Assembly (NCBI GenBank): GCA_022709545.1 | Contig: JAKLIP010000001.1 | Location: forward strand, 124,001-188,000 | Length of the DNA stretch: 64,000 bases | Reading direction: 5' to 3' | From: Patescibacteria group bacterium | Lineage (GTDB): Bacteria; Patescibacteriota; Minisyncoccia; Moranbacterales; GWC2-37-73 | Shown here: positions 1 through 64,000 of the stretch, piece after piece | Layout: each line of letters opens with the position of its first letter | How positions within the stretch are numbered: position 1 is the first letter of the stretch | Notes under the pieces: generated by a model | The model's input: the letters and a program-made list of their open reading frames with translations, nothing else | What the model was told of the DNA's origin: nothing | Databases searched by the model: none | Position numbers and translations under genes: made by a program

Positions 1-1
1 A

Positions 2-1663
2 TTAACCCCCGAAGAGCAAGAGTTGGTCAAAAAAATTGAAACAAAATCAAATAAAGCTGGCTTTAAGGTAAATATACGTATGCTTGCTTCTGCCGACTCT
101 CAGCAACGTGCCGATGAAATATTAGCCCAGATGGAAAATGCGTTCGGACAATTTGAAAACCATGAAGTCAATCACTATGTAATTAAAAAAAGAATAAAAG
201 AGAAAAAAATATCATTTGATTATATCTTTAGAAATTTTGATGAAGATAATTCTATGATTTTGTCCACAGAAGAAATTGCCAGTATCTTTCATTTCCCAAT
301 TTCCACCACTGAAACTCCAAAAATAAAATGGCTCAAAGCTGGAGCTGCTCCGCCACCTACAAATATTCCAAAGGAAGGCATATTGTTAGGGTTTAATGAT
401 TATAGGGGACTAGAAACTCCAATTCGTATTACTGACAATGACAGAAGAAGGCATCTTTATGTTATAGGTCAAACCGGCGTTGGTAAATCGGTTTTTCTTC
501 AAGAAATGGCTAAACAAGACGCGAGGAATGGAAAAGGTTTCTGTTTTATTGATCCGCATGGAGATGCTATTGAAGATATTTTAACTTCCATACCTAAGGA
601 AAGAGCAGAAGATGTCATTATTTTTGATCCGTCTGATGTTGAACGCCCATTTGGTCTTAATATGCTTGAATATGACCCTTCACATCCAGAACAGAAAACT
701 TTTATTATAAATGAAATGATAGGCATCTTTGATCAATTGTATGATCTTAAAGCAACTGGTGGTCCTATGTTTGAACAATATGTCAGAAATGCAATGCTTC
801 TTATTATGGAAGATCCTGAGTCTGGCTCTACTCTTATGGAAATTTCCAAAGTTTTAGCGGATGAAAATTTTAGAAAAATGAAGCTTTCTAAATGTAAGAA
901 TCCGGTAGTTTCAGATTTTTGGCTGAAAGAAGCTGAGAAAGCCGGAGGTGAAGCGGCTTTAGCAAATATGGTTCCTTATATTACTTCAAAACTTACAACT
1001 TTCGTTTCTAATGATATGATGCGTCCAATTATTGCCCAGCAAAAAAGCACTCTCAATTTCAGGGAGACAATGGATAATGGCAAAATATTGCTTGTTAATT
1101 TATCAAAAGGAAAAATAGGAGAAATTAATGCCAGGCTCTTGGGTATGGTAATAGTAGGAAAGGTATTAATGGCAGCTCTTTCAAGGGTTGATACGCCGGA
1201 ACAAGATAGAAAAGATTTCTACCTATATATGGATGAGTTTCAGAATGTAACTACCAATTCAATAGCACAGATCTTATCAGAAGCCAGAAAATATCGTTTG
1301 TGTTTAATTATAGCTCATCAGTTTATTGCCCAATTAAAAGAAGAAATCTCAAAAGCTGTTTTTGGTAATGTCGGATCACTAGCAGCTTTTCGTGTAGGAG
1401 CTGAAGATGCGGATTTCTTGGAAAAACAGTTTTTACCAATTTTTACCGCTAATGATTTGGTAAATGTAGACAATAGAAACTGTTTTACTAAAGTTTTAAT
1501 CAATAATGAACTTTCAAAGCCTTTTAATATGAAAACATATTCTCCAACCAAGGGTGATCAGGTTACAGCGAATTATCTGAAAGAGCTTTCCAGATTGAAA
1601 TATGGAAGAGATGGCAATATTGTAAATAGGGAAATTATGGAAAGAGCAAAATTCTCAGTATAA
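2..1663 (+). CDS. TraD/VirD4-like type IV secretion-family ATPase, 5' end outside window
   Basis: The reading frame is open from the first bases of the window, so the gene starts upstream and the TTG at 23 is not needed as a start. A Walker A motif (GQTGVGKS) lies at about residue 149 counted from that TTG. The strand following it, ending FIDPHGD, is typical of DUF87/TraD-type DNA-translocating ATPases. A Walker B-type DEFQN lies near residue 403, followed by an EARKYRL segment like the TraM-recognition region of TraD/TraG. Such proteins are common in Patescibacteria without a full conjugation system and may serve DNA uptake or an envelope machine. No other secretion gene is visible here, so the partner machinery is unknown. 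The family call is firm; the role is inference. Confidence 0.85.
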   Translation, partial: LTPEEQELVKKIETKSNKAGFKVNIRMLASADSQQRADEILAQMENAFGQFENHEVNHYVIKKRIKEKKISFDYIFRNFDEDNSMILSTEEIASIFHFPISTTETPKIKWLKAGAAPPPTNIPKEGILLGFNDYRGLETPIRITDNDRRRHLYVIGQTGVGKSVFLQEMAKQDARNGKGFCFIDPHGDAIEDILTSIPKERAEDVIIFDPSDVERPFGLNMLEYDPSHPEQKTFIINEMIGIFDQLYDLKATGGPMFEQYVRNAMLLIMEDPESGSTLMEISKVLADENFRKMKLSKCKNPVVSDFWLKEAEKAGGEAALANMVPYITSKLTTFVSNDMMRPIIAQQKSTLNFRETMDNGKILLVNLSKGKIGEINARLLGMVIVGKVLMAALSRVDTPEQDRKDFYLYMDEFQNVTTNSIAQILSEARKYRLCLIIAHQFIAQLKEEISKAVFGNVGSLAAFRVGAEDADFLEKQFLPIFTANDLVNVDNRNCFTKVLINNELSKPFNMKTYSPTKGDQVTANYLKELSRLKYGRDGNIVNREIMERAKFSV

Positions 1664-1701
1664 GAAACAAAGCAATTTTTAATTAAATAAAAATTCAATA
1701 T

Positions 1702-1725
1702 TAAAACGGCTCAAATGCCGTTTTA
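1702..1725. terminator. Bidirectional terminator between convergent genes
   Basis: A perfect 9-bp stem (TAAAACGGC with GCCGTTTTA) and a 6-nt loop lie between two convergent genes. The A and T tracts flank the stem on both sides, so it can act in both directions. Confidence 0.75.
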
Positions 1726-1733
1726 AATTTTAC

Positions 1734-4238
1734 TTATTGTATTGAAATTGAAATCAATTCCGAAGAAGTTGTTATGTAGGCAAGTTTATTGATTTCGTCG
1801 ACTGAAAGTGAAGTCCCATTAGCTAAGGATTCATTAAAGTATTGTTTGATAATAGTGCCGTCGGTTTTATTATACTGAATTATCCTTGATTTTTTGGCAT
1901 CTAAAGCGTAAAGCGATGAAGAATTTATGTTTGTAAAAATCTTATCAAAATTGACTGGCGTATTGGAATTTTCCAGGGAGAAATCTTGTTTTTTGCCTTT
2001 AAATAATTTCAAAACGGAATTATTCTGGACGCAATAAATATTTTCATCAATCGTCATATCTGAAATTCCGCTCAAAGAAAGGTCTTCTTTGAGCCAGCTT
2101 GTTTTGTTTCCAAATCCGCCGGTTACCCTTGGATAACGGTAAATTTGATTGGTTTGTGGGTCAAGCATATAAATGTAGGTCAGGTATGTACCTATAAAGT
2201 AGCTAGAAATATTCTCTGAAAGGTTTATGTTTTCTGAAATGAATTTTGAAGAAACTGGGCTGAATGAAACAATTTTATTCTTATCGGTAACAATAAATAT
2301 TAGTGACAGATCTTTCATGAAAGTTGCTTTTGAAGATACGCCTGAATTTTCAGGCAGAGTGTATTCTTTTTGTTCTCCGTTGTTTATAATAATAACACTG
2401 TTTTTTGTAATGCCAGCTATACCATTATTTGTAACCATTGCGTTTATCAGATCGTTGCGAGACAAGATAATTTGCTTCTGTGTTGAAAGGTTAATATTTT
2501 TTTCGCTGGACAAAATTTCCGAAAGAGTTGGCTGAGCATTTTCCAGCTCGTTTATTGTGGGAATTTTTGTCCTATTCATCCACTTAACAATAAAAATAGG
2601 CCCAATGAATATAATTATAAGAGCCAAGAGAGTATATATTTTCTGGCTATAAGAAAAAGAAGAAAACAGTCTTTTTATTTTTGAAAAATGGGGGATAAAT
2701 CCATATACCTTTTTGGCATCGCTAACATTTATTTGTTTTATTTTCTCATATGCTTTGATCGCTAAATTACGTACATATGCGGATATTTTACCTAGAACAT
2801 TAATAATTTTATTTGCTATTTTCTTAAGAGCAGAAACAAAAATAGCTATCCTTGATTCTTTTTCTTCATTTTCTACTACATTTGTGGGCTTATTGTTTTC
2901 TTCAATAGTGATTTTTCGTTCTTGCTCTACTGCAATTTCAAGTTTTTCCTTAAAAGTTAGTTCTTGAGGTTTGCCTGATATTGTTATTTCTTCAATTTTA
3001 ACAATTTCTTCGATTTTTGGGGCATTATCAGGGGTTGCTGCTTCTTTCTCGTTCCGAGAAATCATTTCTTCATTTTCTTTTACTTCAAGCTCGAGTCTTA
3101 CATCATTCATGGCTTTTTCTGCTTGTTCTTTTTTTATTTTTTCTTTCAAAACTTGCAGTTTTTTCTCCTTCTCTATCCTTAGAAGTTGTCGTTTTTTTGC
3201 CAATTGTTTTTTATATAGTGAAAATCTCCTTTTTATATCATTTTTTGCAGAATACCATCCTTGAGCGATTTTTTCTTTAGTCATATCCCAATAAAGGTTT
3301 ATTCTTTTATTTTCATCGGATTCGTCATCTTCTCCCTGAACATAAATATGCCCAGTTTTTTTGTCGGTGTATTCATCCTCAGCTTTTTCTTTATTGCTAC
3401 CCTCATTAAATTGGCTCTCATTAATTTCTGATTGATTTTGTGATTTTATAAATGTCTTTTCGCTGAAAACGTTTCCTATAGGAGATATTTTTTTTCTGGA
3501 ACTGAAATTTTTGATTTCATTGGTAAGATTCGTGTCTGATATCTGGACAACCAAGGTTGCGATCAGTTCCAGTTGATTTGACAGAGCAGTTTTTAAAAGT
3601 TGAACGAATTTTTCTCCCTTGAAACGCTGAAAATTCTTTCTAAGTTCCGTAACGGAAAGAATATGAAAGATATCTTCTGATGTTATAAGTATCTGATCAA
3701 ATTTTTCAAGTCTTCCGCTTGAGACATTAATAAAAGTTTTAAGAGGATGAGGTTCTGGAAAGTCTGATGCAAGCCCTTCACTTAAATCAGTAAGCACAGT
3801 GTTTCTGTATAAGAAAATTTTTGCTTTACCTGAAACACTGAAGTGTGCATTATTCTTTTCCAAAACAAATATCGCAGCATCTAGTTTGCCTAGCCATTCA
3901 ATGTTGCCTTTATTAGCTATTTCTGAAAGCGCTAAATTAACTTTGTGAAGTGCGCTATCTAAGCTTTCGGCGACCGAACGTTTTGGATTATTGTAGTATT
4001 CTTTTTTTAAGGTTAAAGTCAGAAAGTTTACAATATATGCCGAATCTTTACTGTAATCTTTAATTTCAAAAAAACCTATAAGCGATCCAAGCGGTTGTTG
4101 GTATATGTTTTCTGGATAATATTCAAAAACCTCAACATAAGGCTTGAGTGAGGGATTATTTATAACTAAAACAGGTGAAATTGTTTTTTCCAGCTCCTTA
4201 AACACTTCTTTTTTATTGTTATGATTTCTTGAGGACAT
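1734..4238 (-). CDS. Membrane protein with PP2C-like (pseudo-phosphatase) domain and C-terminal propeller-like domain
   Basis: The 834-residue product starts at ATG 4238; a longer GTG frame exists from 4277 but has no good ribosome site and overlaps a TATAAT box. Residues about 30-230 have the strand pattern of a PP2C phosphatase, including a stretch ending FSVSGKAKIFLYRN that matches the usual VGDSRAYLYR segment, but the metal-binding Asp of the GD pair is replaced. A charged coiled-coil region follows (about 310-430). A single membrane helix lies at about 533-554. The C-terminal 270 residues are beta-rich with repeated short strands resembling a propeller sensor. Topology suggests a cytoplasmic PP2C-like domain and an external sensor. 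It may bind rather than hydrolyse phosphoprotein. Converges with the ATPase gene; palindromic element E1 lies just upstream. Confidence 0.6.
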   Translation of the reverse strand: MSSRNHNNKKEVFKELEKTISPVLVINNPSLKPYVEVFEYYPENIYQQPLGSLIGFFEIKDYSKDSAYIVNFLTLTLKKEYYNNPKRSVAESLDSALHKVNLALSEIANKGNIEWLGKLDAAIFVLEKNNAHFSVSGKAKIFLYRNTVLTDLSEGLASDFPEPHPLKTFINVSSGRLEKFDQILITSEDIFHILSVTELRKNFQRFKGEKFVQLLKTALSNQLELIATLVVQISDTNLTNEIKNFSSRKKISPIGNVFSEKTFIKSQNQSEINESQFNEGSNKEKAEDEYTDKKTGHIYVQGEDDESDENKRINLYWDMTKEKIAQGWYSAKNDIKRRFSLYKKQLAKKRQLLRIEKEKKLQVLKEKIKKEQAEKAMNDVRLELEVKENEEMISRNEKEAATPDNAPKIEEIVKIEEITISGKPQELTFKEKLEIAVEQERKITIEENNKPTNVVENEEKESRIAIFVSALKKIANKIINVLGKISAYVRNLAIKAYEKIKQINVSDAKKVYGFIPHFSKIKRLFSSFSYSQKIYTLLALIIIFIGPIFIVKWMNRTKIPTINELENAQPTLSEILSSEKNINLSTQKQIILSRNDLINAMVTNNGIAGITKNSVIIINNGEQKEYTLPENSGVSSKATFMKDLSLIFIVTDKNKIVSFSPVSSKFISENINLSENISSYFIGTYLTYIYMLDPQTNQIYRYPRVTGGFGNKTSWLKEDLSLSGISDMTIDENIYCVQNNSVLKLFKGKKQDFSLENSNTPVNFDKIFTNINSSSLYALDAKKSRIIQYNKTDGTIIKQYFNESLANGTSLSVDEINKLAYITTSSELISISIQ

Positions 4239-4256
4239 AATAGCCTTGTTTATAAT
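4229..4256 (+). promoter_or_regulatory. Promoter-like sequence in front of element E1
   Basis: TTGAGG, a 16-bp spacer and a perfect TATAAT point rightward toward the palindromic element beginning at 4286. The first bases overlap the start of the minus-strand gene. The TATAAT region is also nearly symmetrical, so a minus-strand promoter is possible. Confidence 0.4.
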
Positions 4257-4285
4257 AGGATTATACAAACATAGCACCTCAAGTT

Positions 4286-4374
4286 TACCTCCACGCCAAT
4301 TGGCGATTGCTTAGTTAAATTTTGCAAAACAAGCTAAAATTGCCCTTATATTCTCTCCGATTAGCGTGGAGGTA
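4286..4374. repeat. Palindromic element E1 (family of three)
   Basis: The arms TACCTCCACGCCAAT (4286-4300) and ATTAGCGTGGAGGTA (4360-4374) pair over 15 bp with one C-A mismatch and enclose 59 nt containing AAGCTAAA (4331-4338). Related elements lie at 10106-10212 and 13660-13753. On the plus strand each begins with a version of GTTTAYCYYCAYGCCAAT. All three lie in divergent intergenic regions. It could be a small RNA, a leader structure or a miniature transposable element. Confidence 0.65.
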
Positions 4375-4438
4375 TATCTGCATACATAATATAGTAATTT
4401 AATACTCTTTGCAACAAAAATATATAATACATAGGCAT

Positions 4439-4466
4439 TTTACTTTTTATATAGATGATATATAAT
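4439..4466 (+). promoter_or_regulatory. Promoter for winged-helix regulator gene
   Basis: TTTACT, 16-bp spacer and TATAAT (4461-4466). The transcript would have a leader of about 90 nt before the ATG at 4564. Confidence 0.5.
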
Positions 4467-4484
4467 GTCCTTAATGATAATAAT

Positions 4485-4529
4485 GGCCTAGCCAAGCTTT
4501 TTATGCGTTTGCAGGCTCATATTTAGGCC
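4485..4529 (+). promoter_or_regulatory. Stem-forming leader segment
   Basis: GGCCTA (4485-4490) pairs with TAGGCC (4524-4529), and AGCC with GGCT pair inside, giving a hairpin in the leader of the regulator gene at 4564. No riboswitch family was recognised. The rest of the intergenic region from 4375 is AT-rich without other signals. Confidence 0.35.
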
Positions 4530-4563
4530 TTAATTTTAATTAATTTTAATCTACACAAGGAAT

Positions 4564-5169
4564 ATGTCTGAAATTTTAGAAAAACTTTTTGGTTCAAAAA
4601 CCAGAACAAGGGTTTTGAGATTTTTTCTTCTTAATCCGGATAAGGAATTCAGAGCTACGGAGGTTTCCAAAAAAAATATGCTTTCTTCTGTGTCTGTAAG
4701 GAAAGAAATAAAAGAATTGAAAAAAATAAAATTTTTAGTTGAGCACAGAAAAAGAGGTGTAAAATTTTATGCTCTTGATAAAACTTTTTATCTTTATTTT
4801 GAATTAAAAAATTTATTTGCAAAATCTGCTTCTTCACCCCAATGCAAAAGCTTGGCTAAATTAAAAAATATAGGAGATGTAAAGTTGGCGCTTGCCAGTG
4901 GCATATTTCTGAATTATCCGAAAAGTAAGGTAGATATGATAATTGTGGCTAACAATGTCAGTCGTGGAAAATTAAAAAGCGTAATGAGCAGCCTAGAAGC
5001 TGAGGTTGGGAAAGAAGTAAGTTTTGTAATAATGAACAGTGATGAATTTAAGTATCGCATCGATATGCTTGATCGCTTTTTGATTGATTTTATTGAAGGC
5101 TCGCACATAGAATTGATAGACAAAATTCCAGGTTTTAAAAGATTTCTGCTTGGCCATAAAAAATATTGA
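4564..5169 (+). CDS. Winged-helix DNA-binding protein with nucleotidyltransferase-like C-terminal region
   Basis: The 201-residue product has an N-terminal winged helix (about residues 1-75). In it FGSKTRTRVLRFFLLNP is followed by a helix-turn-helix (RATEVSKKNMLSSVSVRKEI) and a basic wing (EHRKRGVKFYALD). This matches a class of small archaeal and CPR regulators. The second half (about 95-195) is alpha/beta with a pattern like minimal nucleotidyltransferase folds, but I see no intact GS...D-x-D catalytic signature. It is the first gene of a plus-strand run with rmuC 20 bp downstream. Likely a transcription regulator; target unknown. Confidence 0.6.
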   Translation: MSEILEKLFGSKTRTRVLRFFLLNPDKEFRATEVSKKNMLSSVSVRKEIKELKKIKFLVEHRKRGVKFYALDKTFYLYFELKNLFAKSASSPQCKSLAKLKNIGDVKLALASGIFLNYPKSKVDMIIVANNVSRGKLKSVMSSLEAEVGKEVSFVIMNSDEFKYRIDMLDRFLIDFIEGSHIELIDKIPGFKRFLLGHKKY

Positions 5170-5188
5170 AAAATAATAAATATTAAAT

Positions 5189-6274
5189 ATGCCTACACTT
5201 ATAGTCGCAGTTTTGTCTGTTTTGCTTTTAGCCGCTTTATTGTGGCTTGTTTTTGATTTGAAAAAAAAGATAGAAAGTAAAAATAGTGACAGGGAAGCTG
5301 CTATTATCCAGGAAAAATTATCAATGCTTTTGGATGAAAATCGCAGGCTTAGGGATAAAATGGATGAAAAACTCTCTGAAACTCATAGAGCTACTCAAGA
5401 GCAAATAAACCATACTATGCAAACTGTACAGGGTATAACAGGACAATCTGCAAAACAGATTGCTGATATGGTTTCCAGTGTTACCAAGCTTGAAGAAACT
5501 AACAAGCAAGTTGTAAATTTTTCAGCTCAACTGCAAAATCTTCAGGATATATTAAGAAACACAAAGCAGCGGGGGATACTGGGAGAATATTTCTTGGAAA
5601 CAACTTTAAAAAATGTTTTGCCTCCGGATAACTATAAAATGCAATATAAATTCAAAGACGGGGAAATAGTGGATGCGGTAGTTTTTGTGGGCAAAAGTAT
5701 TGTACCCATAGACTCAAAGTTTTCTTTAGAAAATTATGAAAAGATAGTAAATGCTGTCAATGAAGTTGAAAGGGAAAAATATGAGAAACTTTTTAAACAA
5801 GACCTCAAAAACAGAATTGATGAAACATCTAAATATATACGTCCTGATGAAGGAACTATGGAATTTGCTTTTATGTTTATACCCAGTGAAACGATATACT
5901 ATGATTTGCTTATGAGATCATCCCAGGTAAATTCTGCCGATCTTATAGAATATGCCTTTAATCAGAAGCATGTAATTATTGTTTCTCCAACAAACTTTTT
6001 AGCTTATTTGCAAACAGTTCTCCAGGGCTTAAGAGCTTTCCAAATTGAGGAAAATGCCAAGGAAATACGTACAAATGTTGAAAAATTAGGAAAGCACATC
6101 ATAGCCTATGAAGAGTATTTCAAAAAAGTAGGTAATAATCTAGGAACAACGGTCAATAGTTACAACGCAGCATATAAAGAGTTGGGTAAAATCGACAAGG
6201 ATGTTTCTAAAATAACTGAGAAAGAAAAAAAAATCGAACCTTTAGTATTGGAAAAACCTCATGAAATTATATAG
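5189..6274 (+). CDS. rmuC: RmuC family protein (DNA recombination)
   Basis: The 361-residue product begins with a membrane helix (residues 3-23), then a long coiled coil (about 25-120). The conserved RmuC domain follows (about 125-320) with characteristic stretches KQRGILGEYFLE, DAVVFVGKSIVPIDSKF and EFAFMFIPSETIYYDLL. RmuC proteins limit inversion or recombination at short inverted repeats and have a nuclease-like fold. Length and order of parts agree with the family. The end overlaps the next gene by 14 bp, suggesting co-translation. Confidence 0.92.
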   Translation: MPTLIVAVLSVLLLAALLWLVFDLKKKIESKNSDREAAIIQEKLSMLLDENRRLRDKMDEKLSETHRATQEQINHTMQTVQGITGQSAKQIADMVSSVTKLEETNKQVVNFSAQLQNLQDILRNTKQRGILGEYFLETTLKNVLPPDNYKMQYKFKDGEIVDAVVFVGKSIVPIDSKFSLENYEKIVNAVNEVEREKYEKLFKQDLKNRIDETSKYIRPDEGTMEFAFMFIPSETIYYDLLMRSSQVNSADLIEYAFNQKHVIIVSPTNFLAYLQTVLQGLRAFQIEENAKEIRTNVEKLGKHIIAYEEYFKKVGNNLGTTVNSYNAAYKELGKIDKDVSKITEKEKKIEPLVLEKPHEII

Positions 6275-6641
6275 CTTAATAATAAAAAAATTTTTTTTAA
6301 ATGAATTTTTTACAAGCGGAATAGTACATTGGGTATTCATAGGTTCGCTTGTTGTTAATCTTGCAAATTGGGGCTTAATTATTTTTTTTATAAGGCCGGT
6401 TGATTTTTTATTAATACTGCACTATAATGTGTATTTTGGAGTAGACATTATTGGGCCATGGTGGCAATTATATTTTCTGCCTCTAATAGGAATAATAATT
6501 CTTAGCATAAATACAATTCTTAGCTATCTTTTTTATCAAAAAAAAGAAAGAATTATTGCCCATTTATTAATGCTGGCAGCTTTTATATCACAGGTAGGAA
6601 TCACCATTGCTTCAGTAAGCATATTAATGATGAATTACTAA
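6261..6641 (+). CDS. Small multi-pass membrane protein of unknown function
   Basis: A 126-residue hydrophobic protein with about three or four membrane helices (around residues 22-45, 68-92 and 97-122). Its ATG lies inside the end of rmuC (14-bp overlap), and the GT2 glycosyltransferase begins 6 bp after its stop. The tight packing suggests a role with the membrane glycosyltransferase or phosphosugar transferase downstream. I do not recognise a family. Confidence 0.6.
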   Translation: MKLYSLIIKKFFLNEFFTSGIVHWVFIGSLVVNLANWGLIIFFIRPVDFLLILHYNVYFGVDIIGPWWQLYFLPLIGIIILSINTILSYLFYQKKERIIAHLLMLAAFISQVGITIASVSILMMNY

Positions 6642-6647
6642 GATCAT

Positions 6648-8336
6648 ATGTCTATTTTTTATTTTCCTGACCCTAAAACAACTGATTTACGTGATCATCG
6701 CATACAAAGAATATTAGAGATTATTCCGGGTTCTTTAACATGGGCCACTCTTATCGGGATGTTTCTGCTTTCATTTATAAAGCCGGTTTGGATGGCTGTT
6801 TTTATAATAATGTTTGATATTTATTGGATACTAAGGACTATTTTTATAACTTATTATTCAATAGCTGCCTATAATAAATTTAAAAATGGTAAAAGCACTG
6901 ATTGGTGGGAAAGATGCCAAAACATTGGTAATGCCGAAGAGTATCTTAAAAGTATTTCAGGAAAAATAAAATTATATAAAGACAGTTTGAGTGAAATTTA
7001 TTCTTTCTTTGAACGACGCAAGGTTAAAAAAGAGATTGAAAGATTAAAAAAATACAAAAAAGAAGTTGAACTAATTAATAAATCCGGAAATGAAATAATA
7101 GATTGGAGAAAAATTATTCATGTAGTGCTTTTTCCCACTGCCAATGAAGGAGCAGAAATAATAGAACCAGCAATTCAGTCTGTTGCAGAAGGAAATTTTC
7201 CTAATCAGCAGATAATCATTTTACTTGCTACGGAGGAAAGGGAAAATGAAAAAGATAGGCTTAAAAAAGTAAATTACCTAAAAGATAAGTTCAAGGGAGT
7301 TTTTCGTGACTTTATAGTCACAACCCATGAAGTTGTCGAAGGTGAAATGAAATGTAAAGCATCTAATGCAACATATGCGGCCAAAAAATTAAAAATCTAT
7401 CTAGATGAGCGGGGCATAGATTATAAGCGTGTTATTTTTTCTAATTTTGACTGTGATAGCGTTAGTCATCCGCAGTATTTTGCTGCTTTGACTTATGAAT
7501 ATATAACTAGTCCAGATCGACTCCAGATGGCTTATCAGCCTTTGCCCATGTATCATAATAATCTGTGGGATACCAATGCTTTTGTTAGAGTGATTGTTAC
7601 TAGTTCTTCTTTTTGGCATATGTTCCAAAGCACACGTTCTGAAATGGTAACATTTGCTTCTCACAGCGAAGCTTTTGATACACTTGTAAAAGTAAACTTC
7701 TGGCCAGTAAACATCATAAATGAGGATTCAATTATTTTCTGGAAATGCTTCTCTTATTTTCATGGAAATTACAGAGTAAAGCCTATTTATTTACCTGTTT
7801 CTTTAGATGCTGTTTTAGCGGAAACTTATTGGAAGACAATAAAAAATCAGTATAAACAAAAAAGGCGATGGGCATATGGAATTGAACACTTTCCTACTTT
7901 GATGCGGGCAATTTGGCCTGACAAAAAAATAAAATTATCGAAAAAAATTAGAGCAGGATTTGAAATGATTGAAGGTCACTGGTCTTGGGCAACTTCAGCT
8001 TTTATTTTAGCAATCCTTGGATGGCTGCCAGTAATAATAGGAGGATCTGAATTTAATCAAAGTGTAATTGCTCATAACCTGCCTTTTATTACTAGGTATC
8101 TTATGACTCTCGCTGCCACTGGTCTGGTTATCTCAATGTTTTTAAGCTTTTCTCTTTTGCCGCCACGTCCTGCAAAATATTCAAAGAAAAGGTATGTGTA
8201 TATGTTTTTACAGTGGTTTTTAGCTCCTATTATTGCACCGACTCTCGGGGCAGTTCCAGCCGTAGAATCTCAGACACGCATGATGATAAAAAAATATTTT
8301 GGTGAATTTTGGGTTACAGAAAAAATTAAAAAGTAA
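6648..8336 (+). CDS. Membrane glycosyltransferase, family 2 (cellulose-synthase-like)
   Basis: A 562-residue protein with two N-terminal membrane helices (about 30-75), a cytoplasmic GT-A domain and C-terminal helices (after about 440). Catalytic landmarks are visible: the strand ending VLFPTANEG, a DxD-type FDCDS near residue 266, an acceptor-site NEDS near 358 and QKRRW near 403, the QxxRW motif of processive GT2 enzymes. It would use a nucleotide sugar to build or extend a surface glycan. It sits between a small membrane protein and a WecA/TagO-type initiator, so a surface-glycan operon is plausible. An insert of about 60 charged residues (100-160) precedes the GT domain. Confidence 0.88.
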   Translation: MSIFYFPDPKTTDLRDHRIQRILEIIPGSLTWATLIGMFLLSFIKPVWMAVFIIMFDIYWILRTIFITYYSIAAYNKFKNGKSTDWWERCQNIGNAEEYLKSISGKIKLYKDSLSEIYSFFERRKVKKEIERLKKYKKEVELINKSGNEIIDWRKIIHVVLFPTANEGAEIIEPAIQSVAEGNFPNQQIIILLATEERENEKDRLKKVNYLKDKFKGVFRDFIVTTHEVVEGEMKCKASNATYAAKKLKIYLDERGIDYKRVIFSNFDCDSVSHPQYFAALTYEYITSPDRLQMAYQPLPMYHNNLWDTNAFVRVIVTSSSFWHMFQSTRSEMVTFASHSEAFDTLVKVNFWPVNIINEDSIIFWKCFSYFHGNYRVKPIYLPVSLDAVLAETYWKTIKNQYKQKRRWAYGIEHFPTLMRAIWPDKKIKLSKKIRAGFEMIEGHWSWATSAFILAILGWLPVIIGGSEFNQSVIAHNLPFITRYLMTLAATGLVISMFLSFSLLPPRPAKYSKKRYVYMFLQWFLAPIIAPTLGAVPAVESQTRMMIKKYFGEFWVTEKIKK

Positions 8337-8351
8337 AAGTATCAGTACATT

Positions 8352-9371
8352 ATGCAATTTTTTTTAATTCCATTCATCATTTCATTTATAATATCAGCAT
8401 CTTTTTTGGTGTTATTCGTTTTATTAAATAAAAAGAAGAACTTTAATGATGTGCGAACATCCGATCGGCATATACATAACCACGACATTTCTCGTTTTGG
8501 GGGAGTCGCACTTATTATTTCCTTTATAGCAACTCTTATTTTAAATAATGCTCTAGTTATAACTACTCCATTGAAGGGGATACTTTTTGCTTCAGTATTT
8601 ATATTAATTTTTGGAATTATAGACGACATGATAGAAATATCTTGGAAAATACAGCTTTTTTTCCAGGTAGCCATAATATTCTTTGTATATTTTATGGGTG
8701 TGCGCCTTCAATACATAACTAATCCCTTCGGGGGTATTTTTTTATTTGATGGACAGCTTAAATATTTTATTGGTTTTTTTATAATACTTGCCTGGATGTT
8801 GATTATAATAAATTCAATGAACTGGATTGATGGAATAGATGGAGCAAGCTCAGGAATAACATTGATAGGCGGAGCCGCGGTATTTATTTTGAGTCTTAGG
8901 CCTGAAGTAAACCAGCCTCCCATAGGCATAATTACAGCATCTTTAGTTGGAGGTGTATTAGCCCTGATGTTTTTTAATTTTTATCCTGCTAAAATTTTAG
9001 CCGGTACGAGCGGATCATTATTTATGGGTTTTATGCTGGCTGTTTTAGCTGTTTTTGCTGGCGCAAAAATAGCAACCACTCTACTGATTATGGCAGTTCC
9101 CGTAATAGATGCTTTTTGGGTAATAATCGAGCGTATTAGATCAAAAAGTTCCATATTTTCAGCCGATAAACGTCATTTACATTTCAGGCTCATAGAACTT
9201 GGATGGTCACAAAGAAAAATTTGTTTTTTTTATTATGCAATTACTGTTTTTATTGCAATTCTTGCTCTTAATACAAGAACAGTGGGAAAGACAGCAACGT
9301 TTATTTTATTCGTAATTGCTATGTTGAGTATGATAATATTAATCAAAAATAAAACTTCAAATAAAATATAA
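8352..9371 (+). CDS. UDP-sugar:polyprenyl-phosphate sugar-1-phosphate transferase (WecA/TagO/MraY family)
   Basis: A 339-residue polytopic protein with the family signature: IDDM near residue 90, the catalytic NSMNWIDGIDG near 152-162 and the cytoplasmic DKRHLHFRL (HxHxR type) near 272, which favours the WecA/TagO branch rather than MraY. It transfers a phospho-N-acetylhexosamine to undecaprenyl phosphate, the first step of surface glycan assembly. Gene order with the GT2 enzyme upstream supports this. The lipid carrier would come from the polyprenyl synthase and UppS genes at the far end of the window. Exact sugar unknown. Confidence 0.9.
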   Translation: MQFFLIPFIISFIISASFLVLFVLLNKKKNFNDVRTSDRHIHNHDISRFGGVALIISFIATLILNNALVITTPLKGILFASVFILIFGIIDDMIEISWKIQLFFQVAIIFFVYFMGVRLQYITNPFGGIFLFDGQLKYFIGFFIILAWMLIIINSMNWIDGIDGASSGITLIGGAAVFILSLRPEVNQPPIGIITASLVGGVLALMFFNFYPAKILAGTSGSLFMGFMLAVLAVFAGAKIATTLLIMAVPVIDAFWVIIERIRSKSSIFSADKRHLHFRLIELGWSQRKICFFYYAITVFIAILALNTRTVGKTATFILFVIAMLSMIILIKNKTSNKI

Positions 9372-9390
9372 AAATTTTCTAAGTCAACAT

Positions 9391-9414
9391 AAAACCCCGC
9401 AGTTGCGGGGTTTT
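9391..9414 (+). terminator. Rho-independent terminator
   Basis: AAAACCCCGC and GCGGGGTTTT pair perfectly over 10 bp with a 4-nt AGTT loop, 20 bp after the WecA-type gene. It ends the plus-strand run that begins at 4564. Confidence 0.9.
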
Positions 9415-9491
9415 ATTATTGAAAGAGAAATTTGATTTCCTTTTCTGGAAAGAACGGCTGTGTTTTGCAATAGCACGCGTTATGCTAAATA

Positions 9492-10082
9492 TCATGAGAG
9501 CGAAGATACGCGGGCGGAATATTTCTGTAGATTCTGAAGCTGTTTTTCGTTTAAGTTCTTAGACTGTGAGATAGCTTTTTGGATAAGATCTTTTGAGAAC
9601 TCAACAGAAGTTCCCACCTTAACTCCTCCGCTATGTCCCACATTTTTCCTTAAATAATCTTCTATATAGATCTTATGCTCATTGGTTAAAGCTGAATCCG
9701 GATTTTTTTCAAGATAATTTGCGGCAGCCCTTCTGGCAAGAATAGTCAATCCGTCTCCTTTAACTGCAGTTTCAATAAAGGCATCCTCTGTTTCCTTGCT
9801 CATATTTTCAGGAGAAACTGTTGTTTTGGCCTCGGTCACCTTTGTTGTTTGTGACTGATCACCGCTTAAGGTAGCTGATGAATTTTGTTCAATATCAATG
9901 TTTTTTGTAGACTCATCGTTGTTTGCTATATTAGACACTTCTCTTTTTGAATAAGAATAAATTCCTCCAGCAATAAGCATAACAATAATAATACTTATAA
10001 TAATGCGCAGGTTATCCTGAAACCATCTTTTAATGTCTTCAGATTGTAACTCTGATGGTTGTTCCGGCGTGTTTTCTTTCAT
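9492..10082 (-). CDS. Membrane-anchored protein of unknown function
   Basis: A 196-residue protein with a short cytoplasmic N-terminus, one membrane helix (about 27-45), a Ser/Thr/Asn-rich linker (to about 90) and a C-terminal helical domain. That domain has a stretch GDGLTILARRAAANYL that resembles LysM-like domains of CPR envelope proteins, but I cannot assign it. A good ribosome site (GGAAGG, 9 nt before the ATG) fixes the start. Element E2 lies only 24 bp upstream, and a promoter farther upstream gives it a leader of about 200 nt. Confidence 0.6.
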   Translation of the reverse strand: MKENTPEQPSELQSEDIKRWFQDNLRIIISIIIVMLIAGGIYSYSKREVSNIANNDESTKNIDIEQNSSATLSGDQSQTTKVTEAKTTVSPENMSKETEDAFIETAVKGDGLTILARRAAANYLEKNPDSALTNEHKIYIEDYLRKNVGHSGGVKVGTSVEFSKDLIQKAISQSKNLNEKQLQNLQKYSARVSSLS

Positions 10083-10105
10083 AAAGTCACCTTCCTTTCT
10101 AGTTT

Positions 10106-10212
10106 ATCCCCACGCCAATAATGCTTGTATCTTTTTTTATTAATATTTAATAAAAAAATAAAATTCATATACCTAGCCTAAGTATTTTTACAGGCACCAT
10201 TGGTGTGGGGAT
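10106..10212. repeat. Palindromic element E2 (family of three)
   Basis: The arms ATCCCCACGCCAAT (10106-10119) and ATTGGTGTGGGGAT (10199-10212) pair over 14 bp with one G-T, which is a G-U wobble if the plus strand is transcribed. The 79-nt interior is very AT-rich. Both sides are flanked by TTA or a close variant. It lies directly upstream of the minus-strand membrane protein. Confidence 0.65.
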
Positions 10213-10232
10213 TATTAGATAATTAATTGTCA

Positions 10233-10281
10233 AAGGACGCTTTCGTTGAAGCTTCATCCCGCCAAGGCGGGAAAAATCCTT
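10233..10281. promoter_or_regulatory. Three-way-junction-like structure in the leader of the 9492-10082 gene
   Basis: Read on the minus strand: AAGGA and TCCTT close a domain holding two hairpins, CCCGC-CTTG-GCGGG and GCTT-CAACGA-AAGC. It starts a few bases after the predicted minus-strand start site. It resembles a riboswitch or ncRNA layout, but no known family was recognised. It could also be an intergenic palindromic repeat. Confidence 0.35.
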
Positions 10282-10295
10282 CCCCTAGTCTTTTT

Positions 10296-10324
10296 ATTGT
10301 ATAGTAGCGTTATATCAGCGTCAA
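10296..10324 (-). promoter_or_regulatory. Promoter for the membrane protein gene (minus strand)
   Basis: Minus-strand TTGACG (10319-10324), 17-bp spacer, TACAAT (10296-10301). This is the same -35 hexamer and spacing as the mraZ promoter at 50605. Transcription would run through 10233-10281 and E2 to the ATG at 10082. Confidence 0.6.
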
Positions 10325-10629
10325 CTGGACAAAAATAACTATTTAGGGGCTAATATAAAGGCAAAAATAGATAAAAATTATAAAAATTTTTTACATAAAT
10401 TTATTTAAACTTAAGGAGATGATCTATAAAAAAATAAAAAATTTTATAATAATAAAAAGATGTCAAAACATTAAATTATTTTTTTAATTTTTTTTATTAT
10501 TTAATAACCCGATTTGTAATTAATTATTTAAATGTGTATTTTAAGAATAAAAAAATTCAAAAAGTATAGATTTATTTTTTAATAATTTTTTTATTTCAAA
10601 ATTTATTACCTGTGGATAACTTTTTTGCA
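10325..10629. other. AT-rich intergenic stretch with one DnaA-box-like site
   Basis: About 300 bp of very AT-rich DNA with no convincing coding frame. It holds one exact TGTGGATAA (complement TTATCCACA, the consensus DnaA box) at 10611-10619. A single box is not enough to call an origin. Confidence 0.4.
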
Positions 10630-10657
10630 TTGCTTTTTAAAAAATATGCGTTATAAT
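10630..10657 (+). promoter_or_regulatory. Promoter of the lysine-rich peptide gene
   Basis: TTGCTT (10630-10635), 16-bp spacer and TATAAT (10652-10657), giving a leader of about 95 nt before the ATG at 10760. Confidence 0.55.
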
Positions 10658-10759
10658 TATAGATAAGAAAAAAATATATTATATATTTTTTTGAAGTCGA
10701 TAATAAAAATAAAATTTGTTTTATAAAAACAAAAATTGCTAGAAGGAGGTGACTTACTC

Positions 10760-10852
10760 ATGGCTAAGAAAAAAGCAGCAAAAAAGAAAGTTGTTAAAAA
10801 AGCAAAAAAGAAAGTTGCTAAAAAGAAAGTTGCAAAAAAGAAGAAAAAATAA
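10760..10852 (+). CDS. 30-residue lysine-rich basic peptide
   Basis: A short frame of 30 codons with only Met, Ala, Lys and Val; most residues are Lys, arranged as AKKKV-type repeats. Coding is supported by a near-perfect ribosome site (AGAAGGAGGTGA, 8 nt before ATG), a good promoter upstream and a strong terminator downstream, so it is a stand-alone gene. Composition resembles histone H1-like tails and small nucleoid or RNA-binding peptides. Lys-rich repeats also occur in the tail of bL31 nearby. Function unknown; nucleic-acid binding is inference from charge. Confidence 0.75.
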   Translation: MAKKKAAKKKVVKKAKKKVAKKKVAKKKKK

Positions 10853-10910
10853 CTCTTTAGATTAAGTTTTTATTCTTTAGCTTCATCGTAAGTTAAGGAT
10901 ATAAACGAAC

Positions 10911-10936
10911 TAAAACCCCGATGTATCGGGGTTTTA
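10911..10936. terminator. Bidirectional terminator
   Basis: TAAAACCCCGA pairs with TCGGGGTTTTA around a short TGTA loop. It lies between the lysine-rich peptide gene and the convergent prmC gene and can serve both. Confidence 0.88.
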
Positions 10937-10950
10937 GTTTTGCCTGATAT

Positions 10951-11793
10951 TTACAGATAAATTTTGCATATTCTCCATCTTCCTGAAAAATCTTTTGTGA
11001 AAATTATTTTTGCTTCAGGAAAGGCATTTTTTGCTAATTTTTCAAGTTTTTCTTTCTGTTCTGGGCTGAATTCAAGCAGACAATTAAGGCTTATTGGTTT
11101 ATGTTTCTCGCGAATTTCAATTATCTGTTTTATTATTTTTTTATAATGGCTTAATCCATTCTCGCGACTATACAATGCAGATTTAGGCTCATATTTTTTT
11201 ATGTCATTGCTTACAGAGGAATATATTTTTTTTGAAAGATAGGGCAGATTGGCTATTATAATTAATTCCTTATTTTTAAATTTATTCAATAGCGGTTCTA
11301 ATAAATTTCCTTGAAAGAATTTTATTTTTTTTTCTACCTTAATTCTCTTTGCATTAAGTCGGGCGATCACTAAAGCCTTTTTTGAAATATCTATTCCAAT
11401 ATAATTATTTTTGTTTTTTATTTTTTTTGCCAGAGTTATTATAATATTTCCGCTTCCAGTTCCTACATCAACTATAGTTTTATTTTTCGGATTATTTTTC
11501 ATGATTTCCTCAACTAACAATTCAGTTTCTGGACGCGGTATTAAGGTATTTTTATTTACAATAAAATCCAAACCATAAAATTCCTTATGTTTCACTATGT
11601 ATGCAATTGGTTCATGTGCAATCCTCCTTTTAATTAACTTCATAATTAATGAGTTCTTATTTTTTGTTATAAAAAATTCTGGATATGTTAAAACAAATTC
11701 CCTCGTTTTTTTGAGGGAATAGGAGAGGATCAATTCTATATCCAAAAAATCCAGTTGTTTTCTATATAATTTTATTATATCTTTAATAGTCAT
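10951..11793 (-). CDS. prmC: Release factor glutamine methyltransferase
   Basis: A 280-residue class I SAM-dependent methyltransferase with an N-terminal helical domain (1-85), the substrate-facing segment LIPRPETELLVEEI, SAM motif I (VDVGTGSGNIIITLA) near residue 115 and the acidic IGIDISKKAL. The catalytic NPPY motif reads NLPY here (about residue 180). The enzyme methylates the GGQ glutamine of release factors. Its position 15 bp after prfA on the same strand is the standard arrangement and supports the assignment despite the motif change. Confidence 0.9.
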   Translation of the reverse strand: MTIKDIIKLYRKQLDFLDIELILSYSLKKTREFVLTYPEFFITKNKNSLIMKLIKRRIAHEPIAYIVKHKEFYGLDFIVNKNTLIPRPETELLVEEIMKNNPKNKTIVDVGTGSGNIIITLAKKIKNKNNYIGIDISKKALVIARLNAKRIKVEKKIKFFQGNLLEPLLNKFKNKELIIIANLPYLSKKIYSSVSNDIKKYEPKSALYSRENGLSHYKKIIKQIIEIREKHKPISLNCLLEFSPEQKEKLEKLAKNAFPEAKIIFTKDFSGRWRICKIYL

Positions 11794-11808
11794 TTTAATT
11801 GAAAATCT

Positions 11809-12876
11809 TTAGATTTTTGCAGACATTTTAAGTTTCATATCTTCTTCCTGTAGGGCGCTTATTATGGGCTCTAAATCACCGCTTAAAATTCCTTCAATAT
11901 TGCTCCATGACTGTTTAATACGATGGTCTGTTATACGATCCTGCGGATAATTGTAAGTCCTTATTTTTTCACTGCGGTCACCAGTTCCGATCTGATTTTT
12001 ACGAGCTTCTCCAAGCTCTTTGGCCTGTTTTTCTTCCTCTGCCTGAAGCAAACGGGAACGCAGGACTTTCATGGCCTTATCCTTGTTTTTTAATTGCGAT
12101 TTTTCGTCCTGGCAAGAAACAATCAATCCGGTCGGAATATGTGTAATGCGCACGGCACTTTTAGTTGTATTAACAGACTGTCCTCCGGGCCCGGAAGAAC
12201 AAAAAGTATCAATTCGCAAATCTTTTTCTTCAATTTTTAATTCAACTTCTTCCGCTTCGGCCAAAACGGCAACAGTTGCGGTTGAAGTATGTATGCGTCC
12301 CATTTTTTCCGTTTCTGGCACGCGTTGAACGCGATGAACTCCAGATTCAAATTTCATTTTGCTATAGACTCCATTTCCATTTATTTCAAAAACTATTTCT
12401 TTAAATCCTCCTAGCTCAGTCTGATTAGAGTTAAGCACGGAAACTGACCAGGATTTTTTTTCAGCATATTTTGAATACATTCGGAAAAGGCTGGCGGCAA
12501 AAAGTGCTGATTCATCTCCGCCGGCGCCACCGCGGATTTCTACGATAACATTTTTTTCATCGTTTGGGTCTTTCGGAAGCAGTATCATTTCAAGTTCTTT
12601 TTCAATCTTGTCTTTTTGTTTAACTAATTCCATATTTTCTTCCATAGCCATTTGTTTCATTTCTGCATCTTCTTCCGTGTTCATAATTTCTGCATTATTT
12701 TTCATATCATTTTGAATTTTTTCAAACTGTTCTATGAGATTCATGATTCCATGAAGTTCTGACTGTCTTTTCCCGAGTTTAGCCATTTTTTGCGGATCAG
12801 AAAGAATCTCAGGAGAGCTGAGTTCGGCGGTAATAGCTTCATATTCATTTTTTATCGATTCTAATTGATTTTTCAT
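11809..12876 (-). CDS. prfA: Peptide chain release factor 1
   Basis: A 355-residue protein of normal RF1 length. The GGQ motif lies in [13 protein letters not shown] near residue 228. RF1-type [22 protein letters not shown] is present, followed by the conserved C-terminal [13 protein letters not shown]. It reads UAA and UAG and triggers release. First gene of a prfA-prmC pair. Together with prfB at 34629 it shows that all three stop codons are read as stops here. Confidence 0.97.
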
Positions 12877-13028
12877 AAATCTACGAAATTATAAATCTAT
12901 TACGAATATACAAAAATACAAAAATGTTCATTTTTATTGTATTTATGGATATATTCAATATATAAGTTTAATTTAAATAAAGCAACAGTAATTTAAATAA
13001 CTATTTATTTAAAAACAAGTAGCATTTT

Positions 13029-13175
13029 ATGGCAATAGCAACAGGAATTGCAAGGGTTACCGCATGGAGAAATGATAAATACCCGTTTATAAATTGTCGG
13101 GGCATGGTTATTCCTCTGCCAAATTTCAGAAGGGAAATTTTAATAAAAAGAAGAGTTAAAAAATCTAAAAAATAG
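13029..13175 (+). CDS. 48-residue basic small protein of unknown function
   Basis: The ATG at 13029 opens a 48-codon frame ending in TAG at 13175. The product has a mixed, protein-like N-terminal half (ARVTAWRNDKYPFINCRG) and a basic C-terminus (KRRVKKSKK), resembling a tiny ribosomal or RNA-binding protein. It is followed by a terminator shared with rpmE. No strong ribosome site is visible, as with many genes in this window. Not recognised as a named family. The balanced composition and the terminator argue for a real gene. Confidence 0.5.
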   Translation: MAIATGIARVTAWRNDKYPFINCRGMVIPLPNFRREILIKRRVKKSKK

Positions 13176-13202
13176 GTAAAATTTTGCTAAACAGCAAAAA
13201 TA

Positions 13203-13229
13203 AAAAGGGATGCCCAAGGCCTCCCTTTT
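13203..13229. terminator. Bidirectional terminator
   Basis: AAAAGGGA pairs with TCCCTTTT around a GC-rich loop, with A and T tracts on both sides. It separates the small plus-strand gene from convergent rpmE. Confidence 0.75.
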
Positions 13230-13241
13230 TTGCTATAAAAT

Positions 13242-13520
13242 TTATTTTTTCTTTGCTTTCTTTGCCTCATCTTTCTTAGTTTTAGACTTCTTTGTTTTTG
13301 AAGCAGCTTTTTTGGTAGCTGATTTTTCGGCTAATTTCTTAAAGCGGTCAACGCGTCCGGTAGCATCTACCACCTTCTTTTTACCGGTATAAAAAGGATG
13401 ACAAGCACTGCAGATTTCCACATGCATTTCTTTCTGGGTAGAACCGGTATGAAGTACTGCTCCGCATGAACAGATTATTTTGGCATTATCATGATATTCT
13501 GGATGAATATTTTTTTTCAT
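13242..13520 (-). CDS. rpmE: Ribosomal protein bL31 with lysine-rich tail
   Basis: A 92-residue protein. The first 65 residues are a zinc-type bL31: IHPEYHDN, cysteines at 17, 19, 37 and 40 (CSC and CSAC), then [20 protein letters not shown]. The last 27 residues are an extra tail of Lys, Ala, Ser and Thr absent from shorter homologues. Divergent from rpsB across a 384-bp region that carries E3. Confidence 0.95.
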
Positions 13521-13618
13521 ATAATTTTAAAATGGCCCAAAAATTAAGAATTTTTATACCCTCCTAAATATTAGATAGGTAAAAGAGTACCTAAATACCT
13601 TAGCATATAAAGATGAAA

Positions 13619-13646
13619 TTGACAAGGGTCGTGTTTCTGCTATACT
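13619..13646 (+). promoter_or_regulatory. Strong promoter upstream of E3 and rpsB
   Basis: A perfect TTGACA (13619-13624), a 16-bp spacer and TATACT (13641-13646). The predicted start site, near 13653, lies only a few bases before the left arm of E3, so E3 would form the very 5' end of the transcript. Confidence 0.75.
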
Positions 13647-13659
13647 GAATAGCGTGTTT

Positions 13660-13753
13660 ATCCTCATGCCAATCAGGCTATGTTAAACTATAAACATATG
13701 CTTAAAATAAGCTAAATAGGTTACAATAAATATAATTCAGCTATCATGAGGAT
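13660..13753 (+). repeat. Palindromic element E3 (family of three), at transcript 5' end
   Basis: ATCCTCATG (13660-13668) and CATGAGGAT (13745-13753) pair perfectly over 9 bp. The left side extends as CCAAT, as in E1 and E2. The interior contains GCTTA-AAA-TAAGC and AAGCTAAA (13709-13716), shared with E1. It sits between the promoter and the rpsB leader. Confidence 0.65.
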
Positions 13754-13772
13754 TAATTATTAATAAAAAACA

Positions 13773-13846
13773 TACTTTTTCGGGGCAGGTCCTGCTTGTT
13801 TGCATTTTTGCGGACACGTTTTCTGTCTAATTTTAAAGAAAAAGTA
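13773..13846 (+). promoter_or_regulatory. Structured rpsB leader
   Basis: TACTTTTTC (13773-13781) and GAAAAAGTA (13838-13846) pair perfectly over 9 bp and enclose small hairpins (GCAG/CTGC and GACA/TGTC). Its position about 58 nt before rpsB suggests autoregulation by S2 or another leader control. It does not obviously match the known proteobacterial rpsB leader. Confidence 0.5.
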
Positions 13847-13904
13847 GATGGTCGCGCAATATCAGCCATTCGGTTTGTATTATGTGCGATAAAAAGGAAA
13901 AAAT

Positions 13905-14666
13905 ATGGAAAATGACGAAAAACAAGCTGTGACTACAACAGCCAATGAAAATGTATTTGTAGAAAATTATTTTTCAAAACTAGATTTATCAAAAATCGAA
14001 GTCAGTCTCGAAGAAATGATGAAAAATGGTGTTCATTTTGGACATCAAAAAGCGCGAAGGAATCCAAAAATGGATGAATATATATTTACGACTAGAAAAG
14101 GTATAAACATAATAGATCTAGAGAAAACACAAGAAAAAATCAAACAAGCTTTAGAATTCATACAAAGCATTAAAAAAAGCGGAAAAAAAATTCTTTTTGT
14201 AGGGACAAAAATTCAATCTAAAAATTTAGTGCGTGAAGTTGCTGAAGCTTCGGGCATGCCTTTTGTTAGTGAGCGCTGGCTTGGAGGTACTTTTACAAAT
14301 TTTAAAGTTATCCGCACAAGAGCAAGATATTTAGTTGACAATGAAGCTATGCTTGCCAAGGGAGAGTTCAAGAAATATACAAAATTCGAACAGATGAAAA
14401 AAATTGAAGAACTAGAAAAAATGGAAAAAAGAATGGGTGGAATAAAAAACATGTCTGAACTTCCCGGGGCTATATTTGCGGCAAGCGTTAAGGAAGATAG
14501 TTTAGCGATTGCTGAAGCTAAAAAGATGGGAATTCCTGTTATTGCTATTGCGGATACAAACGTAAACCCAGAAAACATAGATTATCCCATTCCTGCAAAT
14601 GATGATGCTATATCATCACTGCGCCTGATTCTTGCTTATGCATATAAAGCAATATTGGAAGCTTAA
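13905..14666 (+). CDS. rpsB: 30S ribosomal protein uS2
   Basis: A 253-residue S2 protein with an N-terminal extension of about 35 residues. It keeps the family stretches GVHFGHQKARRNPKM, FVGTKIQSKNLV, FVSERWLGGTFTNF and the C-terminal PVIAIADTNVNPENIDYPIPANDDA. It binds late to the small subunit near S1. It is followed 35 bp later by tsf, the standard pair. The leader carries E3 and a second hairpin domain, so expression is probably controlled at the RNA level. Confidence 0.97.
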   Translation: MENDEKQAVTTTANENVFVENYFSKLDLSKIEVSLEEMMKNGVHFGHQKARRNPKMDEYIFTTRKGINIIDLEKTQEKIKQALEFIQSIKKSGKKILFVGTKIQSKNLVREVAEASGMPFVSERWLGGTFTNFKVIRTRARYLVDNEAMLAKGEFKKYTKFEQMKKIEELEKMEKRMGGIKNMSELPGAIFAASVKEDSLAIAEAKKMGIPVIAIADTNVNPENIDYPIPANDDAISSLRLILAYAYKAILEA

Positions 14667-14701
14667 AAATAAGAATTAAGAATTAGAAATGAAACAAAAA
14701 T

Positions 14702-15280
14702 ATGTTGGATCTTATCAAAAAAATCAGAGAGCGTACTGGAGCAGGCGTGGTTGCAATAAAAAAAGCTATTGATGAGGTTGGTATGGATGAGGAAAAGGTT
14801 ATAGAACTGCTTCGCAAATCAGGAGAAAGTAAAGCTGCTAAAAAAGCTAGCAGGGAGGCTAAAGAAGGTGTTGTTGCGTCTTATGTTCATTCAAATAATC
14901 GTGTAGCTTCATTAGTAAAGCTTCTTTGTGAAACAGATTTTGTTGCCCGTAATGAAGAATTTAAACAGCTGGCCAAAGATATTGCAATGCATGTTACTGC
15001 TATGAATCCGAAATTTATTAAACCAGAAGATGTTTCTGATGAAATCATAAATAAGGAAAAAGAAATATGGAAAGCCCAATTAATAACGGAAGGCAAAAAC
15101 CCTGAAATGATTGAAAAAATAATGGTAGGCAAGGAGAAAAAATTTCGTGAAGAATCAGCTCTTTTGACACAGTCTTTCGTCAAAAATCCCGATATTACGA
15201 TAGGAGAATTGATTATTGAAAAAGTAGGGAAGATAGGAGAGAATATACAGGTTGGAGAAATAATCCGTTTTGAATTGTAA
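14702..15280 (+). CDS. tsf: Elongation factor Ts
   Basis: A 192-residue EF-Ts, shorter than the E. coli protein but typical of compact versions. The N-terminal UBA-like domain reads IRERTGAGVVAIKKAIDEVG, and the core has VASYVHSNNRVASLVKLLCETDFVARNEEF. The C-terminal part ends GENIQVGEIIRFEL. It exchanges GDP for GTP on EF-Tu. In operon with rpsB. Confidence 0.97.
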   Translation: MLDLIKKIRERTGAGVVAIKKAIDEVGMDEEKVIELLRKSGESKAAKKASREAKEGVVASYVHSNNRVASLVKLLCETDFVARNEEFKQLAKDIAMHVTAMNPKFIKPEDVSDEIINKEKEIWKAQLITEGKNPEMIEKIMVGKEKKFREESALLTQSFVKNPDITIGELIIEKVGKIGENIQVGEIIRFEL

Positions 15281-15323
15281 TCTTTTTAATAAAGTTTCGA
15301 GGCCAATATAAGATTGAAAAGTT

Positions 15324-16100
15324 ATGTATACATATTCAGTTCGTGTGTATAGTTGGGAACCTGCCCGCCAATGCAATAGCGATTTAGAGCTACAAGACGG
15401 AGATTTGGTAGTAGTTAAAGAGGAATCATGTAATGAAATCGGTCTCATTGAACCAGAAGAAGGTAATATTTTAGAAGAAAAAAGAACAACAATATTAAGA
15501 AAAGCAACAGAACGGGATCTTAGCACATACGCAAAAAATAAGGAAAAGAAAGATGAAATTGCAAATTTAAGCAAGAGTGAAATAAAACGTCTGGGTCTGA
15601 ATATGAAGCTAGTAGACGTTCATATAAGTTTAGATGGAAGCAACGCAATTGTACTTTTTACAGCTGATGAAAGGATAGATTTTCGTGAATTGGTTAAAAA
15701 TCTCTCTAAAATATTCCATCGCAGTGTACGCTTACATCAAGTTGGATCAAGGGATGAAGCTAGAAAATTAGGCGGATGCGGAGTTTGCGGACGTGATTTA
15801 TGTTGCTTAAGATTTTCCGGTAATTTACCAAGCATATCAATAGATATGGCCAGAATTCAACAGGTAGCCCATCGTGGAAGTGAAAGAATATCGGGAGTTT
15901 GTGGAAGATTAATGTGCTGTCTTTCTTATGAAGCTGCTCAATACCAACAAATGCTTGAAGGTTTTCCTGAGATACATAGCAAAATATCAGTTAAAGAGGG
16001 CAAAGGTGAAGTTATGGAATTTAATGTACTAACAGGAGATATTAAGATAAAAATGGAAGATGGTGGAATTTCAGTTGTTAAAAAGGATGGATTAAAGTGA
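15324..16100 (+). CDS. PSP1 domain protein (RicT/YaaT-like)
   Basis: A 258-residue protein with the PSP1 domain. The cysteine-rich centre is diagnostic: GGCGVCGRDLCC near residues 152-163 and SGVCGRLMCCLSYE near 192-205, as in YaaT/RicT, which with RicA and RicF binds FeS clusters and affects RNase Y-dependent mRNA processing in Bacillus. The HQVGSRDEARKLGG segment is also typical. RicA and RicF are not in the window. It follows tsf by 43 bp, so it may be co-transcribed with the translation genes. Confidence 0.9.
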   Translation: MYTYSVRVYSWEPARQCNSDLELQDGDLVVVKEESCNEIGLIEPEEGNILEEKRTTILRKATERDLSTYAKNKEKKDEIANLSKSEIKRLGLNMKLVDVHISLDGSNAIVLFTADERIDFRELVKNLSKIFHRSVRLHQVGSRDEARKLGGCGVCGRDLCCLRFSGNLPSISIDMARIQQVAHRGSERISGVCGRLMCCLSYEAAQYQQMLEGFPEIHSKISVKEGKGEVMEFNVLTGDIKIKMEDGGISVVKKDGLK

Positions 16101-16145
16101 GAAATATTTTTGAATGAATAAATTGAATCTTAATTTTTAATTAAT

Positions 16146-16799
16146 ATGTTGAATTATATAATACCACCAATTGTAATTATTATAAGTCTTTCAGTGCTTG
16201 TAATATTTTTTTCCCGTAAAGCCCAACAGATTCCAGCTCAAGAAAATTCCAAAGAGGAAGGAGAAAAAAAACCAAAGAGAAAAATTTCTATGGTTATTTC
16301 TGCAGTTGGACAATTTATGCTGAAAATTTTAGAAAGACTTATGCATAAATTCAAGTTATTATCGTTAAAATTCCATAATATAAGTAACAGCTGGTTTCAT
16401 TCCATACACGAGAAAAGGCAACGCAAAATTATTGAACAGCAGGAAACAGAAAAATCACAAGATATAAAAGAAAATGACAAAAGTAAGGAGAATATTATTC
16501 AAGAAAAACTTCCCAAAAATATTCAAGACGAGAAGCCTATTCGTCCCTTAATTCGTGAAGCTGTAACTAATCCGCAGATGGAAAATAAGGAGAAAAGCAA
16601 ATTAGAAGAAGCTCTTATAAAAAGGATTGCAATAAATCCTCGTGATATTGAAGCATATGAAAGATTGGGTGATTATTATTTGGAAAGTAAGAATTTTCGC
16701 GATTCGCATGAATGTTTCAAACAAGTTCTGATGCTGAGCCCGTCTCATTATAAAGCAAAAATTAGAATCCGTAAGATTGAAAAAATGATAATAATGTAA
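16146..16799 (+). CDS. Membrane-anchored TPR protein
   Basis: A 217-residue protein with an N-terminal membrane helix (about 3-23), a long charged linker with predicted coiled coil (60-145) and one or two tetratricopeptide units at the C-terminus (about 155-212: AINPRDIEAYERLGDYYLESKNF, then a second helix pair). TPRs mediate protein contacts, so it may scaffold an envelope complex. It is followed 5 bp later by a tRNA gene. The partner is unknown. Confidence 0.65.
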   Translation: MLNYIIPPIVIIISLSVLVIFFSRKAQQIPAQENSKEEGEKKPKRKISMVISAVGQFMLKILERLMHKFKLLSLKFHNISNSWFHSIHEKRQRKIIEQQETEKSQDIKENDKSKENIIQEKLPKNIQDEKPIRPLIREAVTNPQMENKEKSKLEEALIKRIAINPRDIEAYERLGDYYLESKNFRDSHECFKQVLMLSPSHYKAKIRIRKIEKMIIM

Positions 16800-16804
16800 T
16801 AATT

Positions 16805-16876
16805 GCCGACTTAGCTCAATGGTAGAGCAACTGTTTTGTAAACAGTAGGTTATGGGTTCGAATCCCTTAGTCGGCT
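16805..16876 (+). tRNA. tRNA-Thr (TGT)
   Basis: Cloverleaf with acceptor GCCGACT/AGTCGGC, anticodon stem ACTGT/ACAGT with loop TTTGTAA (anticodon TGT) and T arm containing GGTTCGAATCC. CCA is not encoded. Confidence 0.93.
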
Positions 16877-16906
16877 CATAAAGATAGAAAAATCTTTATA
16901 TAAAAA

Positions 16907-16993
16907 GGGTAGTTGGCGGAGTGGTCAATCGCAGCTGACTGTAAATCAGCCGGTCTTGTACCTTCGGGGGTTCGAATCCCTCACTGCCCACCA
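16907..16993 (+). tRNA. tRNA-Tyr (GTA)
   Basis: A class II tRNA with a long variable arm (CGGTCTTGTACCTTCGG region). Anticodon stem GCTGA/TCAGC, loop CTGTAAA (anticodon GTA). Acceptor GGGTAGT pairs with ACTGCCC (one G-T). The 3' CCA is encoded. Confidence 0.93.
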
Positions 16994-17021
16994 TCAAAAT
17001 GAAAAATAAAAAGCCATGGAC

Positions 17022-17093
17022 GCCCAGATAGTTCAGTGGCGGAACGCATCCATGGTAAGGATGATGTCGGGAGTTCGATTCTCCCTCTGGGCT
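17022..17093 (+). tRNA. tRNA-Thr (GGT)
   Basis: Acceptor GCCCAGA/TCTGGGC, anticodon stem CATCC/GGATG with loop ATGGTAA (anticodon GGT), T arm GGGAGTTCGATTCTCCC. CCA is not encoded. Confidence 0.93.
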
Positions 17094-17139
17094 CAGAAAT
17101 TTATAATTTTTTAATTTTTTTTATATATATAAAAATTTT

Positions 17140-17304
17140 ATGGCAACAAAAACTAAGGAAAATTTGGTAAAGATGAAATGCAGCGAATGCAAAAGAATTA
17201 CATATTATACTTCACGCAACAAGAAGAAGATCAAAGAGAAGTTAGAAATGAATAAGTATTGTAAATTTTGTAAAAAACATACACTGCACAAGGAAATGAA
17301 ATAA
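17140..17304 (+). CDS. rpmG: Ribosomal protein bL33
   Basis: A 54-residue frame too short for most ORF callers. It has the bL33 pattern: two CxxC zinc pairs (CSEC at 14-17 and CKFC at 41-44), ITYYTSRNKK in between and KKHTLHKEMK at the end. It lies between tRNA-Thr and tRNA-Trp, the classic location upstream of secE-nusG. Here secE and nusG do not follow. Confidence 0.95.
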   Translation: MATKTKENLVKMKCSECKRITYYTSRNKKKIKEKLEMNKYCKFCKKHTLHKEMK

Positions 17305-17326
17305 CCTGTCATGTAAAAGTGACAAT

Positions 17327-17400
17327 GCGGGATTCGTATAGTGGTAGTACGGCGGTCTCCAAAACCGTTGGCAGAGGTTCGATTCCTCTATCCCGTGCCA
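17327..17400 (+). tRNA. tRNA-Trp (CCA)
   Basis: Acceptor GCGGGAT/ATCCCGT (closing G-T), anticodon stem GCGGT/ACCGT with loop CTCCAAA (anticodon CCA), T arm AGAGGTTCGATTCCTCT. The 3' CCA is encoded. A hairpin (AAAACGCT with AGTGTTTT, then T-rich) follows at 17402-17424 and probably terminates the tRNA-rpmG unit. Confidence 0.93.
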
Positions 17401-17506
17401 AAAAACGCTCAGTGAAGTGTTTTTTTATTTACGAAAAAATCATTTATAGCCAATTTATTATTTATATTGTATAATGAAAATGTATAATTTATTTAAAAAT
17501 AAGCTT

Positions 17507-18049
17507 ATGAAAAAGATATTATTAGCGGTCATTTTTTTTGCTGGTTTAGCGTCGTTTTCAATAGCGCATGCAGTTACTTTAAATCCACTAGGAATTTCTC
17601 AAAATTTAGGTAGTCAGATTTCGAACTCCACGCTTACACAGGCCAGATGTGATAAAATCACTAAAGCAATAGAAAATAGAATCAATACATTCGAAGAAAG
17701 AAGAAATTTTCATATACCTGCCTATGAAAACATAAAGTCGCGTTTAGATAAAATGATAACTAAATTAGAAGCTCTTGGATATGATTTAACTGATATTAAA
17801 TCTGATGTTTCAACACTTAACAATAAAATCAGCAAGCTCAAAAGTGATTATACGGCTTTTTTGAATAAGTTGAATGAAATAAAAAATTATGCCTGTGATC
17901 ATACTAATTCTGAAGTAAAAGTAAAATTAGTAGAGGCCAGGACGCTTTTAAAAAATATCAAAAGTGGCGATGACGAAATTCGCAATTATATAAAAAATGT
18001 CATCAAGCAGGATATACTGGAAATAAAGAATCAAAAGCAATCAAATTAA
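17507..18049 (+). CDS. Secreted helical protein of unknown function
   Basis: A 180-residue protein. I chose ATG 17507 because the upstream in-frame ATG (17474) overlaps a TATAAT box (17470-17475) and because 17507 gives a clean signal peptide (MKKILLAVIFFAGLASFSIAHA, cleavage after AHA). The mature part is almost wholly helical with heptad-like spacing (about 35-160) and two cysteines. Possibly an extracytoplasmic coiled-coil protein. Unrecognised; forms a small group with the next gene. Confidence 0.6.
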   Translation: MKKILLAVIFFAGLASFSIAHAVTLNPLGISQNLGSQISNSTLTQARCDKITKAIENRINTFEERRNFHIPAYENIKSRLDKMITKLEALGYDLTDIKSDVSTLNNKISKLKSDYTAFLNKLNEIKNYACDHTNSEVKVKLVEARTLLKNIKSGDDEIRNYIKNVIKQDILEIKNQKQSN

Positions 18050-18070
18050 TTAATTGAAAAATAAAATTTT

Positions 18071-18451
18071 ATGGACATAAGACCAATAAATCAAAATTTT
18101 CCTAAAACATCAAAGCAAAAATGGCCATTTGTTGTTATCAGCATACTAGTCACTATAGTTGTGATTTTGATTGCAATAGTTTCTTATTTTATGGGAGAAA
18201 AAAATGCTAAAGTTCAGAATGTTGTGACAGAAGAGAAAATAACACAGTCCGAAAACAATACTTCAAAATCTTTGCCGGAGGCGCCAACAACAAACCAAAA
18301 TGTGCAGGCAGAAACAGAAAAACCCGTTTCAATATCTCAGCTTCCTGTTGATTTTGACTATGAATTAGAGCAGTTAGATAATCAAATTGGTTCGATGAGT
18401 TCTACTGATTTCAGTGAAACAGAGATGTCTGACACGAAAGCCGGGCTTTAA
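18071..18451 (+). CDS. Small single-pass membrane protein of unknown function
   Basis: A 126-residue protein with a short cytoplasmic N-terminus, one membrane helix (about 18-42) and an acidic, low-complexity outer part rich in Glu, Thr, Ser and Gln. It begins 22 bp after the secreted helical protein. A strong hairpin follows the stop (18488-18518). Confidence 0.6.
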   Translation: MDIRPINQNFPKTSKQKWPFVVISILVTIVVILIAIVSYFMGEKNAKVQNVVTEEKITQSENNTSKSLPEAPTTNQNVQAETEKPVSISQLPVDFDYELEQLDNQIGSMSSTDFSETEMSDTKAGL

Positions 18452-18487
18452 AATTTTTGGAAAAAATATTATTATTTTAAAAAAGAT

Positions 18488-18518
18488 AAGCATGCCTTGG
18501 TTTTTATAAGGTGTGCTT
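18488..18518 (+). terminator. Rho-independent terminator
   Basis: AAGCATGCCTT pairs with AAGGTGTGCTT over 11 bp (two G-U), followed by a T run. Confidence 0.8.
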
Positions 18519-18592
18519 TTTTATTTTGCATTTTATATTTAATTGTGAGAAAATTCAGTTGAAAATTGTATAATTAATATATATAGATTTTT

Positions 18593-18718
18593 ATGAAAAA
18601 ATCAAAAATAAAAGCGGAAAAAAGGGATAAAAAGAAAAAACCAAAGATGAAAGTTTCAGGCAAAAGCGTGTTTATCATAAAGGACATAATTCTCAATAAA
18701 TCCAAAGCATATAAATAA
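18593..18718 (+). CDS. 41-residue lysine-rich small protein
   Basis: A short frame with a highly basic N-terminal half (KKSKIKAEKRDKKKKPKMK) and a hydrophobic segment (SVFIIKDIILNKSK). It lies just before a secreted TIM-barrel-like protein (5-bp gap) and 19 nt after a TATAAT box (18569-18574), so it may be the first cistron of that transcript. No clear ribosome site. Coding is plausible but unproven. Confidence 0.4.
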   Translation: MKKSKIKAEKRDKKKKPKMKVSGKSVFIIKDIILNKSKAYK

Positions 18719-18723
18719 AAAAT

Positions 18724-19914
18724 ATGTCTGACGGGATGAAAAAAATATTTTTGTCATCTTTACTAGTGGTTGTTGTTTTTACAGCCGTTATTTTTTTCTT
18801 TGTGCGTGAAAATAAAATAAAAAAAGAAGCGGAAGAAGCGGCGGCTAGAATTGTTGCGGAAGAAAAAGCTGCTGAAGAAGAAACAGCCAGAAAATCTAAA
18901 ATAATCGAAAATCCTATAGTTATCCATCGTCCAAAGCCCAAGCCGGTAGATATGGAACGTCTGAAAAAACAAGGATGTGTGGCGGATGGGCTTCTTTCGG
19001 AATATAATCCTGAGAACGAAAAATTTATTGAACTTATAAACCGTTCCAATTGTTATTATCTGCACAGAGCTATTGAAACCTGGCTGACGCCACCGGATTT
19101 TACTACTGTTGATTATGTTATGAGCCAGATTACAAAAAAGGATGTGGTTTACGGAATGTTTATTGCAGAAGCTATTGATTATCGTGATGAATATTTTAAA
19201 AATGAAATAGGCAGGGAATTTGATTTTAAAGCGATGTGCAGGGATGGTAGTGAAAATACCTGGGGTGAACATACCTGCAAGCCTAATTTTGCCAGTAAAG
19301 AATATCGTGATTATATTGAATATATAACACATAAAGCTATAGATCTGGGCGTGCAAAGCTTTACTTTCGGACAGATATATATGCAGGAAAGTGGAGACAA
19401 GGATTATGCCCCTAAAATAATAAAAGATATTCGTGATTATGCTAAGAAAAAGGGGGTTAATGTTGTTATCGGAGCACAAACTGGAAGCATAACTGATCCT
19501 AATTATCTTAAACTCTTCGATTATATCGAGGGTGGCGTAGGAATTGATTCTGACGGCAATATTGAAGACGGTCCATGTCTTTCTAGAAGAGGGAGTTGCT
19601 GGGCGCTTTTGTGGCATGAAAATTTTGCCAGTAAAGCTAAAAATGTTTTATTGCATCTTGATTGGTCTGGAATAATTTCGGATGATTTGGATATTTTTGC
19701 CAGAATGACCAAGGAAAAAAGAGCCGAAACTTTGCAAAATTTATATAATAAGTTTAATTCACAAAATATGGGTTTTTTAATGCCATTTTTTGGTGTGTTA
19801 GATAAAACTAATGGTGGTTGCTATGGACCAAAAAAAAGGTTTTATTCTCCGGATAATGCCTATAAGTGCAAAGATGAGGATGCCATTAATAAAATTTTAT
19901 CTGCAAAGAAATAA
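18724..19914 (+). CDS. Anchored extracellular protein, possibly a TIM-barrel glycosidase-like domain
   Basis: A 396-residue protein with an N-terminal membrane helix (about 6-27), a charged Ala/Glu/Lys helix (30-60) and a proline-rich linker (IVIHRPKPKPVD). A large alpha/beta domain (85-390) follows with alternating strands and helices and the phrases VQSFTFGQIYMQESGD and VNVVIGAQTG, which recall the strand ends of glycosidase TIM barrels. Several cysteines suggest an oxidised exterior location. A general carbohydrate role is possible, but no family is recognised. Confidence 0.5.
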   Translation: MSDGMKKIFLSSLLVVVVFTAVIFFFVRENKIKKEAEEAAARIVAEEKAAEEETARKSKIIENPIVIHRPKPKPVDMERLKKQGCVADGLLSEYNPENEKFIELINRSNCYYLHRAIETWLTPPDFTTVDYVMSQITKKDVVYGMFIAEAIDYRDEYFKNEIGREFDFKAMCRDGSENTWGEHTCKPNFASKEYRDYIEYITHKAIDLGVQSFTFGQIYMQESGDKDYAPKIIKDIRDYAKKKGVNVVIGAQTGSITDPNYLKLFDYIEGGVGIDSDGNIEDGPCLSRRGSCWALLWHENFASKAKNVLLHLDWSGIISDDLDIFARMTKEKRAETLQNLYNKFNSQNMGFLMPFFGVLDKTNGGCYGPKKRFYSPDNAYKCKDEDAINKILSAKK

Positions 19915-19916
19915 AT

Positions 19917-20399
19917 ATGCGGAAAAAACTCTTTCTGATATTGCATGACATACGCAGTGCTTATAATGTAGGCGCTATTTTTCGTACTGCTGATGGGGCA
20001 GGGGTCAGCCAGATTTATTTGACTGGCTATACACCTTGTCCGCCGGATAAAAATAAATTGCATAAAACACAAGCGGATAAAATGATCGAAAAAACAGCTT
20101 TGGGTGCAGAAAAAACTATTGCTTGGAAAAAATATGAAAATCTGAAGAATCTCATGGAAGAATTGAAAAAGAAAAAAATAAAAATCGTTGCTTTGGAAAG
20201 AACTAAAAATAGTCAAGATATAAAAAAAATTAAACTGTTTTTCCCGGCGACACTTATTCTGGGCAACGAGGTGGAAGGTATACCAAAATCGGTTCTGAAA
20301 AAATGTGATGCTGTGGTTTCCATTCCTATGCGTGGGAAAAAAGAGTCTCTTAATGTTTCCGTGGCAGCCGGGATAGCTATGTATGAATTGTTAAAATAA
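19917..20399 (+). CDS. SpoU/TrmH family RNA 2'-O-methyltransferase
   Basis: A 160-residue SPOUT methyltransferase domain without an N-terminal RNA-binding extension. The three family motifs are visible: IRSAYNVGAIFRTADGAG (motif 1), LILGNEVEGIPKSVL (motif 2) and VSIPMRGKKESLNVSVAAGIAMYELL (motif 3). It methylates ribose in tRNA or rRNA with SAM. Starts 2 bp after the previous stop. Confidence 0.92.
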   Translation: MRKKLFLILHDIRSAYNVGAIFRTADGAGVSQIYLTGYTPCPPDKNKLHKTQADKMIEKTALGAEKTIAWKKYENLKNLMEELKKKKIKIVALERTKNSQDIKKIKLFFPATLILGNEVEGIPKSVLKKCDAVVSIPMRGKKESLNVSVAAGIAMYELLK

Positions 20400-20476
20400 G
20401 AAACATAATCTCAGCTTGTTTTTTATCAGAAAAAATAGTATAAATACATTATAAATAAAGCTAAGATAATATAAAT

Positions 20477-21865
20477 ATGTCGGATAATTCAATGGATAAA
20501 ATAGTTTCACTTTGTAAAAGAAGGGGATTTGTATTTCCATCTTCTGAAATTTATGGTGGTTTTGCGGCAGTATATGATTATGGCCATTATGGAACACTTC
20601 TCAAAAATAATATTCGCGATGCTTGGTGGAAGCATATGGTTCAGCTTCAGGATGATGTCGTAGGATTGGATAGCGCCATATTTATGCACCCGATGACCTG
20701 GAAAGCTTCAGGGCATGTGGACAGTTTTGATGATCCACAAATCGACTGTAAGAAATGCAAAAACCGCATGCGTGCCGATCAGATTTTGGAAAGCTTCGGA
20801 ATAAATGCTGACAAAGAATCTTTGGAATTTATTAATGCAGAACTTAATAAACTCAGAGAGCAGAAAAAATTAAAATGCCAAAATTGCAGCTCAACTGAAA
20901 TTACTGAAGCTAAAAGGTTTTCATTGATGGTGAAATCAAATTTAGGCTCGCCGACGGAAGCTCTTAGTGAAGAAAATGTAGTTTATCTCAGACCGGAAAC
21001 TTGTGGAGGAATATACTTGAATTATAAAAATATTTTGGATTCAACACGTGCTAAGATTCCTTTTGGAATAGCGCAAATTGGCAAAGCCTTCAGGAATGAA
21101 ATTGTTGCTCGCCAGTTCATTTTCCGCACTCGTGAATTTGAGCAGATGGAAATGCAATATTTTCTGCACCCAAATGATATGAAAGAAAAATATGAAATGT
21201 GGAAAAAATTGCGTTGGGATTGGTATTTAGAATACGGAATGAAAAAGGAAGATATTAAATGGCATAAACATGAAAAATTAGCACACTATGCATCAGAAGC
21301 ATATGACATTGAGTATAATTTCAAGTCACTTGGAGGTTTCAAGGAAGTTGAAGGAATTCATGCTCGTGGTAATTGGGATCTTTCTCAGCATTCAAAATTT
21401 TCAGGAGTTGATCTGAGTTATCTTGATGAAAAAACAAAAGAAAAATATATTCCTCACATTATGGAGACGTCAGCAGGGCTTAACAGAATTTTTTTGATGT
21501 TTGTAGATAAGGCTTACACGGAGGAAGAAGTTAATGGTGAGCAGAGAGTTGTTTTGAAATTAGACAAGAGGCTTGCTCCGATCAAAATTGCAATTTTCCC
21601 GCTAATGAAGAATAAACCTGAATTAGTTGAGAAAGCCAAAAATATTTATAATGAATTAAGAAAAGAATTCATGTGCGAATTTGATGATAATGGAAATGTG
21701 GGAAAGAGGTATAGAAGGCAGGATGAAATCGGAACTCCGTATTGTGTGACTGTTGATTTTGAATCACTGGAAGATGAGGCAGTGACAGTCCGCGATCGCG
21801 ACACTATGAAACAGGAAAGGATTAAAATTTCAGAACTGCAGGATTATTTCCAAAAAAACTTATAA
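20477..21865 (+). CDS. glyQS: Glycyl-tRNA synthetase (single-chain alpha2 type)
   Basis: A 462-residue class II synthetase of the bacterial/eukaryotic dimeric type. It starts KIVSLCKRRGFVFPSSEIYGG and carries a zinc-type CKKC and CQNC pair. Motif 2 FRNEIVARQFIFRTREFEQMEMQYF is clear, and the C-terminal anticodon domain includes RRQDEIGTPYCVTVDFES. The usual RPETAQG appears as RPETCGG. An ATG five codons downstream is an alternative start. Confidence 0.95.
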   Translation: MSDNSMDKIVSLCKRRGFVFPSSEIYGGFAAVYDYGHYGTLLKNNIRDAWWKHMVQLQDDVVGLDSAIFMHPMTWKASGHVDSFDDPQIDCKKCKNRMRADQILESFGINADKESLEFINAELNKLREQKKLKCQNCSSTEITEAKRFSLMVKSNLGSPTEALSEENVVYLRPETCGGIYLNYKNILDSTRAKIPFGIAQIGKAFRNEIVARQFIFRTREFEQMEMQYFLHPNDMKEKYEMWKKLRWDWYLEYGMKKEDIKWHKHEKLAHYASEAYDIEYNFKSLGGFKEVEGIHARGNWDLSQHSKFSGVDLSYLDEKTKEKYIPHIMETSAGLNRIFLMFVDKAYTEEEVNGEQRVVLKLDKRLAPIKIAIFPLMKNKPELVEKAKNIYNELRKEFMCEFDDNGNVGKRYRRQDEIGTPYCVTVDFESLEDEAVTVRDRDTMKQERIKISELQDYFQKNL

Positions 21866-21895
21866 TAAACAGCTGAAAAATTTATTTTTAGAAAA

Positions 21896-21948
21896 AGTGG
21901 ATAACTCATCTGCTTTTTTATTTGCAAATCTGCATTTCTTGTTATAAT
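21896..21948 (+). promoter_or_regulatory. Promoter region of arginine decarboxylase gene with GTGGATAACT box
   Basis: TATAAT at 21943-21948 with an AGTGGATAACT sequence 47 bp upstream. The same box lies 41 bp before the TATAAT of the lysine-rich peptide gene. Confidence 0.4.
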
Positions 21949-21993
21949 TAACTAGTTTTAAAATAAAAAATTAAAAAATTGGGAGGTGACAAA

Positions 21994-22539
21994 GTGGTTC
22001 CTAAGAAAGTTTTTTTTACCAGAGGGGTGGGAGAGCATAAGCATGAGCTCTCTTCTTTTGAACTGGCGCTTAGAAAGGCTGGCATTGAGAAATGCAATTT
22101 AGTCCAAGTGTCGAGCATTTTACCTCCTTCTTGCAAAATCATAACAAAAAAAGAAGGTTTGAAATTGCTGAGGCCTGGACAAATAACCTATTGCGTTATG
22201 GCAAGAAATGCTACTAGTGAAACAAGCCGCTTAGTAGGTTCGGCTGTAGGGCTGGCTATTCCAGCAGATAAGAAAAAAATGTATGGATATTTGTCAGAGC
22301 ATCATTGCTTCGGCAAAAATGAGAAAGAAATTTCTGATATTGCTGAAGACTTAGCTGCAACAATGCTCGCAAGTACCTTGGGGATAGAATTTGATCCAGA
22401 ACAGGCTTGGAGCGAAAGAGAGGAGGTGTATAAGGCTTCTGGTAAGATTTTCAAGAGCCGGTCAATTGCGCAAACGGCGCAAGGAAATAAAAAAGAAGAA
22501 TACACAACTGTAATTGCGGCAGCAGTTTTTATTCTTTAA
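21994..22539 (+). CDS. Pyruvoyl-dependent arginine decarboxylase
   Basis: The frame extends to a TTG at 21979, but GGGAGGTGA lies inside that extension, so GTG 21994 is the real start (181 residues). The family signature VSSILPP is present; self-cleavage between Ser40 and Ser41 would generate the beta chain and a pyruvoyl-carrying alpha chain. The downstream [13 protein letters not shown] and the C-terminal [12 protein letters not shown] also match. It converts arginine to agmatine, the first step of a polyamine route. Stand-alone gene with its own promoter and terminator. Confidence 0.93.
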
Positions 22540-22559
22540 TACCCTTGCAAAAATACATA

Positions 22560-22597
22560 AAAAGAGGTTGAATTTAAATATAAATCCAATCTCTTTT
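22560..22597 (+). terminator. Terminator after arginine decarboxylase
   Basis: Imperfect 17-bp hairpin with arms starting AAAAGAG and ending CTCTTTT, closed by a short AT loop. Confidence 0.7.
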
Positions 22598-22665
22598 AAT
22601 AATATTTACTTTTAAGAGTGTTAAATTAGTTTAAAATATTTTATAAAAATTAAAAGAAAAAATCT

Positions 22666-23118
22666 ATGAAAGACTGTGTTTTTTGCAAAATTATTAAAGA
22701 CGAAATACCCAGTCATAAAATCTGGGAAGATGAAAGGCATATAGCTTTTCTTACAATTTTTCCGAACACGGAAGGTTTCACTGTTGTTATACCAAAAGAA
22801 CATTATTCAAGTTATGCTTTTGATGCACCGGAAGATGTTTTAAAGGAATTAGTCATAGCTGCTAAAAAAGTTGGAAAAATTCTGGATGAAAAACTTGAAG
22901 ATGTAGGCAGGACGGGAATGATTTTTGAAGGTTTCGGAGTTGACCATTTACATGCCAAACTTTTTCCCATGCATGGAACAAAGATTGAAAAATGGGAACC
23001 TGTCCATTCTAACGTGGATAAATATTTTGAAAAATATGAAGGTTACATTTCTTCACATGATTATAAACGTGCCGATGATAAACAATTAACTGAATTAGCG
23101 CAAAAAATAAGAGGTTAA
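22666..23118 (+). CDS. HIT family nucleotide-binding protein
   Basis: A 150-residue HIT protein. It begins CVFCKIIKDEIPSHKIWEDE (zinc-type CxxC plus the family entry) and has FPNTEGFTVVIPKEHYSS. The His triad region reads DHLHAKLFPMHG: the first two triad histidines are present, including the expected nucleophile, but the third is Lys. Family members hydrolyse or transfer nucleotides such as AMP-lysine. The Lys variant may mark a subfamily. Confidence 0.88.
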   Translation: MKDCVFCKIIKDEIPSHKIWEDERHIAFLTIFPNTEGFTVVIPKEHYSSYAFDAPEDVLKELVIAAKKVGKILDEKLEDVGRTGMIFEGFGVDHLHAKLFPMHGTKIEKWEPVHSNVDKYFEKYEGYISSHDYKRADDKQLTELAQKIRG

Positions 23119-23180
23119 AATAAAAGAAAAAAGGCATTAACTTGTATTATACTACGTATTTTATTATTAAGATTAATTGT

Positions 23181-23963
23181 ATGATAGTATTCGCAGCTAT
23201 AATGCCTCATCCGCCGGAGAGTGTGCCTGGTATAGGAAAAAAAGGAAATTCAAGGACTATAAAGAAAACTCTCCAGGCTTTTGATCAACTAAGGACAGGA
23301 TTGGAAAAAGCGGATCCTGATGTTGTTGTTATAATTTCCCCGCATGCTCATCTGGAACAATATTTCTTTGTTATAAATTATGCCAGAAAATTAGCTGGCG
23401 ATTTTGAGCAGTTTGGAATTAAAAAATCATTCACTTTTAACAATGACTTGCAAATTGCTGACGAGCTTTTCTCGGCTTGCTTTATAAGAGAGTTTCCTGC
23501 GGAACTTAGGAAAAATCCACTGGATTATGGCGCTTTGATTCCGCTTTACCATCTTTTGAAAAAAATAAAACCTAAAATCGTTCATTTATCCTTCTCTTTT
23601 ATGGACTATGATTTTCATTATCGTTACGGGCAGATATTGCAGAAAATAATAGATGAGAATACTGAGAAGCGCGTTGCCATTATTGCCAGTGGCGATTTAT
23701 CGCACAAACTTTCACCAAAATCTCCTGTTGGTTTTTCGCCAAAAGCCAAAGAATTTGATCGGTTAATGCTTCGTTATCTGAAAGAAAATAACATTAAAGG
23801 TATTATGGACTTAAAAAATCCGCTTGTGTCCGAAGTAGCTGAATGCGGAATAAGATCTTTTATGATACTTTTCGGAGCTTTGCACGGCAAAGAATATAAA
23901 ATAAAGCTTTTGAGCTATGAAAGCCCCATGGGGATAGGATATCTGACCGCCAGATTGATATAA
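23181..23963 (+). CDS. LigB/MEMO-like protein (AmmeMemoRadiSam B type)
   Basis: ATG 23181 is preferred over the TTG at 23142, because the latter overlaps a TATACT box. The 260-residue product has the class III extradiol dioxygenase fold: AAIMPHPPE at the start, VVVIISPHAH near residue 55, then a conserved ASGDLSH near residue 178 and a C-terminal ESPMGIGYLTARL. Metal-binding histidines are therefore retained. Relatives include LigB subunits and MEMO-type proteins; the real substrate in bacteria of this kind is unknown. Confidence 0.82.
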   Translation: MIVFAAIMPHPPESVPGIGKKGNSRTIKKTLQAFDQLRTGLEKADPDVVVIISPHAHLEQYFFVINYARKLAGDFEQFGIKKSFTFNNDLQIADELFSACFIREFPAELRKNPLDYGALIPLYHLLKKIKPKIVHLSFSFMDYDFHYRYGQILQKIIDENTEKRVAIIASGDLSHKLSPKSPVGFSPKAKEFDRLMLRYLKENNIKGIMDLKNPLVSEVAECGIRSFMILFGALHGKEYKIKLLSYESPMGIGYLTARLI

Positions 23964-24043
23964 ATTAAGTCTAGAAGCTAATTGCGAATTTATCCATAAA
24001 ATGTTAACATTTAGGAAGGAATTTCTAATATGCGATTTTTATT

Positions 24044-24475
24044 ATGGAACAGAAGATAGTAATGTATACCGACGGCGGATCAAGAAATAACCCCGGACCA
24101 GCGGCCATCGGCGTTTACATTGAAACCCTGCATAAGCAATACGGGCATTATATTGGGGAAAAAACCAACAATGAAGCCGAATATGAAGCGGTAATTTTTG
24201 GTTTGAAAAAAATCAAGCAACTGATCGGCAAGAATAAGGCCAAGGATTATTTAGTTGAATGCTATCTGGATAGTGAATTTGTTACTAAGCAGTTGAAACA
24301 TGAATATAAAGTTAAAGAAAAAAATATTCAGGAATTGTTTCTGGAAGTTTGGAATCTAATATTAGATTTTAAAAGTGTGAATTTTAACCATATTTACAGG
24401 GAGAAAAACAAAATTGCCGATGCATTGGTAAATGAAGCACTAGACGCTCAAAGTAGGCAGAACACTTTATTATAA
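24044..24475 (+). CDS. Ribonuclease H family protein
   Basis: A 143-residue RNase HI-like domain with the four acidic catalytic residues in place: YTDGGSRNNPGPA (Asp), NNEAEYEAV (Glu), CYLDSEFV (Asp) and NKIADALVNEA (Asp). It would cleave RNA in RNA-DNA hybrids. No basic handle or N-terminal hybrid-binding domain is present. Confidence 0.92.
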   Translation: MEQKIVMYTDGGSRNNPGPAAIGVYIETLHKQYGHYIGEKTNNEAEYEAVIFGLKKIKQLIGKNKAKDYLVECYLDSEFVTKQLKHEYKVKEKNIQELFLEVWNLILDFKSVNFNHIYREKNKIADALVNEALDAQSRQNTLL

Positions 24476-24496
24476 ATATAAAAAACAAAAAATCTT

Positions 24497-25519
24497 ATGG
24501 CTAAGGCACGTAAATGGGTAGTTTGGATTATTATTATAGCTGCAATTGTTGGCAGTGTTTTTTTGTATATCAAAAGCCGCCAGCCTAAAACAACCTATAC
24601 CACAGCCGATGTTGAAAAAGGGACATTGTCACAGACAGTTTCTGTGACAGGCAAGGTAAATCCGAATGAACAAATTGACCTAACTTTCAAGACCACTGGT
24701 ATTTTAAAAAGCATAAGTGTAGATGTTGGCGATACTGTTAAAAAAGGTCAGATTTTAGCAATTATTGATACAGGCAGTTTACTTTCGCAGCTTCGCCAGG
24801 CAGAAGCGCAAGTTAAATATCAGGAAGAAATTTTGGATGATATTAGAGATAAGGATGATGAAAATGATGATGCCTATTCTTCTGAGCAGAAGAGAGCCCA
24901 AAAGGCGCAAGTAACTCAAGCTCAGGAAGGCGTCAATGCTATCAGAGATCAGCTTAGGGATGTCAGAATGATTTCTCCAATTGACGGAATCGTAATCAGA
25001 AGAACAGCTGATCCGGGAGAAACTGTAGTTTTAAGTCTTAATAGTCCGGTTATAACTATAGCTCAAAAAGAAGACTTGCTAATACAGGCTAATGTCCCCG
25101 AATCTGATATAATCAAAATCCAAATTGGGCAGAAGGCCGAAGTCACATTTGACGCTTTCTCTTCAGAAGAAATTTTCAATGCTACAATTAGCCAAATTGA
25201 TCCAGCTTCAACAGTTATTCAAGATGTTGTTTATTACAGGATAAAACTTAAATTGGATAATCTCGATTCGCGTCTTAAGGCTGGCATGAGCGCCAATATT
25301 GATGTGCATACAAACCAAAAAGATAACGTGCTTATGGTTCCACAGCGTGCTATCAAGACAGAAGGAAATAAAAAATATGTAGATGTTTTGCAAGAAATTG
25401 ACAATACGACCAAAAAAGTTTTTGTCGAAACAGGTTTAGAAGGTGATGAAGGGATAGTGGAGATAACCTCAGGACTTAAAGGTGGAGAAAAAGTCGTGAC
25501 ATTTGTGACGACAAAATAA
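24497..25519 (+). CDS. Periplasmic-adaptor-type protein of MacAB-like exporter
   Basis: A 340-residue membrane-fusion protein: N-terminal membrane helix (about 8-26), then a biotinyl-lipoyl-like half with VDVGDTVKKGQILAIIDT, a short coiled-coil hairpin (95-160) and the second half with MISPIDGIVIRRTADPGETV. A beta-barrel and C-terminal domain follow (RAIKTEGNKKYVDVL). It would link the ABC exporter downstream to the outside. CPR cells have no typical outer membrane, so the adaptor may act at the cell surface. Confidence 0.9.
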   Translation: MAKARKWVVWIIIIAAIVGSVFLYIKSRQPKTTYTTADVEKGTLSQTVSVTGKVNPNEQIDLTFKTTGILKSISVDVGDTVKKGQILAIIDTGSLLSQLRQAEAQVKYQEEILDDIRDKDDENDDAYSSEQKRAQKAQVTQAQEGVNAIRDQLRDVRMISPIDGIVIRRTADPGETVVLSLNSPVITIAQKEDLLIQANVPESDIIKIQIGQKAEVTFDAFSSEEIFNATISQIDPASTVIQDVVYYRIKLKLDNLDSRLKAGMSANIDVHTNQKDNVLMVPQRAIKTEGNKKYVDVLQEIDNTTKKVFVETGLEGDEGIVEITSGLKGGEKVVTFVTTK

Positions 25520-25549
25520 AAGCCCGCAATATTTTTAATATCGGGGCTT
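25520..25549 (+). terminator. Hairpin after adaptor gene
   Basis: AAGCCC and GGGCTT pair, with an inner ATATT/AATAT stem. It lies between the adaptor gene and the convergent small gene and may be a partial terminator for both. Confidence 0.5.
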
Positions 25550-25574
25550 CATTGCTGTTAATTTGTAAGATTTA

Positions 25575-25772
25575 TTATATCTTAAAAACTTCTTCATCTT
25601 CAGGAATCCTAGCAGGCGATCCGCTTCTTATAAATTTAGCTGTGAATGGTTGCTCTTTCCCTTTTGAAGATTTTTTTTCAGAGATATATAATTTTGTAAG
25701 AAATACATTTGAATCTTCTGATAAAATAAATTTATCTCCGGGTCTTAACTTTCCGAATAGCATAGCTTTCAT
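25575..25772 (-). CDS. 65-residue small protein, minus strand inside exporter operon
   Basis: The frame starts at ATG with an SD sequence (GAGGAGG, 10 nt upstream), better than most neighbours. The product begins KAMLFGKLRPGDKFIL and has a basic C-terminal half, compatible with a small beta-rich domain. It lies opposite to, and between, the adaptor and ATPase genes. Function unknown; similar short LRPGDKF-type proteins occur in other bacteria as hypothetical proteins. Confidence 0.6.
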   Translation of the reverse strand: MKAMLFGKLRPGDKFILSEDSNVFLTKLYISEKKSSKGKEQPFTAKFIRSGSPARIPEDEEVFKI

Positions 25773-25863
25773 AATTTCTATCCTCCTCTGGCTTCATTGA
25801 GCCGTTAAATTATTTTTTTAAAGTATTTATGCTAATGCTTAATTGTGCTACAAAATAATCAAA

Positions 25864-26595
25864 ATGTCAACATCCCTAATCAAAGTTGAAAACCTTTGCA
25901 AAACATACGAAAACGAAGGCGTGAAAACCAAAGCTATGTGTGGGATGACTTTTAGCATTGAAAAAGGCGAATTCGTTTCCATTATGGGTCCTTCAGGATC
26001 AGGGAAATCTACATTGATGCAGATTCTCGGGATGCTTGATCGCGCAACTGACGGAACTTATCTTTTTGAAGGTAAAAATATCAATGATTATACAGACGAT
26101 GAATTAGCGAAATTGCGCAATAAAAAAATCGGATTTGTATTTCAATCTTTTAATCTTTTGCCGAGGACGACAGTCTATGAAAATACTGAACTGCCGCTTC
26201 TTTATGATGAAGAGCATATTGAAACACATAACAGAGGAAAAGTAGAAAAAGCCCTTAAATCTGTGGGCATGGAACATAGGATAAAATATTTATCCAATCA
26301 ACTTTCTGGTGGAGAAAAACAACGTGTTGCCATTGCCAGGGCTTTAGTTAATGATCCGGAAATTATTTTTGCCGATGAGCCGACTGGAAATTTGGATTCA
26401 AAATCAGGAATAGCGGTTATGAAAATTTTGCAGGATTTAAATAATTCCGGGCATACTATTATTTTAGTTACCCACGAAACTTATACTGCCAAACACGCCA
26501 AACGCATTATCTATGTAAAAGATGGCCAGATTATAGCTGATGATCCGGTAAAAGACAGATTAATTGCAGATGGAGAAGGAGCATTATTGAAATAA
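25864..26595 (+). CDS. ABC transporter ATPase, MacB/LolD type
   Basis: ATG 25864 is chosen (a longer frame begins at a TTG). The 243-residue ATPase has Walker [11 protein letters not shown]-loop [11 protein letters not shown], signature [15 protein letters not shown], Walker [14 protein letters not shown] and switch VTHE. It powers the two FtsX-fold permeases that follow. Starts the second part of the exporter operon. Confidence 0.95.
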
Positions 26596-26596
26596 T

Positions 26597-27838
26597 ATGA
26601 AATTTTCTGCGCCTATAAAAATTTCATATAAAAACCTTATGGCGGCGAAATTCCGCTCGTTTTTAACAATTCTTGGAATAATTATCGGAATTGCATCGGT
26701 AATTATTGTCATGGCTATAGGTGCCAGTGCCCAACAGCTTATTGTTGATCAGGTTAATGGAATGGGGACAAATCTGGTCGGCATACTTCCCGGAGCTTCT
26801 GATGAAAAAGGTCCGCCGGCATCTGCGCTTGGCATAGTGACAACAACGCTCAAAACCTCAGATCTTGAAGCAATAATGCTCAAAAAAAATGTTCCTAATG
26901 TAATTGCAATTTCTGGATATGTTAGCGGAGTTGCAACAGCTGAATATAAAAGCAATTCTACTCAGAGCAATTTTCAAGGAGTTTCTGCCGGGTTTATTGA
27001 TGTTGAGAATAATAAATTGCAAGCCGGAAGATTTTTTACTAATGAAGAGGATAATGGACTGGCTCGAGTGGCGGTTATCGGATCCAAAAAATCCGAAGAT
27101 CTTTTTGAAAATGAAGATCCAATTGGAAAAGTTTTTTCTTTGAAGGGTACGAATTTTACCGTGATTGGAATTTTTGAGAAAAAAGGATCTTCCGGATTTT
27201 CCAATGTTGATGAAATGATTTATGTTCCCCTGCAGACAGCGCAGAAAATAATACTGGGAATAAATTATCTAAATTTTGCCCGCGTAAAAATAGATTCTTT
27301 TGAGAATATGGATCGGGCAGTTGCTGATGTGAAATATACAATCAGAATGAAGCATAATATCAAAAATCCTACGGATGACGATTTCTCTGTAAGGAACACA
27401 GCGCAAGCTCTGGAAATGATAAACAAAATTACTAATGTTTTGAAATATTTTCTGGCTGGTATTGCTGGAATTTCACTGCTGGTTGGGGGGATTGGGATTA
27501 TGAATATTATGCTTATTTCAGTAAATCAAAGAATTCGCGAAGTCGGACTTCGAAAAGCAGTCGGTGCGAGAACCAGGCATATAATAACGCAATTTTTGTC
27601 TGAATCGGTTTTTATTACACTTGTTGGAGGAACAATAGGCATAATAATTGGAATTCTGATCTCATTTTTAGCTTCACTTGTAATTAATGCTCTGGGTTAT
27701 TCTTGGCAATTCATAATATCGCTAAGCTCGATAATTGTAGGAACATTCATTTCGGTTTTGATCGGAATCATTTTTGGTATTTATCCTGCCCGCAAAGCTT
27801 CGCAAATTTCGCCTATGGAAGCATTAAGATACGAATAA
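26597..27838 (+). CDS. MacB-like ABC permease (first copy)
   Basis: A 413-residue permease with one N-terminal helix (about 18-42), a large external MacB periplasmic-core domain (50-280) and three C-terminal helices with GGIGIMNIMLISVNQRIREVGLRKAVGAR, the FtsX/MacB hallmark. It starts 1 bp after the ATPase stop. It would form a dimer or a pair with the next permease. Substrate unknown (peptide, lipid or toxin). Confidence 0.92.
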   Translation: MKFSAPIKISYKNLMAAKFRSFLTILGIIIGIASVIIVMAIGASAQQLIVDQVNGMGTNLVGILPGASDEKGPPASALGIVTTTLKTSDLEAIMLKKNVPNVIAISGYVSGVATAEYKSNSTQSNFQGVSAGFIDVENNKLQAGRFFTNEEDNGLARVAVIGSKKSEDLFENEDPIGKVFSLKGTNFTVIGIFEKKGSSGFSNVDEMIYVPLQTAQKIILGINYLNFARVKIDSFENMDRAVADVKYTIRMKHNIKNPTDDDFSVRNTAQALEMINKITNVLKYFLAGIAGISLLVGGIGIMNIMLISVNQRIREVGLRKAVGARTRHIITQFLSESVFITLVGGTIGIIIGILISFLASLVINALGYSWQFIISLSSIIVGTFISVLIGIIFGIYPARKASQISPMEALRYE

Positions 27839-27839
27839 T

Positions 27840-29096
27840 ATGTTTAAACGATTTATATTATCAATAAAACTTGCCTTGCGAAATCTCCGGAATAATAAGG
27901 GCCGAACTGTTTTAACGTTAATTGGAGTGGTGATCGGAATTATGTCGGTTATTGTGGTTAATTCCAGTGGTGAAGGCGTAAAAAAATACATAATGGGACA
28001 ATTTGATAGCTATGGCAATGATATAATCCAGATTGAAACAAAAGTTCCATCAACATCAGCGACATCTTCTGAAAACGCTATGGGTCAGGCTATGGGAGTT
28101 CAAATTACGACACTAAAAACTTCAGATGGAGAAGAAATAAAAAAACTTCCCAACGTAGATAGTTATGCCGCTGGAACAATGGGACAAGAAATAGTTTCTT
28201 ACAAAGGTGAAAATAAAAGATCAATGCTTTTTGGCAGTGGCGCAAACTATCCCTTAATTGATGCTGGAGCAAAGGTTTCCGAAGGCATGTTTTATACTGA
28301 AAGTGAAGACAATAGTTTGGCGCAGGTTATTGTGATAGGACAGGATATAAAAGAGGCGCTCTTTAAAAATGAAAGTCCTATTGGAAAAGATGTAAAAATA
28401 AAAGGCCTAAATTTTAAGGTGATTGGTGTTTTAGGAAAAAGAGGAACAGTAACATTCTTTAATTATGACGAATTAATCTATATTCCAGTACAGACTCTTG
28501 AAAAGAAAATTCTCGGAATTGATTATGTGAGATATATAACGGTGAAAGTAAAGGACGTCAGTAAAATCGATGTGACTGCTTCTGATATTACAGATCTTTT
28601 AAAAAGATTACATAGAACTCCAAAGCCGGAGCAGGAAGATTTTTCAGTCATGACGATGCAGGAAGCAAAGAAAATTATTGACGACGTTTTTAATGTTATT
28701 ACGATTTTGCTTTTAGCGCTTACCTCAATCTCTCTTATAGTCGGCGGGGTTGGAATCATGAATATTATGTATGTTGCGGTAGTTGAAAGGACTTTTGAAA
28801 TAGGGCTGCGCAAAGCAGTCGGCGCAAAATCGAAAGATATTCTTAGGCAATTTCTCTTTGAAGCTATTATCCTTACATCTCTTGGCGGTATTGTTGGAAT
28901 AATTCTTGGTTTTTTGATAAATCTTGCTTTTTCATACATTTTTTCTCTACTTGGTTTTTCTTTGCAACTTTCATTGACGCTCAACTCTATTTTACTTGGA
29001 GTAGGCTTTTCAATGGCAACAGGCATAATCTTTGGTTATTACCCGGCTTGGAAGGCATCAAAGTTATCACCCATGGATGCTTTGCGTAAAGAATAA
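27840..29096 (+). CDS. MacB-like ABC permease (second copy)
   Basis: A 418-residue paralogue of the preceding gene, with the same layout and GGVGIMNIMYVAVVERTFEIGLRKAVGAKSKD at the C-terminal helices. The 1-bp gap indicates one transcript. Two different permeases with one ATPase suggest a heterodimeric exporter. The external domain is more divergent than the membrane part. Confidence 0.92.
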   Translation: MFKRFILSIKLALRNLRNNKGRTVLTLIGVVIGIMSVIVVNSSGEGVKKYIMGQFDSYGNDIIQIETKVPSTSATSSENAMGQAMGVQITTLKTSDGEEIKKLPNVDSYAAGTMGQEIVSYKGENKRSMLFGSGANYPLIDAGAKVSEGMFYTESEDNSLAQVIVIGQDIKEALFKNESPIGKDVKIKGLNFKVIGVLGKRGTVTFFNYDELIYIPVQTLEKKILGIDYVRYITVKVKDVSKIDVTASDITDLLKRLHRTPKPEQEDFSVMTMQEAKKIIDDVFNVITILLLALTSISLIVGGVGIMNIMYVAVVERTFEIGLRKAVGAKSKDILRQFLFEAIILTSLGGIVGIILGFLINLAFSYIFSLLGFSLQLSLTLNSILLGVGFSMATGIIFGYYPAWKASKLSPMDALRKE

Positions 29097-29113
29097 AATT
29101 ATGCAATATTTAG

Positions 29114-29137
29114 AAAAACCCGCAAGTTGTGGGTTTT
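29114..29137 (+). terminator. Rho-independent terminator
   Basis: AAAAACCCGC pairs with GTGGGTTTTT (one G-U), followed by a T run, 17 bp after the second permease. Confidence 0.85.
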
Positions 29138-29185
29138 TTTTCTATATGTTAGTTTTAAATCAAATATTAATGCTAAAAAATAAAT

Positions 29186-29527
29186 ATGAAAAAGGAAATA
29201 GAAGATATTGAAGTGAATGAGTCTAAATCAGAATCATCCATAATTTACGAAGATTCAGGCAAAAAATTGAAACGCGGAGCTATTTTTGAGATGTTGCTTT
29301 TTTTCATCCTTGGAATTTTAATAGGAATTACTATAAAAACTGAAGCAGTAAAAAAGATAACGATAGGTTTTAGTGATTACAAAATTGCATCAGGTAAAAG
29401 TTCATATGATATAGAATCAATGAAAAGAAATTTAGAACAGCAACAGGCGGAAGCAATTCAGGCGGCCCAACAGACTCAGCAGGAACAAATTGATAATCAG
29501 GCAGAAAGTGAGCAATTGCAACAATAA
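29186..29527 (+). CDS. Small single-pass membrane protein of unknown function
   Basis: A 113-residue protein: acidic N-terminus (1-30), membrane helix (about 36-54) and a Gln/Glu/Ala-rich helical tail (75-113). It precedes the thioredoxin-fold protein by 23 bp and may act with it. No family recognised. Confidence 0.6.
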   Translation: MKKEIEDIEVNESKSESSIIYEDSGKKLKRGAIFEMLLFFILGILIGITIKTEAVKKITIGFSDYKIASGKSSYDIESMKRNLEQQQAEAIQAAQQTQQEQIDNQAESEQLQQ

Positions 29528-29550
29528 ATAATTAATAAATACACATAATT

Positions 29551-30678
29551 ATGGAAGAAGAAAAAAAGGACTCAAAATCATTATCTGAAAAAGAAGAGCA
29601 AGAAAGGATAGAGTCATTAACTTTGGCAGAAAAGCCAGAAGAGGAAGATGATTTATTGCAGTCTAAAGAAAAGAAAATTAAAAATCTTATTTCAGCTTTG
29701 ATATTGTTGGGCGGTTTGTTTGTTGGAAGTTTGTTTGTCGATGTAGTCCAGCTGTTACGTGGAGGCGGATTTTCTCAACGTGCACTGGACAATACTGATG
29801 TTTTTTCTTCAAACGGAAAGTCATGGGTTGCGTACAATGAGCCAGTTATAACAGTTCAGGTTCTCAATGATGATACCTGCGGTGATGCATGCAAGCCCGA
29901 TGAAATTCTCGTGGCGCTTAAGCAAGTTATTCCAACTATACTTACTAAAAAAATTGATGTTGCTTCTGAGCAGGGGAAGAAACTCGTTAATCAATTCTCA
30001 ATAAAAACAATTCCAGCTTTTATTTTTTCAAAAGAAATTGAACAAACAAGTTTATTTTCTCAGGCGCAGGCATTTTTCGATAAAAAAGAGGATTCATATG
30101 CAATCAAAAGCGCAGAAGCTGGATTTCCGATAGGAAAATATCTTATTGCTCCTGCAATCAATGAAAATGATATAAAAATTGGTCCAAATGATGCTAAAGT
30201 AAAAATTATTGAATTTTCTGATTTTGCAAATCCAATTGATGCTAAATTCTTTAAAGATGTTGTTTCTAAATTGATAAAAGATTATGGGGATAAAATTCAA
30301 TTTTCTTTTAAGAATTATTTTATGCCAACATCTACACAATCACTGAGTGCTGCCTTAGCTGTTGAATGTGCTAATGAACAGGGAAAATTTATGGTTTATG
30401 CTGAAAAGCTTTATTCATCACAGGCGAGCTGGAGTAAACTTAAAGATGCGACTGTAATAATGAAATCATTTGCATCACAACTGGGTCTAAATACAAGTGA
30501 TTTTAACCAATGTCTAAACGATAAAAAATATCAAGAAAAATTAGTCCAGTCATCCAATGATGGTCAAAGCTTTGGAATCAATGAAACCCCATCTATTTTC
30601 TTAGGAACTGATATTGAAACTTCGTTGGCAAGTTATGATGATATCAAGAAAATTGTTGATGAGCAGCTGAGTAAATAG
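29551..30678 (+). CDS. Membrane-anchored tandem thioredoxin-fold protein (DsbA-like)
   Basis: A 375-residue protein with an acidic N-terminus, a membrane helix (about 47-67) and two thioredoxin-fold parts outside. The first part (about 90-170) has NDDTCGDACKPDE (spacing CxxxC) and the cis-proline-type FSIKTIPAFIF. The second (about 205-375) is DsbA/Thioredoxin_4-like (VKIIEFSDFANPIDAKFFKDV, later INETPSIFLG), but the usual CPYC is replaced by NPID. Such proteins in bacteria usually make or shuffle disulfides. Here the C-terminal domain may only bind. Confidence 0.78.
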   Translation: MEEEKKDSKSLSEKEEQERIESLTLAEKPEEEDDLLQSKEKKIKNLISALILLGGLFVGSLFVDVVQLLRGGGFSQRALDNTDVFSSNGKSWVAYNEPVITVQVLNDDTCGDACKPDEILVALKQVIPTILTKKIDVASEQGKKLVNQFSIKTIPAFIFSKEIEQTSLFSQAQAFFDKKEDSYAIKSAEAGFPIGKYLIAPAINENDIKIGPNDAKVKIIEFSDFANPIDAKFFKDVVSKLIKDYGDKIQFSFKNYFMPTSTQSLSAALAVECANEQGKFMVYAEKLYSSQASWSKLKDATVIMKSFASQLGLNTSDFNQCLNDKKYQEKLVQSSNDGQSFGINETPSIFLGTDIETSLASYDDIKKIVDEQLSK

Positions 30679-30699
30679 ATAGATTTAAAAATAAATTAA

Positions 30700-30725
30700 A
30701 AACAGGGGCTACCCCCTGTTTTTTT
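30700..30725 (+). terminator. Rho-independent terminator
   Basis: AAACAGGGG pairs with CCCCTGTTT, followed by a T run, 21 bp after the DsbA-like gene. Confidence 0.9.
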
Positions 30726-30752
30726 GTTTAAAAATATGATATTCTTATAAAT

Positions 30753-31325
30753 ATGAAATTCAATAAGGATACATTTGAAGTCATTTTTTTTGCACGTGGA
30801 GGGCAGGGAGCTAAAACAGCTTCTGAGCTTATTGCGCATTCGGCTATTTTGGAAGGAAAATATGTCAAAGCGTTCCCATTTTTTGGTCCGGAAAGATCAG
30901 GTGCCCCAACTAGAATGTTTTTAAGAATTTCAGAAAAAGAAATCAGGACCCAGGAGCCAGTTATTGATCCGGATGTTGTGGTTGTTTTAGATGAAACAGT
31001 CATAGATTGCCAGGATGTTGTGAAAAACTTGGATAAAGATGAAATATTGGTCGTTAACTCAAAAAAAAATCCTGAAGAAATCCGTAAAAAAGTTCCTAAT
31101 TTTGAAGGTAAAATCCGCACTATAGATGCAACAGGAATTGCACTGAAAATTACTAGCAATCCAAATCCCAACATGGTGCTCATGGGTTATTTTATAAAAA
31201 TTTCAGAAATTATAACCCTAGAAAATGCTATGCAGATTTTCAGGAAAGTTTTTACTCCTAAAATCGGAAAAGAACTTACAGAAAAAACAATACAAGCCAT
31301 GCAAGTTGGTTATGATGAAATATAA
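30753..31325 (+). CDS. porG: Pyruvate:ferredoxin oxidoreductase gamma subunit
   Basis: A 190-residue gamma domain with FARGGQGAKTASELIAHSAILEGKYVKAFPFFGPERSGAPTRMFLRIS, split here in its order but diagnostic as short parts (ARGGQGAKTA and FFGPERSGAP). First gene of a four-gene operon in the order gamma, delta, alpha, beta. It helps assemble the enzyme that oxidises pyruvate and CoA to acetyl-CoA, CO2 and reduced ferredoxin. Other 2-oxoacid substrates are possible. Confidence 0.92.
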   Translation: MKFNKDTFEVIFFARGGQGAKTASELIAHSAILEGKYVKAFPFFGPERSGAPTRMFLRISEKEIRTQEPVIDPDVVVVLDETVIDCQDVVKNLDKDEILVVNSKKNPEEIRKKVPNFEGKIRTIDATGIALKITSNPNPNMVLMGYFIKISEIITLENAMQIFRKVFTPKIGKELTEKTIQAMQVGYDEI

Positions 31326-31333
31326 ACAAAATT

Positions 31334-31600
31334 ATGGAAAAAGGAGCTATTATAAAGCATAGTATTAAAAATTCTTCCAAAACAGGAGATTGGCGTTATA
31401 TGAAGCCAGAAATTGATATATCAAAATGTATTGGATGTGGCATTTGTGTTTCATATTGCCCGGAAGCAGCTATTGAATTGAAGAATAAAAAATCAAAAAA
31501 TAAAAACAAGAAAGTTGCAGAAATCGATTATGATTATTGCAAAGGCTGTGGAGTCTGCGCATCAGTCTGCCCTGTAAAAGCTATTATTATGAAAAAATAA
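31334..31600 (+). CDS. porD: Pyruvate:ferredoxin oxidoreductase delta subunit (2x[4Fe-4S] ferredoxin)
   Basis: An 88-residue ferredoxin-like subunit with two cluster motifs, CIGCGICVSYCP (from about residue 36) and CKGCGVCASVCP (from about residue 69), separated by a lysine-rich insert. It passes electrons out of the enzyme. The next gene starts immediately at its stop. Confidence 0.95.
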   Translation: MEKGAIIKHSIKNSSKTGDWRYMKPEIDISKCIGCGICVSYCPEAAIELKNKKSKNKNKKVAEIDYDYCKGCGVCASVCPVKAIIMKK

Positions 31601-32767
31601 ATGGATAAAAATAATAAAAAAATTGAAGCAATGACTGGTGGTGCAGCGATGGCTGAGGCTTTACGTCAAATTAATCCTGACGTAATGGCTGTTTATCCTA
31701 TTACTCCACAGACTCCGATTATAGAAACATATGCCAAAATGAAAGCTGATGGAAAAGTCAAAACAGAAATAGTTCAGGTTGAATCAGAACATAGTGCCAT
31801 GAGTGCCACAATTGGAGCCTCAGCAGCGAGTGCAAGAGCAATAACAGCAACCAGTTCGCAGGGACTTTTATATATGGCAGAAATGTTGCCGATTGCCAGT
31901 GGGCTAAGGCTTCCAATTTTAATGTGCGTTAGTTCTCGCGCTCTAAGTGCTCCGCTTAATATCCATGGTGAGCATGGTGATGTCATGGCTGTGCGCGAAG
32001 CTGGCTGGGTCCAAATTTTCTCCGAAAATGTGCAGGAGGCTTATGACAATACAATAATAGCTTTGAAGCTATCCGAATCAATTGATTTGCCTGTAATGTC
32101 GATTATGGACGGTTTCCATACTTCGCATACGACAGAAAGGCTCGAAATTTGTGACGATAAATCAATAAAAAATTTTTTGGGTGACAGAAAAGCTGAAAAA
32201 TCATTGCTTGATTTTAATAGTCCCGTGACATTCGGAGCTTTGGCTCTGCAAAACTCATATTTTGATTTCAAGCTGGACCAGGAAGAAGCAATAGAAAAAG
32301 CAAAAACGGAATATAAGAAATTGTGTGCAGAGTATATGAATATATCCGGAAGAAAACATGGGATTTTTGAAACATATAAATTAGAGGATGCAGATTATGT
32401 AATAGTTATGATGGGTGCAACCGCAGGAACCGCTAAGGATGTTATAGATAGTTTACGCAAAAAAGAAAAAAAAGTCGGACTTTTGAATATTAAACTATAC
32501 AGGCCTTTCCCATATAGGGAAATTGGACGCGAAATAGCGCATGTAAGAAAAATTGCTGTTTTAGACAGGGCTATTTCCATAGGAGCCTATCCGCCATTAT
32601 ATCAGGATATTGTAAATAGTTTGCATCACGCCGGCAGTCACAAAAATGAAATTGCCAGCTATATTTATGGTCTTGGTGGGCGTGACACATTACAAAAAGA
32701 TATTGAAAAAGTTTTTAAGGATCTAGAAGAAGGGGAAATAAGCAATAAAATAAAATATCTGAAATAA
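31601..32767 (+). CDS. porA: Pyruvate:ferredoxin oxidoreductase alpha subunit
   Basis: A 388-residue alpha subunit (domains I and II). It starts with TGGAAMAEALRQINPDVMAVYPITPQTPI, has QVESEHSAMSATIGASAASAR, ATSSQGLLYMAEML and VSSRALSAPLNIHGEHGD, and ends with the domain II region RPFPYREIGREI. It binds the substrate and part of TPP with the beta subunit. The start codon is directly adjacent to the stop of porD. Confidence 0.95.
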   Translation: MDKNNKKIEAMTGGAAMAEALRQINPDVMAVYPITPQTPIIETYAKMKADGKVKTEIVQVESEHSAMSATIGASAASARAITATSSQGLLYMAEMLPIASGLRLPILMCVSSRALSAPLNIHGEHGDVMAVREAGWVQIFSENVQEAYDNTIIALKLSESIDLPVMSIMDGFHTSHTTERLEICDDKSIKNFLGDRKAEKSLLDFNSPVTFGALALQNSYFDFKLDQEEAIEKAKTEYKKLCAEYMNISGRKHGIFETYKLEDADYVIVMMGATAGTAKDVIDSLRKKEKKVGLLNIKLYRPFPYREIGREIAHVRKIAVLDRAISIGAYPPLYQDIVNSLHHAGSHKNEIASYIYGLGGRDTLQKDIEKVFKDLEEGEISNKIKYLK

Positions 32768-32772
32768 AAAGC

Positions 32773-33681
32773 ATGAATAAAGATTTAACTAAAAAATTAG
32801 CTCCGGGTCATGCGACTTGCGCAGGATGCGGGATACCGGCTATTGTACGGACAGTACTTGGTGCAACAAATGAGCCTGTGATTGTTTCCAATGCAACAGG
32901 ATGTTTGGAAGTAACTACAACTATATATCCGAATACTTCCTGGAAAGTTCCCTATATCCATAGCGCTTTTGGCAATGCAGCGGCAACGGCATCTGGAATA
33001 GATGCTGCCCAAAAGGCATTAATGAAAAACAAGAAACTAAAAAAGCCTGCTAAAATTGTTGCCTTTGGTGGCGATGGGGGAACATATGATATCGGTCTCC
33101 AGGCTCTTTCTGGAGCGTTGGAACGTGGACACGATTTTCTGTATGTTTGTTATGACAATGAAGGATACATGAATACGGGCGGACAAAGATCTGGCGGAAC
33201 ACCTTTTGGTGCTAACACGGAAACGGAACCAGCTGGCAGTGATTCTTTCGGAAAATCAAAGCAAAGAAAAGATTTAATGGAAATTGTGAAAGCGCATAAT
33301 ATTTCTTATTTGGCACAGGCTAATGTTGCATATCTTTCTGATCTAAAAAAGAAAGCCAAAAAAGCCTTAAAAACTCCGGGACCATCATTTTTGTTAGTGC
33401 TTCAGCCATGCACGAATCTTTGGAAATTCCCAACGTCTCAGTATGTCAATATTGGAAAATTAGCCACTGAAACAAATTTCTGGCCACTTTATGAAATAGA
33501 AAATGGAAATTACGTAATTAATTACACACCTAAAAATCCAAAGCCAGTCGAAGAATTTTTAAAAACCCAAGGACGTTTTAAACATCTATTTGTTCCAAAA
33601 AATAAATCAGTAATTGCAGATATTCAAAAGACGGTTAATGAAAATTTTAAAACACTTGTAAAAAAGGCTCAGATAAGCTAA
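32773..33681 (+). CDS. porB: Pyruvate:ferredoxin oxidoreductase beta subunit (TPP and FeS binding)
   Basis: A 302-residue beta subunit. The cluster cysteines are visible in HATCAGCGIPAIV, in ATGCLEV and in LQPCTNLW. The TPP motif runs from FGGDGGTYDIGLQ to CYDNEGYMNTGGQRS. It completes the four-subunit enzyme. A tRNA gene follows 12 bp later. Confidence 0.95.
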   Translation: MNKDLTKKLAPGHATCAGCGIPAIVRTVLGATNEPVIVSNATGCLEVTTTIYPNTSWKVPYIHSAFGNAAATASGIDAAQKALMKNKKLKKPAKIVAFGGDGGTYDIGLQALSGALERGHDFLYVCYDNEGYMNTGGQRSGGTPFGANTETEPAGSDSFGKSKQRKDLMEIVKAHNISYLAQANVAYLSDLKKKAKKALKTPGPSFLLVLQPCTNLWKFPTSQYVNIGKLATETNFWPLYEIENGNYVINYTPKNPKPVEEFLKTQGRFKHLFVPKNKSVIADIQKTVNENFKTLVKKAQIS

Positions 33682-33693
33682 AATATGAGCTAT

Positions 33694-33766
33694 GCCGATG
33701 TAGCTCAGCTGGTAGAGCAATGCACTCGTAACGCATAGGTCGCCGGTTCAATCCCGGCCATCGGCT
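33694..33766 (+). tRNA. tRNA-Thr (CGT)
   Basis: Acceptor GCCGATG/CATCGGC, loop CTCGTAA (anticodon CGT), T arm CCGGTTCAATCCCGG. The anticodon stem has one A-C mismatch next to the loop. It completes a set of three Thr isoacceptors in the window (TGT, GGT, CGT). CCA is not encoded. Confidence 0.9.
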
Positions 33767-33789
33767 CATAATAAATAAAGTGTCATCAG

Positions 33790-33841
33790 CCTGTCCCGTA
33801 GCGAAAAGAAGTTTCTGCTACTGGGGTTCGATTCTAATAGG
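33790..33841 (+). other. tRNA-like or hairpin sequence after tRNA-Thr
   Basis: CCTGT pairs with ATAGG at the ends (one G-U) and CCC.GTAGC pairs with GCTAC.GGG inside; GGTTCGATTC, a T-loop-like sequence, lies between. It is shorter than a tRNA and lacks an anticodon arm. It may be a decayed tRNA or a terminator-like structure for the por/tRNA transcript. Confidence 0.3.
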
Positions 33842-33876
33842 TGGATTATCTTATAAAATAAATTTATTTATAATAA

Positions 33877-34623
33877 ATGCAAGTCTGGATATATACCTTA
33901 ATAAGCGTTTTGATTGTAAGCCTTATTTCCCTCATAGGTATTTTTGTTTTTTCTTGGAAATCAAAAAAATTTCATGAGATTTTAATTTTTTTAGTCAGCT
34001 TTGCTGCTGGCACGCTTTTGGGTGATGCTTTTTTGCATTTGATTCCTGAGGCTATGGAAAAAGAAGGCATACATGTATCTTTTTTGGTTTTAGTTGGTTT
34101 TATAATCTTTTTCATATTGGAAAAATTTTTGCATTGGCGGCACTGCCACGATGAACACTGTGAGAAACATGAAAAAGTATTGCCTTATGTAATTTTTTTC
34201 GGAGATGCTATCCACAATTTTATTGATGGAGTAATCATAGCCGTCAGTTATTTGGTTAGTATTCCAGTTGGTATTGCTACTACTTTGGCAGTAATTATGC
34301 ACGAAATACCACAGGAAATAGGAGATTTTGGAGTTCTTTTATATGCCGGCTTTACAAAAAAAAAGGCACTGCTTTATAATTTTATATCGGCAATTTCTGC
34401 AATAGTTGGTGCAATAGTGACTTTATTAATAAGCTTAAATATAGAAATCATAGCAAATGCTTTAGTGCCAGTTGCTGCCGGAGGATTTATATATATAGCC
34501 AGTGCGGATATGATTCCGGAATTGCACAAGAATAATGGAGAGAAAATAAGTCATTCAATCTGGCAATTAGTGTTTATGGGTGTTGGCGTTGCTATGATGT
34601 CTACGCTTTTGCTACTTGAATAA
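33877..34623 (+). CDS. ZIP family metal cation transporter
   Basis: A 248-residue polytopic protein. ZIP hallmarks are visible: AAGTLLGDAFLHLIPEA in helix 2, a histidine-rich loop (HWRHCHDEHCEKHEK, about residues 87-101), HNFIDGVIIAVSY in helix 4 and MHEIPQEIGDFGVLLYAG in helix 5. It would import zinc, iron or manganese. It ends 5 bp before prfB. Confidence 0.92.
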   Translation: MQVWIYTLISVLIVSLISLIGIFVFSWKSKKFHEILIFLVSFAAGTLLGDAFLHLIPEAMEKEGIHVSFLVLVGFIIFFILEKFLHWRHCHDEHCEKHEKVLPYVIFFGDAIHNFIDGVIIAVSYLVSIPVGIATTLAVIMHEIPQEIGDFGVLLYAGFTKKKALLYNFISAISAIVGAIVTLLISLNIEIIANALVPVAAGGFIYIASADMIPELHKNNGEKISHSIWQLVFMGVGVAMMSTLLLLE

Positions 34624-34628
34624 AATTT

Positions 34629-35727
34629 ATGAAAGAAATTTTAGAAAAACTTGAAAATATAAAATCTAAGCTCCCGCTTTTGCGGGACTATCTTTGACGT
34701 TGAACAAAAAAAACAAAAAATATTAGAATTGGAGGAAAAAATGTCTGCTAAGTATTTTTGGAGTGATACGCAAAAAGCTGCCCAGATTTCTAAAGAGCTT
34801 GAGCTTTTGAAAAATGAATTGGAAAATTTTGAAAATATAGAAAAAAAAGCAAAAGAGTTATTAGAACTTGTAAATCTGTTTGAATCCGGCACAGACGAAG
34901 AATTAAAAGAAATTAAAAAACAAGTCGATAAATTACAAAAAGATTTTGATGATCTGGAATTTAAATCATTACTTAGTGGAAAATACGATCAAAATGATGT
35001 CATTTTGGCTATCCGTAGTGGAGCTGGGGGGGTAGATGCTCAAGATTGGGCAGAAATGATTCTCAGGATGTATTTAAGATGGGCTGAAAAAAATGGGTTC
35101 AAAACCAAGATAGTAGAAGAATCGAAAGGAACAGAAGCTGGGATAAAAAGCGCAACAATTGAAATTTCAGGTGCTTATACTTATGGATATCTGCAAGGCG
35201 AAGCAGGTGTGCATCGTTTGGTAAGGCTTTCCCCATTCAATGCTGATAATTTGCGCCAAACATCATTTGCATTAGTAGAGGTTTTGCCGATTATTGAAGA
35301 AATTTCTGAAGTAGTGATTCAGCCACAAGACTTAATTATTGATACTTACAGATCTTCAGGGGCTGGCGGACAGCATGTGAACACTACAGACAGTGCTGTA
35401 CGGATTACACATATCCCAACCGGAACAGTTTCAATGTGCCAAAGCGAACGATCTCAACTGCAGAATAAGGAACAAGCCATGCGTGTTTTAAAGGCCCGGA
35501 TACATAAATTATATTTAGAAAAACAGCAGGAAGAAAAACAAAAACTCAGGGGTGAATATAAAAGTGCGGAATGGGGGAATCAGATCCGTTCTTATGTTCT
35601 GCATCCTTATAAAATGGTTAAAGACCATCGTACAAAATATGAAACCAGTGATGCGGAAAAAGTCTTGAGCGGTGATCTTCATGAATTAATAGAGGACTAT
35701 CTACGCTTTGCGGCTCAGAAAAAATAG
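34629..35727 (+). CDS. prfB: Peptide chain release factor 2, with programmed +1 frameshift
   Basis: Two frames must be joined. The ATG at 34629 reads 22 codons ending LRDYL (CTT), then meets TGA at 34695-34697. Slipping one base (join 34629-34694 with 34696-35727) continues DVEQKKQK and then into MSAKYFWSD, giving 365 residues, the normal RF2 length. CTT TGA C is the classic prfB slip site. A GC-rich hairpin (CCCGC-TTTT-GCGGG, 34673-34686) lies just upstream, and GCGGGA may serve as the internal SD. GGQ (SSGAGGQHVNTT) is intact. RF2 reads UGA and UAA, and the site makes its own level feedback-controlled. Only the second frame is found by simple ORF calling. Confidence 0.95.
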
Positions 35728-35768
35728 TATATAATTAAAACATAGCAAAATTATTAAAAAATATAAAA

Positions 35769-36497
35769 ATGATCAGGTTCGATAATGTTTCTAAAATATA
35801 CCCAGGTGATTTTGTAGCCCTAGAGAACGTTAATCTTTTTATAAAAAAAGGAGAATTCGTTTCTATTATTGGACATAGCGGATCAGGTAAATCAACTTTG
35901 CTTAAGTTGATATATGCAGAAGAACAGCCAACAGGAGGACGTGTATATTTTAATGATCGTCCTTTAGATGAAATAAACAAGAAACTTCTTCCATTTTATC
36001 GCCGTAATATAGGCACAGTCTTCCAAGATTCTAAACTGCTTCCTAAAAAAACAGTTTATGAAAATGTTGCTTATGCTCTTGAAGTTTCAGATAGCTCAGA
36101 AGAAGAAATTAAAGAACTTGTTCCTCAAATCTTAGATATTGTCGGTATGGGAGATAAAATGGAAAAATATCCAAATCAGATATCAGGTGGTGAAAAACAA
36201 AAAGTTTGTATAGCCAGGGCGCTTGTGTGCAAACCTTTGGTTATAATTGCAGATGAGCCTACAGGAAATCTTGACCCTACATCAACTTGGGAAATCGTAC
36301 AATTACTTTTAAAAATAAACAGCATGGGAACTACTGTTTTATTAGCTTCACACAATAAGGGTATTGTAGATAAACTAAATCGTCGTGTGCTGGAATTAGA
36401 AAAGGGAAAACTAGTAAGAGATAATGAAAAAGGAAAATATGAGGATAACTCAAAAGAAAAAAATATTACCGAAGAAAAAAAGAAACAAGTTCTATGA
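35769..36497 (+). CDS. ftsE: Cell division ATP-binding protein FtsE
   Basis: A 242-residue ABC ATPase with Walker A GHSGSGKST, VFQDSKLLPKKTVYENVAY, signature ISGGEKQKVCIARAL and Walker [14 protein letters not shown]. Unlike most ABC proteins it has a charged Lys/Glu tail (about 215-242). FtsEX couples ATP use to wall hydrolases at the septum. The order prfB-ftsE-ftsX is common in Gram-positive and CPR genomes. Confidence 0.93.
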   Translation: MIRFDNVSKIYPGDFVALENVNLFIKKGEFVSIIGHSGSGKSTLLKLIYAEEQPTGGRVYFNDRPLDEINKKLLPFYRRNIGTVFQDSKLLPKKTVYENVAYALEVSDSSEEEIKELVPQILDIVGMGDKMEKYPNQISGGEKQKVCIARALVCKPLVIIADEPTGNLDPTSTWEIVQLLLKINSMGTTVLLASHNKGIVDKLNRRVLELEKGKLVRDNEKGKYEDNSKEKNITEEKKKQVL

Positions 36498-36551
36498 TTT
36501 TTGCTAGATTTATAAGATTTAAAAACAAAAAATTAAAAAGAAGACAGAATT

Positions 36552-37463
36552 ATGAAATTAATAAAATTAAAACGCACATTTTTTGAAGGACTTGATAATT
36601 TTCGTCGTAACGGATGGCTAAGTTTTGCAACCGTTAGTGTTTTGGCAATATCCCTATATGTGATAAGTGTTACTTTTATTTTAGGCGTGACTACAAATAT
36701 CATTTTAAAAAACATACAGGATGATTTAAGCGTCAGTGTGTATTTCAATTCAGATATTGAGGAAAATACAATATTGGATATAAAAAATAAGCTGGTTGTA
36801 TATGATGAAATAAAATCAATAGATTATGTTACTAAGGAACAAGCATTAGAAAATTTCAAGAAAATCACAAACAATAGTGATTCCATTTCGCGTGCACTTG
36901 AGTTGATAGGAGACAATCCATTGCTATCTTCTTTAGTTATAAAAGCTAAAAACCCTGAACAGTACGGTATAATTACACAAGCAATCAGTAAGTCTAGTTT
37001 TGCAGATAGTATAAGTAATATCGACTTTGAAGAACATAAAGAAGCTGTTCAGCGGCTTAACTCAATTGTTAAACTTGTAGAAAAAATCGGCTTTACTCTC
37101 GGTTTAGTCTTTATTTTTATCGGTATAATGATAACATTTAATGCTATCAGACTTACTATGTATGCACACAAAAGTGAGTTTGAAGTTATGCGTCTTGTCG
37201 GAGCTTCAAATGTTTATATTCGTATGCCTTTTGTTTTTGAAGGTATTTTCTATGGAGTAGCATCTGCATTTTTAGTTATGATTTTTCTTGGTATAACTTC
37301 AAAATTTTTGGCGCCGATTACCCAGAACAGCATTTCTGGAGAGAACATTTTCTCGTTTTATTTAGATAATTTCTTTATTATCTTTATTTCACTTATCTTT
37401 TCAGGCATAGCTCTCGGAACCATCAGCGGACTTATTGCGATTAAAAGATATTTGAAAGTATAG
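36552..37463 (+). CDS. ftsX: Cell division permease FtsX
   Basis: A 303-residue FtsX with four membrane helices: one near residues 22-48 and three in the C-terminal half (about 180-200, 228-252, 275-297). The external domain (55-170) lies between. The typical FEVMRLVGASNVYIRMPFVFEG stretch follows helix 2. Partner of FtsE, 54 bp after it. Confidence 0.93.
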   Translation: MKLIKLKRTFFEGLDNFRRNGWLSFATVSVLAISLYVISVTFILGVTTNIILKNIQDDLSVSVYFNSDIEENTILDIKNKLVVYDEIKSIDYVTKEQALENFKKITNNSDSISRALELIGDNPLLSSLVIKAKNPEQYGIITQAISKSSFADSISNIDFEEHKEAVQRLNSIVKLVEKIGFTLGLVFIFIGIMITFNAIRLTMYAHKSEFEVMRLVGASNVYIRMPFVFEGIFYGVASAFLVMIFLGITSKFLAPITQNSISGENIFSFYLDNFFIIFISLIFSGIALGTISGLIAIKRYLKV

Positions 37464-37485
37464 AGATTTCAGAACGATATAATTA

Positions 37486-37519
37486 AAAAATCCCTTTACC
37501 ATTATGGCTTGGGGATTTT
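37486..37519 (+). terminator. Terminator after ftsX
   Basis: AAAATCCC pairs with GGGATTTT around an 18-nt loop. It ends the ZIP-prfB-ftsEX run and faces the minus-strand gene that follows. Confidence 0.6.
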
Positions 37520-37546
37520 ATTTTTCGTTTATTAATAATATTTTTC

Positions 37547-37861
37547 TTATGTTTTTTCTTCTAATTCTCTGGCTTCTTCACACCATGGTTCTGGAGCGTT
37601 GACCGCTAAATAATGCAAATTAATCTCATCGTTTTCTATATTTCGTTTTTTTAATTCTCGCCATGCTTTCTCTTTATATTCATCTGTAAATTCTAGCCAA
37701 GAATATTTAGCTGCGATTAAGGTGCTTAGCGTAGTGCTACTTGCCATAGGCATGAGCTGTTCCCATGCTCTTTGACGTTGTTTCTCAGTTGAATTTAAGC
37801 CTCCTATTATGTCACAGAGGCTACGGATTTTAGCATATTTTTTTTCTTCATCATTCGTCAT
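37547..37861 (-). CDS. Small two-repeat helical protein of unknown function
   Basis: ATG 37861 has a good ribosome site (GGAGG, 9 nt upstream); a longer frame to 37999 would run through the tRNA-Gln gene and is rejected. The 104-residue product contains two similar helical units (KQRQRAWEQLM... and EYKEKAWRELK..., then LSTLIAAKYSW and INLHYLAVNAPEPW), suggesting HEAT-like repeats. Unknown role. Confidence 0.6.
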   Translation of the reverse strand: MTNDEEKKYAKIRSLCDIIGGLNSTEKQRQRAWEQLMPMASSTTLSTLIAAKYSWLEFTDEYKEKAWRELKKRNIENDEINLHYLAVNAPEPWCEEARELEEKT

Positions 37862-37908
37862 AGTCCTGCCTCCATAATTTAATTTTATAAAGTACTTTAT
37901 TGCTTTTG

Positions 37909-37979
37909 TTCCGAGGTAGAGATTCGAACTCCAATAAACAGGACCAGAACCTGTTGTCCTACCATTAGACGACCTCGGA
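37909..37979 (-). tRNA. tRNA-Gln (CTG)
   Basis: Minus strand: acceptor TCCGAGG/CCTCGGA, anticodon stem ACAGG/CCTGT with loop TTCTGGT (anticodon CTG), T arm containing GGAGTTCGAATCTC. No encoded CCA. Confidence 0.9.
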
Positions 37980-38085
37980 AAATATCTTGAAAAATGCATG
38001 TATCAAACAAAATAAAGTATATCAGAAATATTGAGAAAATCAAGATTTTCTTGTTAAATCATTTAAAATAGGATAAGCTTTATAA

Positions 38086-38820
38086 ATGAATAATACAAAA
38101 CAAATAAATAAAATAGACTATCCAATACGCATTAACCGCTATTTGGCACTCCATAATTATTGTAGTCGCAGGGAAGCGGATGGATTTATTACGAAAGGAA
38201 TAGTTGAAATAAACGGCAAAAAAGCCAGGATAGGTGATAAAGTCTATGAAAATGACAAAGTCAAAGTAGATTTAAAAGTTTATAGAAAGGTTAAAGAATA
38301 TGTTTATTTAGCTTATAATAAGCCTAAGGGAGAATTAACCAATCAAGACAATCAGACCGGTAAAAAGATAAAAGATGGTGGTAAATTTCCAGAGGACATT
38401 TTTCCCATCGGACGCCTAGATAAAATTTCTCATGGTCTTATTATCCTTTCTAATGATGGACGCATTACTGATAAACTTTTAAATCCAAACAGAAATCATG
38501 AAAAAGAATATGTAATTAAGGTAAATAAGCCTATTAAAAATATCTTTTTGAAAATTATGAGTGTCGGAGTTCAGCTGGAAGATTTTAAAACCAAGCCGTG
38601 CATTATCAATAAAAAAGATGATTTTACTTTCAATATAATTCTGACAGAAGGCAAGAAACATCAAATCAGGAGGATGTGCGATAATCTCGGGTGGGGAATA
38701 ACTGATTTAAGAAGAATCAGAATAATGAATATCAAATTAGGCAATTTAGGTTTAGGACATTATAGAAAAATACAAGGAAAAGAGCTAGAAGAATTTTTAA
38801 AGAAATTAGAAATAAAATAA
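38086..38820 (+). CDS. RsuA/RluF family pseudouridine synthase
   Basis: A 244-residue protein with an N-terminal S4 RNA-binding domain (about 13-65: INRYLALHNYCSRREADGFITKG) and a catalytic domain with the Asp motif FPIGRLDKISHGLIILSNDG (Asp near residue 112). The HEKEYVIKVNKPI and EGKKHQIRRMC regions are closest to RluF-type enzymes (23S rRNA). The exact target base is not determined. Confidence 0.9.
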   Translation: MNNTKQINKIDYPIRINRYLALHNYCSRREADGFITKGIVEINGKKARIGDKVYENDKVKVDLKVYRKVKEYVYLAYNKPKGELTNQDNQTGKKIKDGGKFPEDIFPIGRLDKISHGLIILSNDGRITDKLLNPNRNHEKEYVIKVNKPIKNIFLKIMSVGVQLEDFKTKPCIINKKDDFTFNIILTEGKKHQIRRMCDNLGWGITDLRRIRIMNIKLGNLGLGHYRKIQGKELEEFLKKLEIK

Positions 38821-38824
38821 ATTT

Positions 38825-39943
38825 ATGAAGATTGCAATTCATGCGGCAGATTTGGATCATAACAGGATAGATGGCACCAGAGTTTATCTTTTTAATATGC
38901 TCAAAAATTTCGGTAATCTTGATAAAACCGATAAATTTTTTATTTATCACAGAGATTTTTTCAATCATCACCTAACTCCTCCAGATTTTAATAATTATTC
39001 AATAAGAAAAATTCCTTTTCCATTTTTATGGACGCAGACTCGTTTTGCTTTTGAAGTTTTTATAGATAGACCTGATATCCTTTGGATGCCAGTACATAAT
39101 ATACCTTTACTCCGAAATAAGAATACAAAGGTCATAGTTACTATTCACGATTTAGCCTTTAAAATATTTCCGAAATATTTCACTAATAAAGATCTTTTTA
39201 AGCTTAATAAATTAAGTAATATGGCTATTAAAAATGCTGATCATATTATCGCTGTTTCACATTCGACTAAAAATGATATTTTAAAATTTTATCCTGAAAT
39301 TAAAAATGATAAAATTTCCGTTGTTTATCATGGATTTGACAGTGAATTATTCCAAAAGGATATTTCTCAAGAAAACTCAGAAATAATACTGAAAAAGTAT
39401 TGTCTAAAAGCTAAATCTTATTTATTATACGTCGGCGCAATTCAGCCAAGAAAAAATCTTGGAGTTCTTATTGAGGCTTTTGAAAAAATAAAAGAAGGCA
39501 ATATTGATTTAAAGCTAGTTATTGCTGGTTCTCCTGCTTGGAAAAGCGATAATATAATTAAAAGAATAAATAACAGCAGATTCAAAAAAGACATAATTAT
39601 CACTGGAAATCTTGAATTCGAAAAATTATCCGCAATTTATCGGAATGCAAAATTATTTATTTTTCCGTCACTTTATGAAGGTTTCGGGATACCTATATTG
39701 GAATCTATGGCTTCTGGTGTTCCTGTAATTTGTGCTAAAAATTCAAGTTTAACTGAAGTCGGTGGAGATGCGGTGCTTTATTTTCAAACAGAAAATAGCA
39801 AGGATTTAGCTGATTGTATAGATAAAGTTATGCAAGAAAAATCACTTGAAGATAAATTGATACAAAAAGGGACTGAACATGTAAAAAGCTTTTCGTGGGG
39901 AAAATGTGCCAAAGAAACGCTCGATATTTTAATTTCAGCCTAA
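38825..39943 (+). CDS. GT-B glycosyltransferase, family 4-like
   Basis: A 372-residue GT-B enzyme. N-terminal half contains IHDLAFKIFPKYFT and AVSHSTKNDILKFYP; C-terminal half has YVGAIQPRKNLGVLIEAF, the nucleotide-sugar helix and the EX7E-type YEGFGIPILESMASGVPVI. Retaining transfer onto a glycan or lipid is likely (mannosyltransferase-like). The stop overlaps the converging gene by 4 bp. Confidence 0.9.
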   Translation: MKIAIHAADLDHNRIDGTRVYLFNMLKNFGNLDKTDKFFIYHRDFFNHHLTPPDFNNYSIRKIPFPFLWTQTRFAFEVFIDRPDILWMPVHNIPLLRNKNTKVIVTIHDLAFKIFPKYFTNKDLFKLNKLSNMAIKNADHIIAVSHSTKNDILKFYPEIKNDKISVVYHGFDSELFQKDISQENSEIILKKYCLKAKSYLLYVGAIQPRKNLGVLIEAFEKIKEGNIDLKLVIAGSPAWKSDNIIKRINNSRFKKDIIITGNLEFEKLSAIYRNAKLFIFPSLYEGFGIPILESMASGVPVICAKNSSLTEVGGDAVLYFQTENSKDLADCIDKVMQEKSLEDKLIQKGTEHVKSFSWGKCAKETLDILISA

Positions 39944-40344
39944 TCTTTAGGCTCGAAAATTATTTGGTATAAAAGTAAAAACAAAAATAAAGTAGAAATT
40001 ACAATAATTATATTTTCCCAAAAGGCAAATTTCAAAAGGGAATTTCCTAATAATAGAAAAGTTAGCAGAATTAGAACAGGCAATAACCTGTTTTTTTTGA
40101 TTGCAGGAGAGGTATAAGTCAGGTCAAACTTTTTTCCTATGAGAATTATAAATATAAAAATTAATAATATAGGAAGAATGACGAGTATAAAGCTTATATG
40201 AGAAGAAACAACTCCAGGCAATGCCCCTTCAGCTATTAACATAAAAATAAAAAACATAAGCAAAAGGAATAAAGCATCATGTAGAAGTTTATATACTATA
40301 AGCACGTAATTCTTATTTAGTACTGGTAATTTTGGAATATACAT
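39940..40344 (-). CDS. Small polytopic membrane protein of unknown function
   Basis: A 134-residue protein with about four membrane helices (around 15-40, 50-68, 83-100, 108-128). It follows the repeat protein and GT39-like gene on the minus strand with a 5-bp gap, so it belongs to the same operon. No motif recognised. Confidence 0.55.
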   Translation of the reverse strand: MYIPKLPVLNKNYVLIVYKLLHDALFLLLMFFIFMLIAEGALPGVVSSHISFILVILPILLIFIFIILIGKKFDLTYTSPAIKKNRLLPVLILLTFLLLGNSLLKFAFWENIIIVISTLFLFLLLYQIIFEPKD

Positions 40345-40349
40345 TATGG

Positions 40350-41681
40350 CTATTTAGTATAATTAATTATTAGACTCGTTTTTGTTCCCGAGAGAAAAGC
40401 CATGAAATTATCAAAATTCTTTGCTGTAAAGAAGGTTATGCTGGCATTATTTATTTTTGCATTATTTGCAAATTTTAAATCAATCTGAAAATCAATACCA
40501 ATAAAATTATTCATAGAATTAAGCATAGCATCACATTCGTATGTGTTTTTTGGAAAAAATACTTTTTTCAATTGGCATGAAACAATAGTTTCGCTTTCTT
40601 CGGAATCTACTATTACTGGTTTCTGTTTTGAATATGTTTTGGCAACAGCTAAACTTTCTATGGGACGCTTTTGTTTATCCTTAATGATGAAATATGTATT
40701 TGTCTTCCTATCCAAAAATAAAGTTCCATCCGGATGTGGCTGGTTATAAGTGAATTGTTTTTGTTTTTTATAAATACTGAGTTCCTCCGAATTAATCTGA
40801 ATAACATCGTCCCAATTGAACCCCTTTTTGACAAAAGTTTCTGCATTTGATATAGGATAGCTTTTTTCTTCGCTCAGGAAAAAAACCGATGGAGCCAAAG
40901 ATGCTAATGTGCCATCCGTGAATCCAAGGTATGTTTCTGATATCTTATATCGGTTTAAAAAATCATCATTTTTTATAATTGCTTGTCCGGATTCGAATTT
41001 TGACAAAAAGGCCCCGGCACTTACGAAAGGGAAAAGCTGGCGGTTTTTTAGTTGATAGTAAGTGTCGCCAATATTAAAAAAAGTGTCATCTGGGTAAATA
41101 TTTGCATCAGTTATATCAGCTCCATTTTTGTTGTATTTTAAATCATCTAAAGAAACATTCAGAAAAGAGTCTTTTGAATAACCAAGCTGTTCGACTATAT
41201 TATTATTTGAAAATTTTCTGAGAGCATCACCGGAAATTATATAATAAGAACCGTTTGCAAAAAGAAGAGTTCCATTTCTGAAACCAACCGGATCACCAGT
41301 TGGATAGAAAAAAGCTTCATAAGATCTGCGTATCTTTATGGAAGTTCCTTCGATATTTTCAGAATCCTTGCTTGTCTTTAATTTAATAGTGGAATAAGAG
41401 AAGTTTCCTAAGGGACTTGCAGTAAAGATCATATCCTCATTATTTTTGACAAAGCCTTTTTTTATTGCTTCAGCTTGGGACATTGTACTGGATAAGTCCA
41501 GCGTATTTTTAGGAGAGTTTATATTGTCAAAAGATAAAGAAAATGATATGAGAGGAAAAATAATTCGGTTCAATATAAAAAGTGTGCCTATCAGAAAAAA
41601 CAAATATAAGAAAAACTTAGCAATCAAATATTTTTTGCGCAAATAATTTTCAAGTTTTATTTCTTCAGTTAAATCAAACAT
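40350..41681 (-). CDS. Membrane-anchored repeat protein
   Basis: A 443-residue protein with one N-terminal helix (about 18-42) and an external part (45-443). The external part has four imperfect units of about 55 residues, each with a D/NGTLLF- or PDDTFF-like turn, a YYII/YFII-type strand, RKF/RPI and an L...YxxG/N end (near 140, 200, 260 and 320). The tail (380-443) is different. I know no enzyme motif. The operon partner is a GT39-like membrane protein, so it may assist surface modification. Confidence 0.55.
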   Translation of the reverse strand: MFDLTEEIKLENYLRKKYLIAKFFLYLFFLIGTLFILNRIIFPLISFSLSFDNINSPKNTLDLSSTMSQAEAIKKGFVKNNEDMIFTASPLGNFSYSTIKLKTSKDSENIEGTSIKIRRSYEAFFYPTGDPVGFRNGTLLFANGSYYIISGDALRKFSNNNIVEQLGYSKDSFLNVSLDDLKYNKNGADITDANIYPDDTFFNIGDTYYQLKNRQLFPFVSAGAFLSKFESGQAIIKNDDFLNRYKISETYLGFTDGTLASLAPSVFFLSEEKSYPISNAETFVKKGFNWDDVIQINSEELSIYKKQKQFTYNQPHPDGTLFLDRKTNTYFIIKDKQKRPIESLAVAKTYSKQKPVIVDSEESETIVSCQLKKVFFPKNTYECDAMLNSMNNFIGIDFQIDLKFANNAKINNASITFFTAKNFDNFMAFLSGTKTSLIINYTK

Positions 41682-41686
41682 AATAT

Positions 41687-43498
41687 TTAATTGTTTTTAA
41701 TTTTAAATATTTTACCGCTTGCCGAAATCTCTTCTTTTTCTGGCCATTTGACGCCATCATTCTGATTTGCTTTTAATTTTAAAAAAGTAAAATTATATTC
41801 ATTTTCTGGTACAAGCCTATTGGCTATTGAACTATTTAAATAATAAGGCACCTGTTTATTTGGAGCAACAAGATATGTGTTACTGAATTTTTTTAGGTCT
41901 AATTTTGCCAGATCATTTATATTGAAAAAATATACTGCATTTTTCCCATAAATTGAACTAAGGGGTCCGCTAATCATATTTAAACCATCAGTAGTTGTTT
42001 CACGGTCCATAAGGATGAGATCATGAGAGGAAAAATTTTTTGCGAATGTTGCTGTCTGCTTATCAAGTCCTTGATTCTCTGAAAAAGTTAGATATTTTAA
42101 AAATGGTGGAAAATTGTTGACAATAAGCAATATAGAAATAATGCCTGAAAAAATAAAGATTTTTTTACTTTTCATATTTTCCAAGCCTCGTCCCAAAATT
42201 AGTCCAGAATAGAAAATTCCGATAGGCAAAAGAGAGAACATAAATCGCCTGAGCATCCAAGGGTTATCATTAGTTATATGAGAATCAAAGAAATATATAA
42301 AAGTAGGCAGGGCTATAAAAAGAGGGATAAGCTTATAATACTCTTTTTTCCAAATGAAAAAAAATATGCCAATAGCTCCGACTATAAAAAAACCTATTAA
42401 TCCGTATATTAAGAACAACTTTTCAATATAAAAAGCTGGCAAAACGATATCTTTAAGTACGTCGGCATATCTGTCTTGAGAGTAAATAAAAGGGGATAAA
42501 AATACTTTTGCAACCTCGTGATAAAAACTGAAATCCCTGAAAATATTTGCTATAAAAATTATGGTAAAAAATATTACTGGCAGAAAGAACCTCAGGAAAA
42601 TTTTTTCTTTTATGAATTTTCTGACAGCACTATTGTATAGGATTATGATTGCAGAAACAATCATAATAGCGATTCCTTCAATGCGTGTGAAAAAAAGAAG
42701 TGTTGAAGACATAAGGAATACGTAAAAATAAAATCTTCTAAAGTTTTTCAGAAAAAGCATCAATGACAATATGGATAGCCATAAAAGAGACAATGCCATG
42801 TTTTCACTGAGCGTAAATTTTGAGAACCACATGAAAGAAAAAGAAGTTAAGGTAAAAGTTAGTGTTAATAAAGCATAGGGAAATCTTAAGAATAGCCTGG
42901 CAAGTAAATAAAAAGAAAGAATAAAAATAAAAAACAAAATAGCATTAGCCACTATGAATCCGATGGTTCCAAAAAGAGAATAAAAAAGTGCTAGCCAGAC
43001 TATGTAAACCAAGGGGAATTGAGTTGTCAGGTTACCTTCATTGGAATAATAAAAACCAGGAAAATTGAGTGCTCGGCCTGGTCCATAAATTTTAAAAAAT
43101 TCCGTGCTAGCAGGAGTTGAAAATTCAAAAGTATGATTCTGAACTAATCTTATAGCAGCTTCGCTAATAGATCCCTGATCCCTGCCTGAAAAAATAGTGG
43201 GAGTTGAAAAATAAGAAAATAAGATTACCGTAAGAATTGATATCATGCTTATTGCCAGCATTTCACGGGAAATAATTACAGAATATCCATTTTTTAATAT
43301 AAAATAATAAAACAGAAAGATTCCTAGAATAACAATCAAAATCCATAAATAAGGCGCATAAAAAAAACCTCCTAATGCGGCTATGAAACCAATCCAGGCT
43401 GCGCCTAACCAAAACAGGGCCTTAAAAAGAAAAAATTGGTAATCTTTTGATGACAATTTTAAATCTTTCATTGTTTCGATTATACCCGTTATTTTCAT
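41687..43498 (-). CDS. GT39-like polytopic membrane glycosyltransferase
   Basis: A 603-residue protein with about 11-13 membrane helices in the first 450 residues and a small soluble C-terminal domain. The first extracytoplasmic loop contains SGRDQGSISEAAIRL, the Asp-bearing loop of the PMT/ArnT superfamily. A polyprenyl-phosphate sugar donor is the usual substrate in this family. It heads a three-gene minus-strand operon and is divergent from the Clp-like gene. Confidence 0.75.
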   Translation of the reverse strand: MKITGIIETMKDLKLSSKDYQFFLFKALFWLGAAWIGFIAALGGFFYAPYLWILIVILGIFLFYYFILKNGYSVIISREMLAISMISILTVILFSYFSTPTIFSGRDQGSISEAAIRLVQNHTFEFSTPASTEFFKIYGPGRALNFPGFYYSNEGNLTTQFPLVYIVWLALFYSLFGTIGFIVANAILFFIFILSFYLLARLFLRFPYALLTLTFTLTSFSFMWFSKFTLSENMALSLLWLSILSLMLFLKNFRRFYFYVFLMSSTLLFFTRIEGIAIMIVSAIIILYNSAVRKFIKEKIFLRFFLPVIFFTIIFIANIFRDFSFYHEVAKVFLSPFIYSQDRYADVLKDIVLPAFYIEKLFLIYGLIGFFIVGAIGIFFFIWKKEYYKLIPLFIALPTFIYFFDSHITNDNPWMLRRFMFSLLPIGIFYSGLILGRGLENMKSKKIFIFSGIISILLIVNNFPPFLKYLTFSENQGLDKQTATFAKNFSSHDLILMDRETTTDGLNMISGPLSSIYGKNAVYFFNINDLAKLDLKKFSNTYLVAPNKQVPYYLNSSIANRLVPENEYNFTFLKLKANQNDGVKWPEKEEISASGKIFKIKNN

Positions 43499-43555
43499 AT
43501 TTGCAAAGCGATTTTTTATGATGTAAAATTAAGTAAATCAAAACAAAAACTAGCA

Positions 43556-46003
43556 ATGAAAAAGCCTAATTTTTTTTATTGGTATTACAGTCAAGGCGTT
43601 TGGGAGCTATTGGAAATTTGGAAAAACTTTCTGTTTTTTGTTTTTAGGAATTTCTCCATATTCCGACTTTTAAAAACGTTGGTTTATCCTTGGCATCGGG
43701 ACGTTTCTATACAAAGCTGGCGCGGATTGCATCCCTTTAGGACACTTGAGATTATAATTGAGAATATAATTTCTCGCTTCATTGGCATAATAGTCCGCTT
43801 GGTAATAATTTGTTTTGGAATAGCATTATTTATTGCAGTTATATTTTTTGGAATAGTAATTAACTTTATCTGGATCAGCGCCCCGTTATTCTTCTTGTTT
43901 TTATTTGCATTCTCAATAAAGGGACTTATTAACCCGTTTTTTTCAGGCGGTTTTGTTTTAGGTTGGATAATTTTTTCAATTTATTGCTATCTTAATGACA
44001 CAAAAATTGTAGCAACGGAAATGGGGCCTGATGAATTTTTAAAGCACAAATCATTTGAAAGGATATGCGGAAGGCTTGGCATAGTTGGCAAAAGATTTCC
44101 AAAAGAAATAATGAGTGATGAAAAATTATTGGATGATTTTCTTAGAGCCAGAGGGCTTACGCAAAAAGATTATCAATATTTAATAAGGCATGAGTTTTTA
44201 GATGAAGAGAAAAAAAACAATTCAGGAAGATTTTGGCGTTTAGAAAATTTAAAAAAAATAAGGCCAATTGGAATGCATTGGCATTATGGTTATACCGTTA
44301 ACTTAGACAAATATTGTAAGGATTTATCAGAAAGCGATTGGACTGATTACGGCAAGACAGAACTTATTGGACGGAATGAAGAATATGAAATTCTTAAAAT
44401 GATTATTCAGCGGCCGGATCAGAATTGCGTATTAATAGTCGGTAATTCTGGAGTTGGCAAGAAAACTCTCATTCATTCATTGGCACGAAATATACGAATA
44501 GATGAAGAAAAAGAAATAGAGGATATTAGGATACTTCTGCTGGATTTAGGCCGGGCTATTTCTGATGCTATAAACAAGGGAGAAGATGTAGAGAATTTTA
44601 TGCGTTTGCTTTTTCATGAAGCTAGTTATGCAGGTAATGTTGTTTTGGTTATTGAAAATATGGAAAATTTTATAGGCAAGGAAGTTAATACTTTTCATCC
44701 AGACATTTCAGCGGTTATTAGTGAGTTTCTCGAGGTTCCAACTTTTCAAATAATTGCCACATCAACCACTAAAGAATACCATCACTTAATTGAGAAACAT
44801 GATCAGATTATAAAATATTTTGAGGTTATTGAAATGCGTGAGCCATCTGAAGATGAAACAGCGGCAATTTTGCTTTTTCAAATGCAAAGATATGAAAATA
44901 AAAGGATAATATTTACCTATAAATCTATAAAGGAAATCATAACTAACAGTAGTAGATATAATTGGGAATTTCCATTGCCTGAACGTGCATTGGATTTGGC
45001 AATGAATGTTCTTATGTTTTGGGAAAAAAAGTCTGATGAACAATTTATTACTGAAAAAACAGTCAATGATTATCTGACGTTAAAAACCGGAGTGAAGCAC
45101 GGACAGGTTGAGGGCGAAGAAAGAAAAAAACTATTAAACCTTGAAGATACGCTTCATCGACAGGTTATTGGCCAAGAAGAAGCTATAAACCATGTAGCTG
45201 AAGCTTTTCGAAGATCTCGTAGTGGAATAGGAAATTCAAAAAAACCTATAGGAAGCTTTCTTTTTCTCGGACCGACTGGAGTCGGTAAAACAGAAACTGC
45301 TAAAGCTCTGGCAAAAGCTTATTTCGGGGATGAATCAAGAATAGTTCGCTTAGATATGAGCGAATTTCAAATGCCCAATTCAATCGATCGTTTATTGGGA
45401 TCGAATCAGCTTAATCAGCCGGGGAGGTTAGTTACGCAAATAAAAGACAATCCTTATTCTTTATTGCTTTTAGATGAAATAGAAAAAGCTTATCCTGAAA
45501 TTTTAGACATATTTCTTCAAATTCTTGACGAAGGATTTGTTACAGATGCCTTCGGAGAAAAAATAAATTTTACTAATACCATGATTATTGCAACATCTAA
45601 TGCGGGTGCATCATTGATTAAAAAAATGGTTGAAGAAAATATTCCAGCAGAGGAAATAAAAGAGGCAATCATAGATTACGTAATTGAGAATAACATATTT
45701 CGCACCGAATTTTTGAATCGCTTTGATGGCGTTATATTTTTCCGTCCACTCAATGGCCGGGAATTAGTAAGCGTTGTACGTCTTCAATTAGATAAATTTG
45801 CACGTCGTGTAGCTAAAGAAAAAAATATAGAAATAACTTTTAGTGAAAATGTTATTAATGACATAATCCAAAAAGGGTATAATCCAATTTTCGGAGCGCG
45901 TTCAGTAAACAGATATATTGAAGATACAGTTGAAGGAATTATTGCTAAAAAAATAATTTCCGGAGAAGCGGTTAATGGTGAAAAAGTAGAAATAAGCCTA
46001 TAG
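43556..46003 (+). CDS. Membrane-anchored Clp-type AAA+ ATPase with degenerate first ATPase domain
   Basis: An 815-residue protein. Residues 1-150 hold three or so membrane helices absent from normal ClpA/B/C. A short N-domain-like segment follows (155-260). D1 (about 280-500) has a Walker A GNSGVGKKT with the last Thr displaced, IENMEN in place of the Walker B LFIDEIH and no arginine finger (KYFEVI versus RRFQ). D2 (about 540-815) is intact: GPTGVGKTE near 571, LLLDEIEKA near 637, IATSNAGA, EFLNRFDG and GARSVNRYIED. It probably unfolds membrane or envelope proteins. Whether it meets a ClpP is not visible here. Confidence 0.88.
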   Translation: MKKPNFFYWYYSQGVWELLEIWKNFLFFVFRNFSIFRLLKTLVYPWHRDVSIQSWRGLHPFRTLEIIIENIISRFIGIIVRLVIICFGIALFIAVIFFGIVINFIWISAPLFFLFLFAFSIKGLINPFFSGGFVLGWIIFSIYCYLNDTKIVATEMGPDEFLKHKSFERICGRLGIVGKRFPKEIMSDEKLLDDFLRARGLTQKDYQYLIRHEFLDEEKKNNSGRFWRLENLKKIRPIGMHWHYGYTVNLDKYCKDLSESDWTDYGKTELIGRNEEYEILKMIIQRPDQNCVLIVGNSGVGKKTLIHSLARNIRIDEEKEIEDIRILLLDLGRAISDAINKGEDVENFMRLLFHEASYAGNVVLVIENMENFIGKEVNTFHPDISAVISEFLEVPTFQIIATSTTKEYHHLIEKHDQIIKYFEVIEMREPSEDETAAILLFQMQRYENKRIIFTYKSIKEIITNSSRYNWEFPLPERALDLAMNVLMFWEKKSDEQFITEKTVNDYLTLKTGVKHGQVEGEERKKLLNLEDTLHRQVIGQEEAINHVAEAFRRSRSGIGNSKKPIGSFLFLGPTGVGKTETAKALAKAYFGDESRIVRLDMSEFQMPNSIDRLLGSNQLNQPGRLVTQIKDNPYSLLLLDEIEKAYPEILDIFLQILDEGFVTDAFGEKINFTNTMIIATSNAGASLIKKMVEENIPAEEIKEAIIDYVIENNIFRTEFLNRFDGVIFFRPLNGRELVSVVRLQLDKFARRVAKEKNIEITFSENVINDIIQKGYNPIFGARSVNRYIEDTVEGIIAKKIISGEAVNGEKVEISL

Positions 46004-46024
46004 CTTAAAATTTAAAATGGAAAT

Positions 46025-46711
46025 ATGAAAAAAATTGCAATATTTGATATAGATGGAACAATTTTCAGGTCTAGTCTTTTAATAGAAATAACTGAAGCAT
46101 TGATTGAGGCTGGGCTGTTTAAATCATCTGCTAAAAAATATTATTCTAAACAGCACAAAAACTGGCTTAACAGGAAAGATTCATATGAAAAATATATAGA
46201 TAGAGTGGTTAGGGCGTTTGAGCTTAACATAAAAGGAGTTAAATATAATGATTTTATAAAAATTTCTAAAAAAGTCATAGCTGCTAAAAGAAGCCAGACT
46301 TATCAATATACCAGAGATTTAATCCAAGAGCTTAAGAAAAAAGATTATTTTCTGTTGGCTATTTCTAATTCTCCTAAAATAATAGTGGATGAATTTTGTA
46401 AACGTATGGGTTTTAATAAAGCATATGGAAGGATGTATGAAGTGAACGAAAAAGGAATATTTACTGGCGCGATAATGCATAGAGAGATGATAAGCAATAA
46501 AGCTAAAGTTCTGCAAAGAGTTATAGAAAAAGAAAAATTAACTATCAAAAATTCCATAGCTGTTGGAGATACCGAGTCTGATATTCCGATGTTCAAAGTA
46601 GTCAGCAAGCCCATATGTTTTAATCCCAATAAAAAACTCTATCGTGTGGCTAAAAAGAACCAGTGGAAAGTTATTATTGAAAGAAAGGATGTGTTTTATG
46701 AAGTGATATGA
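46025..46711 (+). CDS. HAD-IB family phosphatase (SerB/PSP-like)
   Basis: A 228-residue HAD enzyme: IAIFDIDGTIFRSSL (nucleophile DIDGT near residue 8), LLAISNSPKIIVDEF as motif II, and SIAVGDTESDIPMFKVV as motif IV. Members dephosphorylate serine-P, polar lipid head groups or similar. The substrate is not determinable. Confidence 0.88.
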   Translation: MKKIAIFDIDGTIFRSSLLIEITEALIEAGLFKSSAKKYYSKQHKNWLNRKDSYEKYIDRVVRAFELNIKGVKYNDFIKISKKVIAAKRSQTYQYTRDLIQELKKKDYFLLAISNSPKIIVDEFCKRMGFNKAYGRMYEVNEKGIFTGAIMHREMISNKAKVLQRVIEKEKLTIKNSIAVGDTESDIPMFKVVSKPICFNPNKKLYRVAKKNQWKVIIERKDVFYEVI

Positions 46712-46775
46712 TAAAATAAATATTATTGTAGGAAATGCAGAAAAAATAAAATAATAAATTAAATAATTAAAAAAT

Positions 46776-47540
46776 ATGAATAAAAAGATTGAAGAAATTT
46801 TTGATTTTAAAAGCAAATCAGTGATTGTTACGGGTGGATCCTTGGGTATAGGCTATGGAATAGTGCGCCGGTTTGCTGAAGCAGGAGCAGATGTTGTTAT
46901 AGCAGATATAAACGAGAAAGCTGGCAATCAAAAAGCCAGTCTTGTTTCCAAAGAATTTGGAGTTAAGGTTATTTTTGTTAAAACTGATGTTAGTCTTGAA
47001 GAAGATGTAAAAAACCTGATAAATGAAACTGAAAAAAACTTTGGAAAAATTGACATCATGATTAACAATGCCGGAATTTTCCCTTTTGCTAATGCTATGG
47101 ATATGAGCGTGGAAGAATGGGATAAAGTTCAGATGGTTAATCTTCGCGGTGTTTTTATGTGCTCGAGAGAAGCTGCTAAAATAATGATAAAAAATGGTGG
47201 AGGAAATATAATTAATATAGCTTCAATAGATGCCTTGCATCCAAGTATGGTTGGTTTGGCAGCTTATGATGCTTCAAAGCATGGAGTATGGGGGTTTACT
47301 AAAAACTTAGCGCTGGAATTAGTTGATAAGGGAATAAGAGTTAATGCTATTGCTCCAGGCGGAGTGCAAACAGAAGGAACCAGCCAAGTTGATCCCAGTG
47401 ATTTTGCCAAGTCTATACCGATGAAAAGAATGGGCGAACCTGATGAAATGGCAACAATAGCTTTATTTTTGGCAAGCGAAGCATCTTCATATATGACAGG
47501 ATCGATTATAGTTGCTGATGGGGGAGTGCTCCTTAAATAA
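46776..47540 (+). CDS. SDR family oxidoreductase
   Basis: A 254-residue short-chain dehydrogenase of classical type: nucleotide motif VTGGSLGIGYGIV, NNAGIFPFANA, catalytic Ser in ASIDAL, YDASKHG (Tyr and Lys) and IAPGGVQTEG, ending GSIIVADGGV. NAD(P)-linked ketone/alcohol reaction, FabG- or glucose-dehydrogenase-like. Confidence 0.92.
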   Translation: MNKKIEEIFDFKSKSVIVTGGSLGIGYGIVRRFAEAGADVVIADINEKAGNQKASLVSKEFGVKVIFVKTDVSLEEDVKNLINETEKNFGKIDIMINNAGIFPFANAMDMSVEEWDKVQMVNLRGVFMCSREAAKIMIKNGGGNIINIASIDALHPSMVGLAAYDASKHGVWGFTKNLALELVDKGIRVNAIAPGGVQTEGTSQVDPSDFAKSIPMKRMGEPDEMATIALFLASEASSYMTGSIIVADGGVLLK

Positions 47541-47560
47541 TTTTAGGACACAAAAATAAT

Positions 47561-48070
47561 ATGGATATAATTTCCCACGGTCTTTACGGGGGCATAGCTT
47601 TTGGCAGAAAAAATGCCAAAGATTATATAAAAGCTTTTTTAATTGGAATAAGTCCTGATATTTTTTCTTTTGGAATTTTTATGGCTGCTAGGATACTGGG
47701 ATTTGCTCAAGAAATAGATTTTTCCAAAGGGCATATGGATCAAAGCCTTATCCCAGGGTATGTGCATATTCTCTATGGCATTACCCATAGCCTGATTATT
47801 TTTTTTGCGACATTTTTTGCTGTTTGGCTTATACGCAAAAAACCATACTGGATTTTGGGCGCCTGGGGGCTTCACATTTTAATAGATATTCCCAGCCATT
47901 CTTTTGATTTTTTTCCGACCCCGTTTCTCTGGCCAATATCTGATTTTATGATTGATGGAATCGGCTGGGGCAATCCAATTATATTTTTTCCGAATGTAGC
48001 CATATTAGTCATTGTTTATGCTATTTTTTTATACAAGAGGCAGAAAAATAAAATTAGACAAACCCAGTAA
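47561..48070 (+). CDS. YdjM-like membrane protein (DUF457-type)
   Basis: A 169-residue polytopic protein with histidines and acidic residues in the order seen in YdjM/LexA-regulated membrane metal-hydrolase-like proteins: DIISHGLYGG at the start, GISPDIFSF, ITHSL, LHILIDIPSHSFD. About four membrane helices. Enzymatic activity is not established for the family. Confidence 0.7.
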   Translation: MDIISHGLYGGIAFGRKNAKDYIKAFLIGISPDIFSFGIFMAARILGFAQEIDFSKGHMDQSLIPGYVHILYGITHSLIIFFATFFAVWLIRKKPYWILGAWGLHILIDIPSHSFDFFPTPFLWPISDFMIDGIGWGNPIIFFPNVAILVIVYAIFLYKRQKNKIRQTQ

Positions 48071-48113
48071 GATAAGCTAAAATAGAATAAATTAAATATT
48101 AAATTATAAAAAT

Positions 48114-49036
48114 ATGGAACAAGAAAATGTATCCAATATCAATAATGAATCAGGCAAAGCGCCTAATTCAAAGAAAATTTTAATATTTATAATAATTATT
48201 TTATCTGCAGCAGTTATTATATTAGCCACTCTTTTTGTTAATAGCTTGATTAAAAATTCCCAAAAGGAAAATGAAACTGTTAAAAATAACACACCTGCAA
48301 ATGAAGAAGTTGCAAAGGAAATTACTCCAAATGTAAATCCTCCGGCTAATGGAACAGCCACGGCAGTACCTGTAGAGGTTAAAAAGGCTGATCTCTACGT
48401 GAAAAATATGTTTTTAGTGAAGAACCAAAAATGGGATCTGAATTTGTTGTTATAGTGGAAATTGCCAATAAAGGGCAAGCTGCGTCAGGAGAATTTTATT
48501 GGGAATGGTGGGCAACTGCTTCTGAACAGATATGCAAGAAGAAAGTATCAGCCATTCAGGCTGGCGGCAGCAACACTGTCCAATGCAATTATACTTATTC
48601 AAGCTGGTCAGATTATGCGACAAAAGCTATTGTTGATTCCCAGAATGATGTAGATGAAAGCGATGAAAATAATAATGTTGCCAAAAAACAAGTTGTTCCT
48701 ATTCATGGAAAAGCTGATTTGTCTGTCAGTGAATATGATTTTAATCATGACCCGGTAATGGGGGAAGAATTCAAAGTTAAAATTACCATTAAAAATAAGG
48801 GCCAAACAAACGCTGGTTCCTTTAAATGGGAATGGTGGTCAAATGCCTATTCGGCTTCTTGTGATGGCAAAATTGATGAATTGAAAGCTGGAGAAAGCAA
48901 GGATGTTTCTTGCGAGTATACTTATGGTGGATGGTCAACTTATGCGACCAAAGTTGTTGTTGATACTGATGATGATGTTAATGAAAGCAACGAGGGAAAT
49001 AATGTTTCCACTAAAACCGTAATTCCTATTCATTAA
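48114..49036 (+). pseudogene. CARDB-repeat surface protein with a frameshift at a T run
   Basis: Two overlapping frames (48114-48455 and 48431-49036) are one gene. Part one has a membrane helix (about 22-44), a Pro/Asn/Glu linker and the start of a CARDB domain (KKADLYVKNM). Part two has the rest of that domain (MGSEFVVIVEIANKGQ) and a full second copy (KADLSVSEYDFN through STKTVIPIH). Adding one T to TTTTT at 48411-48415 gives MFFSEEPKMGSEF, which aligns gap-free with the second repeat. The fault may be biological, phase-variable or a sequencing error. CARDB domains are Ig-like adhesion modules; each copy carries WEWW and paired Cys. Confidence 0.85.
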
Positions 49037-49061
49037 CTCAAGATAAAAAAGACTTGCTAAT

Positions 49062-49089
49062 AAAAAGGATGGGATTTGCCATCCTTTTT
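49062..49089 (+). terminator. Rho-independent terminator
   Basis: AAAAAGGATG pairs with CATCCTTTTT around a GGATTTGC loop. Confidence 0.9.
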
Positions 49090-49191
49090 GATTTTAAAAA
49101 ATTTTTAAGGTAAAATTGAATCATTCCAAAAGTTTAAAGGTAGCCTTGAAATTGCAAGGCGATTCCTGTAATTTATAAAGGAATAAATCTT

Positions 49192-50382
49192 ATGCTTAAA
49201 AGGTATTTAGGAAAAATAAGAGCCATTTTCGGGCAAGAAGGGTTTTTTTATGGGCTGAAAAAGATTATAAAGGTTTTCTTTTCAATGTTGCATCCTGCTG
49301 GATCAGGCGACGTATTGTTCATTTCCAGCGGAATAGTGGGGGATAGCTCACGTTATCGCGTGCTTAATGTAGCAGAGGAATTGAGTCTACATGGGCTTAA
49401 ATGCTCTTCTGTTGTCCAGGAACATCCAATGCTGATGTCCTGTGCGGACAAGTTCAACATTTTTGTTTTTCACAAGGTTTCCTATATTCCGCAAATCCAA
49501 AAATTTATAAAGAAGCTTAAGAAAGAAAATAAGGAAATTATTTTTGAAACTGATGATCTGCTTTTTGATCCCGGATATATCAAACAGCAGGACTTTTTCA
49601 AAAATGCCAATGAATTTGAAAAGAAATTTTTTGAAAATGGAATAGGCGGAGAAATACTTAGAGATCCTTATGTTAAAGTTTGTACAACCTCAACTGTTTT
49701 TCTGGCGGAAAAAATAAAAGAATATGGCAAAAAAGTTTTTGTTGTTTCCAATAAGCTTTCTGAAAAAGATATTGAAATAGCTGCTGGAATCCTTGAAGCT
49801 AAAAAGCTAACTAAGCTAAAGGCTAACGAAGCTGTTAGGATAGGTTATTTCAGCGGAACATCCAGCCATAATAAAGATTTCGCAACTATCACTGGGCCAT
49901 TGATACAGATCATGGAAAAATATGAAAATGTCGAATTATTTTTAGCAGGGCCGCTGGATATAGAGAATGGGCTTAATAAATTTTCCAGTAGGACAATAAG
50001 GCTGTCTTTTGTTCCTAGAGAAAAACATTTTGCCAATATTGCCAATGTGGATATTAATTTAGCGCCACTGGAAATCGGGAATCCGTTTTGCGAAGCTCGT
50101 TCAGAACTGAAATTTTTTGAAGCTGGAATAATGAAAATTCCAACTATAGCAGCAGCAACTCAGACTTTCAGAGAAGCAATTAAGGATGGAATTGATGGCT
50201 TTGTTGCGAGTGGAGAAAAAGAATGGTTTGAAAAAATAGAGAGGCTTGTTATTGATGAAAATTTAAGGAAAGAAATTGGCGAAAGAGCTTGTAAAAAAGC
50301 GATTGAAAAATATTCAATAAAAAACAGCAATAACGAAGAATATTATTCATATCTGAAAAATAAAAATAAATCGTACAAATAA
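49192..50382 (+). CDS. GT-B glycosyltransferase (family 1/4-like)
   Basis: A 396-residue enzyme. It has a central [16 protein letters not shown] (a motif found in rhamnan or Ag-I/II-linked GTs of unknown specificity), [17 protein letters not shown] at the start of the C-domain, [24 protein letters not shown] (the EX7E-like part) and [14 protein letters not shown]. It probably transfers a sugar in surface glycan synthesis. Stands alone after the CARDB gene. Confidence 0.82.
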
Positions 50383-50401
50383 TTTTTTAAAAAATAATAT
50401 T

Positions 50402-50527
50402 ATGGCAGTCGAAAAAATAGGCGAAATATATCGCTGCGAAATTTGCGGAAATGAAGTTGAAGTTATCACTGTTGGTGGCGGTGTTTTGGTCTGCTGTGGT
50501 AAAGAAATGAAAGAAATAGAAGAATAG
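50402..50527 (+). CDS. Desulforedoxin-like / desulfoferrodoxin N-domain small protein
   Basis: A 41-residue frame too short for usual calling. The CxxC of [12 protein letters not shown] (Cys 12 and 15) and the adjacent CC of VCCGKEM (31-32) form the Fe(SCys)4 site of desulforedoxin and the N-domain of desulfoferrodoxin. Hence a rubredoxin-like electron carrier, possibly for oxygen or superoxide defence. It starts 20 bp after the glycosyltransferase. Confidence 0.88.
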
Positions 50528-50604
50528 ATTTTTTATAGAAAAAAACTGTGGATAACTTTTTAAAAATGGCTTATTAAAGCCATTTTTTTATTGTTAAAAA
50601 AGTG

Positions 50605-50633
50605 TTGACGTATGTAGATTGGTGGAGTAAAAT
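50605..50633 (+). promoter_or_regulatory. Promoter of the mraZ cluster
   Basis: TTGACG (50605-50610), 17-bp spacer, TAAAAT (50628-50633). The predicted start lies about 50640, leaving a leader of about 190 nt. Confidence 0.85.
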
Positions 50634-50649
50634 TACATCATAATGTAGT

Positions 50650-50666
50650 AAAGTGGAATAAAGTGG
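50650..50666 (+). promoter_or_regulatory. mraZ: MraZ-box-like direct repeats
   Basis: AAAGTGG, 3 nt, AAAGTGG just downstream of the predicted start site, and AAAGTGT (50599-50605) overlapping the -35 box. Repeats of AAAGTG[G/T] with 3-nt spacing are the known MraZ target type in Mollicutes. The site suggests autorepression. Confidence 0.75.
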
Positions 50667-50687
50667 TGAATACGATGTAATACATGT

Positions 50688-50740
50688 TGCGATTAAAAAC
50701 TACAAATACGCAAACAAATATTGTATCTGTAGAAATCGCA
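50688..50740 (+). promoter_or_regulatory. Long hairpin in the mraZ leader
   Basis: TGCGATT (50688-50694) pairs with AATCGCA (50734-50740), CTACA (50700-50704) with TGTAG (50728-50732) and ATAC (50706-50709) with GTAT (50723-50726), making one extended hairpin. The leader then holds CCCC/GGGG pairing and the start codon region. Confidence 0.6.
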
Positions 50741-50832
50741 TCCCCATATTATTACAATAAAAAAATAATTGCTATAAAGGGGTAGTTATGATTTTGTGCT
50801 CCCAAAAATAAATCGGTATTTTGAATAACAAT

Positions 50833-51267
50833 ATGTTTATCGGAGAGTATCAACACAGCATAGATCCAAAAAAGCGCTTAGCGCTTCCTTCAAAATTCAG
50901 AAAAGAATTGGGAGGCAAGGTTGTAATCACTCGCGGTTTAGACAAATGCCTATTTGTGTATCCAGCTAAAGTATGGAAAGATTTAGCGGAAAAATTAGGG
51001 ACATTGCCAATGGGCGAATCAACTACCAGAAGTTTTGTGCGTTTAATGCTGGCTGGCGCAATTGAAAGTGACATAGACAGCCAAGGCAGAGTATTACTGC
51101 CGGAATATCTTAAAGAATATGCAGGGCTTGGACGCTCAGTTACGATTGCGGGACTTTTCAATAGATTGGAAATTTGGGATGAAAAGAAGTGGAAGATATA
51201 TAAAACAGGCGCCGAAAAAAATACCGATGAAATCGCAGAACAGCTTGGCAAACTGGGAATCTACTAA
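50833..51267 (+). CDS. mraZ: Transcriptional regulator MraZ
   Basis: ATG 50833 is used; the track start at 50821 is a TTG four codons earlier. The 144-residue product has two AbrB-like halves, MFIGEYQHSIDPKKRLALPSKFR and SDIDSQGRVLLPEYLKEYAG, each with the DPKxR/DSQGR turn. It binds its own promoter repeats and regulates the division cluster. First gene of mraZ-rsmH-ftsL-ftsI-murF. Confidence 0.95.
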   Translation: MFIGEYQHSIDPKKRLALPSKFRKELGGKVVITRGLDKCLFVYPAKVWKDLAEKLGTLPMGESTTRSFVRLMLAGAIESDIDSQGRVLLPEYLKEYAGLGRSVTIAGLFNRLEIWDEKKWKIYKTGAEKNTDEIAEQLGKLGIY

Positions 51268-51269
51268 AT

Positions 51270-52196
51270 ATGCCTATTCATAAGACAGTTTTATTGAAAG
51301 AAGCAATAGAAGCCCTCAATTTAAAACCAGGAATGATTGTAGTTGACGCAACATTAGGAGGAGGAGGACATAGTTTTAAAATTATTGAGAAAATAGGAGA
51401 TAGCGGAATATTGATTGCAATAGATCAGGATATCCAGGCGATAAAAAGGTTTGCCGAAATAAAAGAATCGAAAAATATATACCTGGTAAATGACAATTTT
51501 GCGAATTTAAAAAATATTTTAGCTAATTTAAAAATAGAAAAAGTCGATGCAATTCTGGCAGATTTGGGAATTTCATCTGATCAACTGGAAGATGCGAAGC
51601 GCGGAATAAGTTTCCGAAACGATTCAGCCCTCGATATGCGTATGGATATGACTAAGGGAATTACAGCAGCCGAAATTCTGAATACTTACACAGAAAAAGA
51701 ACTGGAAAAAATACTCAAGTATTTAGCCGATGAAAAATATGCCCGTTCAATTGCCAGAAATATTGTTATTAGGCGCAGAGAAAAACCGCTAAACTGGACA
51801 TCAGAACTTGTCGAAATAATAGGGCATTCGGTTCCTGATATATATAAACGGAAGAAAATACATTATGCAACAAAAACATTTCAAGCGCTAAGGATAGAAG
51901 TGAATCGTGAGTTGGAATCTCTTGATTCGTTTCTTTCCCAGGCAATAGAAGTGCTAAAGCCACAAGGAAGGCTTGCAATAATCACCTTTCACTCTGGTGA
52001 GGATTCATTGGTAAAATATGCTTTCAGGGAAAATGCTAGGGGATGCATTTGCCCGCCGGAATTTCCGGTATGCCAATGCCATATCAATCCAATTGCCAGG
52101 TTAGTCAATCATAGGCCTATTGCACCAAGCTATAGCGAGATTAAAATCAATAATCGCGCTCGCAGTGCAAAACTAAGAGTGATAGAAAAAATTTAA
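51270..52196 (+). CDS. rsmH: 16S rRNA (cytosine-N4) methyltransferase RsmH
   Basis: A 308-residue methyltransferase: VLLKEAIEALNLKPGMIVVDATLGGGGHS at the start, AILADLGISSDQL, LDMRMD and the C-terminal FHSGEDSLVKYAFRE (equivalent of FHSLEDR). It methylates C1402 of 16S rRNA. Starts 2 bp after mraZ. Confidence 0.95.
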   Translation: MPIHKTVLLKEAIEALNLKPGMIVVDATLGGGGHSFKIIEKIGDSGILIAIDQDIQAIKRFAEIKESKNIYLVNDNFANLKNILANLKIEKVDAILADLGISSDQLEDAKRGISFRNDSALDMRMDMTKGITAAEILNTYTEKELEKILKYLADEKYARSIARNIVIRRREKPLNWTSELVEIIGHSVPDIYKRKKIHYATKTFQALRIEVNRELESLDSFLSQAIEVLKPQGRLAIITFHSGEDSLVKYAFRENARGCICPPEFPVCQCHINPIARLVNHRPIAPSYSEIKINNRARSAKLRVIEKI

Positions 52197-52228
52197 TCCA
52201 TTTATTTCTCTGGGGGGATCCATGAGAA

Positions 52229-52642
52229 ATGATCAATAGAACTGTTGTCATAAGGAAAAAACCCTTAAATTGGCAACCAAAAATAAAAAGAAAAATACAA
52301 ACAAATTGGCAGCCTATTGAGGCGCTAAAATCACACACAGCGGGATTTATAAACCCAGTGTTTATTGTTTTTGCATGTGCTGTATTTTCAGGATTATTCT
52401 ATGTTTATTCTATAAATCAGACGGCTGTCAAAGGCATTGAAATACGCAAAGTGGAAAAAGAAATTGCTGAGCAGGAGAAAATTAAAGAATCTCTAAGAAT
52501 AAAAGAGGCCGAATTGAAATCATTGTATCGTATCGAAGAAGAATCCAAGAGTGCTGGCATGATTAATGTCTCGAGTGTAAAATATCTCGAAGAAAATTCT
52601 TCAGTTGCCTATGGCAATGATTCAAAGGGCAGTAAAAATTGA
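52229..52642 (+). CDS. FtsL-like division protein
   Basis: A 137-residue bitopic protein with a basic cytoplasmic N-terminus, one helix (about 44-64) and an external coiled coil (70-110), the FtsL layout. Identity is by position and topology, since FtsL sequences vary. RBS-like GGGGGG lies upstream. The 3' part overlaps the first possible frame of ftsI. Confidence 0.7.
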   Translation: MINRTVVIRKKPLNWQPKIKRKIQTNWQPIEALKSHTAGFINPVFIVFACAVFSGLFYVYSINQTAVKGIEIRKVEKEIAEQEKIKESLRIKEAELKSLYRIEEESKSAGMINVSSVKYLEENSSVAYGNDSKGSKN

Positions 52643-52667
52643 GAAGCTTAGATTATTTTTGGACTCG

Positions 52668-54566
52668 ATGGCTATGAATAAGACAAAAACAATAAAACAA
52701 AAAATGCCGTATGCTGATTGTGGAGAAAATAATTGGAGAATATATTGTTTAATTTTTTTTATCTTTTTTACAGCTTTTTGCATTTTAGCAAAATTGTTTG
52801 TTCTTCAGGTGAATAGGCATTCTACCTATTTAGAATTGGCTGAAAACCAGCATAAAAGTACTACTAAACTTTTAGCTAAGCGCGGAGAGGTTTTTTTACA
52901 AGATGAGAATCAGCTTTATCCAATAGCTGTAAATCAAGAGCTTCAAATGGCTTATGCAGTTCCTAAAGAAATTGAAAATGTGAATGAAGCAAGTGAAAAA
53001 TTATCTGATATTTTAGGATTAGATAAAGATTTTATAAAAGATAAATTAAGCAGTGATCCTAATGATATGTTTGAAATACTCAAACATAAACTTTCTGATG
53101 ATGAAGTTAGAAAAATACAAGAGGCGAAGATAGCCGGGGTATATTTTTTGGGAGAGAGCTTTAGATATTATCCGGCTAAAGAACTGGCTGCCCAAGTTAT
53201 TGGGTTTGTCGGATCAGATGGTGAACAGCAACGCGGAATGTATGGGCTTGAAGCTTATTGGGAAAAGAAACTTTGCGGAGAGTCAGGCTCACTTTCGCAG
53301 GAAAGCGATTCACGTGGAAGGTGGATACCTATGAGTGAACGAAAACTGCAGGAGAAAAAAGATGGTCCTGATCTTATTTTAACCATAAATCATACCGTTC
53401 AATTTGAAGTGGAAAAAATATTAAAGGAAGCAGTTGAAGGTTTTAGGGCAGATAGCGGGACTATTATAGTTATGGATCCTAAAACTGGAAAGATATTGGC
53501 TATGGCAAACCAACCAAGTTTTAATCCCAATGAATTCTCAAAGACAGAAGATATTTCCAGATTCGTCAACTCTGCTGTCAGTCAACCATATGAATCAGGC
53601 TCAGTTTTCAAAGCCTTTACTGTAGCAACAGGAATAGATAGCGGAAAAATTAATCCAGATACTACTTATACAGATACAGGAGTTGTTAAAGAAGCAGGGT
53701 ATAGTATACATAATTCTGACATGAAAGCTAATGGAGTGCAGACAATGACTCAAGTTTTAGAAAAATCACTGAATACAGGAGTAATATATATTGAAAAATT
53801 AGTTGGCAATAAGAAATTTGCTGATTATATACAAAGGTTTGGATTTGGGGAAAAAAGTGGCATAGAATTGCCTGGAGAAGTTCCTGGAAATATAAAAAAT
53901 CTAAATAATCCAAAAATAACCATTAACTTTTTTACTGCATCTTTCGGGCAGGGTATTTCTGTAACTCCTTTGCAACTAATTTCCGGGTACGCCGTATTTG
54001 CCAATAAGGGTGTTCTAATGAAACCGCAGATTGTTGATAGGTTACGCTATAGCGACGGGCATGAAGAAGAAATTAAGCCTGAAGAGGTAAGGCAAGTTAT
54101 TTCAGAAAGTACGGCTGAGCAGATATCAAAAATGCTCAGAAGCGTTGTGGTTGAAGGCCACGGAAAACGTGCCGATGTTCCAGGTTATCTTGTGGGAGGG
54201 AAGACGGGAACAGCCCAGATTGCAAAATCTGGTTCAAAAGGATATGAAGAAGGTATGAACATAGGTTCTTTTGCTGGATATGCACCTATAGATGATCCTA
54301 AATTTGTTGTTTTAGTAAAAATTGTAAATCCCAGAGATGTACAATGGGCAGAATCTTCAGCTGCACCAGCATTTGGACAGGTTATGAAGTTTTTGCTTAA
54401 ATATTACAAAGTATCGCCTACAGAAAATCCAGAATCAAGTCCACTAGCAAAAATGGCGCCAATACAATGGCCACCAAATCAGGTAGTTTCACAGCCAGTA
54501 AACCAGGCAACTGAAAAAAATGACAAGAAAGAATCAAGAGAAAAAGTTATTACATCAAGCGATTAA
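52668..54566 (+). CDS. ftsI: Penicillin-binding protein 3 / FtsI transpeptidase
   Basis: The frame opens at a TTG (52605), but ATG 52668 lies after the FtsL stop and is a better start (632 residues). N-terminal membrane helix (about 25-45), dimerisation (PBP_dimer) domain (65-240) and transpeptidase (260-590). Active-site motifs: SGSVFK (Ser near 310), SLN and GGKTGTAQ near 508. Cross-links septal peptidoglycan. The C-terminal tail is Gln/Pro-rich. Confidence 0.95.
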   Translation: MAMNKTKTIKQKMPYADCGENNWRIYCLIFFIFFTAFCILAKLFVLQVNRHSTYLELAENQHKSTTKLLAKRGEVFLQDENQLYPIAVNQELQMAYAVPKEIENVNEASEKLSDILGLDKDFIKDKLSSDPNDMFEILKHKLSDDEVRKIQEAKIAGVYFLGESFRYYPAKELAAQVIGFVGSDGEQQRGMYGLEAYWEKKLCGESGSLSQESDSRGRWIPMSERKLQEKKDGPDLILTINHTVQFEVEKILKEAVEGFRADSGTIIVMDPKTGKILAMANQPSFNPNEFSKTEDISRFVNSAVSQPYESGSVFKAFTVATGIDSGKINPDTTYTDTGVVKEAGYSIHNSDMKANGVQTMTQVLEKSLNTGVIYIEKLVGNKKFADYIQRFGFGEKSGIELPGEVPGNIKNLNNPKITINFFTASFGQGISVTPLQLISGYAVFANKGVLMKPQIVDRLRYSDGHEEEIKPEEVRQVISESTAEQISKMLRSVVVEGHGKRADVPGYLVGGKTGTAQIAKSGSKGYEEGMNIGSFAGYAPIDDPKFVVLVKIVNPRDVQWAESSAAPAFGQVMKFLLKYYKVSPTENPESSPLAKMAPIQWPPNQVVSQPVNQATEKNDKKESREKVITSSD

Positions 54567-54574
54567 ATTTTATT

Positions 54575-55870
54575 ATGAAGTCAAAGAAGCTAATATTTTT
54601 AGAAAAAATACTGCGTCTCATGGCTATTGCCGTTCTTAAGCGTCATAAGCCTAAAATTGTGGCTATTACTGGATCAGTTGGAAAAACTTCTTCTAGAGAA
54701 GCTATTTTTACGGTGCTTTCCTATAGATATAATGTACGTGAAAATCAGAAAAATTATAATAATGAAATTGGAATTCCATTAACAATTATTGGAGCCGAAA
54801 GCGGCAATAAAAATATTTTCAAATGGATATGGGTATTTTTTAAATGGATTTTCATATTGGTGTTTCCATTTTATCCGGAAATTTTAGTGTTTGAACTCGG
54901 AGTCGATCGCCCAGATGACATGAAATATTTCATGTCATTCATACATCCTATGGTAGGAGTTGTTACAAACGTTTCTTTGAGCCATATTGAGTTTTTTAAT
55001 ACAGTTGAAAACATTGCTAAAGAAAAAAGAATACTTATTGAATCATTAAACCCTGATGGATATGCAATTTTAAATACCGATGAAGAACTTGTTATGGAAA
55101 TGGCCAATCGAACCAAGGCACATGTTCTAACGTATGGTTTAAATGAAAACGCCACTGTCAATGGATCTAATCTGATTTATAATTATGAAAACGAGAGTCC
55201 TGAAGGCATAAGCTTCAAGCTCAATTATGACGGTAAAAACATTCCTATCCGCCTTAAAAATCTTTTAGCATCACATTATGTATATCCGGCTTTAGCAGCA
55301 GTGAGTGTCGGAATAATATTTAAAATGAATTTAGTTGATATTGCACAGGCTATAGAATCTTTTCGTGCTCCTTTAGGTAGGCTCAATCTTCTTCCAGGCA
55401 TAAAAGGCAGCTACATAATTGATGATACGTATAACGCTTCACCCATTTCTACAATTGCGGCGCTGGGAGTTCTTGGCCAGCTTAGAGCCAAAAGAAAAAT
55501 AGCTGTTCTTGGGGATATGTTAGAACTTGGTGATCAAACAGAATCAGGCCATAAGGAAGTTGGCAAAAAAATATTTTCAGAAAACATAGATGCTTTTATA
55601 GCTGTTGGTAATAGAATGCAGCACACAGTCGGCCAATTGATTACGCTAGGATTTCCTGAGCAAAATATTTTGCGGTTTGATGATCCGGAAAAAGCTGCCG
55701 AAAAAATATCCCAGTTTATAAAAGAAGGAGACTTTGTCCTAGTTAAAGGTTCGCAAGGGATGAGGATGGAGAAAATAGTTGAAAAGATAATAGCTGATCC
55801 TACTCAAGCCAAAAAACTTCTTTGTAGACAGAACAAGGAATGGAAAAAGAAACCATTTGTAAGGCTGTAG
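54575..55870 (+). CDS. murF: UDP-N-acetylmuramoyl-tripeptide--D-Ala-D-Ala ligase
   Basis: A 431-residue Mur ligase. ATP loop ITGSVGKTSSREA near residue 31, ENQKNYNNEIGIPLTII, VFELGVDRPDDM, and the C-terminal DDTYNASPIS and VLGDMLELGDQTESGHKEVG. An unusual hydrophobic insert (about 77-100, IFKWIWVFFKWIFILVFPF) looks like a membrane-association segment. Adds D-Ala-D-Ala to the stem peptide. Last gene of the division cluster. Confidence 0.93.
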   Translation: MKSKKLIFLEKILRLMAIAVLKRHKPKIVAITGSVGKTSSREAIFTVLSYRYNVRENQKNYNNEIGIPLTIIGAESGNKNIFKWIWVFFKWIFILVFPFYPEILVFELGVDRPDDMKYFMSFIHPMVGVVTNVSLSHIEFFNTVENIAKEKRILIESLNPDGYAILNTDEELVMEMANRTKAHVLTYGLNENATVNGSNLIYNYENESPEGISFKLNYDGKNIPIRLKNLLASHYVYPALAAVSVGIIFKMNLVDIAQAIESFRAPLGRLNLLPGIKGSYIIDDTYNASPISTIAALGVLGQLRAKRKIAVLGDMLELGDQTESGHKEVGKKIFSENIDAFIAVGNRMQHTVGQLITLGFPEQNILRFDDPEKAAEKISQFIKEGDFVLVKGSQGMRMEKIVEKIIADPTQAKKLLCRQNKEWKKKPFVRL

Positions 55871-55967
55871 AAATTTTTATAAATTATTTTACATTCTCAG
55901 AAGCCAGAGAATAGCTTGTTTCTGTTGCTTAATTTGAAAAGATTGGTATTATAAAATTCATGCAAAT

Positions 55968-56039
55968 GCCACCATCGTCTAGCGGCTAGGACGCCAGGTT
56001 CTCATCCTGGTAACCGGGGTTCGATTCCCCGTGGTGGTA
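55968..56039 (+). tRNA. tRNA-Glu (CTC)
   Basis: Acceptor GCCACCA/TGGTGGT (closing G-T), anticodon stem CCAGG/CCTGG with loop TTCTCAT (anticodon CTC), T arm CGGGGTTCGATTCCCCG. CCA not encoded. Its 3' end starts a 40-bp repeat. Confidence 0.93.
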
Positions 56040-56076
56040 CGCGATAAAAATAAGGCTTGCTTGAGCCTTATTTTTT
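56037..56076 (+). repeat. 40-bp direct repeat, copy 1 (contains tRNA-Glu terminator)
   Basis: Begins in the last three bases of tRNA-Glu and includes a terminator hairpin (AATAAGGCT/AGCCTTATT). An identical copy lies at 56569-56608, 532 bp downstream. Confidence 0.9.
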
Positions 56077-56180
56077 TATACCTTAGGGGAGTAGTTGGAA
56101 CCAATTTATATTTTTTATAATCTTGCGCGTTTGTTGTTAGGTGTTAGAATAAAGATATAAATATTAAATAATCAAAAAAT

Positions 56181-56441
56181 ATGTCTGAAATGTTTAAACC
56201 GAAGCAATTTGATTCTTTCGAAAAAGTTCCCGACGATCAAAAGAAGAATTTCAAAAAAGAAGAAGACGGCAGTTTTGTTTATAAAGAAGCGGCCAAATCA
56301 TTCTCCGCCGCGAAAGCTGCAACCAAAATAATAAACATATTTGCTAAACAAAAAATTACTCCAGCGGAGGCTCTTCATGTGAGAGCAAATAAAATGAATG
56401 CAGAGAGGGAAAAAGACAAATCTTCCACAAGGCAAGGCTAA
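56181..56441 (+). CDS. Small charged protein of unknown function
   Basis: An 86-residue protein, rich in Lys, Glu and Ala, mostly helical (FDSFEKVPDDQKKNFKKEEDG then AAKSFSAAKAATKIINIFAK). It lies between the two copies of the 40-bp repeat and ends with a terminator hairpin (AAGGCAAGG with CCTTGCCTT, 56429-56452). No family recognised. Perhaps cargo of the repeated segment. Confidence 0.5.
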   Translation: MSEMFKPKQFDSFEKVPDDQKKNFKKEEDGSFVYKEAAKSFSAAKAATKIINIFAKQKITPAEALHVRANKMNAEREKDKSSTRQG

Positions 56442-56452
56442 CCCCTTGCCTT
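56429..56452 (+). terminator. Terminator after small charged protein gene
   Basis: AAGGCAAGG and CCTTGCCTT pair with a short loop, followed by ATTTATTT. Confidence 0.75.
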
Positions 56453-56568
56453 ATTTATTTCTCTAGCCTTTAATAAATCTTCAATAATAAAAGGGTTGAT
56501 ACCTTTCTTAAGTTTATCCCATTTAACCAATTCTCTCATGATTTGGTTCCAACCAGTGAGTGCGAAGT

Positions 56569-56608
56569 GTACGCGATAAAAATAAGGCTTGCTTGAGCCT
56601 TATTTTTT
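56569..56608 (+). repeat. 40-bp direct repeat, copy 2
   Basis: Exact copy of 56037-56076 without the tRNA. The DNA between 56453 and 56568 has no clear gene; a short minus-strand frame there (56438-56539) is probably chance or a remnant. TTGGAACCAA (56095-56104) and TTGGTTCCAA (56543-56552) lie just inside the two copies in opposite orientation. Confidence 0.9.
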
Positions 56609-56770
56609 ATTGCAAAGAAAATGATAATAAAATACTTTCACCACTTGACAAAATTATATTTATCTGCTATACAAGAAGGTTGCAATAATTTTTGCAATAG
56701 CGTTGTTTTACAATTAAATTTTTACAAACAAAATACAACGAATAAAGAGAAAAAGAAAGGAGGGTTTTTT

Positions 56771-57292
56771 ATGTTGATTTTTGTTGCAATTGCGTTGTCA
56801 GGATTATTACTTACCATTGGATCCCACATTTTCGGTGACCATGATATGGATCATGATCATGACGTAAGTCATGATGCCGGCGGAAGTGGCGAATCAACGG
56901 TCAGTATTTTTTCCATGAAGGTGATATCGACATTCATAATGACCTTTGGTGCCGCAGGTGCGGTAGCTCGTTACTATGATTTGTCGTATCCAAATGCATC
57001 TTTTGTCGGCGCAAGCTCAGGAGTTTTTTTTGCTATCGTAATGTGGCTTGTTTATAAAGCAATTTACAAACAGCAAGGCTCATCGGTAGTTAATACTTCT
57101 GACGCGGTAGGATTAACAGCTACGGTTGTTACGCCTATTGATCAAGGCGCCATCGGAGAAGTAGGAATGACCATGAATGGACGTTACTGTACGTTTATGG
57201 CCTGTTCCAATGACGGTAAACCGATAGATAAAGACAAAACAGTTATCGTTGAAAAGGTTGTTGGCGGAAAACTTACAGTGAAAACTGTATAA
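56771..57292 (+). CDS. NfeD-like membrane protein (YuaF type)
   Basis: ATG 56771 follows AAAGGAGGG (the longer frame from 56621 is not supported). The 173-residue product has a leading helix (1-20), a His/Asp-rich segment (GDHDMDHDHDVSHDAGG, about 24-40), two further helices (45-95) and a C-terminal OB-fold-like domain (ATVVTPIDQGAIGEVGMTMNGRY). This is the NfeD pattern. NfeD proteins pair with flotillins, as here with the next gene. Confidence 0.85.
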   Translation: MLIFVAIALSGLLLTIGSHIFGDHDMDHDHDVSHDAGGSGESTVSIFSMKVISTFIMTFGAAGAVARYYDLSYPNASFVGASSGVFFAIVMWLVYKAIYKQQGSSVVNTSDAVGLTATVVTPIDQGAIGEVGMTMNGRYCTFMACSNDGKPIDKDKTVIVEKVVGGKLTVKTV

Positions 57293-57344
57293 TAAGTAGC
57301 ATAAACCCAAATTATAAAATCAAACGAAAGAGAGGAAAGAATTC

Positions 57345-58937
57345 ATGGAAATTTTATCAAGTATTGTAAGTAAGGCGTTTGTTCCGGGCATGATTTTGTT
57401 GGTTGTTGTGGGTATCATACTTGCTCTTAAGTACATCGCAAGCAGATACAAAAAAATTCCGCCAAATGCAGTCGGTGTTTTTTATGGAAGACAATATACA
57501 TATACCGGTCCCGCTCCTGAAAACAAAAAATATTCACTCGGATTTAAGGTAGTATGTGGCGGCGGCAAGGTACAAATCCCATTCGTAGAAAATTACCAGG
57601 AAATGTCGACATCCGCCTTTCAGGTGGAAATAAACGAATCATCTATTCCCAATAAAGATAACGTAAAAGTTGAAGTCAGAGGTGTGGCAACCTGCAAGTT
57701 ATCGACTGAGTTCGAAGACTTGGTCAATGCTGCACAAGCATTTCTGGGAAAATCTGAAGAAGAAATCAACAAATTTATCCAAAACATCCTGAAAGGTCAT
57801 TTGCGGTCAATTATCGGTAAACTGGATATCCAGGAATTACTGAGACGGCGTGACGAATTCAATAAGAAAGTTCTGGAAGAATCCGGCGCCGAATTAAAGC
57901 TTCTTGGCGTGCGCATCATCACTTTGGTTATCCAGGATATCAATGACCAGTACGGATACATTGATTCGCTGGGCAAACAGACAGTGGCCGAAGCTAAACG
58001 TGATGCAGACATTAAAGTTGCTGAGGCGCAAAGAGAATCAACAATTAAAGTCTCTGATGCCGAACGTGATGCGTCGATAGTTACTGCTGAAAATGCAGCC
58101 AAGGTCGCGGAAGCAAATAAGAACCGCGATGTAAAAATTGCCGATATGAAAGTCATTACTGAAACTGCAAATGCCAAAGCAGAGATGGCAAAAAATATTG
58201 AATTGGCTGATCAGTCAAAAGTTCTCAAAGTCAAGGAAGCTGAACGTGATGCGGCAGAAAAAGAAGCCCAGACGCATGTGCAGGAAAAAGAAGTTATAAG
58301 GGTAGGGAAAGAACTCGAAGCCACCGTTGTTATGCCGGCCGAAGCAGCCAAGAAGAAAAAACTTATTGACGCTGATGCAAATAAGCAAGCCACAATTACG
58401 GAAGCGGAAGGCGAGTCCAAAAAAGTTCAAATCAAAGCTGAAGCTGATAAGGTTTCACAAACAATGGAAGGCGAAGGTGAAGCCAATAAGATCAGAGCTA
58501 CTTTGATGGCATCGGCGGAAGGCGAAGCGGCCAAGGTGGAAAAGAAACTTACCGCTGAAGCTACTGGTACCAAGGCCATGGCTGAAGCATTGGCTCAAAT
58601 GAATGATGCCTCGCGTCTGATTATTATCCTCGACCGCTTGCCGGCCCTGGTAGACAAAGGTGGAGAAGCACTGGCCAAAGTCGGAGAATCGATTTTCAAG
58701 AGCGTGGCCTTACCTTTTGGCAGCATCGACAACATCAAAATCGTTGATATGGGCGGAAAAGGTGAAGGTCTTCAGACCATGGGAAGCATAGTTCCTCAGA
58801 CAGTAGCCAATGTTGTCAGAATTTTGAAAACCCAAGGTATTGACCTGGAAGATCTGTTCAAAAAAGCCGGCGTAAACATTGGTGAAGCATTATCAATGGT
58901 TGCCGACAAAAATGCAGGATCTGAAGAAAAAAAGTGA
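57345..58937 (+). CDS. Flotillin-like SPFH domain protein
   Basis: A 530-residue protein with an N-terminal hairpin/membrane segment (about 10-30), SPFH/band-7 domain (about 40-220) and the long Ala/Glu repeat region (220-430) rich in VAEAQRESTIKVSDAERDA-type helices that form the flotillin coiled coil. The C-terminus (440-530) is the oligomerisation part. Flotillins organise membrane microdomains. In an operon with the NfeD-like gene 52 bp upstream, as yuaF-floT in Bacillus. The codon use is richer in G+C than upstream genes. Confidence 0.92.
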   Translation: MEILSSIVSKAFVPGMILLVVVGIILALKYIASRYKKIPPNAVGVFYGRQYTYTGPAPENKKYSLGFKVVCGGGKVQIPFVENYQEMSTSAFQVEINESSIPNKDNVKVEVRGVATCKLSTEFEDLVNAAQAFLGKSEEEINKFIQNILKGHLRSIIGKLDIQELLRRRDEFNKKVLEESGAELKLLGVRIITLVIQDINDQYGYIDSLGKQTVAEAKRDADIKVAEAQRESTIKVSDAERDASIVTAENAAKVAEANKNRDVKIADMKVITETANAKAEMAKNIELADQSKVLKVKEAERDAAEKEAQTHVQEKEVIRVGKELEATVVMPAEAAKKKKLIDADANKQATITEAEGESKKVQIKAEADKVSQTMEGEGEANKIRATLMASAEGEAAKVEKKLTAEATGTKAMAEALAQMNDASRLIIILDRLPALVDKGGEALAKVGESIFKSVALPFGSIDNIKIVDMGGKGEGLQTMGSIVPQTVANVVRILKTQGIDLEDLFKKAGVNIGEALSMVADKNAGSEEKK

Positions 58938-58975
58938 AAAATCATAACGCTCGATAGGGCGTGATGATGAAATTT

Positions 58976-59005
58976 GTGCACGGGGGCGAATCTGTTCCCG
59001 TGCAC
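58976..59005 (+). terminator. Strong hairpin after flotillin gene
   Basis: GTGCACGGG pairs perfectly with CCCGTGCAC (9 bp) around 12 nt. The T tract is weak, so partial termination or mRNA stabilisation is possible. Confidence 0.6.
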
Positions 59006-59032
59006 TTTACTATCAAGAAATAGGAGGGTTAA

Positions 59033-59692
59033 ATGGATAAAAATCAAAAAGGGAAAAGTGGTATCTCATTAGAAAAAAAGCCAATACCTTTCCCCGATAG
59101 GAAAGAAAATAACCGGCAACAGGCAAACAATAAAGCATTAGAAAGCGGAATCAATGGTGATTCAAATTTGTCCGGTAAGGGTAGGAATGAAGAACAAATG
59201 CAGTCAGTGGTCAAGGAATATGACTTAAACATAAGTCATCCGGAAGCAATCGTAATTCATTGTAATGATCCGCGTTTCCAAAACGCCTTTGATCAATTTA
59301 TCCACAATGAATTGGGATTGGCATCAGGACAATATATTCCGGTAGTCATACCTGGTGCGGCCGCTTCATTTTCCGAACGCGAAACTTTCCCCAAAGAGTT
59401 TAAGGTAGTAAGTGATATAATCAGTCTGTTTTTAAGTAAACATGACTCGATTAAGCTTATTGTCCTTATAAACCATGAGGATTGCAAAAAGTACGAGAGC
59501 ATGAAAGATATTATAGGAAATCAATTCCTGCGCGTAGCCGGAAATATGGTAAATCGGCACAAGATTGATTTGGGTAAGGTGGCGAAAACCTTACTCAGTC
59601 TGACCAAAGGCACCGTGAATGTTCGTCTTTTTTATGCTAAATTCGCTAACGCTGAACACACCAAGGCAGTGTTTGAAGAAGTGTCGGCATAG
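59033..59692 (+). CDS. Beta-carbonic-anhydrase-like protein with N-terminal extension
   Basis: A 219-residue protein with a good ribosome site (AGGAGGG). After a hydrophilic extension (1-58), HCNDPRF gives the Cys-x-Asp-x-Arg motif (C77, D79, R81) and NHEDC gives His-x-x-Cys (H148, C151), the three zinc ligands and the Asp/Arg dyad of beta carbonic anhydrases. The middle and C-terminal parts are shorter and diverge. CO2 hydration is possible but unproven; it may be a different metal-binding enzyme. Next to the flotillin gene. Confidence 0.72.
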   Translation: MDKNQKGKSGISLEKKPIPFPDRKENNRQQANNKALESGINGDSNLSGKGRNEEQMQSVVKEYDLNISHPEAIVIHCNDPRFQNAFDQFIHNELGLASGQYIPVVIPGAAASFSERETFPKEFKVVSDIISLFLSKHDSIKLIVLINHEDCKKYESMKDIIGNQFLRVAGNMVNRHKIDLGKVAKTLLSLTKGTVNVRLFYAKFANAEHTKAVFEEVSA

Positions 59693-59723
59693 GGAATTCA
59701 AGTAAACTAAAAATTATTAGGCA

Positions 59724-59751
59724 GGGTCTTGTAGAAAACTACAGGACCCTT
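59724..59751 (+). terminator. Rho-independent terminator
   Basis: AGGGTC.TGTAG pairs with CTACA.GACCCT around an AAAA loop, followed by T tract. Confidence 0.9.
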
Positions 59752-59887
59752 TTTCTTTATTTAGATACGTTATATATGAACAATTTATGGACAATTGACA
59801 AATAAATAATAATTTGATACAGTAAATTGTTCAAAAGTTATTTTACAAGCTAAAAAATAAACCATTTAAAGGAGGCAGGATATAGAT

Positions 59888-61147
59888 ATGTTAAAAGCAT
59901 TAATAAGATTATTGGAGCGGCTGGACAACTGGTGGGAGAATCTTTTTGTTGATGAACCAATCTCAAAAACGATTACAAAAAATCCGATTTCATCATCCAA
60001 ATCAAATGAGCCAATATCAGAATATGGGTTCAAGGATATTCTGGCTAACATTCAGGATCTTGAAGAACTTAGTCGGCAAAACGATAAATGTCCCCAGCAA
60101 TTTAAGTTTCTTATCGGTGTTCGCCTAAAAGAACTTCTTTCAGTTATCAATGATATTGAACAGGTGAAAGAGGCCAACAGCATGAATTTTGATAATTTTC
60201 AGGATATCATTATTGCTCGATATGAAGACCTTTTCCCCCGATTTCTACAAGAAGCCTCTCTGGAAGAGCTGGAAGACGAGTTTGGAAATGGTCTTAATCC
60301 AGGTAGATTTAATGAACTTATTAAAGAATTTTATGGACGACTTTTGAAAGAAGTTTCTTTGGAAGAACTGGAAGATAGATATGAAAATTGTCCTGAAGAA
60401 TTTGACGAAGCCATTACTTCTAGGTATAAGGAACTTTTTCCGCAATTTCTGAAAGAAGCTTCTCTTGAAGAGCTGGAAGAGAAATACGGAAATTGTCTTG
60501 GCCAGGATCAATTCGATGAACTTATCAAGCAGCGCTACGGAGAACTTTTGGATGCTATCACTTCGTTTGAAGAACTTGAAGAACGACGTGGAAATTGTCC
60601 TGATGCTTTCAATGATCTTTTCCAGGGGCCGTATCAGAAATTATTATATACGGTTGAATCAATTGAAGATCTCGAAAGACATTTCAATGACTGTCCGGAA
60701 GAATTCGAAGATTTCTATTTTGATCCATACGACAAATTGTTGAGTAAAATCGAGTCCTTTGAACAGCTGGATAATCTTCATGAAGAATGTGAAGAACATT
60801 TTGTGCCATTGTATGCTCATTATGCTCTCCAGTTGATCAAAAAAGAAACATCACTGAAAAAACTTCAAGATTTATTTGACAATTGTGACGAAACATTCAA
60901 TGGGCTTATCGGAAACCAATACAGTAATGTTTTAAAGACGATTATATCCATTGATGAGTTAAGTGATCGTTTTAATGATTGTCCGGAAGATTTCAAAGGC
61001 ATGGTGCTGGCTCATTGCCGTGAAATAATGCCATCAATCATGAAAAATATTCCTCCTGAAATAATTAAAAAATTCCACAAAGATCTGAATAGCGAATTCA
61101 GAATGATAGCATTAGTCTGCTACAAAAATATAAATGTACAACAGTAA
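59888..61147 (+). CDS. Ten-repeat alpha-helical protein
   Basis: A 419-residue soluble protein after AAAGGAGG. From about residue 50 to 400 it is made of roughly ten units of 32-35 residues with a consensus SLEELExxxxNCPEEF, variable helix, then RYxELLxxx. Each has a hydrophobic SxEEL helix and an NCP turn, so it should be a superhelical repeat like HEAT/TPR solenoids but is not recognised as either. It may be a scaffold for the neighbouring membrane proteins. Terminator follows at 61194. Confidence 0.7.
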   Translation: MLKALIRLLERLDNWWENLFVDEPISKTITKNPISSSKSNEPISEYGFKDILANIQDLEELSRQNDKCPQQFKFLIGVRLKELLSVINDIEQVKEANSMNFDNFQDIIIARYEDLFPRFLQEASLEELEDEFGNGLNPGRFNELIKEFYGRLLKEVSLEELEDRYENCPEEFDEAITSRYKELFPQFLKEASLEELEEKYGNCLGQDQFDELIKQRYGELLDAITSFEELEERRGNCPDAFNDLFQGPYQKLLYTVESIEDLERHFNDCPEEFEDFYFDPYDKLLSKIESFEQLDNLHEECEEHFVPLYAHYALQLIKKETSLKKLQDLFDNCDETFNGLIGNQYSNVLKTIISIDELSDRFNDCPEDFKGMVLAHCREIMPSIMKNIPPEIIKKFHKDLNSEFRMIALVCYKNINVQQ

Positions 61148-61193
61148 TAAGCCGCAAATGTACAAAAGAAAACTTTCTGTAAATCAGAACATG

Positions 61194-61220
61194 AGCCCTA
61201 TTGAGCAATCAATAGGGCTT
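61194..61220 (+). terminator. Rho-independent terminator
   Basis: AGCCCTATTG pairs with CAATAGGGCT (10 bp) around AGCAAT, then TTATC. Confidence 0.9.
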
Positions 61221-61306
61221 TATCTTATTAAAATAATTTATTGCCAAATATGTATTATAATGTATATTTTAGGAGAATATAAAAATAATCATATCTATTA
61301 CAATAT

Positions 61307-61906
61307 ATGCGAAATGGTATTTTCAGATATTCTTTGATTACTTCATGTGTTTTTGCAGGATTTTTAGTGTCTGATGTTTCATTCGCTGAGGAAAATTTTA
61401 TTGAAGGCGTCAAAACAGTGACGACATTAAATCAGGCCGAGAAATATTTTCAGGAGGTTATTATTGGAGAAAAAACAGTAAAAAATGAAACAGTAAATAT
61501 GTATTCTGTTCCTTATATAACATATGGCAATAATCCAAAGAAGTATAATATTATACATAAAAGTGATGATAAGATACTGTTTAATAAAAAACCGGATAGA
61601 ATCATAGAATTAAGAGAGGCTATTGAAAAAGAAAATTCTGCAAGAAAATTATCCCAAAATGCCAATCATCAATCAATAAATTCTGCTCCCAAAAATAATA
61701 GGTCAGATTATATTAAAAAAGGTACCCATTGTCCCGCTGAAAAAGACAAGCCGGGATGGAGCTCAAGAAAAAATAAGAATCACATGGACGAAGACTGCTG
61801 TGCTGATTATGATGAATGGCCAAAACCAGGGTGTGCTTATACTTCAGCAGATTTTAAAATTATGCTTGATGGGCCGACTAAGGGACACATAAAAAATAAG
61901 CACTAA
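61307..61906 (+). CDS. Secreted cysteine-containing protein of unknown function
   Basis: A 199-residue protein with a signal peptide (RNGIFRYSLITSCVFAGFLVSDVSFAEE, cleavage near SFA). The middle is basic and hydrophilic. The C-terminal 60 residues hold cysteines in HCPAEKDKPGW, DEDCCADYDEWPKPGC (about 145-185), suggesting disulfide bonds. An AGGAGA at 61271 is 30 nt away, so initiation is weak or uncertain. Confidence 0.55.
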   Translation: MRNGIFRYSLITSCVFAGFLVSDVSFAEENFIEGVKTVTTLNQAEKYFQEVIIGEKTVKNETVNMYSVPYITYGNNPKKYNIIHKSDDKILFNKKPDRIIELREAIEKENSARKLSQNANHQSINSAPKNNRSDYIKKGTHCPAEKDKPGWSSRKNKNHMDEDCCADYDEWPKPGCAYTSADFKIMLDGPTKGHIKNKH

Positions 61907-61955
61907 ATTTTTTATTTGACTATATAAAGAAAATTATAATAATACTAGTCGGTGG

Positions 61956-61983
61956 TTGACTTTTTTTGTGTTTTATGTATAAT
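61956..61983 (+). promoter_or_regulatory. Promoter for the gene at 62035
   Basis: TTGACT (61956-61961), 16-bp spacer, TATAAT (61978-61983). Confidence 0.8.
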
Positions 61984-62034
61984 CAGAAGATTGGGTTAAA
62001 AACCTAAATATACAAGATATAAAGGAGGTGTACT

Positions 62035-62592
62035 TTGAAAGGAGATAATAAAAAAGGAATAATAGCTAAGGCTTTAGAAGGAAATTTTCTCTTAGAAGTT
62101 TTTAAAATACTTAAAAGTGGAGATTTCGTAGATGTTAAATTTCATCCAGAAGAGGGGGATGTCCAGCTTGGAATATTAAGTGATTATGAAAAGGCTTTAT
62201 TAACTTACATGACAAAAATTTCAGATGAAGCGGAGAAAATTTTAAAATCTCTTGAAAATTATCAAGGAGATTCATGGAGGTTAAAAGCAAGGATAAAAGA
62301 AATAGAAACAAAGATGGAGACGGTTATTTTGGTAAAGTCAATTCTCTGGAATTCATTCAGGACAAGAACCGGATTCTGGGAAAAAGGGACTAAAATTATT
62401 CTCAGAAGTGGTTTCAGAATTTTCAAGATGGCAGAAAATGGGGGCGCAGAATGCGATTGTGCTAAATGCCAGATAGAGAAAGCCTTGTCGGGTGGATCAT
62501 TTGCAATTATTGAAATAGTTGGGTCGGAAGGAGAAAGGTCTGAGGAAATGGCTCACATTTCATCAGAAACGCCCAGTAAATACAAGCATTAA
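62035..62592 (+). CDS. Conserved-looking protein of unknown function, TTG start
   Basis: A 185-residue protein beginning at TTG 62035 behind AAAGGAGGTG, which fixes the start. The N-terminal 50 residues (IIAKALEGNFLLEVFKILKSGDFVDVKF) resemble a small alpha/beta unit, a helical part follows (65-125), and CDCAKCQIEKALSGG (about 148-162) has a CxCxxC that could bind metal. No family recognised. It has its own promoter. Confidence 0.6.
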   Translation: MKGDNKKGIIAKALEGNFLLEVFKILKSGDFVDVKFHPEEGDVQLGILSDYEKALLTYMTKISDEAEKILKSLENYQGDSWRLKARIKEIETKMETVILVKSILWNSFRTRTGFWEKGTKIILRSGFRIFKMAENGGAECDCAKCQIEKALSGGSFAIIEIVGSEGERSEEMAHISSETPSKYKH

Positions 62593-62616
62593 AAAATGCA
62601 TTATACCATGAAAAAG

Positions 62617-62654
62617 AGCAGGGTTATCTGAATAGATTTAATTCCTGCTTTTTT
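62617..62654 (+). terminator. Terminator-like hairpin
   Basis: AGCAGG pairs with CCTGCT across a long loop, then TTTTTTA. Confidence 0.5.
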
Positions 62655-62716
62655 ATTTATTATTGACTTGCTTTTCGATAATTGGGATAATAGGAAAGTG
62701 AAAATAAAAAAGTTTT

Positions 62717-63787
62717 ATGAACTTTAAAGAAACTTTAATAAAACTGAAAAAAGAAATAGACGATGAATTAAAACTTCAATTTAATGGTCTTATTAAAAAT
62801 GTGCGGAAAGAGGATGTGCTTATCGCTGAAGCCCTAGAACAAATTAAAAAAATAACTTTAGCCGGAGGAAAGAGAATCCGCGGAGCGCTTTTGTGCCAGG
62901 CTTATTTTGGGGCAGGCGGTAAAAATAAGAAAAGAATAATAAAAACTGCTGCAGCTGCAGAATTATTGCACATGTTTTTTCTTGTCCATGACGATATCAT
63001 GGATAAGGGACTATTGCGGCACGGAGAAAAAACTTTGCAAACTTTCTTTGCTGGCAAAAAGCAAAAAAATATGCCCGCAGAAGAAGCACAGCATTTTGGA
63101 AATTCAATCGCCATTATTGCCGGTGACATGCTTTATGCAATGGCCAACAAAATAATTTTAGAAGCTGGATTTGACATTAAGACAACATTACAATCTTTGA
63201 TAAAAATGCAGAAAATAGTAGAAACTACAATAGTTGGGCAATCACAGGATGTTAAAATTGCACAGGGGAAAAAAGCTACCGAAAAAGAAGTTTTAGCTAT
63301 GTATGCCAATAAAACAGCTCGCTATACTTTTGAAAATCCCTTATGTATGGGTGTAATATTAGCTGGCAAAAATAATAAGAAATTAATGCAGTGTTTGAGT
63401 CGATATGCCATTAATGTAGGAATTGCTTTTCAGATTCAGGATGACATTCTGGGAGTTTTTGGAAATAAGAAAAAAACAGGTAAATTATCCGTATCAGATA
63501 TAGAAGAAGGAAAAAAATCTATCATGGTTATCAGGGCTTATAAGTGGTTAAATATCAGGCAAAAAAAGCAGTTGGACTTTATTTTAGGCAAAAAGGGTAT
63601 AACCAGTAAAGAAGTTATGGTTTTTCAGGACATCTTGAAAAATACAGGGGCGCTTGAATATGCTCAAGAAATGTCAGCAGGCTATTTGGCAAAAGGAAAA
63701 AGGGAAATAAAAAAGATGGCTTTTTTTCCTGAAGCTAAAAATTTTCTGACAGGATTAGTGGAATATTTAGAAAATAGGGAAGCTTAA
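62717..63787 (+). CDS. Polyprenyl synthetase (geranylgeranyl or farnesyl diphosphate synthase family)
   Basis: A 356-residue isoprenyl synthase. GGKRIRGALL, LLHMFFLVHDDIMDKGLLRHGEKT (first DDxxD at DDIMD near residue 95) and the second motif FQIQDDILG, where the last Asp is Gly. It makes a prenyl diphosphate primer for the next enzyme. Starts a plus-strand pair with uppS. Confidence 0.92.
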   Translation: MNFKETLIKLKKEIDDELKLQFNGLIKNVRKEDVLIAEALEQIKKITLAGGKRIRGALLCQAYFGAGGKNKKRIIKTAAAAELLHMFFLVHDDIMDKGLLRHGEKTLQTFFAGKKQKNMPAEEAQHFGNSIAIIAGDMLYAMANKIILEAGFDIKTTLQSLIKMQKIVETTIVGQSQDVKIAQGKKATEKEVLAMYANKTARYTFENPLCMGVILAGKNNKKLMQCLSRYAINVGIAFQIQDDILGVFGNKKKTGKLSVSDIEEGKKSIMVIRAYKWLNIRQKKQLDFILGKKGITSKEVMVFQDILKNTGALEYAQEMSAGYLAKGKREIKKMAFFPEAKNFLTGLVEYLENREA

Positions 63788-63871
63788 TCAAATATTATAA
63801 TCATGGTATAATTTAAAAGTTGATGAAACTTTTTTAATTTAACCAAAAAAGTAATTTTTTATAGTATCGCA

Positions 63872-64000
63872 ATGCTAAATAATGGAAAAAATAGTTTACC
63901 AAATCATGTTGTTATTATTCCTGATGGAAACCGCCGTTGGGCGAAAGAACACGGCCTTAAACCTTGGAAAGGGCATGAAGCTGGAGCAGAAAATACTGAA
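63872..64000 (+). CDS. uppS: Undecaprenyl diphosphate synthase, 3' end outside window
   Basis: The first 43 codons of the gene: after a short lead, [30 protein letters not shown] matches the cis-prenyltransferase start (usually IMDGNGRWA), with the catalytic Asp in PDGN. Extends beyond the window. It would build the C55 lipid carrier used by the WecA-type transferase and the wall enzymes. Confidence 0.93.

Follow-up and report, generated by a model that had tools for sequence, protein, structure and literature searches.

What are the three palindromes, E1 to E3, that lie between genes in a 64-kb stretch of a Patescibacteria genome (the window), and what put them there? The first-pass annotation left small RNAs, a shared leader class and a miniature transposable element flanked by TTA/TA as candidate answers. 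The palindromes themselves are real: the window holds exactly three occurrences of their common left arm, TTTAYCYYCAYGCCAAT, at 4284, at 10103 and at 13657, and all three palindromes fold well above chance, with RNA folding z-scores of -5.0 for E1, -7.3 for E2 and -2.5 for E3, in which good arm pairing is confined to the outer ~9 bp. Their description as divergent intergenic elements holds for E1 and E3 but not for E2, which has a minus-strand gene on its left and, on its right, a short lysine-rich ORF on the plus strand (10736-10852), followed by a minus-strand gene. Their shared orientation carries little weight, as a palindrome has no strong orientation. The features are listed below with their evidence in brackets; G005 is the closest syntenic relative and is not of the same genus as the window genome.

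4284..4287, no strand: E1 left flank TTTA, the 4-bp target-site position (sequence; TNNA duplication known at family level)
4288..4372, no strand: E1, an 85-bp palindrome without an ORF, arms CCTCCACGCCAAT / ATTAGCGTGGAGG (sequence, folding; missing at the syntenic G005 locus)
4373..4376, no strand: E1 right flank TATA, degenerate relative to TTTA (sequence)
10103..10106, no strand: E2 left flank TTTA (sequence)
10107..10211, no strand: E2, a 105-bp palindrome, arms TCCCCACGCCAAT / ATTGGTGTGGGGA (sequence, folding; G005 comparison)
10212..10215, no strand: E2 right flank TTAT (sequence)
13619..13646, plus strand: rpsB promoter TTGACA...TATACT, outside E3 (conserved in G005 without E3)
13657..13660, no strand: E3 left flank TTTA (sequence)
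13661..13752, no strand: E3, a 92-bp palindrome, outer arms TCCTCATG / CATGAGGA (sequence, folding; G005 empty site)
13753..13756, no strand: E3 right flank TTAA (sequence)
13905..14666, plus strand: rpsB (ribosomal protein S2), the host gene 3' of E3 (Pfam PF00318, 1.4e-79)

We read E1 to E3 as old copies, MITE-like and non-coding, of a mobile element whose putative autonomous form carries a GIY-YIG nuclease gene between terminal inverted repeats (TIR-GIY-YIG-TIR), and give this reading a probability of roughly three in four; the family of mobile elements is previously undescribed. Of the candidate answers it is thus the transposable element that gains support, from additional copies, a 4-bp TNNA duplication at family level, empty sites in G005 and putative autonomous relatives that encode a nuclease.

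All three elements are missing from the syntenic loci of G005, where the E3 locus is a clean empty site and about 45 unrelated nt stand in place of E2. This empty-site comparison had been named beforehand as a check, and its outcome favours mobility; G005 could have lost the elements, instead of never having had them. The insertion site of E3 is in the rpsB operon's 5' leader. The near-consensus promoter noted in front of E3 is present, but it is kept in G005 without E3 and therefore belongs to the rpsB operon and not to E3.

Arm sequence places E1 to E3 in a wider family with the pattern TTTA-CCCCCACACC(AAT)...(ATT)GGTGTGGGGG-TNNA. The right arm of E2 agrees with the family core at every position of CCCCACACCAAT; the arms of E1 to E3 deviate from CCCCCACACC at 1-4 positions, so that the three may belong to a sister subfamily and not to the CCCCCACACC subfamily itself. 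Counting three copies was too few: arm-pattern searches, the source of all copy counts here, found at least nine in the window genome (at least six of them elsewhere in it), around 30 in one order-level relative and, in a genome-wide scan, at least 118 matching stretches, for the most part in Patescibacteria. High-GC matches (Mycobacterium, Nonomuraea, Novosphingobium and similar), with mixed reading-frame behaviour, were taken as chance.

Exact 4-bp direct repeats flank 44 of 119 copies, whereas 2000 shuffles averaged 11.5 and never exceeded 21, and the signal is concentrated at k=4, which establishes a target-site duplication at family level and displaces insertion at TT^AA without duplication. 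A mariner-like TA duplication, as the TTA/TA flanks might suggest, was also rejected: the in-frame rule described below needs core + 1 or core + 4, and direct repeats are most in excess at a length of 4 bp rather than 2. Order-level copies have no clear enrichment (7 of 43 with exact duplications versus 3.9 expected), and the flanks of E1 to E3 are T..A-like and degenerate, with no exact 4-bp duplication. Spread has been recent in two MAGs outside this order, one of Andersenbacteria and one of Deltaproteobacteria, within each of which copies at different sites have interiors 93-96% identical, whereas the window genome's own copies are old. Interiors are mostly unrelated between family copies; the internal AAGCTAAA common to E1 and E3 did not emerge as a family-wide motif in a k-mer search of 143 interiors, among which enriched k-mers apparently derive from recent multi-copy families.

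Versions of about 300 bp consist of the arms and one GIY-YIG nuclease ORF and nothing else, the GIY-YIG ORFs being the sole complete ones between the arms of 297-303-bp elements. They lie between arms in the window genome (C1:84294-84596, with the GIY-YIG gene at 84316-84567), G008 and G020, and match Pfam PF01541 at 1e-16 to 1e-18. Across 72 GIY-YIG genes the catalytic-type residues Y5, Y16, G18, R26, H30 and E62 are conserved in 96-100%; both the Pfam match and these residues characterise the coding relatives, not E1 to E3. Matching terminal inverted repeats occur at 31 of the 72 genes, at 6 of 167 control ORFs and at 1.4% of mismatched flanks, which establishes the association of nuclease and arms; about half of the genes have no clear arms, so some are possibly unlinked or decayed. 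No transposase was found between the arms, nor was an HUH/Y1 one seen there; the ends are shared with the GIY-YIG-coding elements. The arms differ by GIY-YIG subfamily, many subfamilies having their own right at the ORF ends. The mirrored differences between the arms of E1 to E3 stand as first described. TIR subfamilies fit the pairing kept across them better than RNA covariation does, because left and right arms match even in GIY-YIG elements whose arm sequences are wholly different. One GIY-YIG copy with perfect terminal arms, L104, was placed by BLAST in a 16S rRNA gene.

Copies inside protein genes, which concern the wider family since E1 to E3 are intergenic, obey a reading-frame rule: 12 of 12 in the order set and, the high-GC chance matches left out, 11 of 11 in the broad set are in frame and stop-free. 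Host genes include essential ones. An insert whose core + 4 bp is divisible by three and lacks stop codons would be translated, and FolD shows a precise 10-aa insertion relative to PDB homologues; a caution for annotation is that in-frame extra peptides of Patescibacteria proteins (..PHT....GVGV..) are inserts. Nine copies carry a whole tRNA, which in every case matches in identity the outer tRNA gene around it, and the nesting is two or three deep in some cases. Several outer tRNAs are decaying and the inner one is intact; the inner tRNA would replace or rescue the outer, and the element would then, in nature, make good the very gene loss that it causes. Nested tRNAs of this kind are missed or misread by tRNA finders.

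The element we propose from these sequences would be two inverted arms (about 10-20 bp, of CCCCCACACC type) around an interchangeable middle, and its putative autonomous form, about 300 bp long, an arm, one 80-90-aa GIY-YIG nuclease ORF and an arm. Its insertion at TNNA-like sites would duplicate 4 bp of target, and copies would persist where tolerated: between genes, as for E1 to E3; in protein genes, if the length of core + 4 bp is divisible by three and no stop is introduced; in rRNA loops; and in tRNA genes, if the element carries a tRNA of matching identity. We infer that the element is mobilised by the GIY-YIG protein, which would also act in trans on ORF-less copies. To our knowledge, none of the known GIY-YIG homing enzymes is a TIR transposase, so the 4-bp duplication would call for a partner or for a new type of mechanism. 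The odds are about even that this would amount to a new minimal class of mobile element: some 300 bp, GIY-YIG between arms, a 4-bp duplication, MITE-like in-frame palindromes in essential genes and layered 'destroy and rescue' tRNA copies.

DDE insertion sequences also leave a 4-bp TNNA duplication and TIRs, and ORF-less copies outnumber those with GIY-YIG, as would be expected if E1 to E3 were MITEs mobilised by an ordinary IS transposase whose gene lies elsewhere and the GIY-YIG genes were cargo or hitch-hikers. We consider this unlikely, as no other complete ORF lies between the arms of the 297-303-bp elements and as the subfamily-specific arms at ORF ends make a random-cargo view hard to sustain. 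Less probable still are RNA introns or intervening sequences excised from transcripts through the hairpin, which would join the ends: copies do interrupt tRNA and 16S rRNA genes, and intervening sequences cut by RNase III are known from bacterial 23S rRNA (PMC11270868), but an excised RNA would not need to be in frame and stop-free, the ground on which introns are rejected for the copies in protein genes, and several outer tRNAs decay beside intact inner ones. RNase III excision of rRNA copies may be true even so.

An Rfam gathering search of the 64-kb window, E1 to E3 included, returned tRNAs only, with no RNA family and no group I or II intron, a result that weighs against introns and also against the small-RNA and shared-leader proposals. 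Structured RNAs with a hairpin under selection would explain the strong folds, the mirrored arm changes and the position of E3 directly after the rpsB promoter; we hold them to be very improbable, given that this promoter is independent of E3, that the elements are missing from G005, that their gene contexts are unrelated and that the family spreads across coding, tRNA and rRNA sites. Both strands, moreover, fold equally (opposite-strand z-scores -5.3, -6.5 and -3.1 for E1, E2 and E3), as expected for a DNA palindrome and not for a strand-specific RNA.

As mobile copies, E1 to E3 and their family resemble MITEs in being short, ORF-less and multi-copy, with TIRs, a target duplication (at family level) and near-identical copies at several sites (in the two MAGs outside the order); they differ in a putative parent that codes for GIY-YIG and not a transposase, in tRNA cargo and in mostly unrelated interiors. 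We know of no candidate enzyme for the movement of palindromic elements such as those of Rickettsia, and ORF-less palindromes that share ends with GIY-YIG-only elements offer a directly testable candidate. Rickettsia palindromic elements (RPEs), according to the excerpted text of a review that there names no mobility gene (PMC10969869), also occur both between genes and in frame in protein genes, where they are translated as extra peptides, and are similarly short (about 150 bp, against about 30-130 bp here). Their sequence is different, and here interiors vary freely, the arms are shared with a nuclease-coding relative and copies are nested in tRNAs; among the NCBIfam matches of three host proteins (for FolD, the best 25 of 32) and of two insert peptides there was no RPE model.

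The unclassified GIY-YIG insertions reported, together with short (<200 bp) ones, in CPR rRNA genes (PMC11270868) may be members of the family; L104 has in common with them that an insertion other than a group I or group II intron holds a GIY-YIG ORF. That report leaves palindromes or inverted repeats unmentioned, and it states that GIY-YIG seems to fall outside spread by homing. The family would likewise be a possible reason for the many small GIY-YIG genes in ultra-small Patescibacteria genomes. REP/RAYT and IS200/IS605 systems similarly have dispersed hairpins that rely on an enzyme encoded elsewhere and a T-rich target beside the hairpin, but here there is a true 4-bp duplication and GIY-YIG, with no HUH/Y1 seen, between the arms. 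Archaeal tRNAs that are split or contain introns likewise have loop-interrupted genes with a GC-rich helix joining the halves, whereas here the host is bacterial, the insert holds a complete tRNA that matches the outer one in identity, and the outer one is often decaying.

The palindromic elements E1, E2 and E3 lie where the first-pass annotation had placed them, in intergenic settings adjoining minus-strand genes, and the TTTAYCYYCAYGCCAAT left arm finds these three perfect matches in the whole window and no more. Their cores (arm to arm, without flanks) are:

4288-4372, E1 core, 85 bp, TTTA directly 5'
10107-10211, E2 core, 105 bp, TTTA directly 5'
13661-13752, E3 core, 92 bp, TTTA directly 5'

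All three fold far more strongly than shuffled sequence and do so equally well on the opposite strand, a hallmark of palindromic DNA, and an Rfam search of the window returned tRNAs only, with nothing at E1-E3. The mirrored arm changes that had suggested selected structure seem better explained by arm subfamilies, or by arm-to-arm correction as the palindrome replicates, than by RNA covariation. Close to E2, a non-coding block at 10216-10262 (ATAATTAATTGTCAAAGGACGCTTTCGTTGAAGCTTCATCCCGC) is 93.6% identical to G005, the closest syntenic relative among the genomes compared, and its surroundings are far less conserved.

Gene order across window 1-14800 is the same in G005, whose S2 is 80% identical. 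E3, which has rpmE (L31) to its left and rpsB (S2) to its right, is cleanly absent there: AGCGT-TATTATTAATTAACAAAAAAC in G005 compared to AGCGTG-[TTTA-E3]-TTAATTATTAATAAAAAAC in the window. E1 is also absent, and the E2 site holds roughly 45 unrelated bases. G005 may once have had the elements and then lost them; its E3 site nevertheless looks as an unoccupied target should, an outcome that had been named as favouring a mobile element. The TTGACA..TATACT promoter just before E3, already noted in the first pass, is conserved with its adjacent leader in G005, which lacks E3, and thus belongs to rpsB.

The family is larger than the three copies first described: that number holds for the window, and a search of the 1.02-Mb genome by arm pattern, allowing one or two mismatches, found at least six more with TTTACCCCCACACCAA arms (one of them degenerate), on contigs C1 and C10:

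C1:53115-53213, additional copy
C1:61012-61136, additional copy
C1:84294-84596, additional copy containing a GIY-YIG ORF
C1:320505-320630, additional copy
C10:341670-341783, additional copy
C10:173711, additional copy, degenerate

E1-E3 themselves are old and have variant arms. Roughly 30 copies occur in G020, an order-level genome among the 57 relatives searched; its contigs match those of Bacterium BMS3Abin15. At least 118 stretches match the exact pattern CCCCCACACCN{60,90}GGTGTGGGGG in a scan of one genome per species; among the matches listed, named hosts are mostly Patescibacteria, with a few groundwater or lake-sediment MAGs (Phycisphaerae, Deltaproteobacteria, Margulisbacteria, Nitrospinota), and a handful of hits in high-GC genomes are likely chance. 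In an even draw across the phylum, 9 of 380 genomes contain an exact copy (reversed control, 0), a patchy occurrence as for a mobile element.

The flanks carry a target duplication at the level of the family. The four bases 5' of the left arm equal those 3' of the right arm in 44 of 119 non-identical copies, whereas 2000 shuffles average 11.5 and never exceed 21. Exact 5-bp and 6-bp repeats are almost missing (2 and 0), and shorter repeats show no comparable excess. The duplicated sites are mostly TNNA (TTTA, TAAA, TATA, TTCA, TTAA). The order-level set, whose copies look older, has no clear 4-bp excess (7 versus 3.9 expected, n=43). Interiors, the stretches between the arms, are mostly unrelated to one another, except for recent spread within one Andersenbacteria and one Deltaproteobacteria MAG, where several sites in each have interiors 93-96% identical.

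C1:84294-84596, one element of genome G008 and two of G020 consist of arms and a single 84-aa GIY-YIG ORF matching PF01541 at 1e-16 to 1e-18. Of 72 GIY-YIG genes taken from this genome and order-level relatives, 31 are flanked by an inverted repeat scoring at least 14, versus 1.4% of mismatched flank pairs and 6 of 167 small control ORFs; when the arms may lie no more than 30 bp from the ends of the ORF, 25 GIY-YIG genes and 2 control ORFs qualify. Arm sequence varies by nuclease subfamily (CCCCCACACCTAATC, CCCCGCACTAACTTT, TCCCTCACCACTTTT, TTTACCCTGTTAAATAA, CCCGGTAGTGAAAATTC and others), complete elements are mostly 285-312 bp, and active-site-type Tyr, Gly, Arg, His and Glu positions are 96-100% conserved. 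This association suggests that the GIY-YIG nuclease moves the element and that ORF-less copies would be mobilised in trans; the main rival is that an unlinked transposase moves them.

One such element (L104, G034:C9) lies in 16S rRNA, 3' of GCAAGTCGA, and from this one locus examined we propose that the unclassified GIY-YIG insertions of CPR rRNA genes (PMC11270868) belong to the same class. The same 16S rRNA gene shows more large gaps between matched blocks, at about reference 65-199 and 432-447. At G000:C10:81213-81413, a GIY-YIG gene with arms TACCCGCCCGC..CCAGC follows MKILVTGGAGF in a truncated epimerase start adjoining a complete epimerase gene, an arrangement suggestive of a partly copied target next to the element. 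The 5' end of a tRNA-Ala(CGC) gene is occupied by a further GIY-YIG element (G027:C1:494183-494434), whose arm appears to restore part of the tRNA's acceptor strand.

Many copies sit within conserved protein genes: PriA, ThiI, YchF, PheT, FolD, YebC, YbeY, NDP-sugar epimerase and glycosyltransferases (named by reading the sequences; search-confirmed for FolD, YebC, YchF and PriA). In all 12 protein-internal copies of the first set the arm-to-arm length is 2 mod 3, so that core plus 4-bp duplication is divisible by 3, and there is no stop codon; lengths of intergenic copies spread over all three residues. The broad set adds 11 of 11 in frame, high-GC chance matches left out, and four more loci that possibly break the frame. 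The insert peptides read ..PHT(K/N)....GVGV(K/N).., or ..FTPTP... in another frame, and FolD of G028 has an exact 10-aa insertion relative to solved FolD structures. It therefore appears that the inserts are translated, as Rickettsia palindromic elements are; excision at the RNA level would not require them to be in frame and stop-free. YchF, YebC and PriA of G020 (L066, L061, L062) contain extra in-frame inserts whose sequences are different (..PARNATPARNAVSTAGWHSVAGG.., ..PRRLASLNRGEQAGG.., ..ARLPSPDGLPACASQWQAGS..) and which probably represent a separate family of coding palindromes. Elements with unrelated interiors occupy the identical codon of one glycosyltransferase gene in G020 (L060) and G001 (L083), which belong to different families of the order, through either repeated insertion at one site or a very old insertion with a drifting interior.

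At nine loci a complete tRNA lies between the arms, and in all nine cases the element interrupts an outer tRNA whose identity, judged by eye, matches that of the inner one. Two loci (L227, L276) resemble one and the same event, and two (L187, L093) have more than one layer. The nested tRNAs are:

Arg(GCG) within Arg(GCG)
Ala(CGC) within Ala-type tRNA with G3:U70
Val(GAC) within nested Val-type tRNAs, three layers in all
Thr(CGT) within two nested Thr(CGT) halves
Thr(TGT), outer of same identity
Gly(CCC), outer of same identity
Met(CAT), outer of same identity
Gly, contig holding the outer 3' half only

At L006 and L008 an outer tRNA of 74 nt is recovered once the core and 4 bp are deleted; at some loci outer pairing is lost and the inner tRNA intact. 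The inner Arg(GCG) is unique of its kind among 48 tRNA matches in this genome, the interrupted outer one aside. Stems differ between inner and outer copies, so the inner tRNA is not a fresh duplicate of the outer. The simplest reading is replacement: inner tRNAs would be functional substitutes, and a tRNA gene would tolerate the insertion since the same tRNA comes with the element.

Other repeats were also seen. An arm-like GG(T/C)RTGRGG motif forms a tandem array of at least 12 repeats with roughly 150-bp spacing (L089, G007:C10). In the window, identical 40-bp terminator-like repeats (GTACGCGATAAAAATAAGGCTTGCTTGAGCCTTATTTTTT) occur at 56037-56076 and 56569-56608, the first starting at the end of tRNA-Glu(CTC), and a 42-bp unit, probably a coding repeat, recurs in five diverged copies about 100 bp apart at 60256-60891.

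Follow-up and report, generated by a model that had tools for sequence, protein, structure and literature searches.

The window, a stretch of 64,000 nucleotides of Ca. Moranbacteria DNA, encodes a membrane-anchored Clp/Hsp100-like ATPase of 815 residues. The gene is a single ORF on the plus strand (43556–46003), with an ATG at 43556 and a stop codon ending at 46003; the protein features described below are given on the same strand. Sequence comparison indicates a family in which each subunit contains one complete ATP site, located in the second AAA+ ring (D2), and a degenerate first ring (D1) in which the Walker A lysine is usually retained. The ATPase is accompanied by a membrane protein of about 125 residues, encoded upstream or fused to it, and in several lineages this pair shows linkage to dcw genes. 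The best explanation, held with about even confidence, is that the family constitutes a CPR-specific membrane ATPase derived from Hsp100, which would remodel envelope or division complexes in a torsin-like manner without threading polypeptides. As part of this explanation, and graded with it, the family would not be a protein-degrading or threading unfoldase.

Fold and active sites of the ATPase

The C-terminal two thirds of the window protein correspond to a Clp/Hsp100 double AAA+ ring protein. Two AAA+ modules are followed by a ClpB_D2-small domain, as tested for Clp/Hsp100 double-ring homology; Pfam places AAA_2 at residues 563–724 and ClpB_D2-small at residues 732–813, and phmmer aligns the protein with ClpB in two stretches. 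The AlphaFold2 model has a mean pLDDT of 88.7 and a pTM of 0.83. Its top structural matches are ClpB and ClpC over residues 247–815; the match to ClpB (4ciu) has a Z score of 35.9 and an rmsd of 4.7 over 530 aligned residues (residues 248–815). The protein scores far below the NCBIfam equivalog cut-offs (403 versus 1232 bits for ClpB and 362 versus 993 bits for ClpA), and no protease domain was found in it by Pfam. The source genome also encodes clpP and a canonical ClpB, the latter passing the NCBIfam ClpB cut-off at 1238.7 bits. The estimated contamination of this genome is 9.59%, and the ATPase family is also found in cleaner relatives.

A helical domain lies between the membrane segments and D1 in the AlphaFold2 model (residues 158–250; 44027–44305). 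The window protein gives no Clp_N match of its own, but a Kerfeldbacteria relative (L141) matches Clp_N with E = 1.1e-5, and on that basis the domain would be Clp_N-like.

Motifs were compared over 149 family rows, comprising 125 unique homologs and 24 added later. The 125 were drawn from 30 ortholog loci, loci of the profile search at E ≤ 1e-130 and 80 named loci. The reference set was nine canonical Clp proteins, of which CPR genomes supplied at least four.

The catalytic apparatus of D2 is preserved. The window protein retains Walker A (GPTGVGKT, 45269–45292), Walker B (LLLLDE, 45461–45478), the arginine finger R722 in NRF (45719–45721) and the sensor 2 arginine R782 in GAR (45899–45901). 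These four elements, together with the sensor 1 asparagine, are found in all 149 family rows, and D2 catalysis is likewise kept in all nine canonical proteins. The original prediction of an intact D2 holds for these catalytic residues, but not for the pore loop.

Clp/Hsp100 machines grip and thread polypeptides with their pore-loop motifs, and the aromatic pore loops define their working mode. At the D2 pore-loop position (LLGSNQLNQPG, 45392–45424), the four residues GYVG are deleted relative to ClpB and ClpC; in a phmmer alignment with 6oax, ClpB VGAPPGYVGYEEGG is aligned to LGSNQ----LNQPG. The KYRG motif is absent from the D1 pore-loop position (AISDAINKGEDVE, 44555–44593). Judged from the alignments, loss of the pore-loop motifs in both rings is a near-universal family trait, because a GYVG-like D2 loop (G-aromatic-[VPA]-G) is present in one of 149 family rows versus 9/9 canonical proteins, and a KYRG-type D1 motif in none of 149 versus 8/9. 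Twenty genes from among the lowest-scoring matches listed are all pore-less with an intact D2. The loops differ freely in length and sequence among lineages.

Several members depart from the common form. The single GYVG-like loop belongs to a CPR3-type protein (L119:4023–6659) with a near-canonical D2 loop, GYPGYEEG; a second CPR3-type protein (L121:7167–9806) has GQVGYEEG, and both carry the D1 "DE". The two are possibly intermediates between threading Clp proteins and the pore-less family. A minimal version of 632 residues (L154:2836–4731, genome G185) has the partner fused, lacks most of the linker domain and is wholly missing the D2 pore-loop region. At the other extreme, a member of 1226 residues (L103:2152–5829), with the partner upstream, is about 400 residues longer than the others.

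D1 of the window protein keeps Walker A (GNSGVGKKT, 44441–44467) and has lost other catalytic motifs. The Walker B position (NVVLVIEN, 44636–44659) ends in VIEN, with E367 and N368 in place of the canonical DE. At the arginine-finger position (44813–44821), KYF replaces RRF, so that residues 420–421 are KY where canonical proteins have RR. A D1 without the Walker B pair and the arginine finger is what had been predicted. Homologs with 39–71% identity to the window protein repeat this pattern, which argues that it is more than chance. Sequencing error or chance degeneration is ruled out, because many genomes, 149 rows in all, share the pattern.

Among 31 unique Moranbacteria rows, "DE" is present in one and RR in none, so D1 of these members is very probably not an ATPase. 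The motif comparison thus bears out, for Moranbacteria, the original view of an inactive D1 with a structural rather than a catalytic role, with active D1 motifs absent from close homologs. That view does not extend to the whole family. The D1 Walker A lysine is present in 112 of the 149 rows, "DE" in 28 and an arginine at position 420 or 421 in 23. The full set of Lys, DE and RR occurs in 0/149 rows versus 9/9 canonical proteins, the window protein having the lysine only. DE plus an arginine was found in none of the first 125 rows; 20 lower-scoring genes added later brought four members with Lys, DE and one Arg (4/149), and inactivity of D1 was dropped as a family-defining trait. D1 looks closer to active in these deep lineages, and from the aligned motifs its decay appears gradual and lineage-dependent.

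The membrane domain and its partner gene

Residues 1–122 of the window protein (43556–43921) form a membrane domain with the profile "FSIxxLxxTLFSPWxRD...N..SR..G..VR", which is fused here but encoded by its own gene, upstream of the ATPase, in many of the other CPR lineages. Hydropathy identifies two anchor segments, residues 84–102 and 124–142 (43805–43981), and the AlphaFold2 model contains long helices at residues 60–124 and 127–146. Both support the predicted anchoring of the Clp ATPase in the membrane. The topology is ambiguous as to the number of membrane passes. The N-terminal membrane helices had been ascribed to the ATPase itself; their presence is confirmed, but by profile comparison they belong to a fused partner domain.

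In most of the other CPR lineages, a profile of residues 1–160 matches a separate ORF of about 125 residues that immediately precedes the ATPase gene. Of 132 non-canonical ORFs, a count that includes some genes taken twice, 61 are fused to the partner, 57 have it upstream and 14 are without a profile match. Inspected by eye, ten of these carry the partner in divergent or fused form, three start at a contig edge and one (L075) has no partner. No partner profile match lies beside any of the nine canonical Clp ORFs. The partner stop codon has a possible start codon no more than 20 nt away in 50 of the 57 unfused pairs, and in several the two genes overlap by 4 nt; the start nearest the partner stop was chosen in this count, which biases it to short gaps. 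The fused and separate states require at least five changes on a FastTree tree of the AAA+ part.

The partner profile has 96 matches in 93 of 239 CPR genomes, and 83 of them lie beside or inside an ATPase match, among the matches listed. Of the other 13, seven are in genomes whose ATPase place is not among the matches listed, two are in genomes with the parts on different contigs, two look accidental, and the last two (G185 and G243) are fused or adjacent to divergent pore-less ATPases. Searches of five partner proteins gave nothing above the Pfam cut-off (best DUF4064, 19.4 of 32.1 bits), and the partner has no match in NCBIfam. A PDB fold search with residues 1–265 returned no confident match (best E 5.7).

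Genomic setting and distribution

A dcw cluster (50821–55870, plus strand) lies 4.8 kb downstream of the ATPase gene in the window. It is sequentially composed of mraZ (50821–51267), rsmH (51270–52196), a weak DivIC-like gene (52229–52642), a PBP/FtsI-type transpeptidase (52605–54566) and a murF-type Mur ligase (54575–55870). Six ORFs separate the ATPase gene from mraZ; one of them (48431–49036) encodes a protein with two CARDB repeats. A HAD-family phosphatase (46025–46711) follows the ATPase gene after a gap of 22 nt and probably shares its transcript. An ABC ATPase and an FtsX with the FtsX extracellular domain, an FtsEX-type pair, are encoded 6 kb upstream (35769–37463), making this stretch rich in division genes. 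The window also encodes an SPFH/Band 7 (flotillin-like) protein soon after the dcw genes (57345–58937) and pyruvate:ferredoxin oxidoreductase-type subunits (POR_N, TPP_enzyme_C; 31601–33681).

A dcw gene is found in the flanks of 15 of 75 analysed loci. Nealson-, Portnoy- and Staskawiczbacteria have the order partner–ATPase–mraZ–rsmH–FtsL-like–PBP, several with murF. Three further loci (L156, L157 and L128 of Uhrbacteria) have mraZ–rsmH–FtsL-like–partner–ATPase–MraY/WecA-type transferase; the FtsL-like label rests on position and appearance, Pfam giving no match for L156. At ten loci (L130 and similar ones), a recurrent protein of about 350 residues with one hydrophobic stretch is encoded upstream of the pair; by eye it looks FtsQ-like, and Pfam gives no match.

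The ATPase and mraZ are both among the matches listed in 63 genomes. They lie within 10 kb of each other in 19 of these, on the same strand in 19/19, compared with 0/70 within 10 kb for a recA control (Fisher p about 1e-7, a value that ignores relatedness among genomes that are not independent). The linkage of the pair to dcw genes is partial, because mraZ is on a different contig in 34 of the 63 genomes and more than 20 kb away in 10 of the 29 with both on the same contig. Synteny of this kind is no proof of function.

Of the 286 genomes sampled from the phylum, 170 match the full profile at E ≤ 1e-130, including 155 of 253 good genomes; this cut-off is close to the scores of canonical Clp proteins (459–485 bits), so the 170 could include some canonical proteins. 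The partner was found in none of 149 genomes from the phylum of a Clostridium locus (E ≤ 1e-4) and in none of four named-locus genomes outside CPR (E ≤ 0.01), two sets in which no positive control exists. No plasmid record covered 80% of the query, and the best plasmid matches were ClpB. In the open-access literature searched, no description of the ATPase family was found. By word search, the main text of a study of CPR protein families (PMC6744442) does not contain "Clp", and a study of dcw clusters (PMC8871954) neither includes CPR nor describes the family.

Proposed function and comparison with known systems

In the proposed mechanism, the ATPase subunits would form a ring beneath the membrane, with D1 binding nucleotide as a scaffold. 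ATP hydrolysis in D2 would drive ring movements, which D1 and the helical linker domain would relay to the membrane partner. In this way, envelope or division complexes bound to the membrane may be separated or reorganised with no threading, as proposed for torsins.

The original prediction was a membrane protein unfoldase. An unfoldase or extractor that works as FtsH or Msp1 does, with a structural D1 and a D2 that threads through unconventional pore residues, possibly to ClpP or a membrane protease, is unlikely. The double-ring Hsp100 fold of residues 247–815, the strictly conserved D2 catalysis, the membrane anchor and the clpP gene would all suit such an enzyme. Other pore residues could also still grip, since an aromatic residue occurs somewhere in the D2 loop columns in 19 of 125 family rows and L119 has GYPG. 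However, the GYVG and KYRG motifs are lost nearly throughout and the loops are free to vary among lineages, and with the motifs gone from both rings an unfoldase is not supported. ClpP and its docking loop had been named as things to look for: clpP is present in the source genome, but no [ILV]GF ClpP loop is found in residues 684–716 of the window protein, a weak test that detects the loop in only 3/9 canonical proteins, some of which are not ClpP users. The same pattern, subject to that 3/9 detection, occurs in 2 of 125 family rows, both accidental-looking.

The dcw linkage and the lost pore loops would also fit an ATP-gated divisome scaffold or switch, in which the ring binds cell-wall synthesis proteins and recruits them, and hydrolysis only resets assembly, in the manner of a clamp loader or MinD, with no mechanical remodelling. 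The predominance of the D1 lysine (112/149) over "DE" (28/149) is consistent with a structural nucleotide in such an assembly. Yet a full D2 motor with its own arginine finger in 149/149 rows suggests cooperative hydrolysis around the ring, beyond the needs of a simple switch, and we regard this alternative as quite improbable. Hardly credible, and already disfavoured, is a vestigial or decaying ClpB/ClpC paralog under weak constraint. Although the D1 motifs are eroded to different degrees among lineages, such decay is at odds with D2 motifs that are invariant over the phylum, a partner gene that is conserved and repeatedly fused, and retention of the family in many near-complete genomes.

In a wider form of the non-threading explanation, to which we give somewhat less than even confidence, a ClpB/ClpC-like ancestor would have given rise in CPR bacteria to a machine of two components, present across the phylum: a PWKRD-type membrane protein and a pore-less Hsp100 ATPase. 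It would form part of the division or cell-wall apparatus and work by torsin-like, non-threading remodelling. If true, torsins would have a bacterial parallel, and the machine would include a division-operon ATPase undescribed in the open-access literature searched. An Hsp100 motor kept while the grip is lost in both rings raises the question of what the motor does without threading, which is also asked of torsins; here the system is bacterial, has a defined partner and could be tested by expressing two proteins. The mraZ–rsmH–ftsL–ftsI linkage also points to an unassigned envelope or division component in CPR, whose cell biology is little known.

The family resembles ClpB, ClpC and ClpA in its two AAA+ modules, its AAA_2 and ClpB_D2-small domains and its D2 catalytic residues. 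It differs from them in having a membrane anchor and a dedicated partner, in lacking both pore-loop motifs and, in most members, in the loss of the D1 Walker B and arginine finger; the window protein also lacks the ClpP loop, by a motif test positive in 3/9 canonical proteins.

FtsH and Msp1 are AAA+ rings tethered to the membrane by N-terminal helices, Msp1 being a membrane-anchored extractor. The CPR family shares this architecture of an AAA+ ring with an N-terminal tether. FtsH and Msp1, however, thread their substrates and belong to a different AAA+ clade from Clp/Hsp100, whereas the window protein is without a protease domain and has lost the pore loops.

Torsins contain a single AAA+ module. 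These metazoan ER proteins are described as Clp-related membrane ATPases that lack aromatic pore loops and are thought not to thread; they are ER-lumenal, confined to multicellular eukaryotes and supplied with an arginine finger by LAP1 or LULL1 (PMC6646356, PMC5425593). The CPR family is similar in being a Clp-related AAA+ protein at the membrane with no aromatic pore-loop motif. In contrast to torsins, it is bacterial, has two AAA+ modules and carries its own D2 arginine finger (R722, in 149/149 rows), where torsins lack one and obtain it from a degenerate AAA+ cofactor. By analogy, torsin appears to be the nearest functional counterpart of the CPR family, which is not itself a torsin.

Follow-up and report, generated by a model that had tools for sequence, protein, structure and literature searches.

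Bacterial flotillins are thought to organize enzymes in membrane microdomains, yet specific partner enzymes that are genetically linked to them are rare. The locus described here raises the question of whether a flotillin gene in a patescibacterium with a 1.02 Mb genome is linked to such a partner, a beta-carbonic-anhydrase-like (CA) protein. It lies in a window of 64,000 nucleotides (the whole stretch of DNA that was analyzed), in which the initial annotation had picked out four reading frames as a cassette of probable foreign origin. All four are present as proposed, with strong Shine-Dalgarno-like sequences just 5′ of their starts (AAAGGAGGG, AGAGAGGAAAG, AATAGGAGGG, AAAGGAGGC). On sequence evidence, bases 56771–59692, covering the first three, are a horizontally acquired NfeD-flotillin-CA cassette. 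The features of the locus are as follows.

55968..56040, + strand: tRNA-Glu(CTC), upstream edge of a variable site
56037-56076: first copy of a 40-nt tRNA-Glu/terminator repeat
56569..56608, + strand: upstream terminator hairpin, which is the second copy of the 40-nt repeat
56771..57292, + strand: NfeD2-like protein gene (173 aa)
57345..58937, + strand: flotillin gene, SPFH2 type (530 aa)
58976..59005, + strand: 13-bp hairpin between the flotillin and CA genes, followed by a weak T tail (97-nt gap, z-score -6.4)
59033..59692, + strand: beta-carbonic-anhydrase-like gene, divergent Pro_CA_2 (219 aa)
59723..59750, + strand: strong intrinsic terminator downstream of the CA gene, at the end of the cassette (12-bp stem, T-rich tail; z-score -4.8)
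59888..61147, + strand: helical-repeat protein gene (419 aa), outside the cassette

The hairpin between the flotillin and CA genes is possibly an attenuator or an mRNA-stabilizing structure.

The suggested NfeD-flotillin pair is supported by matches to PF01957 and PF01145 in adjacent genes. The flotillin at 57345-58937, the sole flotillin match in the host genome at E<=0.001, combines an SPFH/Band_7 domain (PF01145, E 1.1e-24) with FloT-like full length (NF058507, E 1.5e-71, residues 17-507), an N-terminal hydrophobic anchor and a coiled Ala/Glu-rich region. Its score against the FloT model (241.9 bits) is under the equivalog cut-off of 700 bits, so it is not FloT itself. It is 58-61% identical to the flotillins of loci L045, L046 and L047, and a single-protein scan of the genome-contig collection with the window flotillin returned no match. 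Directly upstream lies the NfeD protein, with three hydrophobic segments by hydropathy (residues 2-20, 44-62 and 76-94) and a C-terminal OB-type NfeD domain. The window protein matches PF01957 weakly (residues 112-171, E 0.0013, below cut-off). Among family members from cassettes 8 of 10 match it, the best at 4e-6, and the NfeD profile (A3) also retrieves proteins annotated as NfeD in Thermomicrobium, Priestia and Enterococcus. So weak a single-protein match is expected, because the NfeD2 partners of flotillins are described as having very weak similarity to other NfeD proteins (PMC2636767). A PDB sequence search with the NfeD protein gave chance matches only. Between its first two hydrophobic segments runs a His/Asp-rich loop, GDHDMDHDHDVSHD (56837-56880, residues 23-37), in which 11 of 20 residues are His or Asp, compared with 2-4 in three plasmid NfeD proteins. 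Binding or buffering of a divalent metal is a possible role for this loop. Among patescibacterial homologues up to 15 of 20 loop residues are His or Asp, and the feature is weak in genome G114. Because the loop is also carried by G104, a genome with NfeD and flotillin but without the CA, we rejected it as a CA-specific feature.

The product of the third gene, proposed earlier to be a beta-CA-like metal enzyme, lived up to that description. Beta-CAs hold zinc with Cys, His and Cys ligands and carry an Asp-Arg dyad (CxDxR, HxxC). The window protein has C77-x-D79-x-R81 and H148-x-x-C151, and in an alignment all five residues are invariant in 11/11 flotillin-linked cassette members, even in those that are no more than 20-30% identical to the window CA. 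PF20393 (Pro_CA_2) matches the window protein at E 1.6e-5, its 25.5 bits falling short of the gathering score of 30 bits, and is matched by 10 of the 11 cassette CAs at E<=0.01 (best 5.9e-8). AlphaFold models a domain with confidence starting at about residue 70; the first 50-60 residues, a longer stretch than in the other copies, are predicted to be disordered. The best 45 PDB matches of this model in Foldseek are all beta-CAs (prob 0.97-1.00, 9-18% identity), which points to a beta-CA fold despite low TM-scores of 0.31-0.47 that refer to the whole query including about 60 disordered residues. The protein is soluble, without a membrane segment, and differs from the usual HxDCG motif in that the Gly after the second Cys ligand is replaced (HEDCK). 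Searching PDB sequences with it gave chance matches only. From its catalytic residues and modelled fold, we take it to be a beta-class carbonic-anhydrase-like zinc enzyme of putative activity.

The fourth gene, presented originally as a new solenoid belonging to the cassette, does not form part of it. It encodes about ten helical repeats of 32-35 aa (SLEELExxxxNCPEEFxxLIxxRYxxLL); NCPEEF is the conserved core of the repeats, and the protein has 10 cysteines. The strong terminator at 59723..59750 sets it apart from the CA gene; its codon usage is host-like, and it has no match in the 10 other cassette genomes. Nor were convincing relatives found in 96 related genomes, which yielded two weak partial matches, and a PDB sequence search returned chance matches only. 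The AlphaFold model has a mean pLDDT of 41, so we claim no fold for this protein. A promoter-like site lies at 59795, after the CA terminator, in a region where such sites are no more frequent than expected by chance.

Composition places the boundary at the same point. The 1-kb G+C profile peaks at 0.454 in the flotillin gene, compared with about 0.34-0.36 around it. Relative to the expectation from amino-acid content, G+C is 0.436 vs 0.386 for the flotillin, 0.395 vs 0.353 for the CA and 0.418 vs 0.400 for NfeD. An Ala-rich composition accounts for only part of the flotillin value (expected 0.386 vs a host mean gene of 0.345). The codon log-likelihoods of all three genes are each below those of all 69 host background genes, and GC3 is 0.32 for NfeD, 0.39 for the flotillin and 0.38 for the CA, against a background mean of 0.247 (sd 0.035). 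Codon usage of the repeat protein is ordinary, at the 40th percentile of the host background. Thus, the compositional anomaly first ascribed to four genes holds for three of them and ends at the third.

In eight same-family genomes the murF - tRNA-Glu - prenyl synthase site was found without the cassette, the distance from murF to the synthase being about 0.5-3.6 kb. From the tRNA to the synthase the closest relative, G005, has about 0.4 kb, and the window 6.7 kb. The cassette was therefore gained in the host lineage. In 18 other genomes of the family no flotillin of the cassette type was found, the matches being weak (E 1e-5 to 1e-8, frames about 240-270 aa). In the flotillin tree, which the initial annotation had called for, and in the CA tree as well, the window groups with L045, L046 and L047 rather than with G019 of its own order; L047 is a 5.5-kb contig of 57% G+C from a Bacteroidota-labelled bin, of uncertain source and one candidate for the donor lineage. 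Codon usage and the empty site together support the suspected foreign origin, and the cassette was probably acquired from outside, although atypical codons can also stem from unusual expression. GC3 of the cassette is also raised in G019 and G379, while the cassettes of L045, L046 and G206 resemble their own flanks, a pattern that fits repeated transfer of different age. Mis-binning of contig C1 is unlikely despite a 9.6% contamination estimate, because the contig is 378 kb long and its flanks match the synteny of the family (murF, tRNA-Glu, prenyl synthase, UppS-like).

The vehicle of transfer does not appear to be a tRNA-targeted element. The tRNA-associated repeat reported ahead of the cassette is real: two identical 40-nt copies, 56037-56076 and 56569-56608, contain four bases from the end of tRNA-Glu together with the hairpin of its terminator and occur nowhere else in the genome. 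They do not flank the cassette, however. Both end before it and enclose only an 86-aa ORF (56037-56608), which rules them out as its attachment sites. No integrase was recognized in 56-63 kb. The eight same-family genomes that were examined each have a tRNA-Glu between murF and the prenyl synthase. Viral contigs and plasmids yielded no relative of the CA, so there is no support for a phage or plasmid as the vehicle. The interval from tRNA-Glu to the prenyl synthase (window 56040-62717) is a variable site whose contents differ among the eight relatives. Here, besides the 86-aa ORF and the repeat protein, it includes a 199-aa protein that is putatively secreted and a 185-aa ORF without known families; these four are extra in the gap but have host-like codons.

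The first CA searches used two CA sequences only and no flotillin information. They turned up eight loci in the genome-contig collection and, within the class, another eight genomes. Nine of these have NfeD-flotillin-CA in the same order and orientation (L045, L046, L047, L051, G131, G206, G379, G114 and G395), and flotillin-CA was found at a contig end in G019, a member of the host's order first found in searches of relatives. The co-occurrence that the neighbourhood check had looked for is therefore borne out for three of the four families. The flotillin-CA gap ranges from -8 to 110 nt across cassettes, the genes overlapping in L051. In a class-wide sample, 7/384 genomes have a true flotillin, and in six of these seven, the window's genome included, the CA lies directly downstream of it; the exception is G104. 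The hypergeometric P for this co-occurrence across the 384 genomes is 4.6e-11, a value to be read loosely because of the relatedness of the genomes and because cassette members went into the flotillin profile used in the search. Pairwise identities of CA and flotillin correlate (Spearman 0.54, Pearson 0.83), and gene order and tight spacing hold at 30-40% protein identity, also where the cassette looks native. That the unit recurs in about ten further bacteria, most of them related, suggests that the CA works at the membrane on an NfeD-flotillin scaffold. Neither CA nor flotillin strictly needs the other, given G104 and the few CAs of the flotillin-type clade that have no flotillin nearby (L049, L050/L067 and L068). 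NfeD-flotillin pairs without a CA also occur in Thermomicrobium, Priestia and Enterococcus plasmids. Two of the unlinked CAs, L050 2231-2740 and L067 6931-7371, come from two different genomes and are each flanked by a ComEC-like gene and a putative glycosyltransferase.

The reading we favor, with moderate confidence, is that of a horizontally acquired operon whose beta-CA-like enzyme would be tethered to an NfeD-flotillin microdomain and hydrate CO2 at the membrane. Flotillins oligomerize at membranes and work with NfeD (PMC11222466, PMC2636767). The cassette flotillin would likewise oligomerize with NfeD at the cytoplasmic membrane, and the soluble CA-like protein would dock on this platform. 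CO2 hydration (CO2 + H2O to HCO3- + H+) would thereby be concentrated at the membrane face, where it might serve local pH or bicarbonate supply, or client proteins in the microdomain.

COS and CS2 hydrolases of the beta-CA fold are known, and it is conceivable, if on the unlikely side, that the protein hydrolyzes another small molecule or is a zinc-binding adaptor of the flotillin complex. An identity of 9-18% to characterized beta-CAs, a score below the standard Pro_CA_2 cut-off and the replaced Gly would suit such a role, but zinc ligands and Asp-Arg dyad have stayed invariant down to 20-30% identity. The patchy distribution, the marks of transfer and the orphan CAs could instead mean that the genes travel together and act separately, the CA supplying bicarbonate alone in the cytosol. 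We find this quite improbable, as CA and flotillin distances correlate and order and tight spacing, to the point of overlap in L051, are kept at 30-40% identity, also where the cassette looks native. Slightly less probable again is that flotillin and NfeD act as a generic chaperone system for membrane proteins that are unfolded, of the kind described in Staphylococcus aureus (PMC11222466), with the CA as mere operon passenger or client. The CA-less pairs of G104, Thermomicrobium, Priestia and the Enterococcus plasmids would fit such a system, but the CA accompanies 6/7 true flotillins of the class sample.

Of the systems already described, the NfeD2-SPFH2 operon (YuaF-YuaG/FloT type; PMC2636767) is alike in having an NfeD-like gene of weak NfeD similarity directly upstream of an SPFH2-type flotillin. 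The cassette differs in adding a third conserved gene, the beta-CA-like one, and in its His/Asp-rich NfeD loop, which is absent from the three plasmid NfeD proteins compared. The FloA-NfeD functional membrane microdomain of S. aureus shares the flotillin scaffold with an NfeD partner, whereas the part of PMC11222466 used here describes no carbonic-anhydrase partner and gives its role as stabilizing unfolded proteins. The flotillin-associated rhodopsin cluster (PMC10308929) likewise joins a flotillin to a specific partner gene in streamlined genomes, although that partner is a seven-helix rhodopsin rather than a soluble zinc-enzyme fold. The rhodopsin is one published case of a flotillin-linked partner. 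A literature search on flotillin with carbonic anhydrase and NfeD, and on flotillin in CPR bacteria, found no title or abstract describing a flotillin-CA operon; it covered open-licence papers only and is thus not proof of novelty. With Pro_CA_2 (PF20393, putative carbonic anhydrase) the cassette CAs share a weak family match and the same CxDxR/HxxC residues. The usual patescibacterial members, however, are about 150 aa long and often next to ATP-synthase genes, whereas the cassette CAs belong to a separate clade and lie behind flotillin.

In a tree of 51 CA-like proteins, the flotillin-linked group, together with five unlinked rows, is split from the rest at 98/100. Within the sister group, 13/13 loci from the host's order adjoin atpC/atpD, and so does a second copy in the host genome itself (G000:C10, about 157.2-157.6 kb; L016 / L118). 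The host therefore carries both an ATP-synthase-linked and a flotillin-linked CA. Across a phylum-wide sample, 14/29 CA loci of this group have F- or V/A-type ATP-synthase genes no more than about 1.5 kb away. ATP-synthase-adjacent Pro_CA_2 loci (L016 / L118, L004-L015, L017, L098-L100, L102-L105, L110-L114, L119 and L121) are placed next to F-type atpD-atpC, close to atpB/E/F or behind the genes for subunits B and D of V/A-type ATPases. In L051 a flotillin-linked and an atp-type CA are convergent neighbors (5962-6414 and 6493-6915), with atpC about 1.5 kb on, so that the two contexts meet in a single locus. No title or abstract among open-licence papers described a linkage of carbonic anhydrase and ATP synthase in Patescibacteria, and a CA-like enzyme tied to ATP synthase operons deserves separate study.

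The conserved, mobile flotillin-CA operon offers a defined two- or three-protein system for testing how cargo is recruited to a bacterial raft, and it points to CO2/bicarbonate chemistry as an unexplored part of patescibacterial physiology. A broader proposal, which we regard as speculative and rather unlikely as it stands, is that some Patescibacteria put beta-CA-family enzymes at the membrane in two ways, beside ATP synthase and on a transferable NfeD-flotillin scaffold. If true, surface-coupled CO2/bicarbonate chemistry would help proton or pH balance in minimal, probably host-attached cells, and bacterial flotillin microdomains would have a defined enzymatic cargo.
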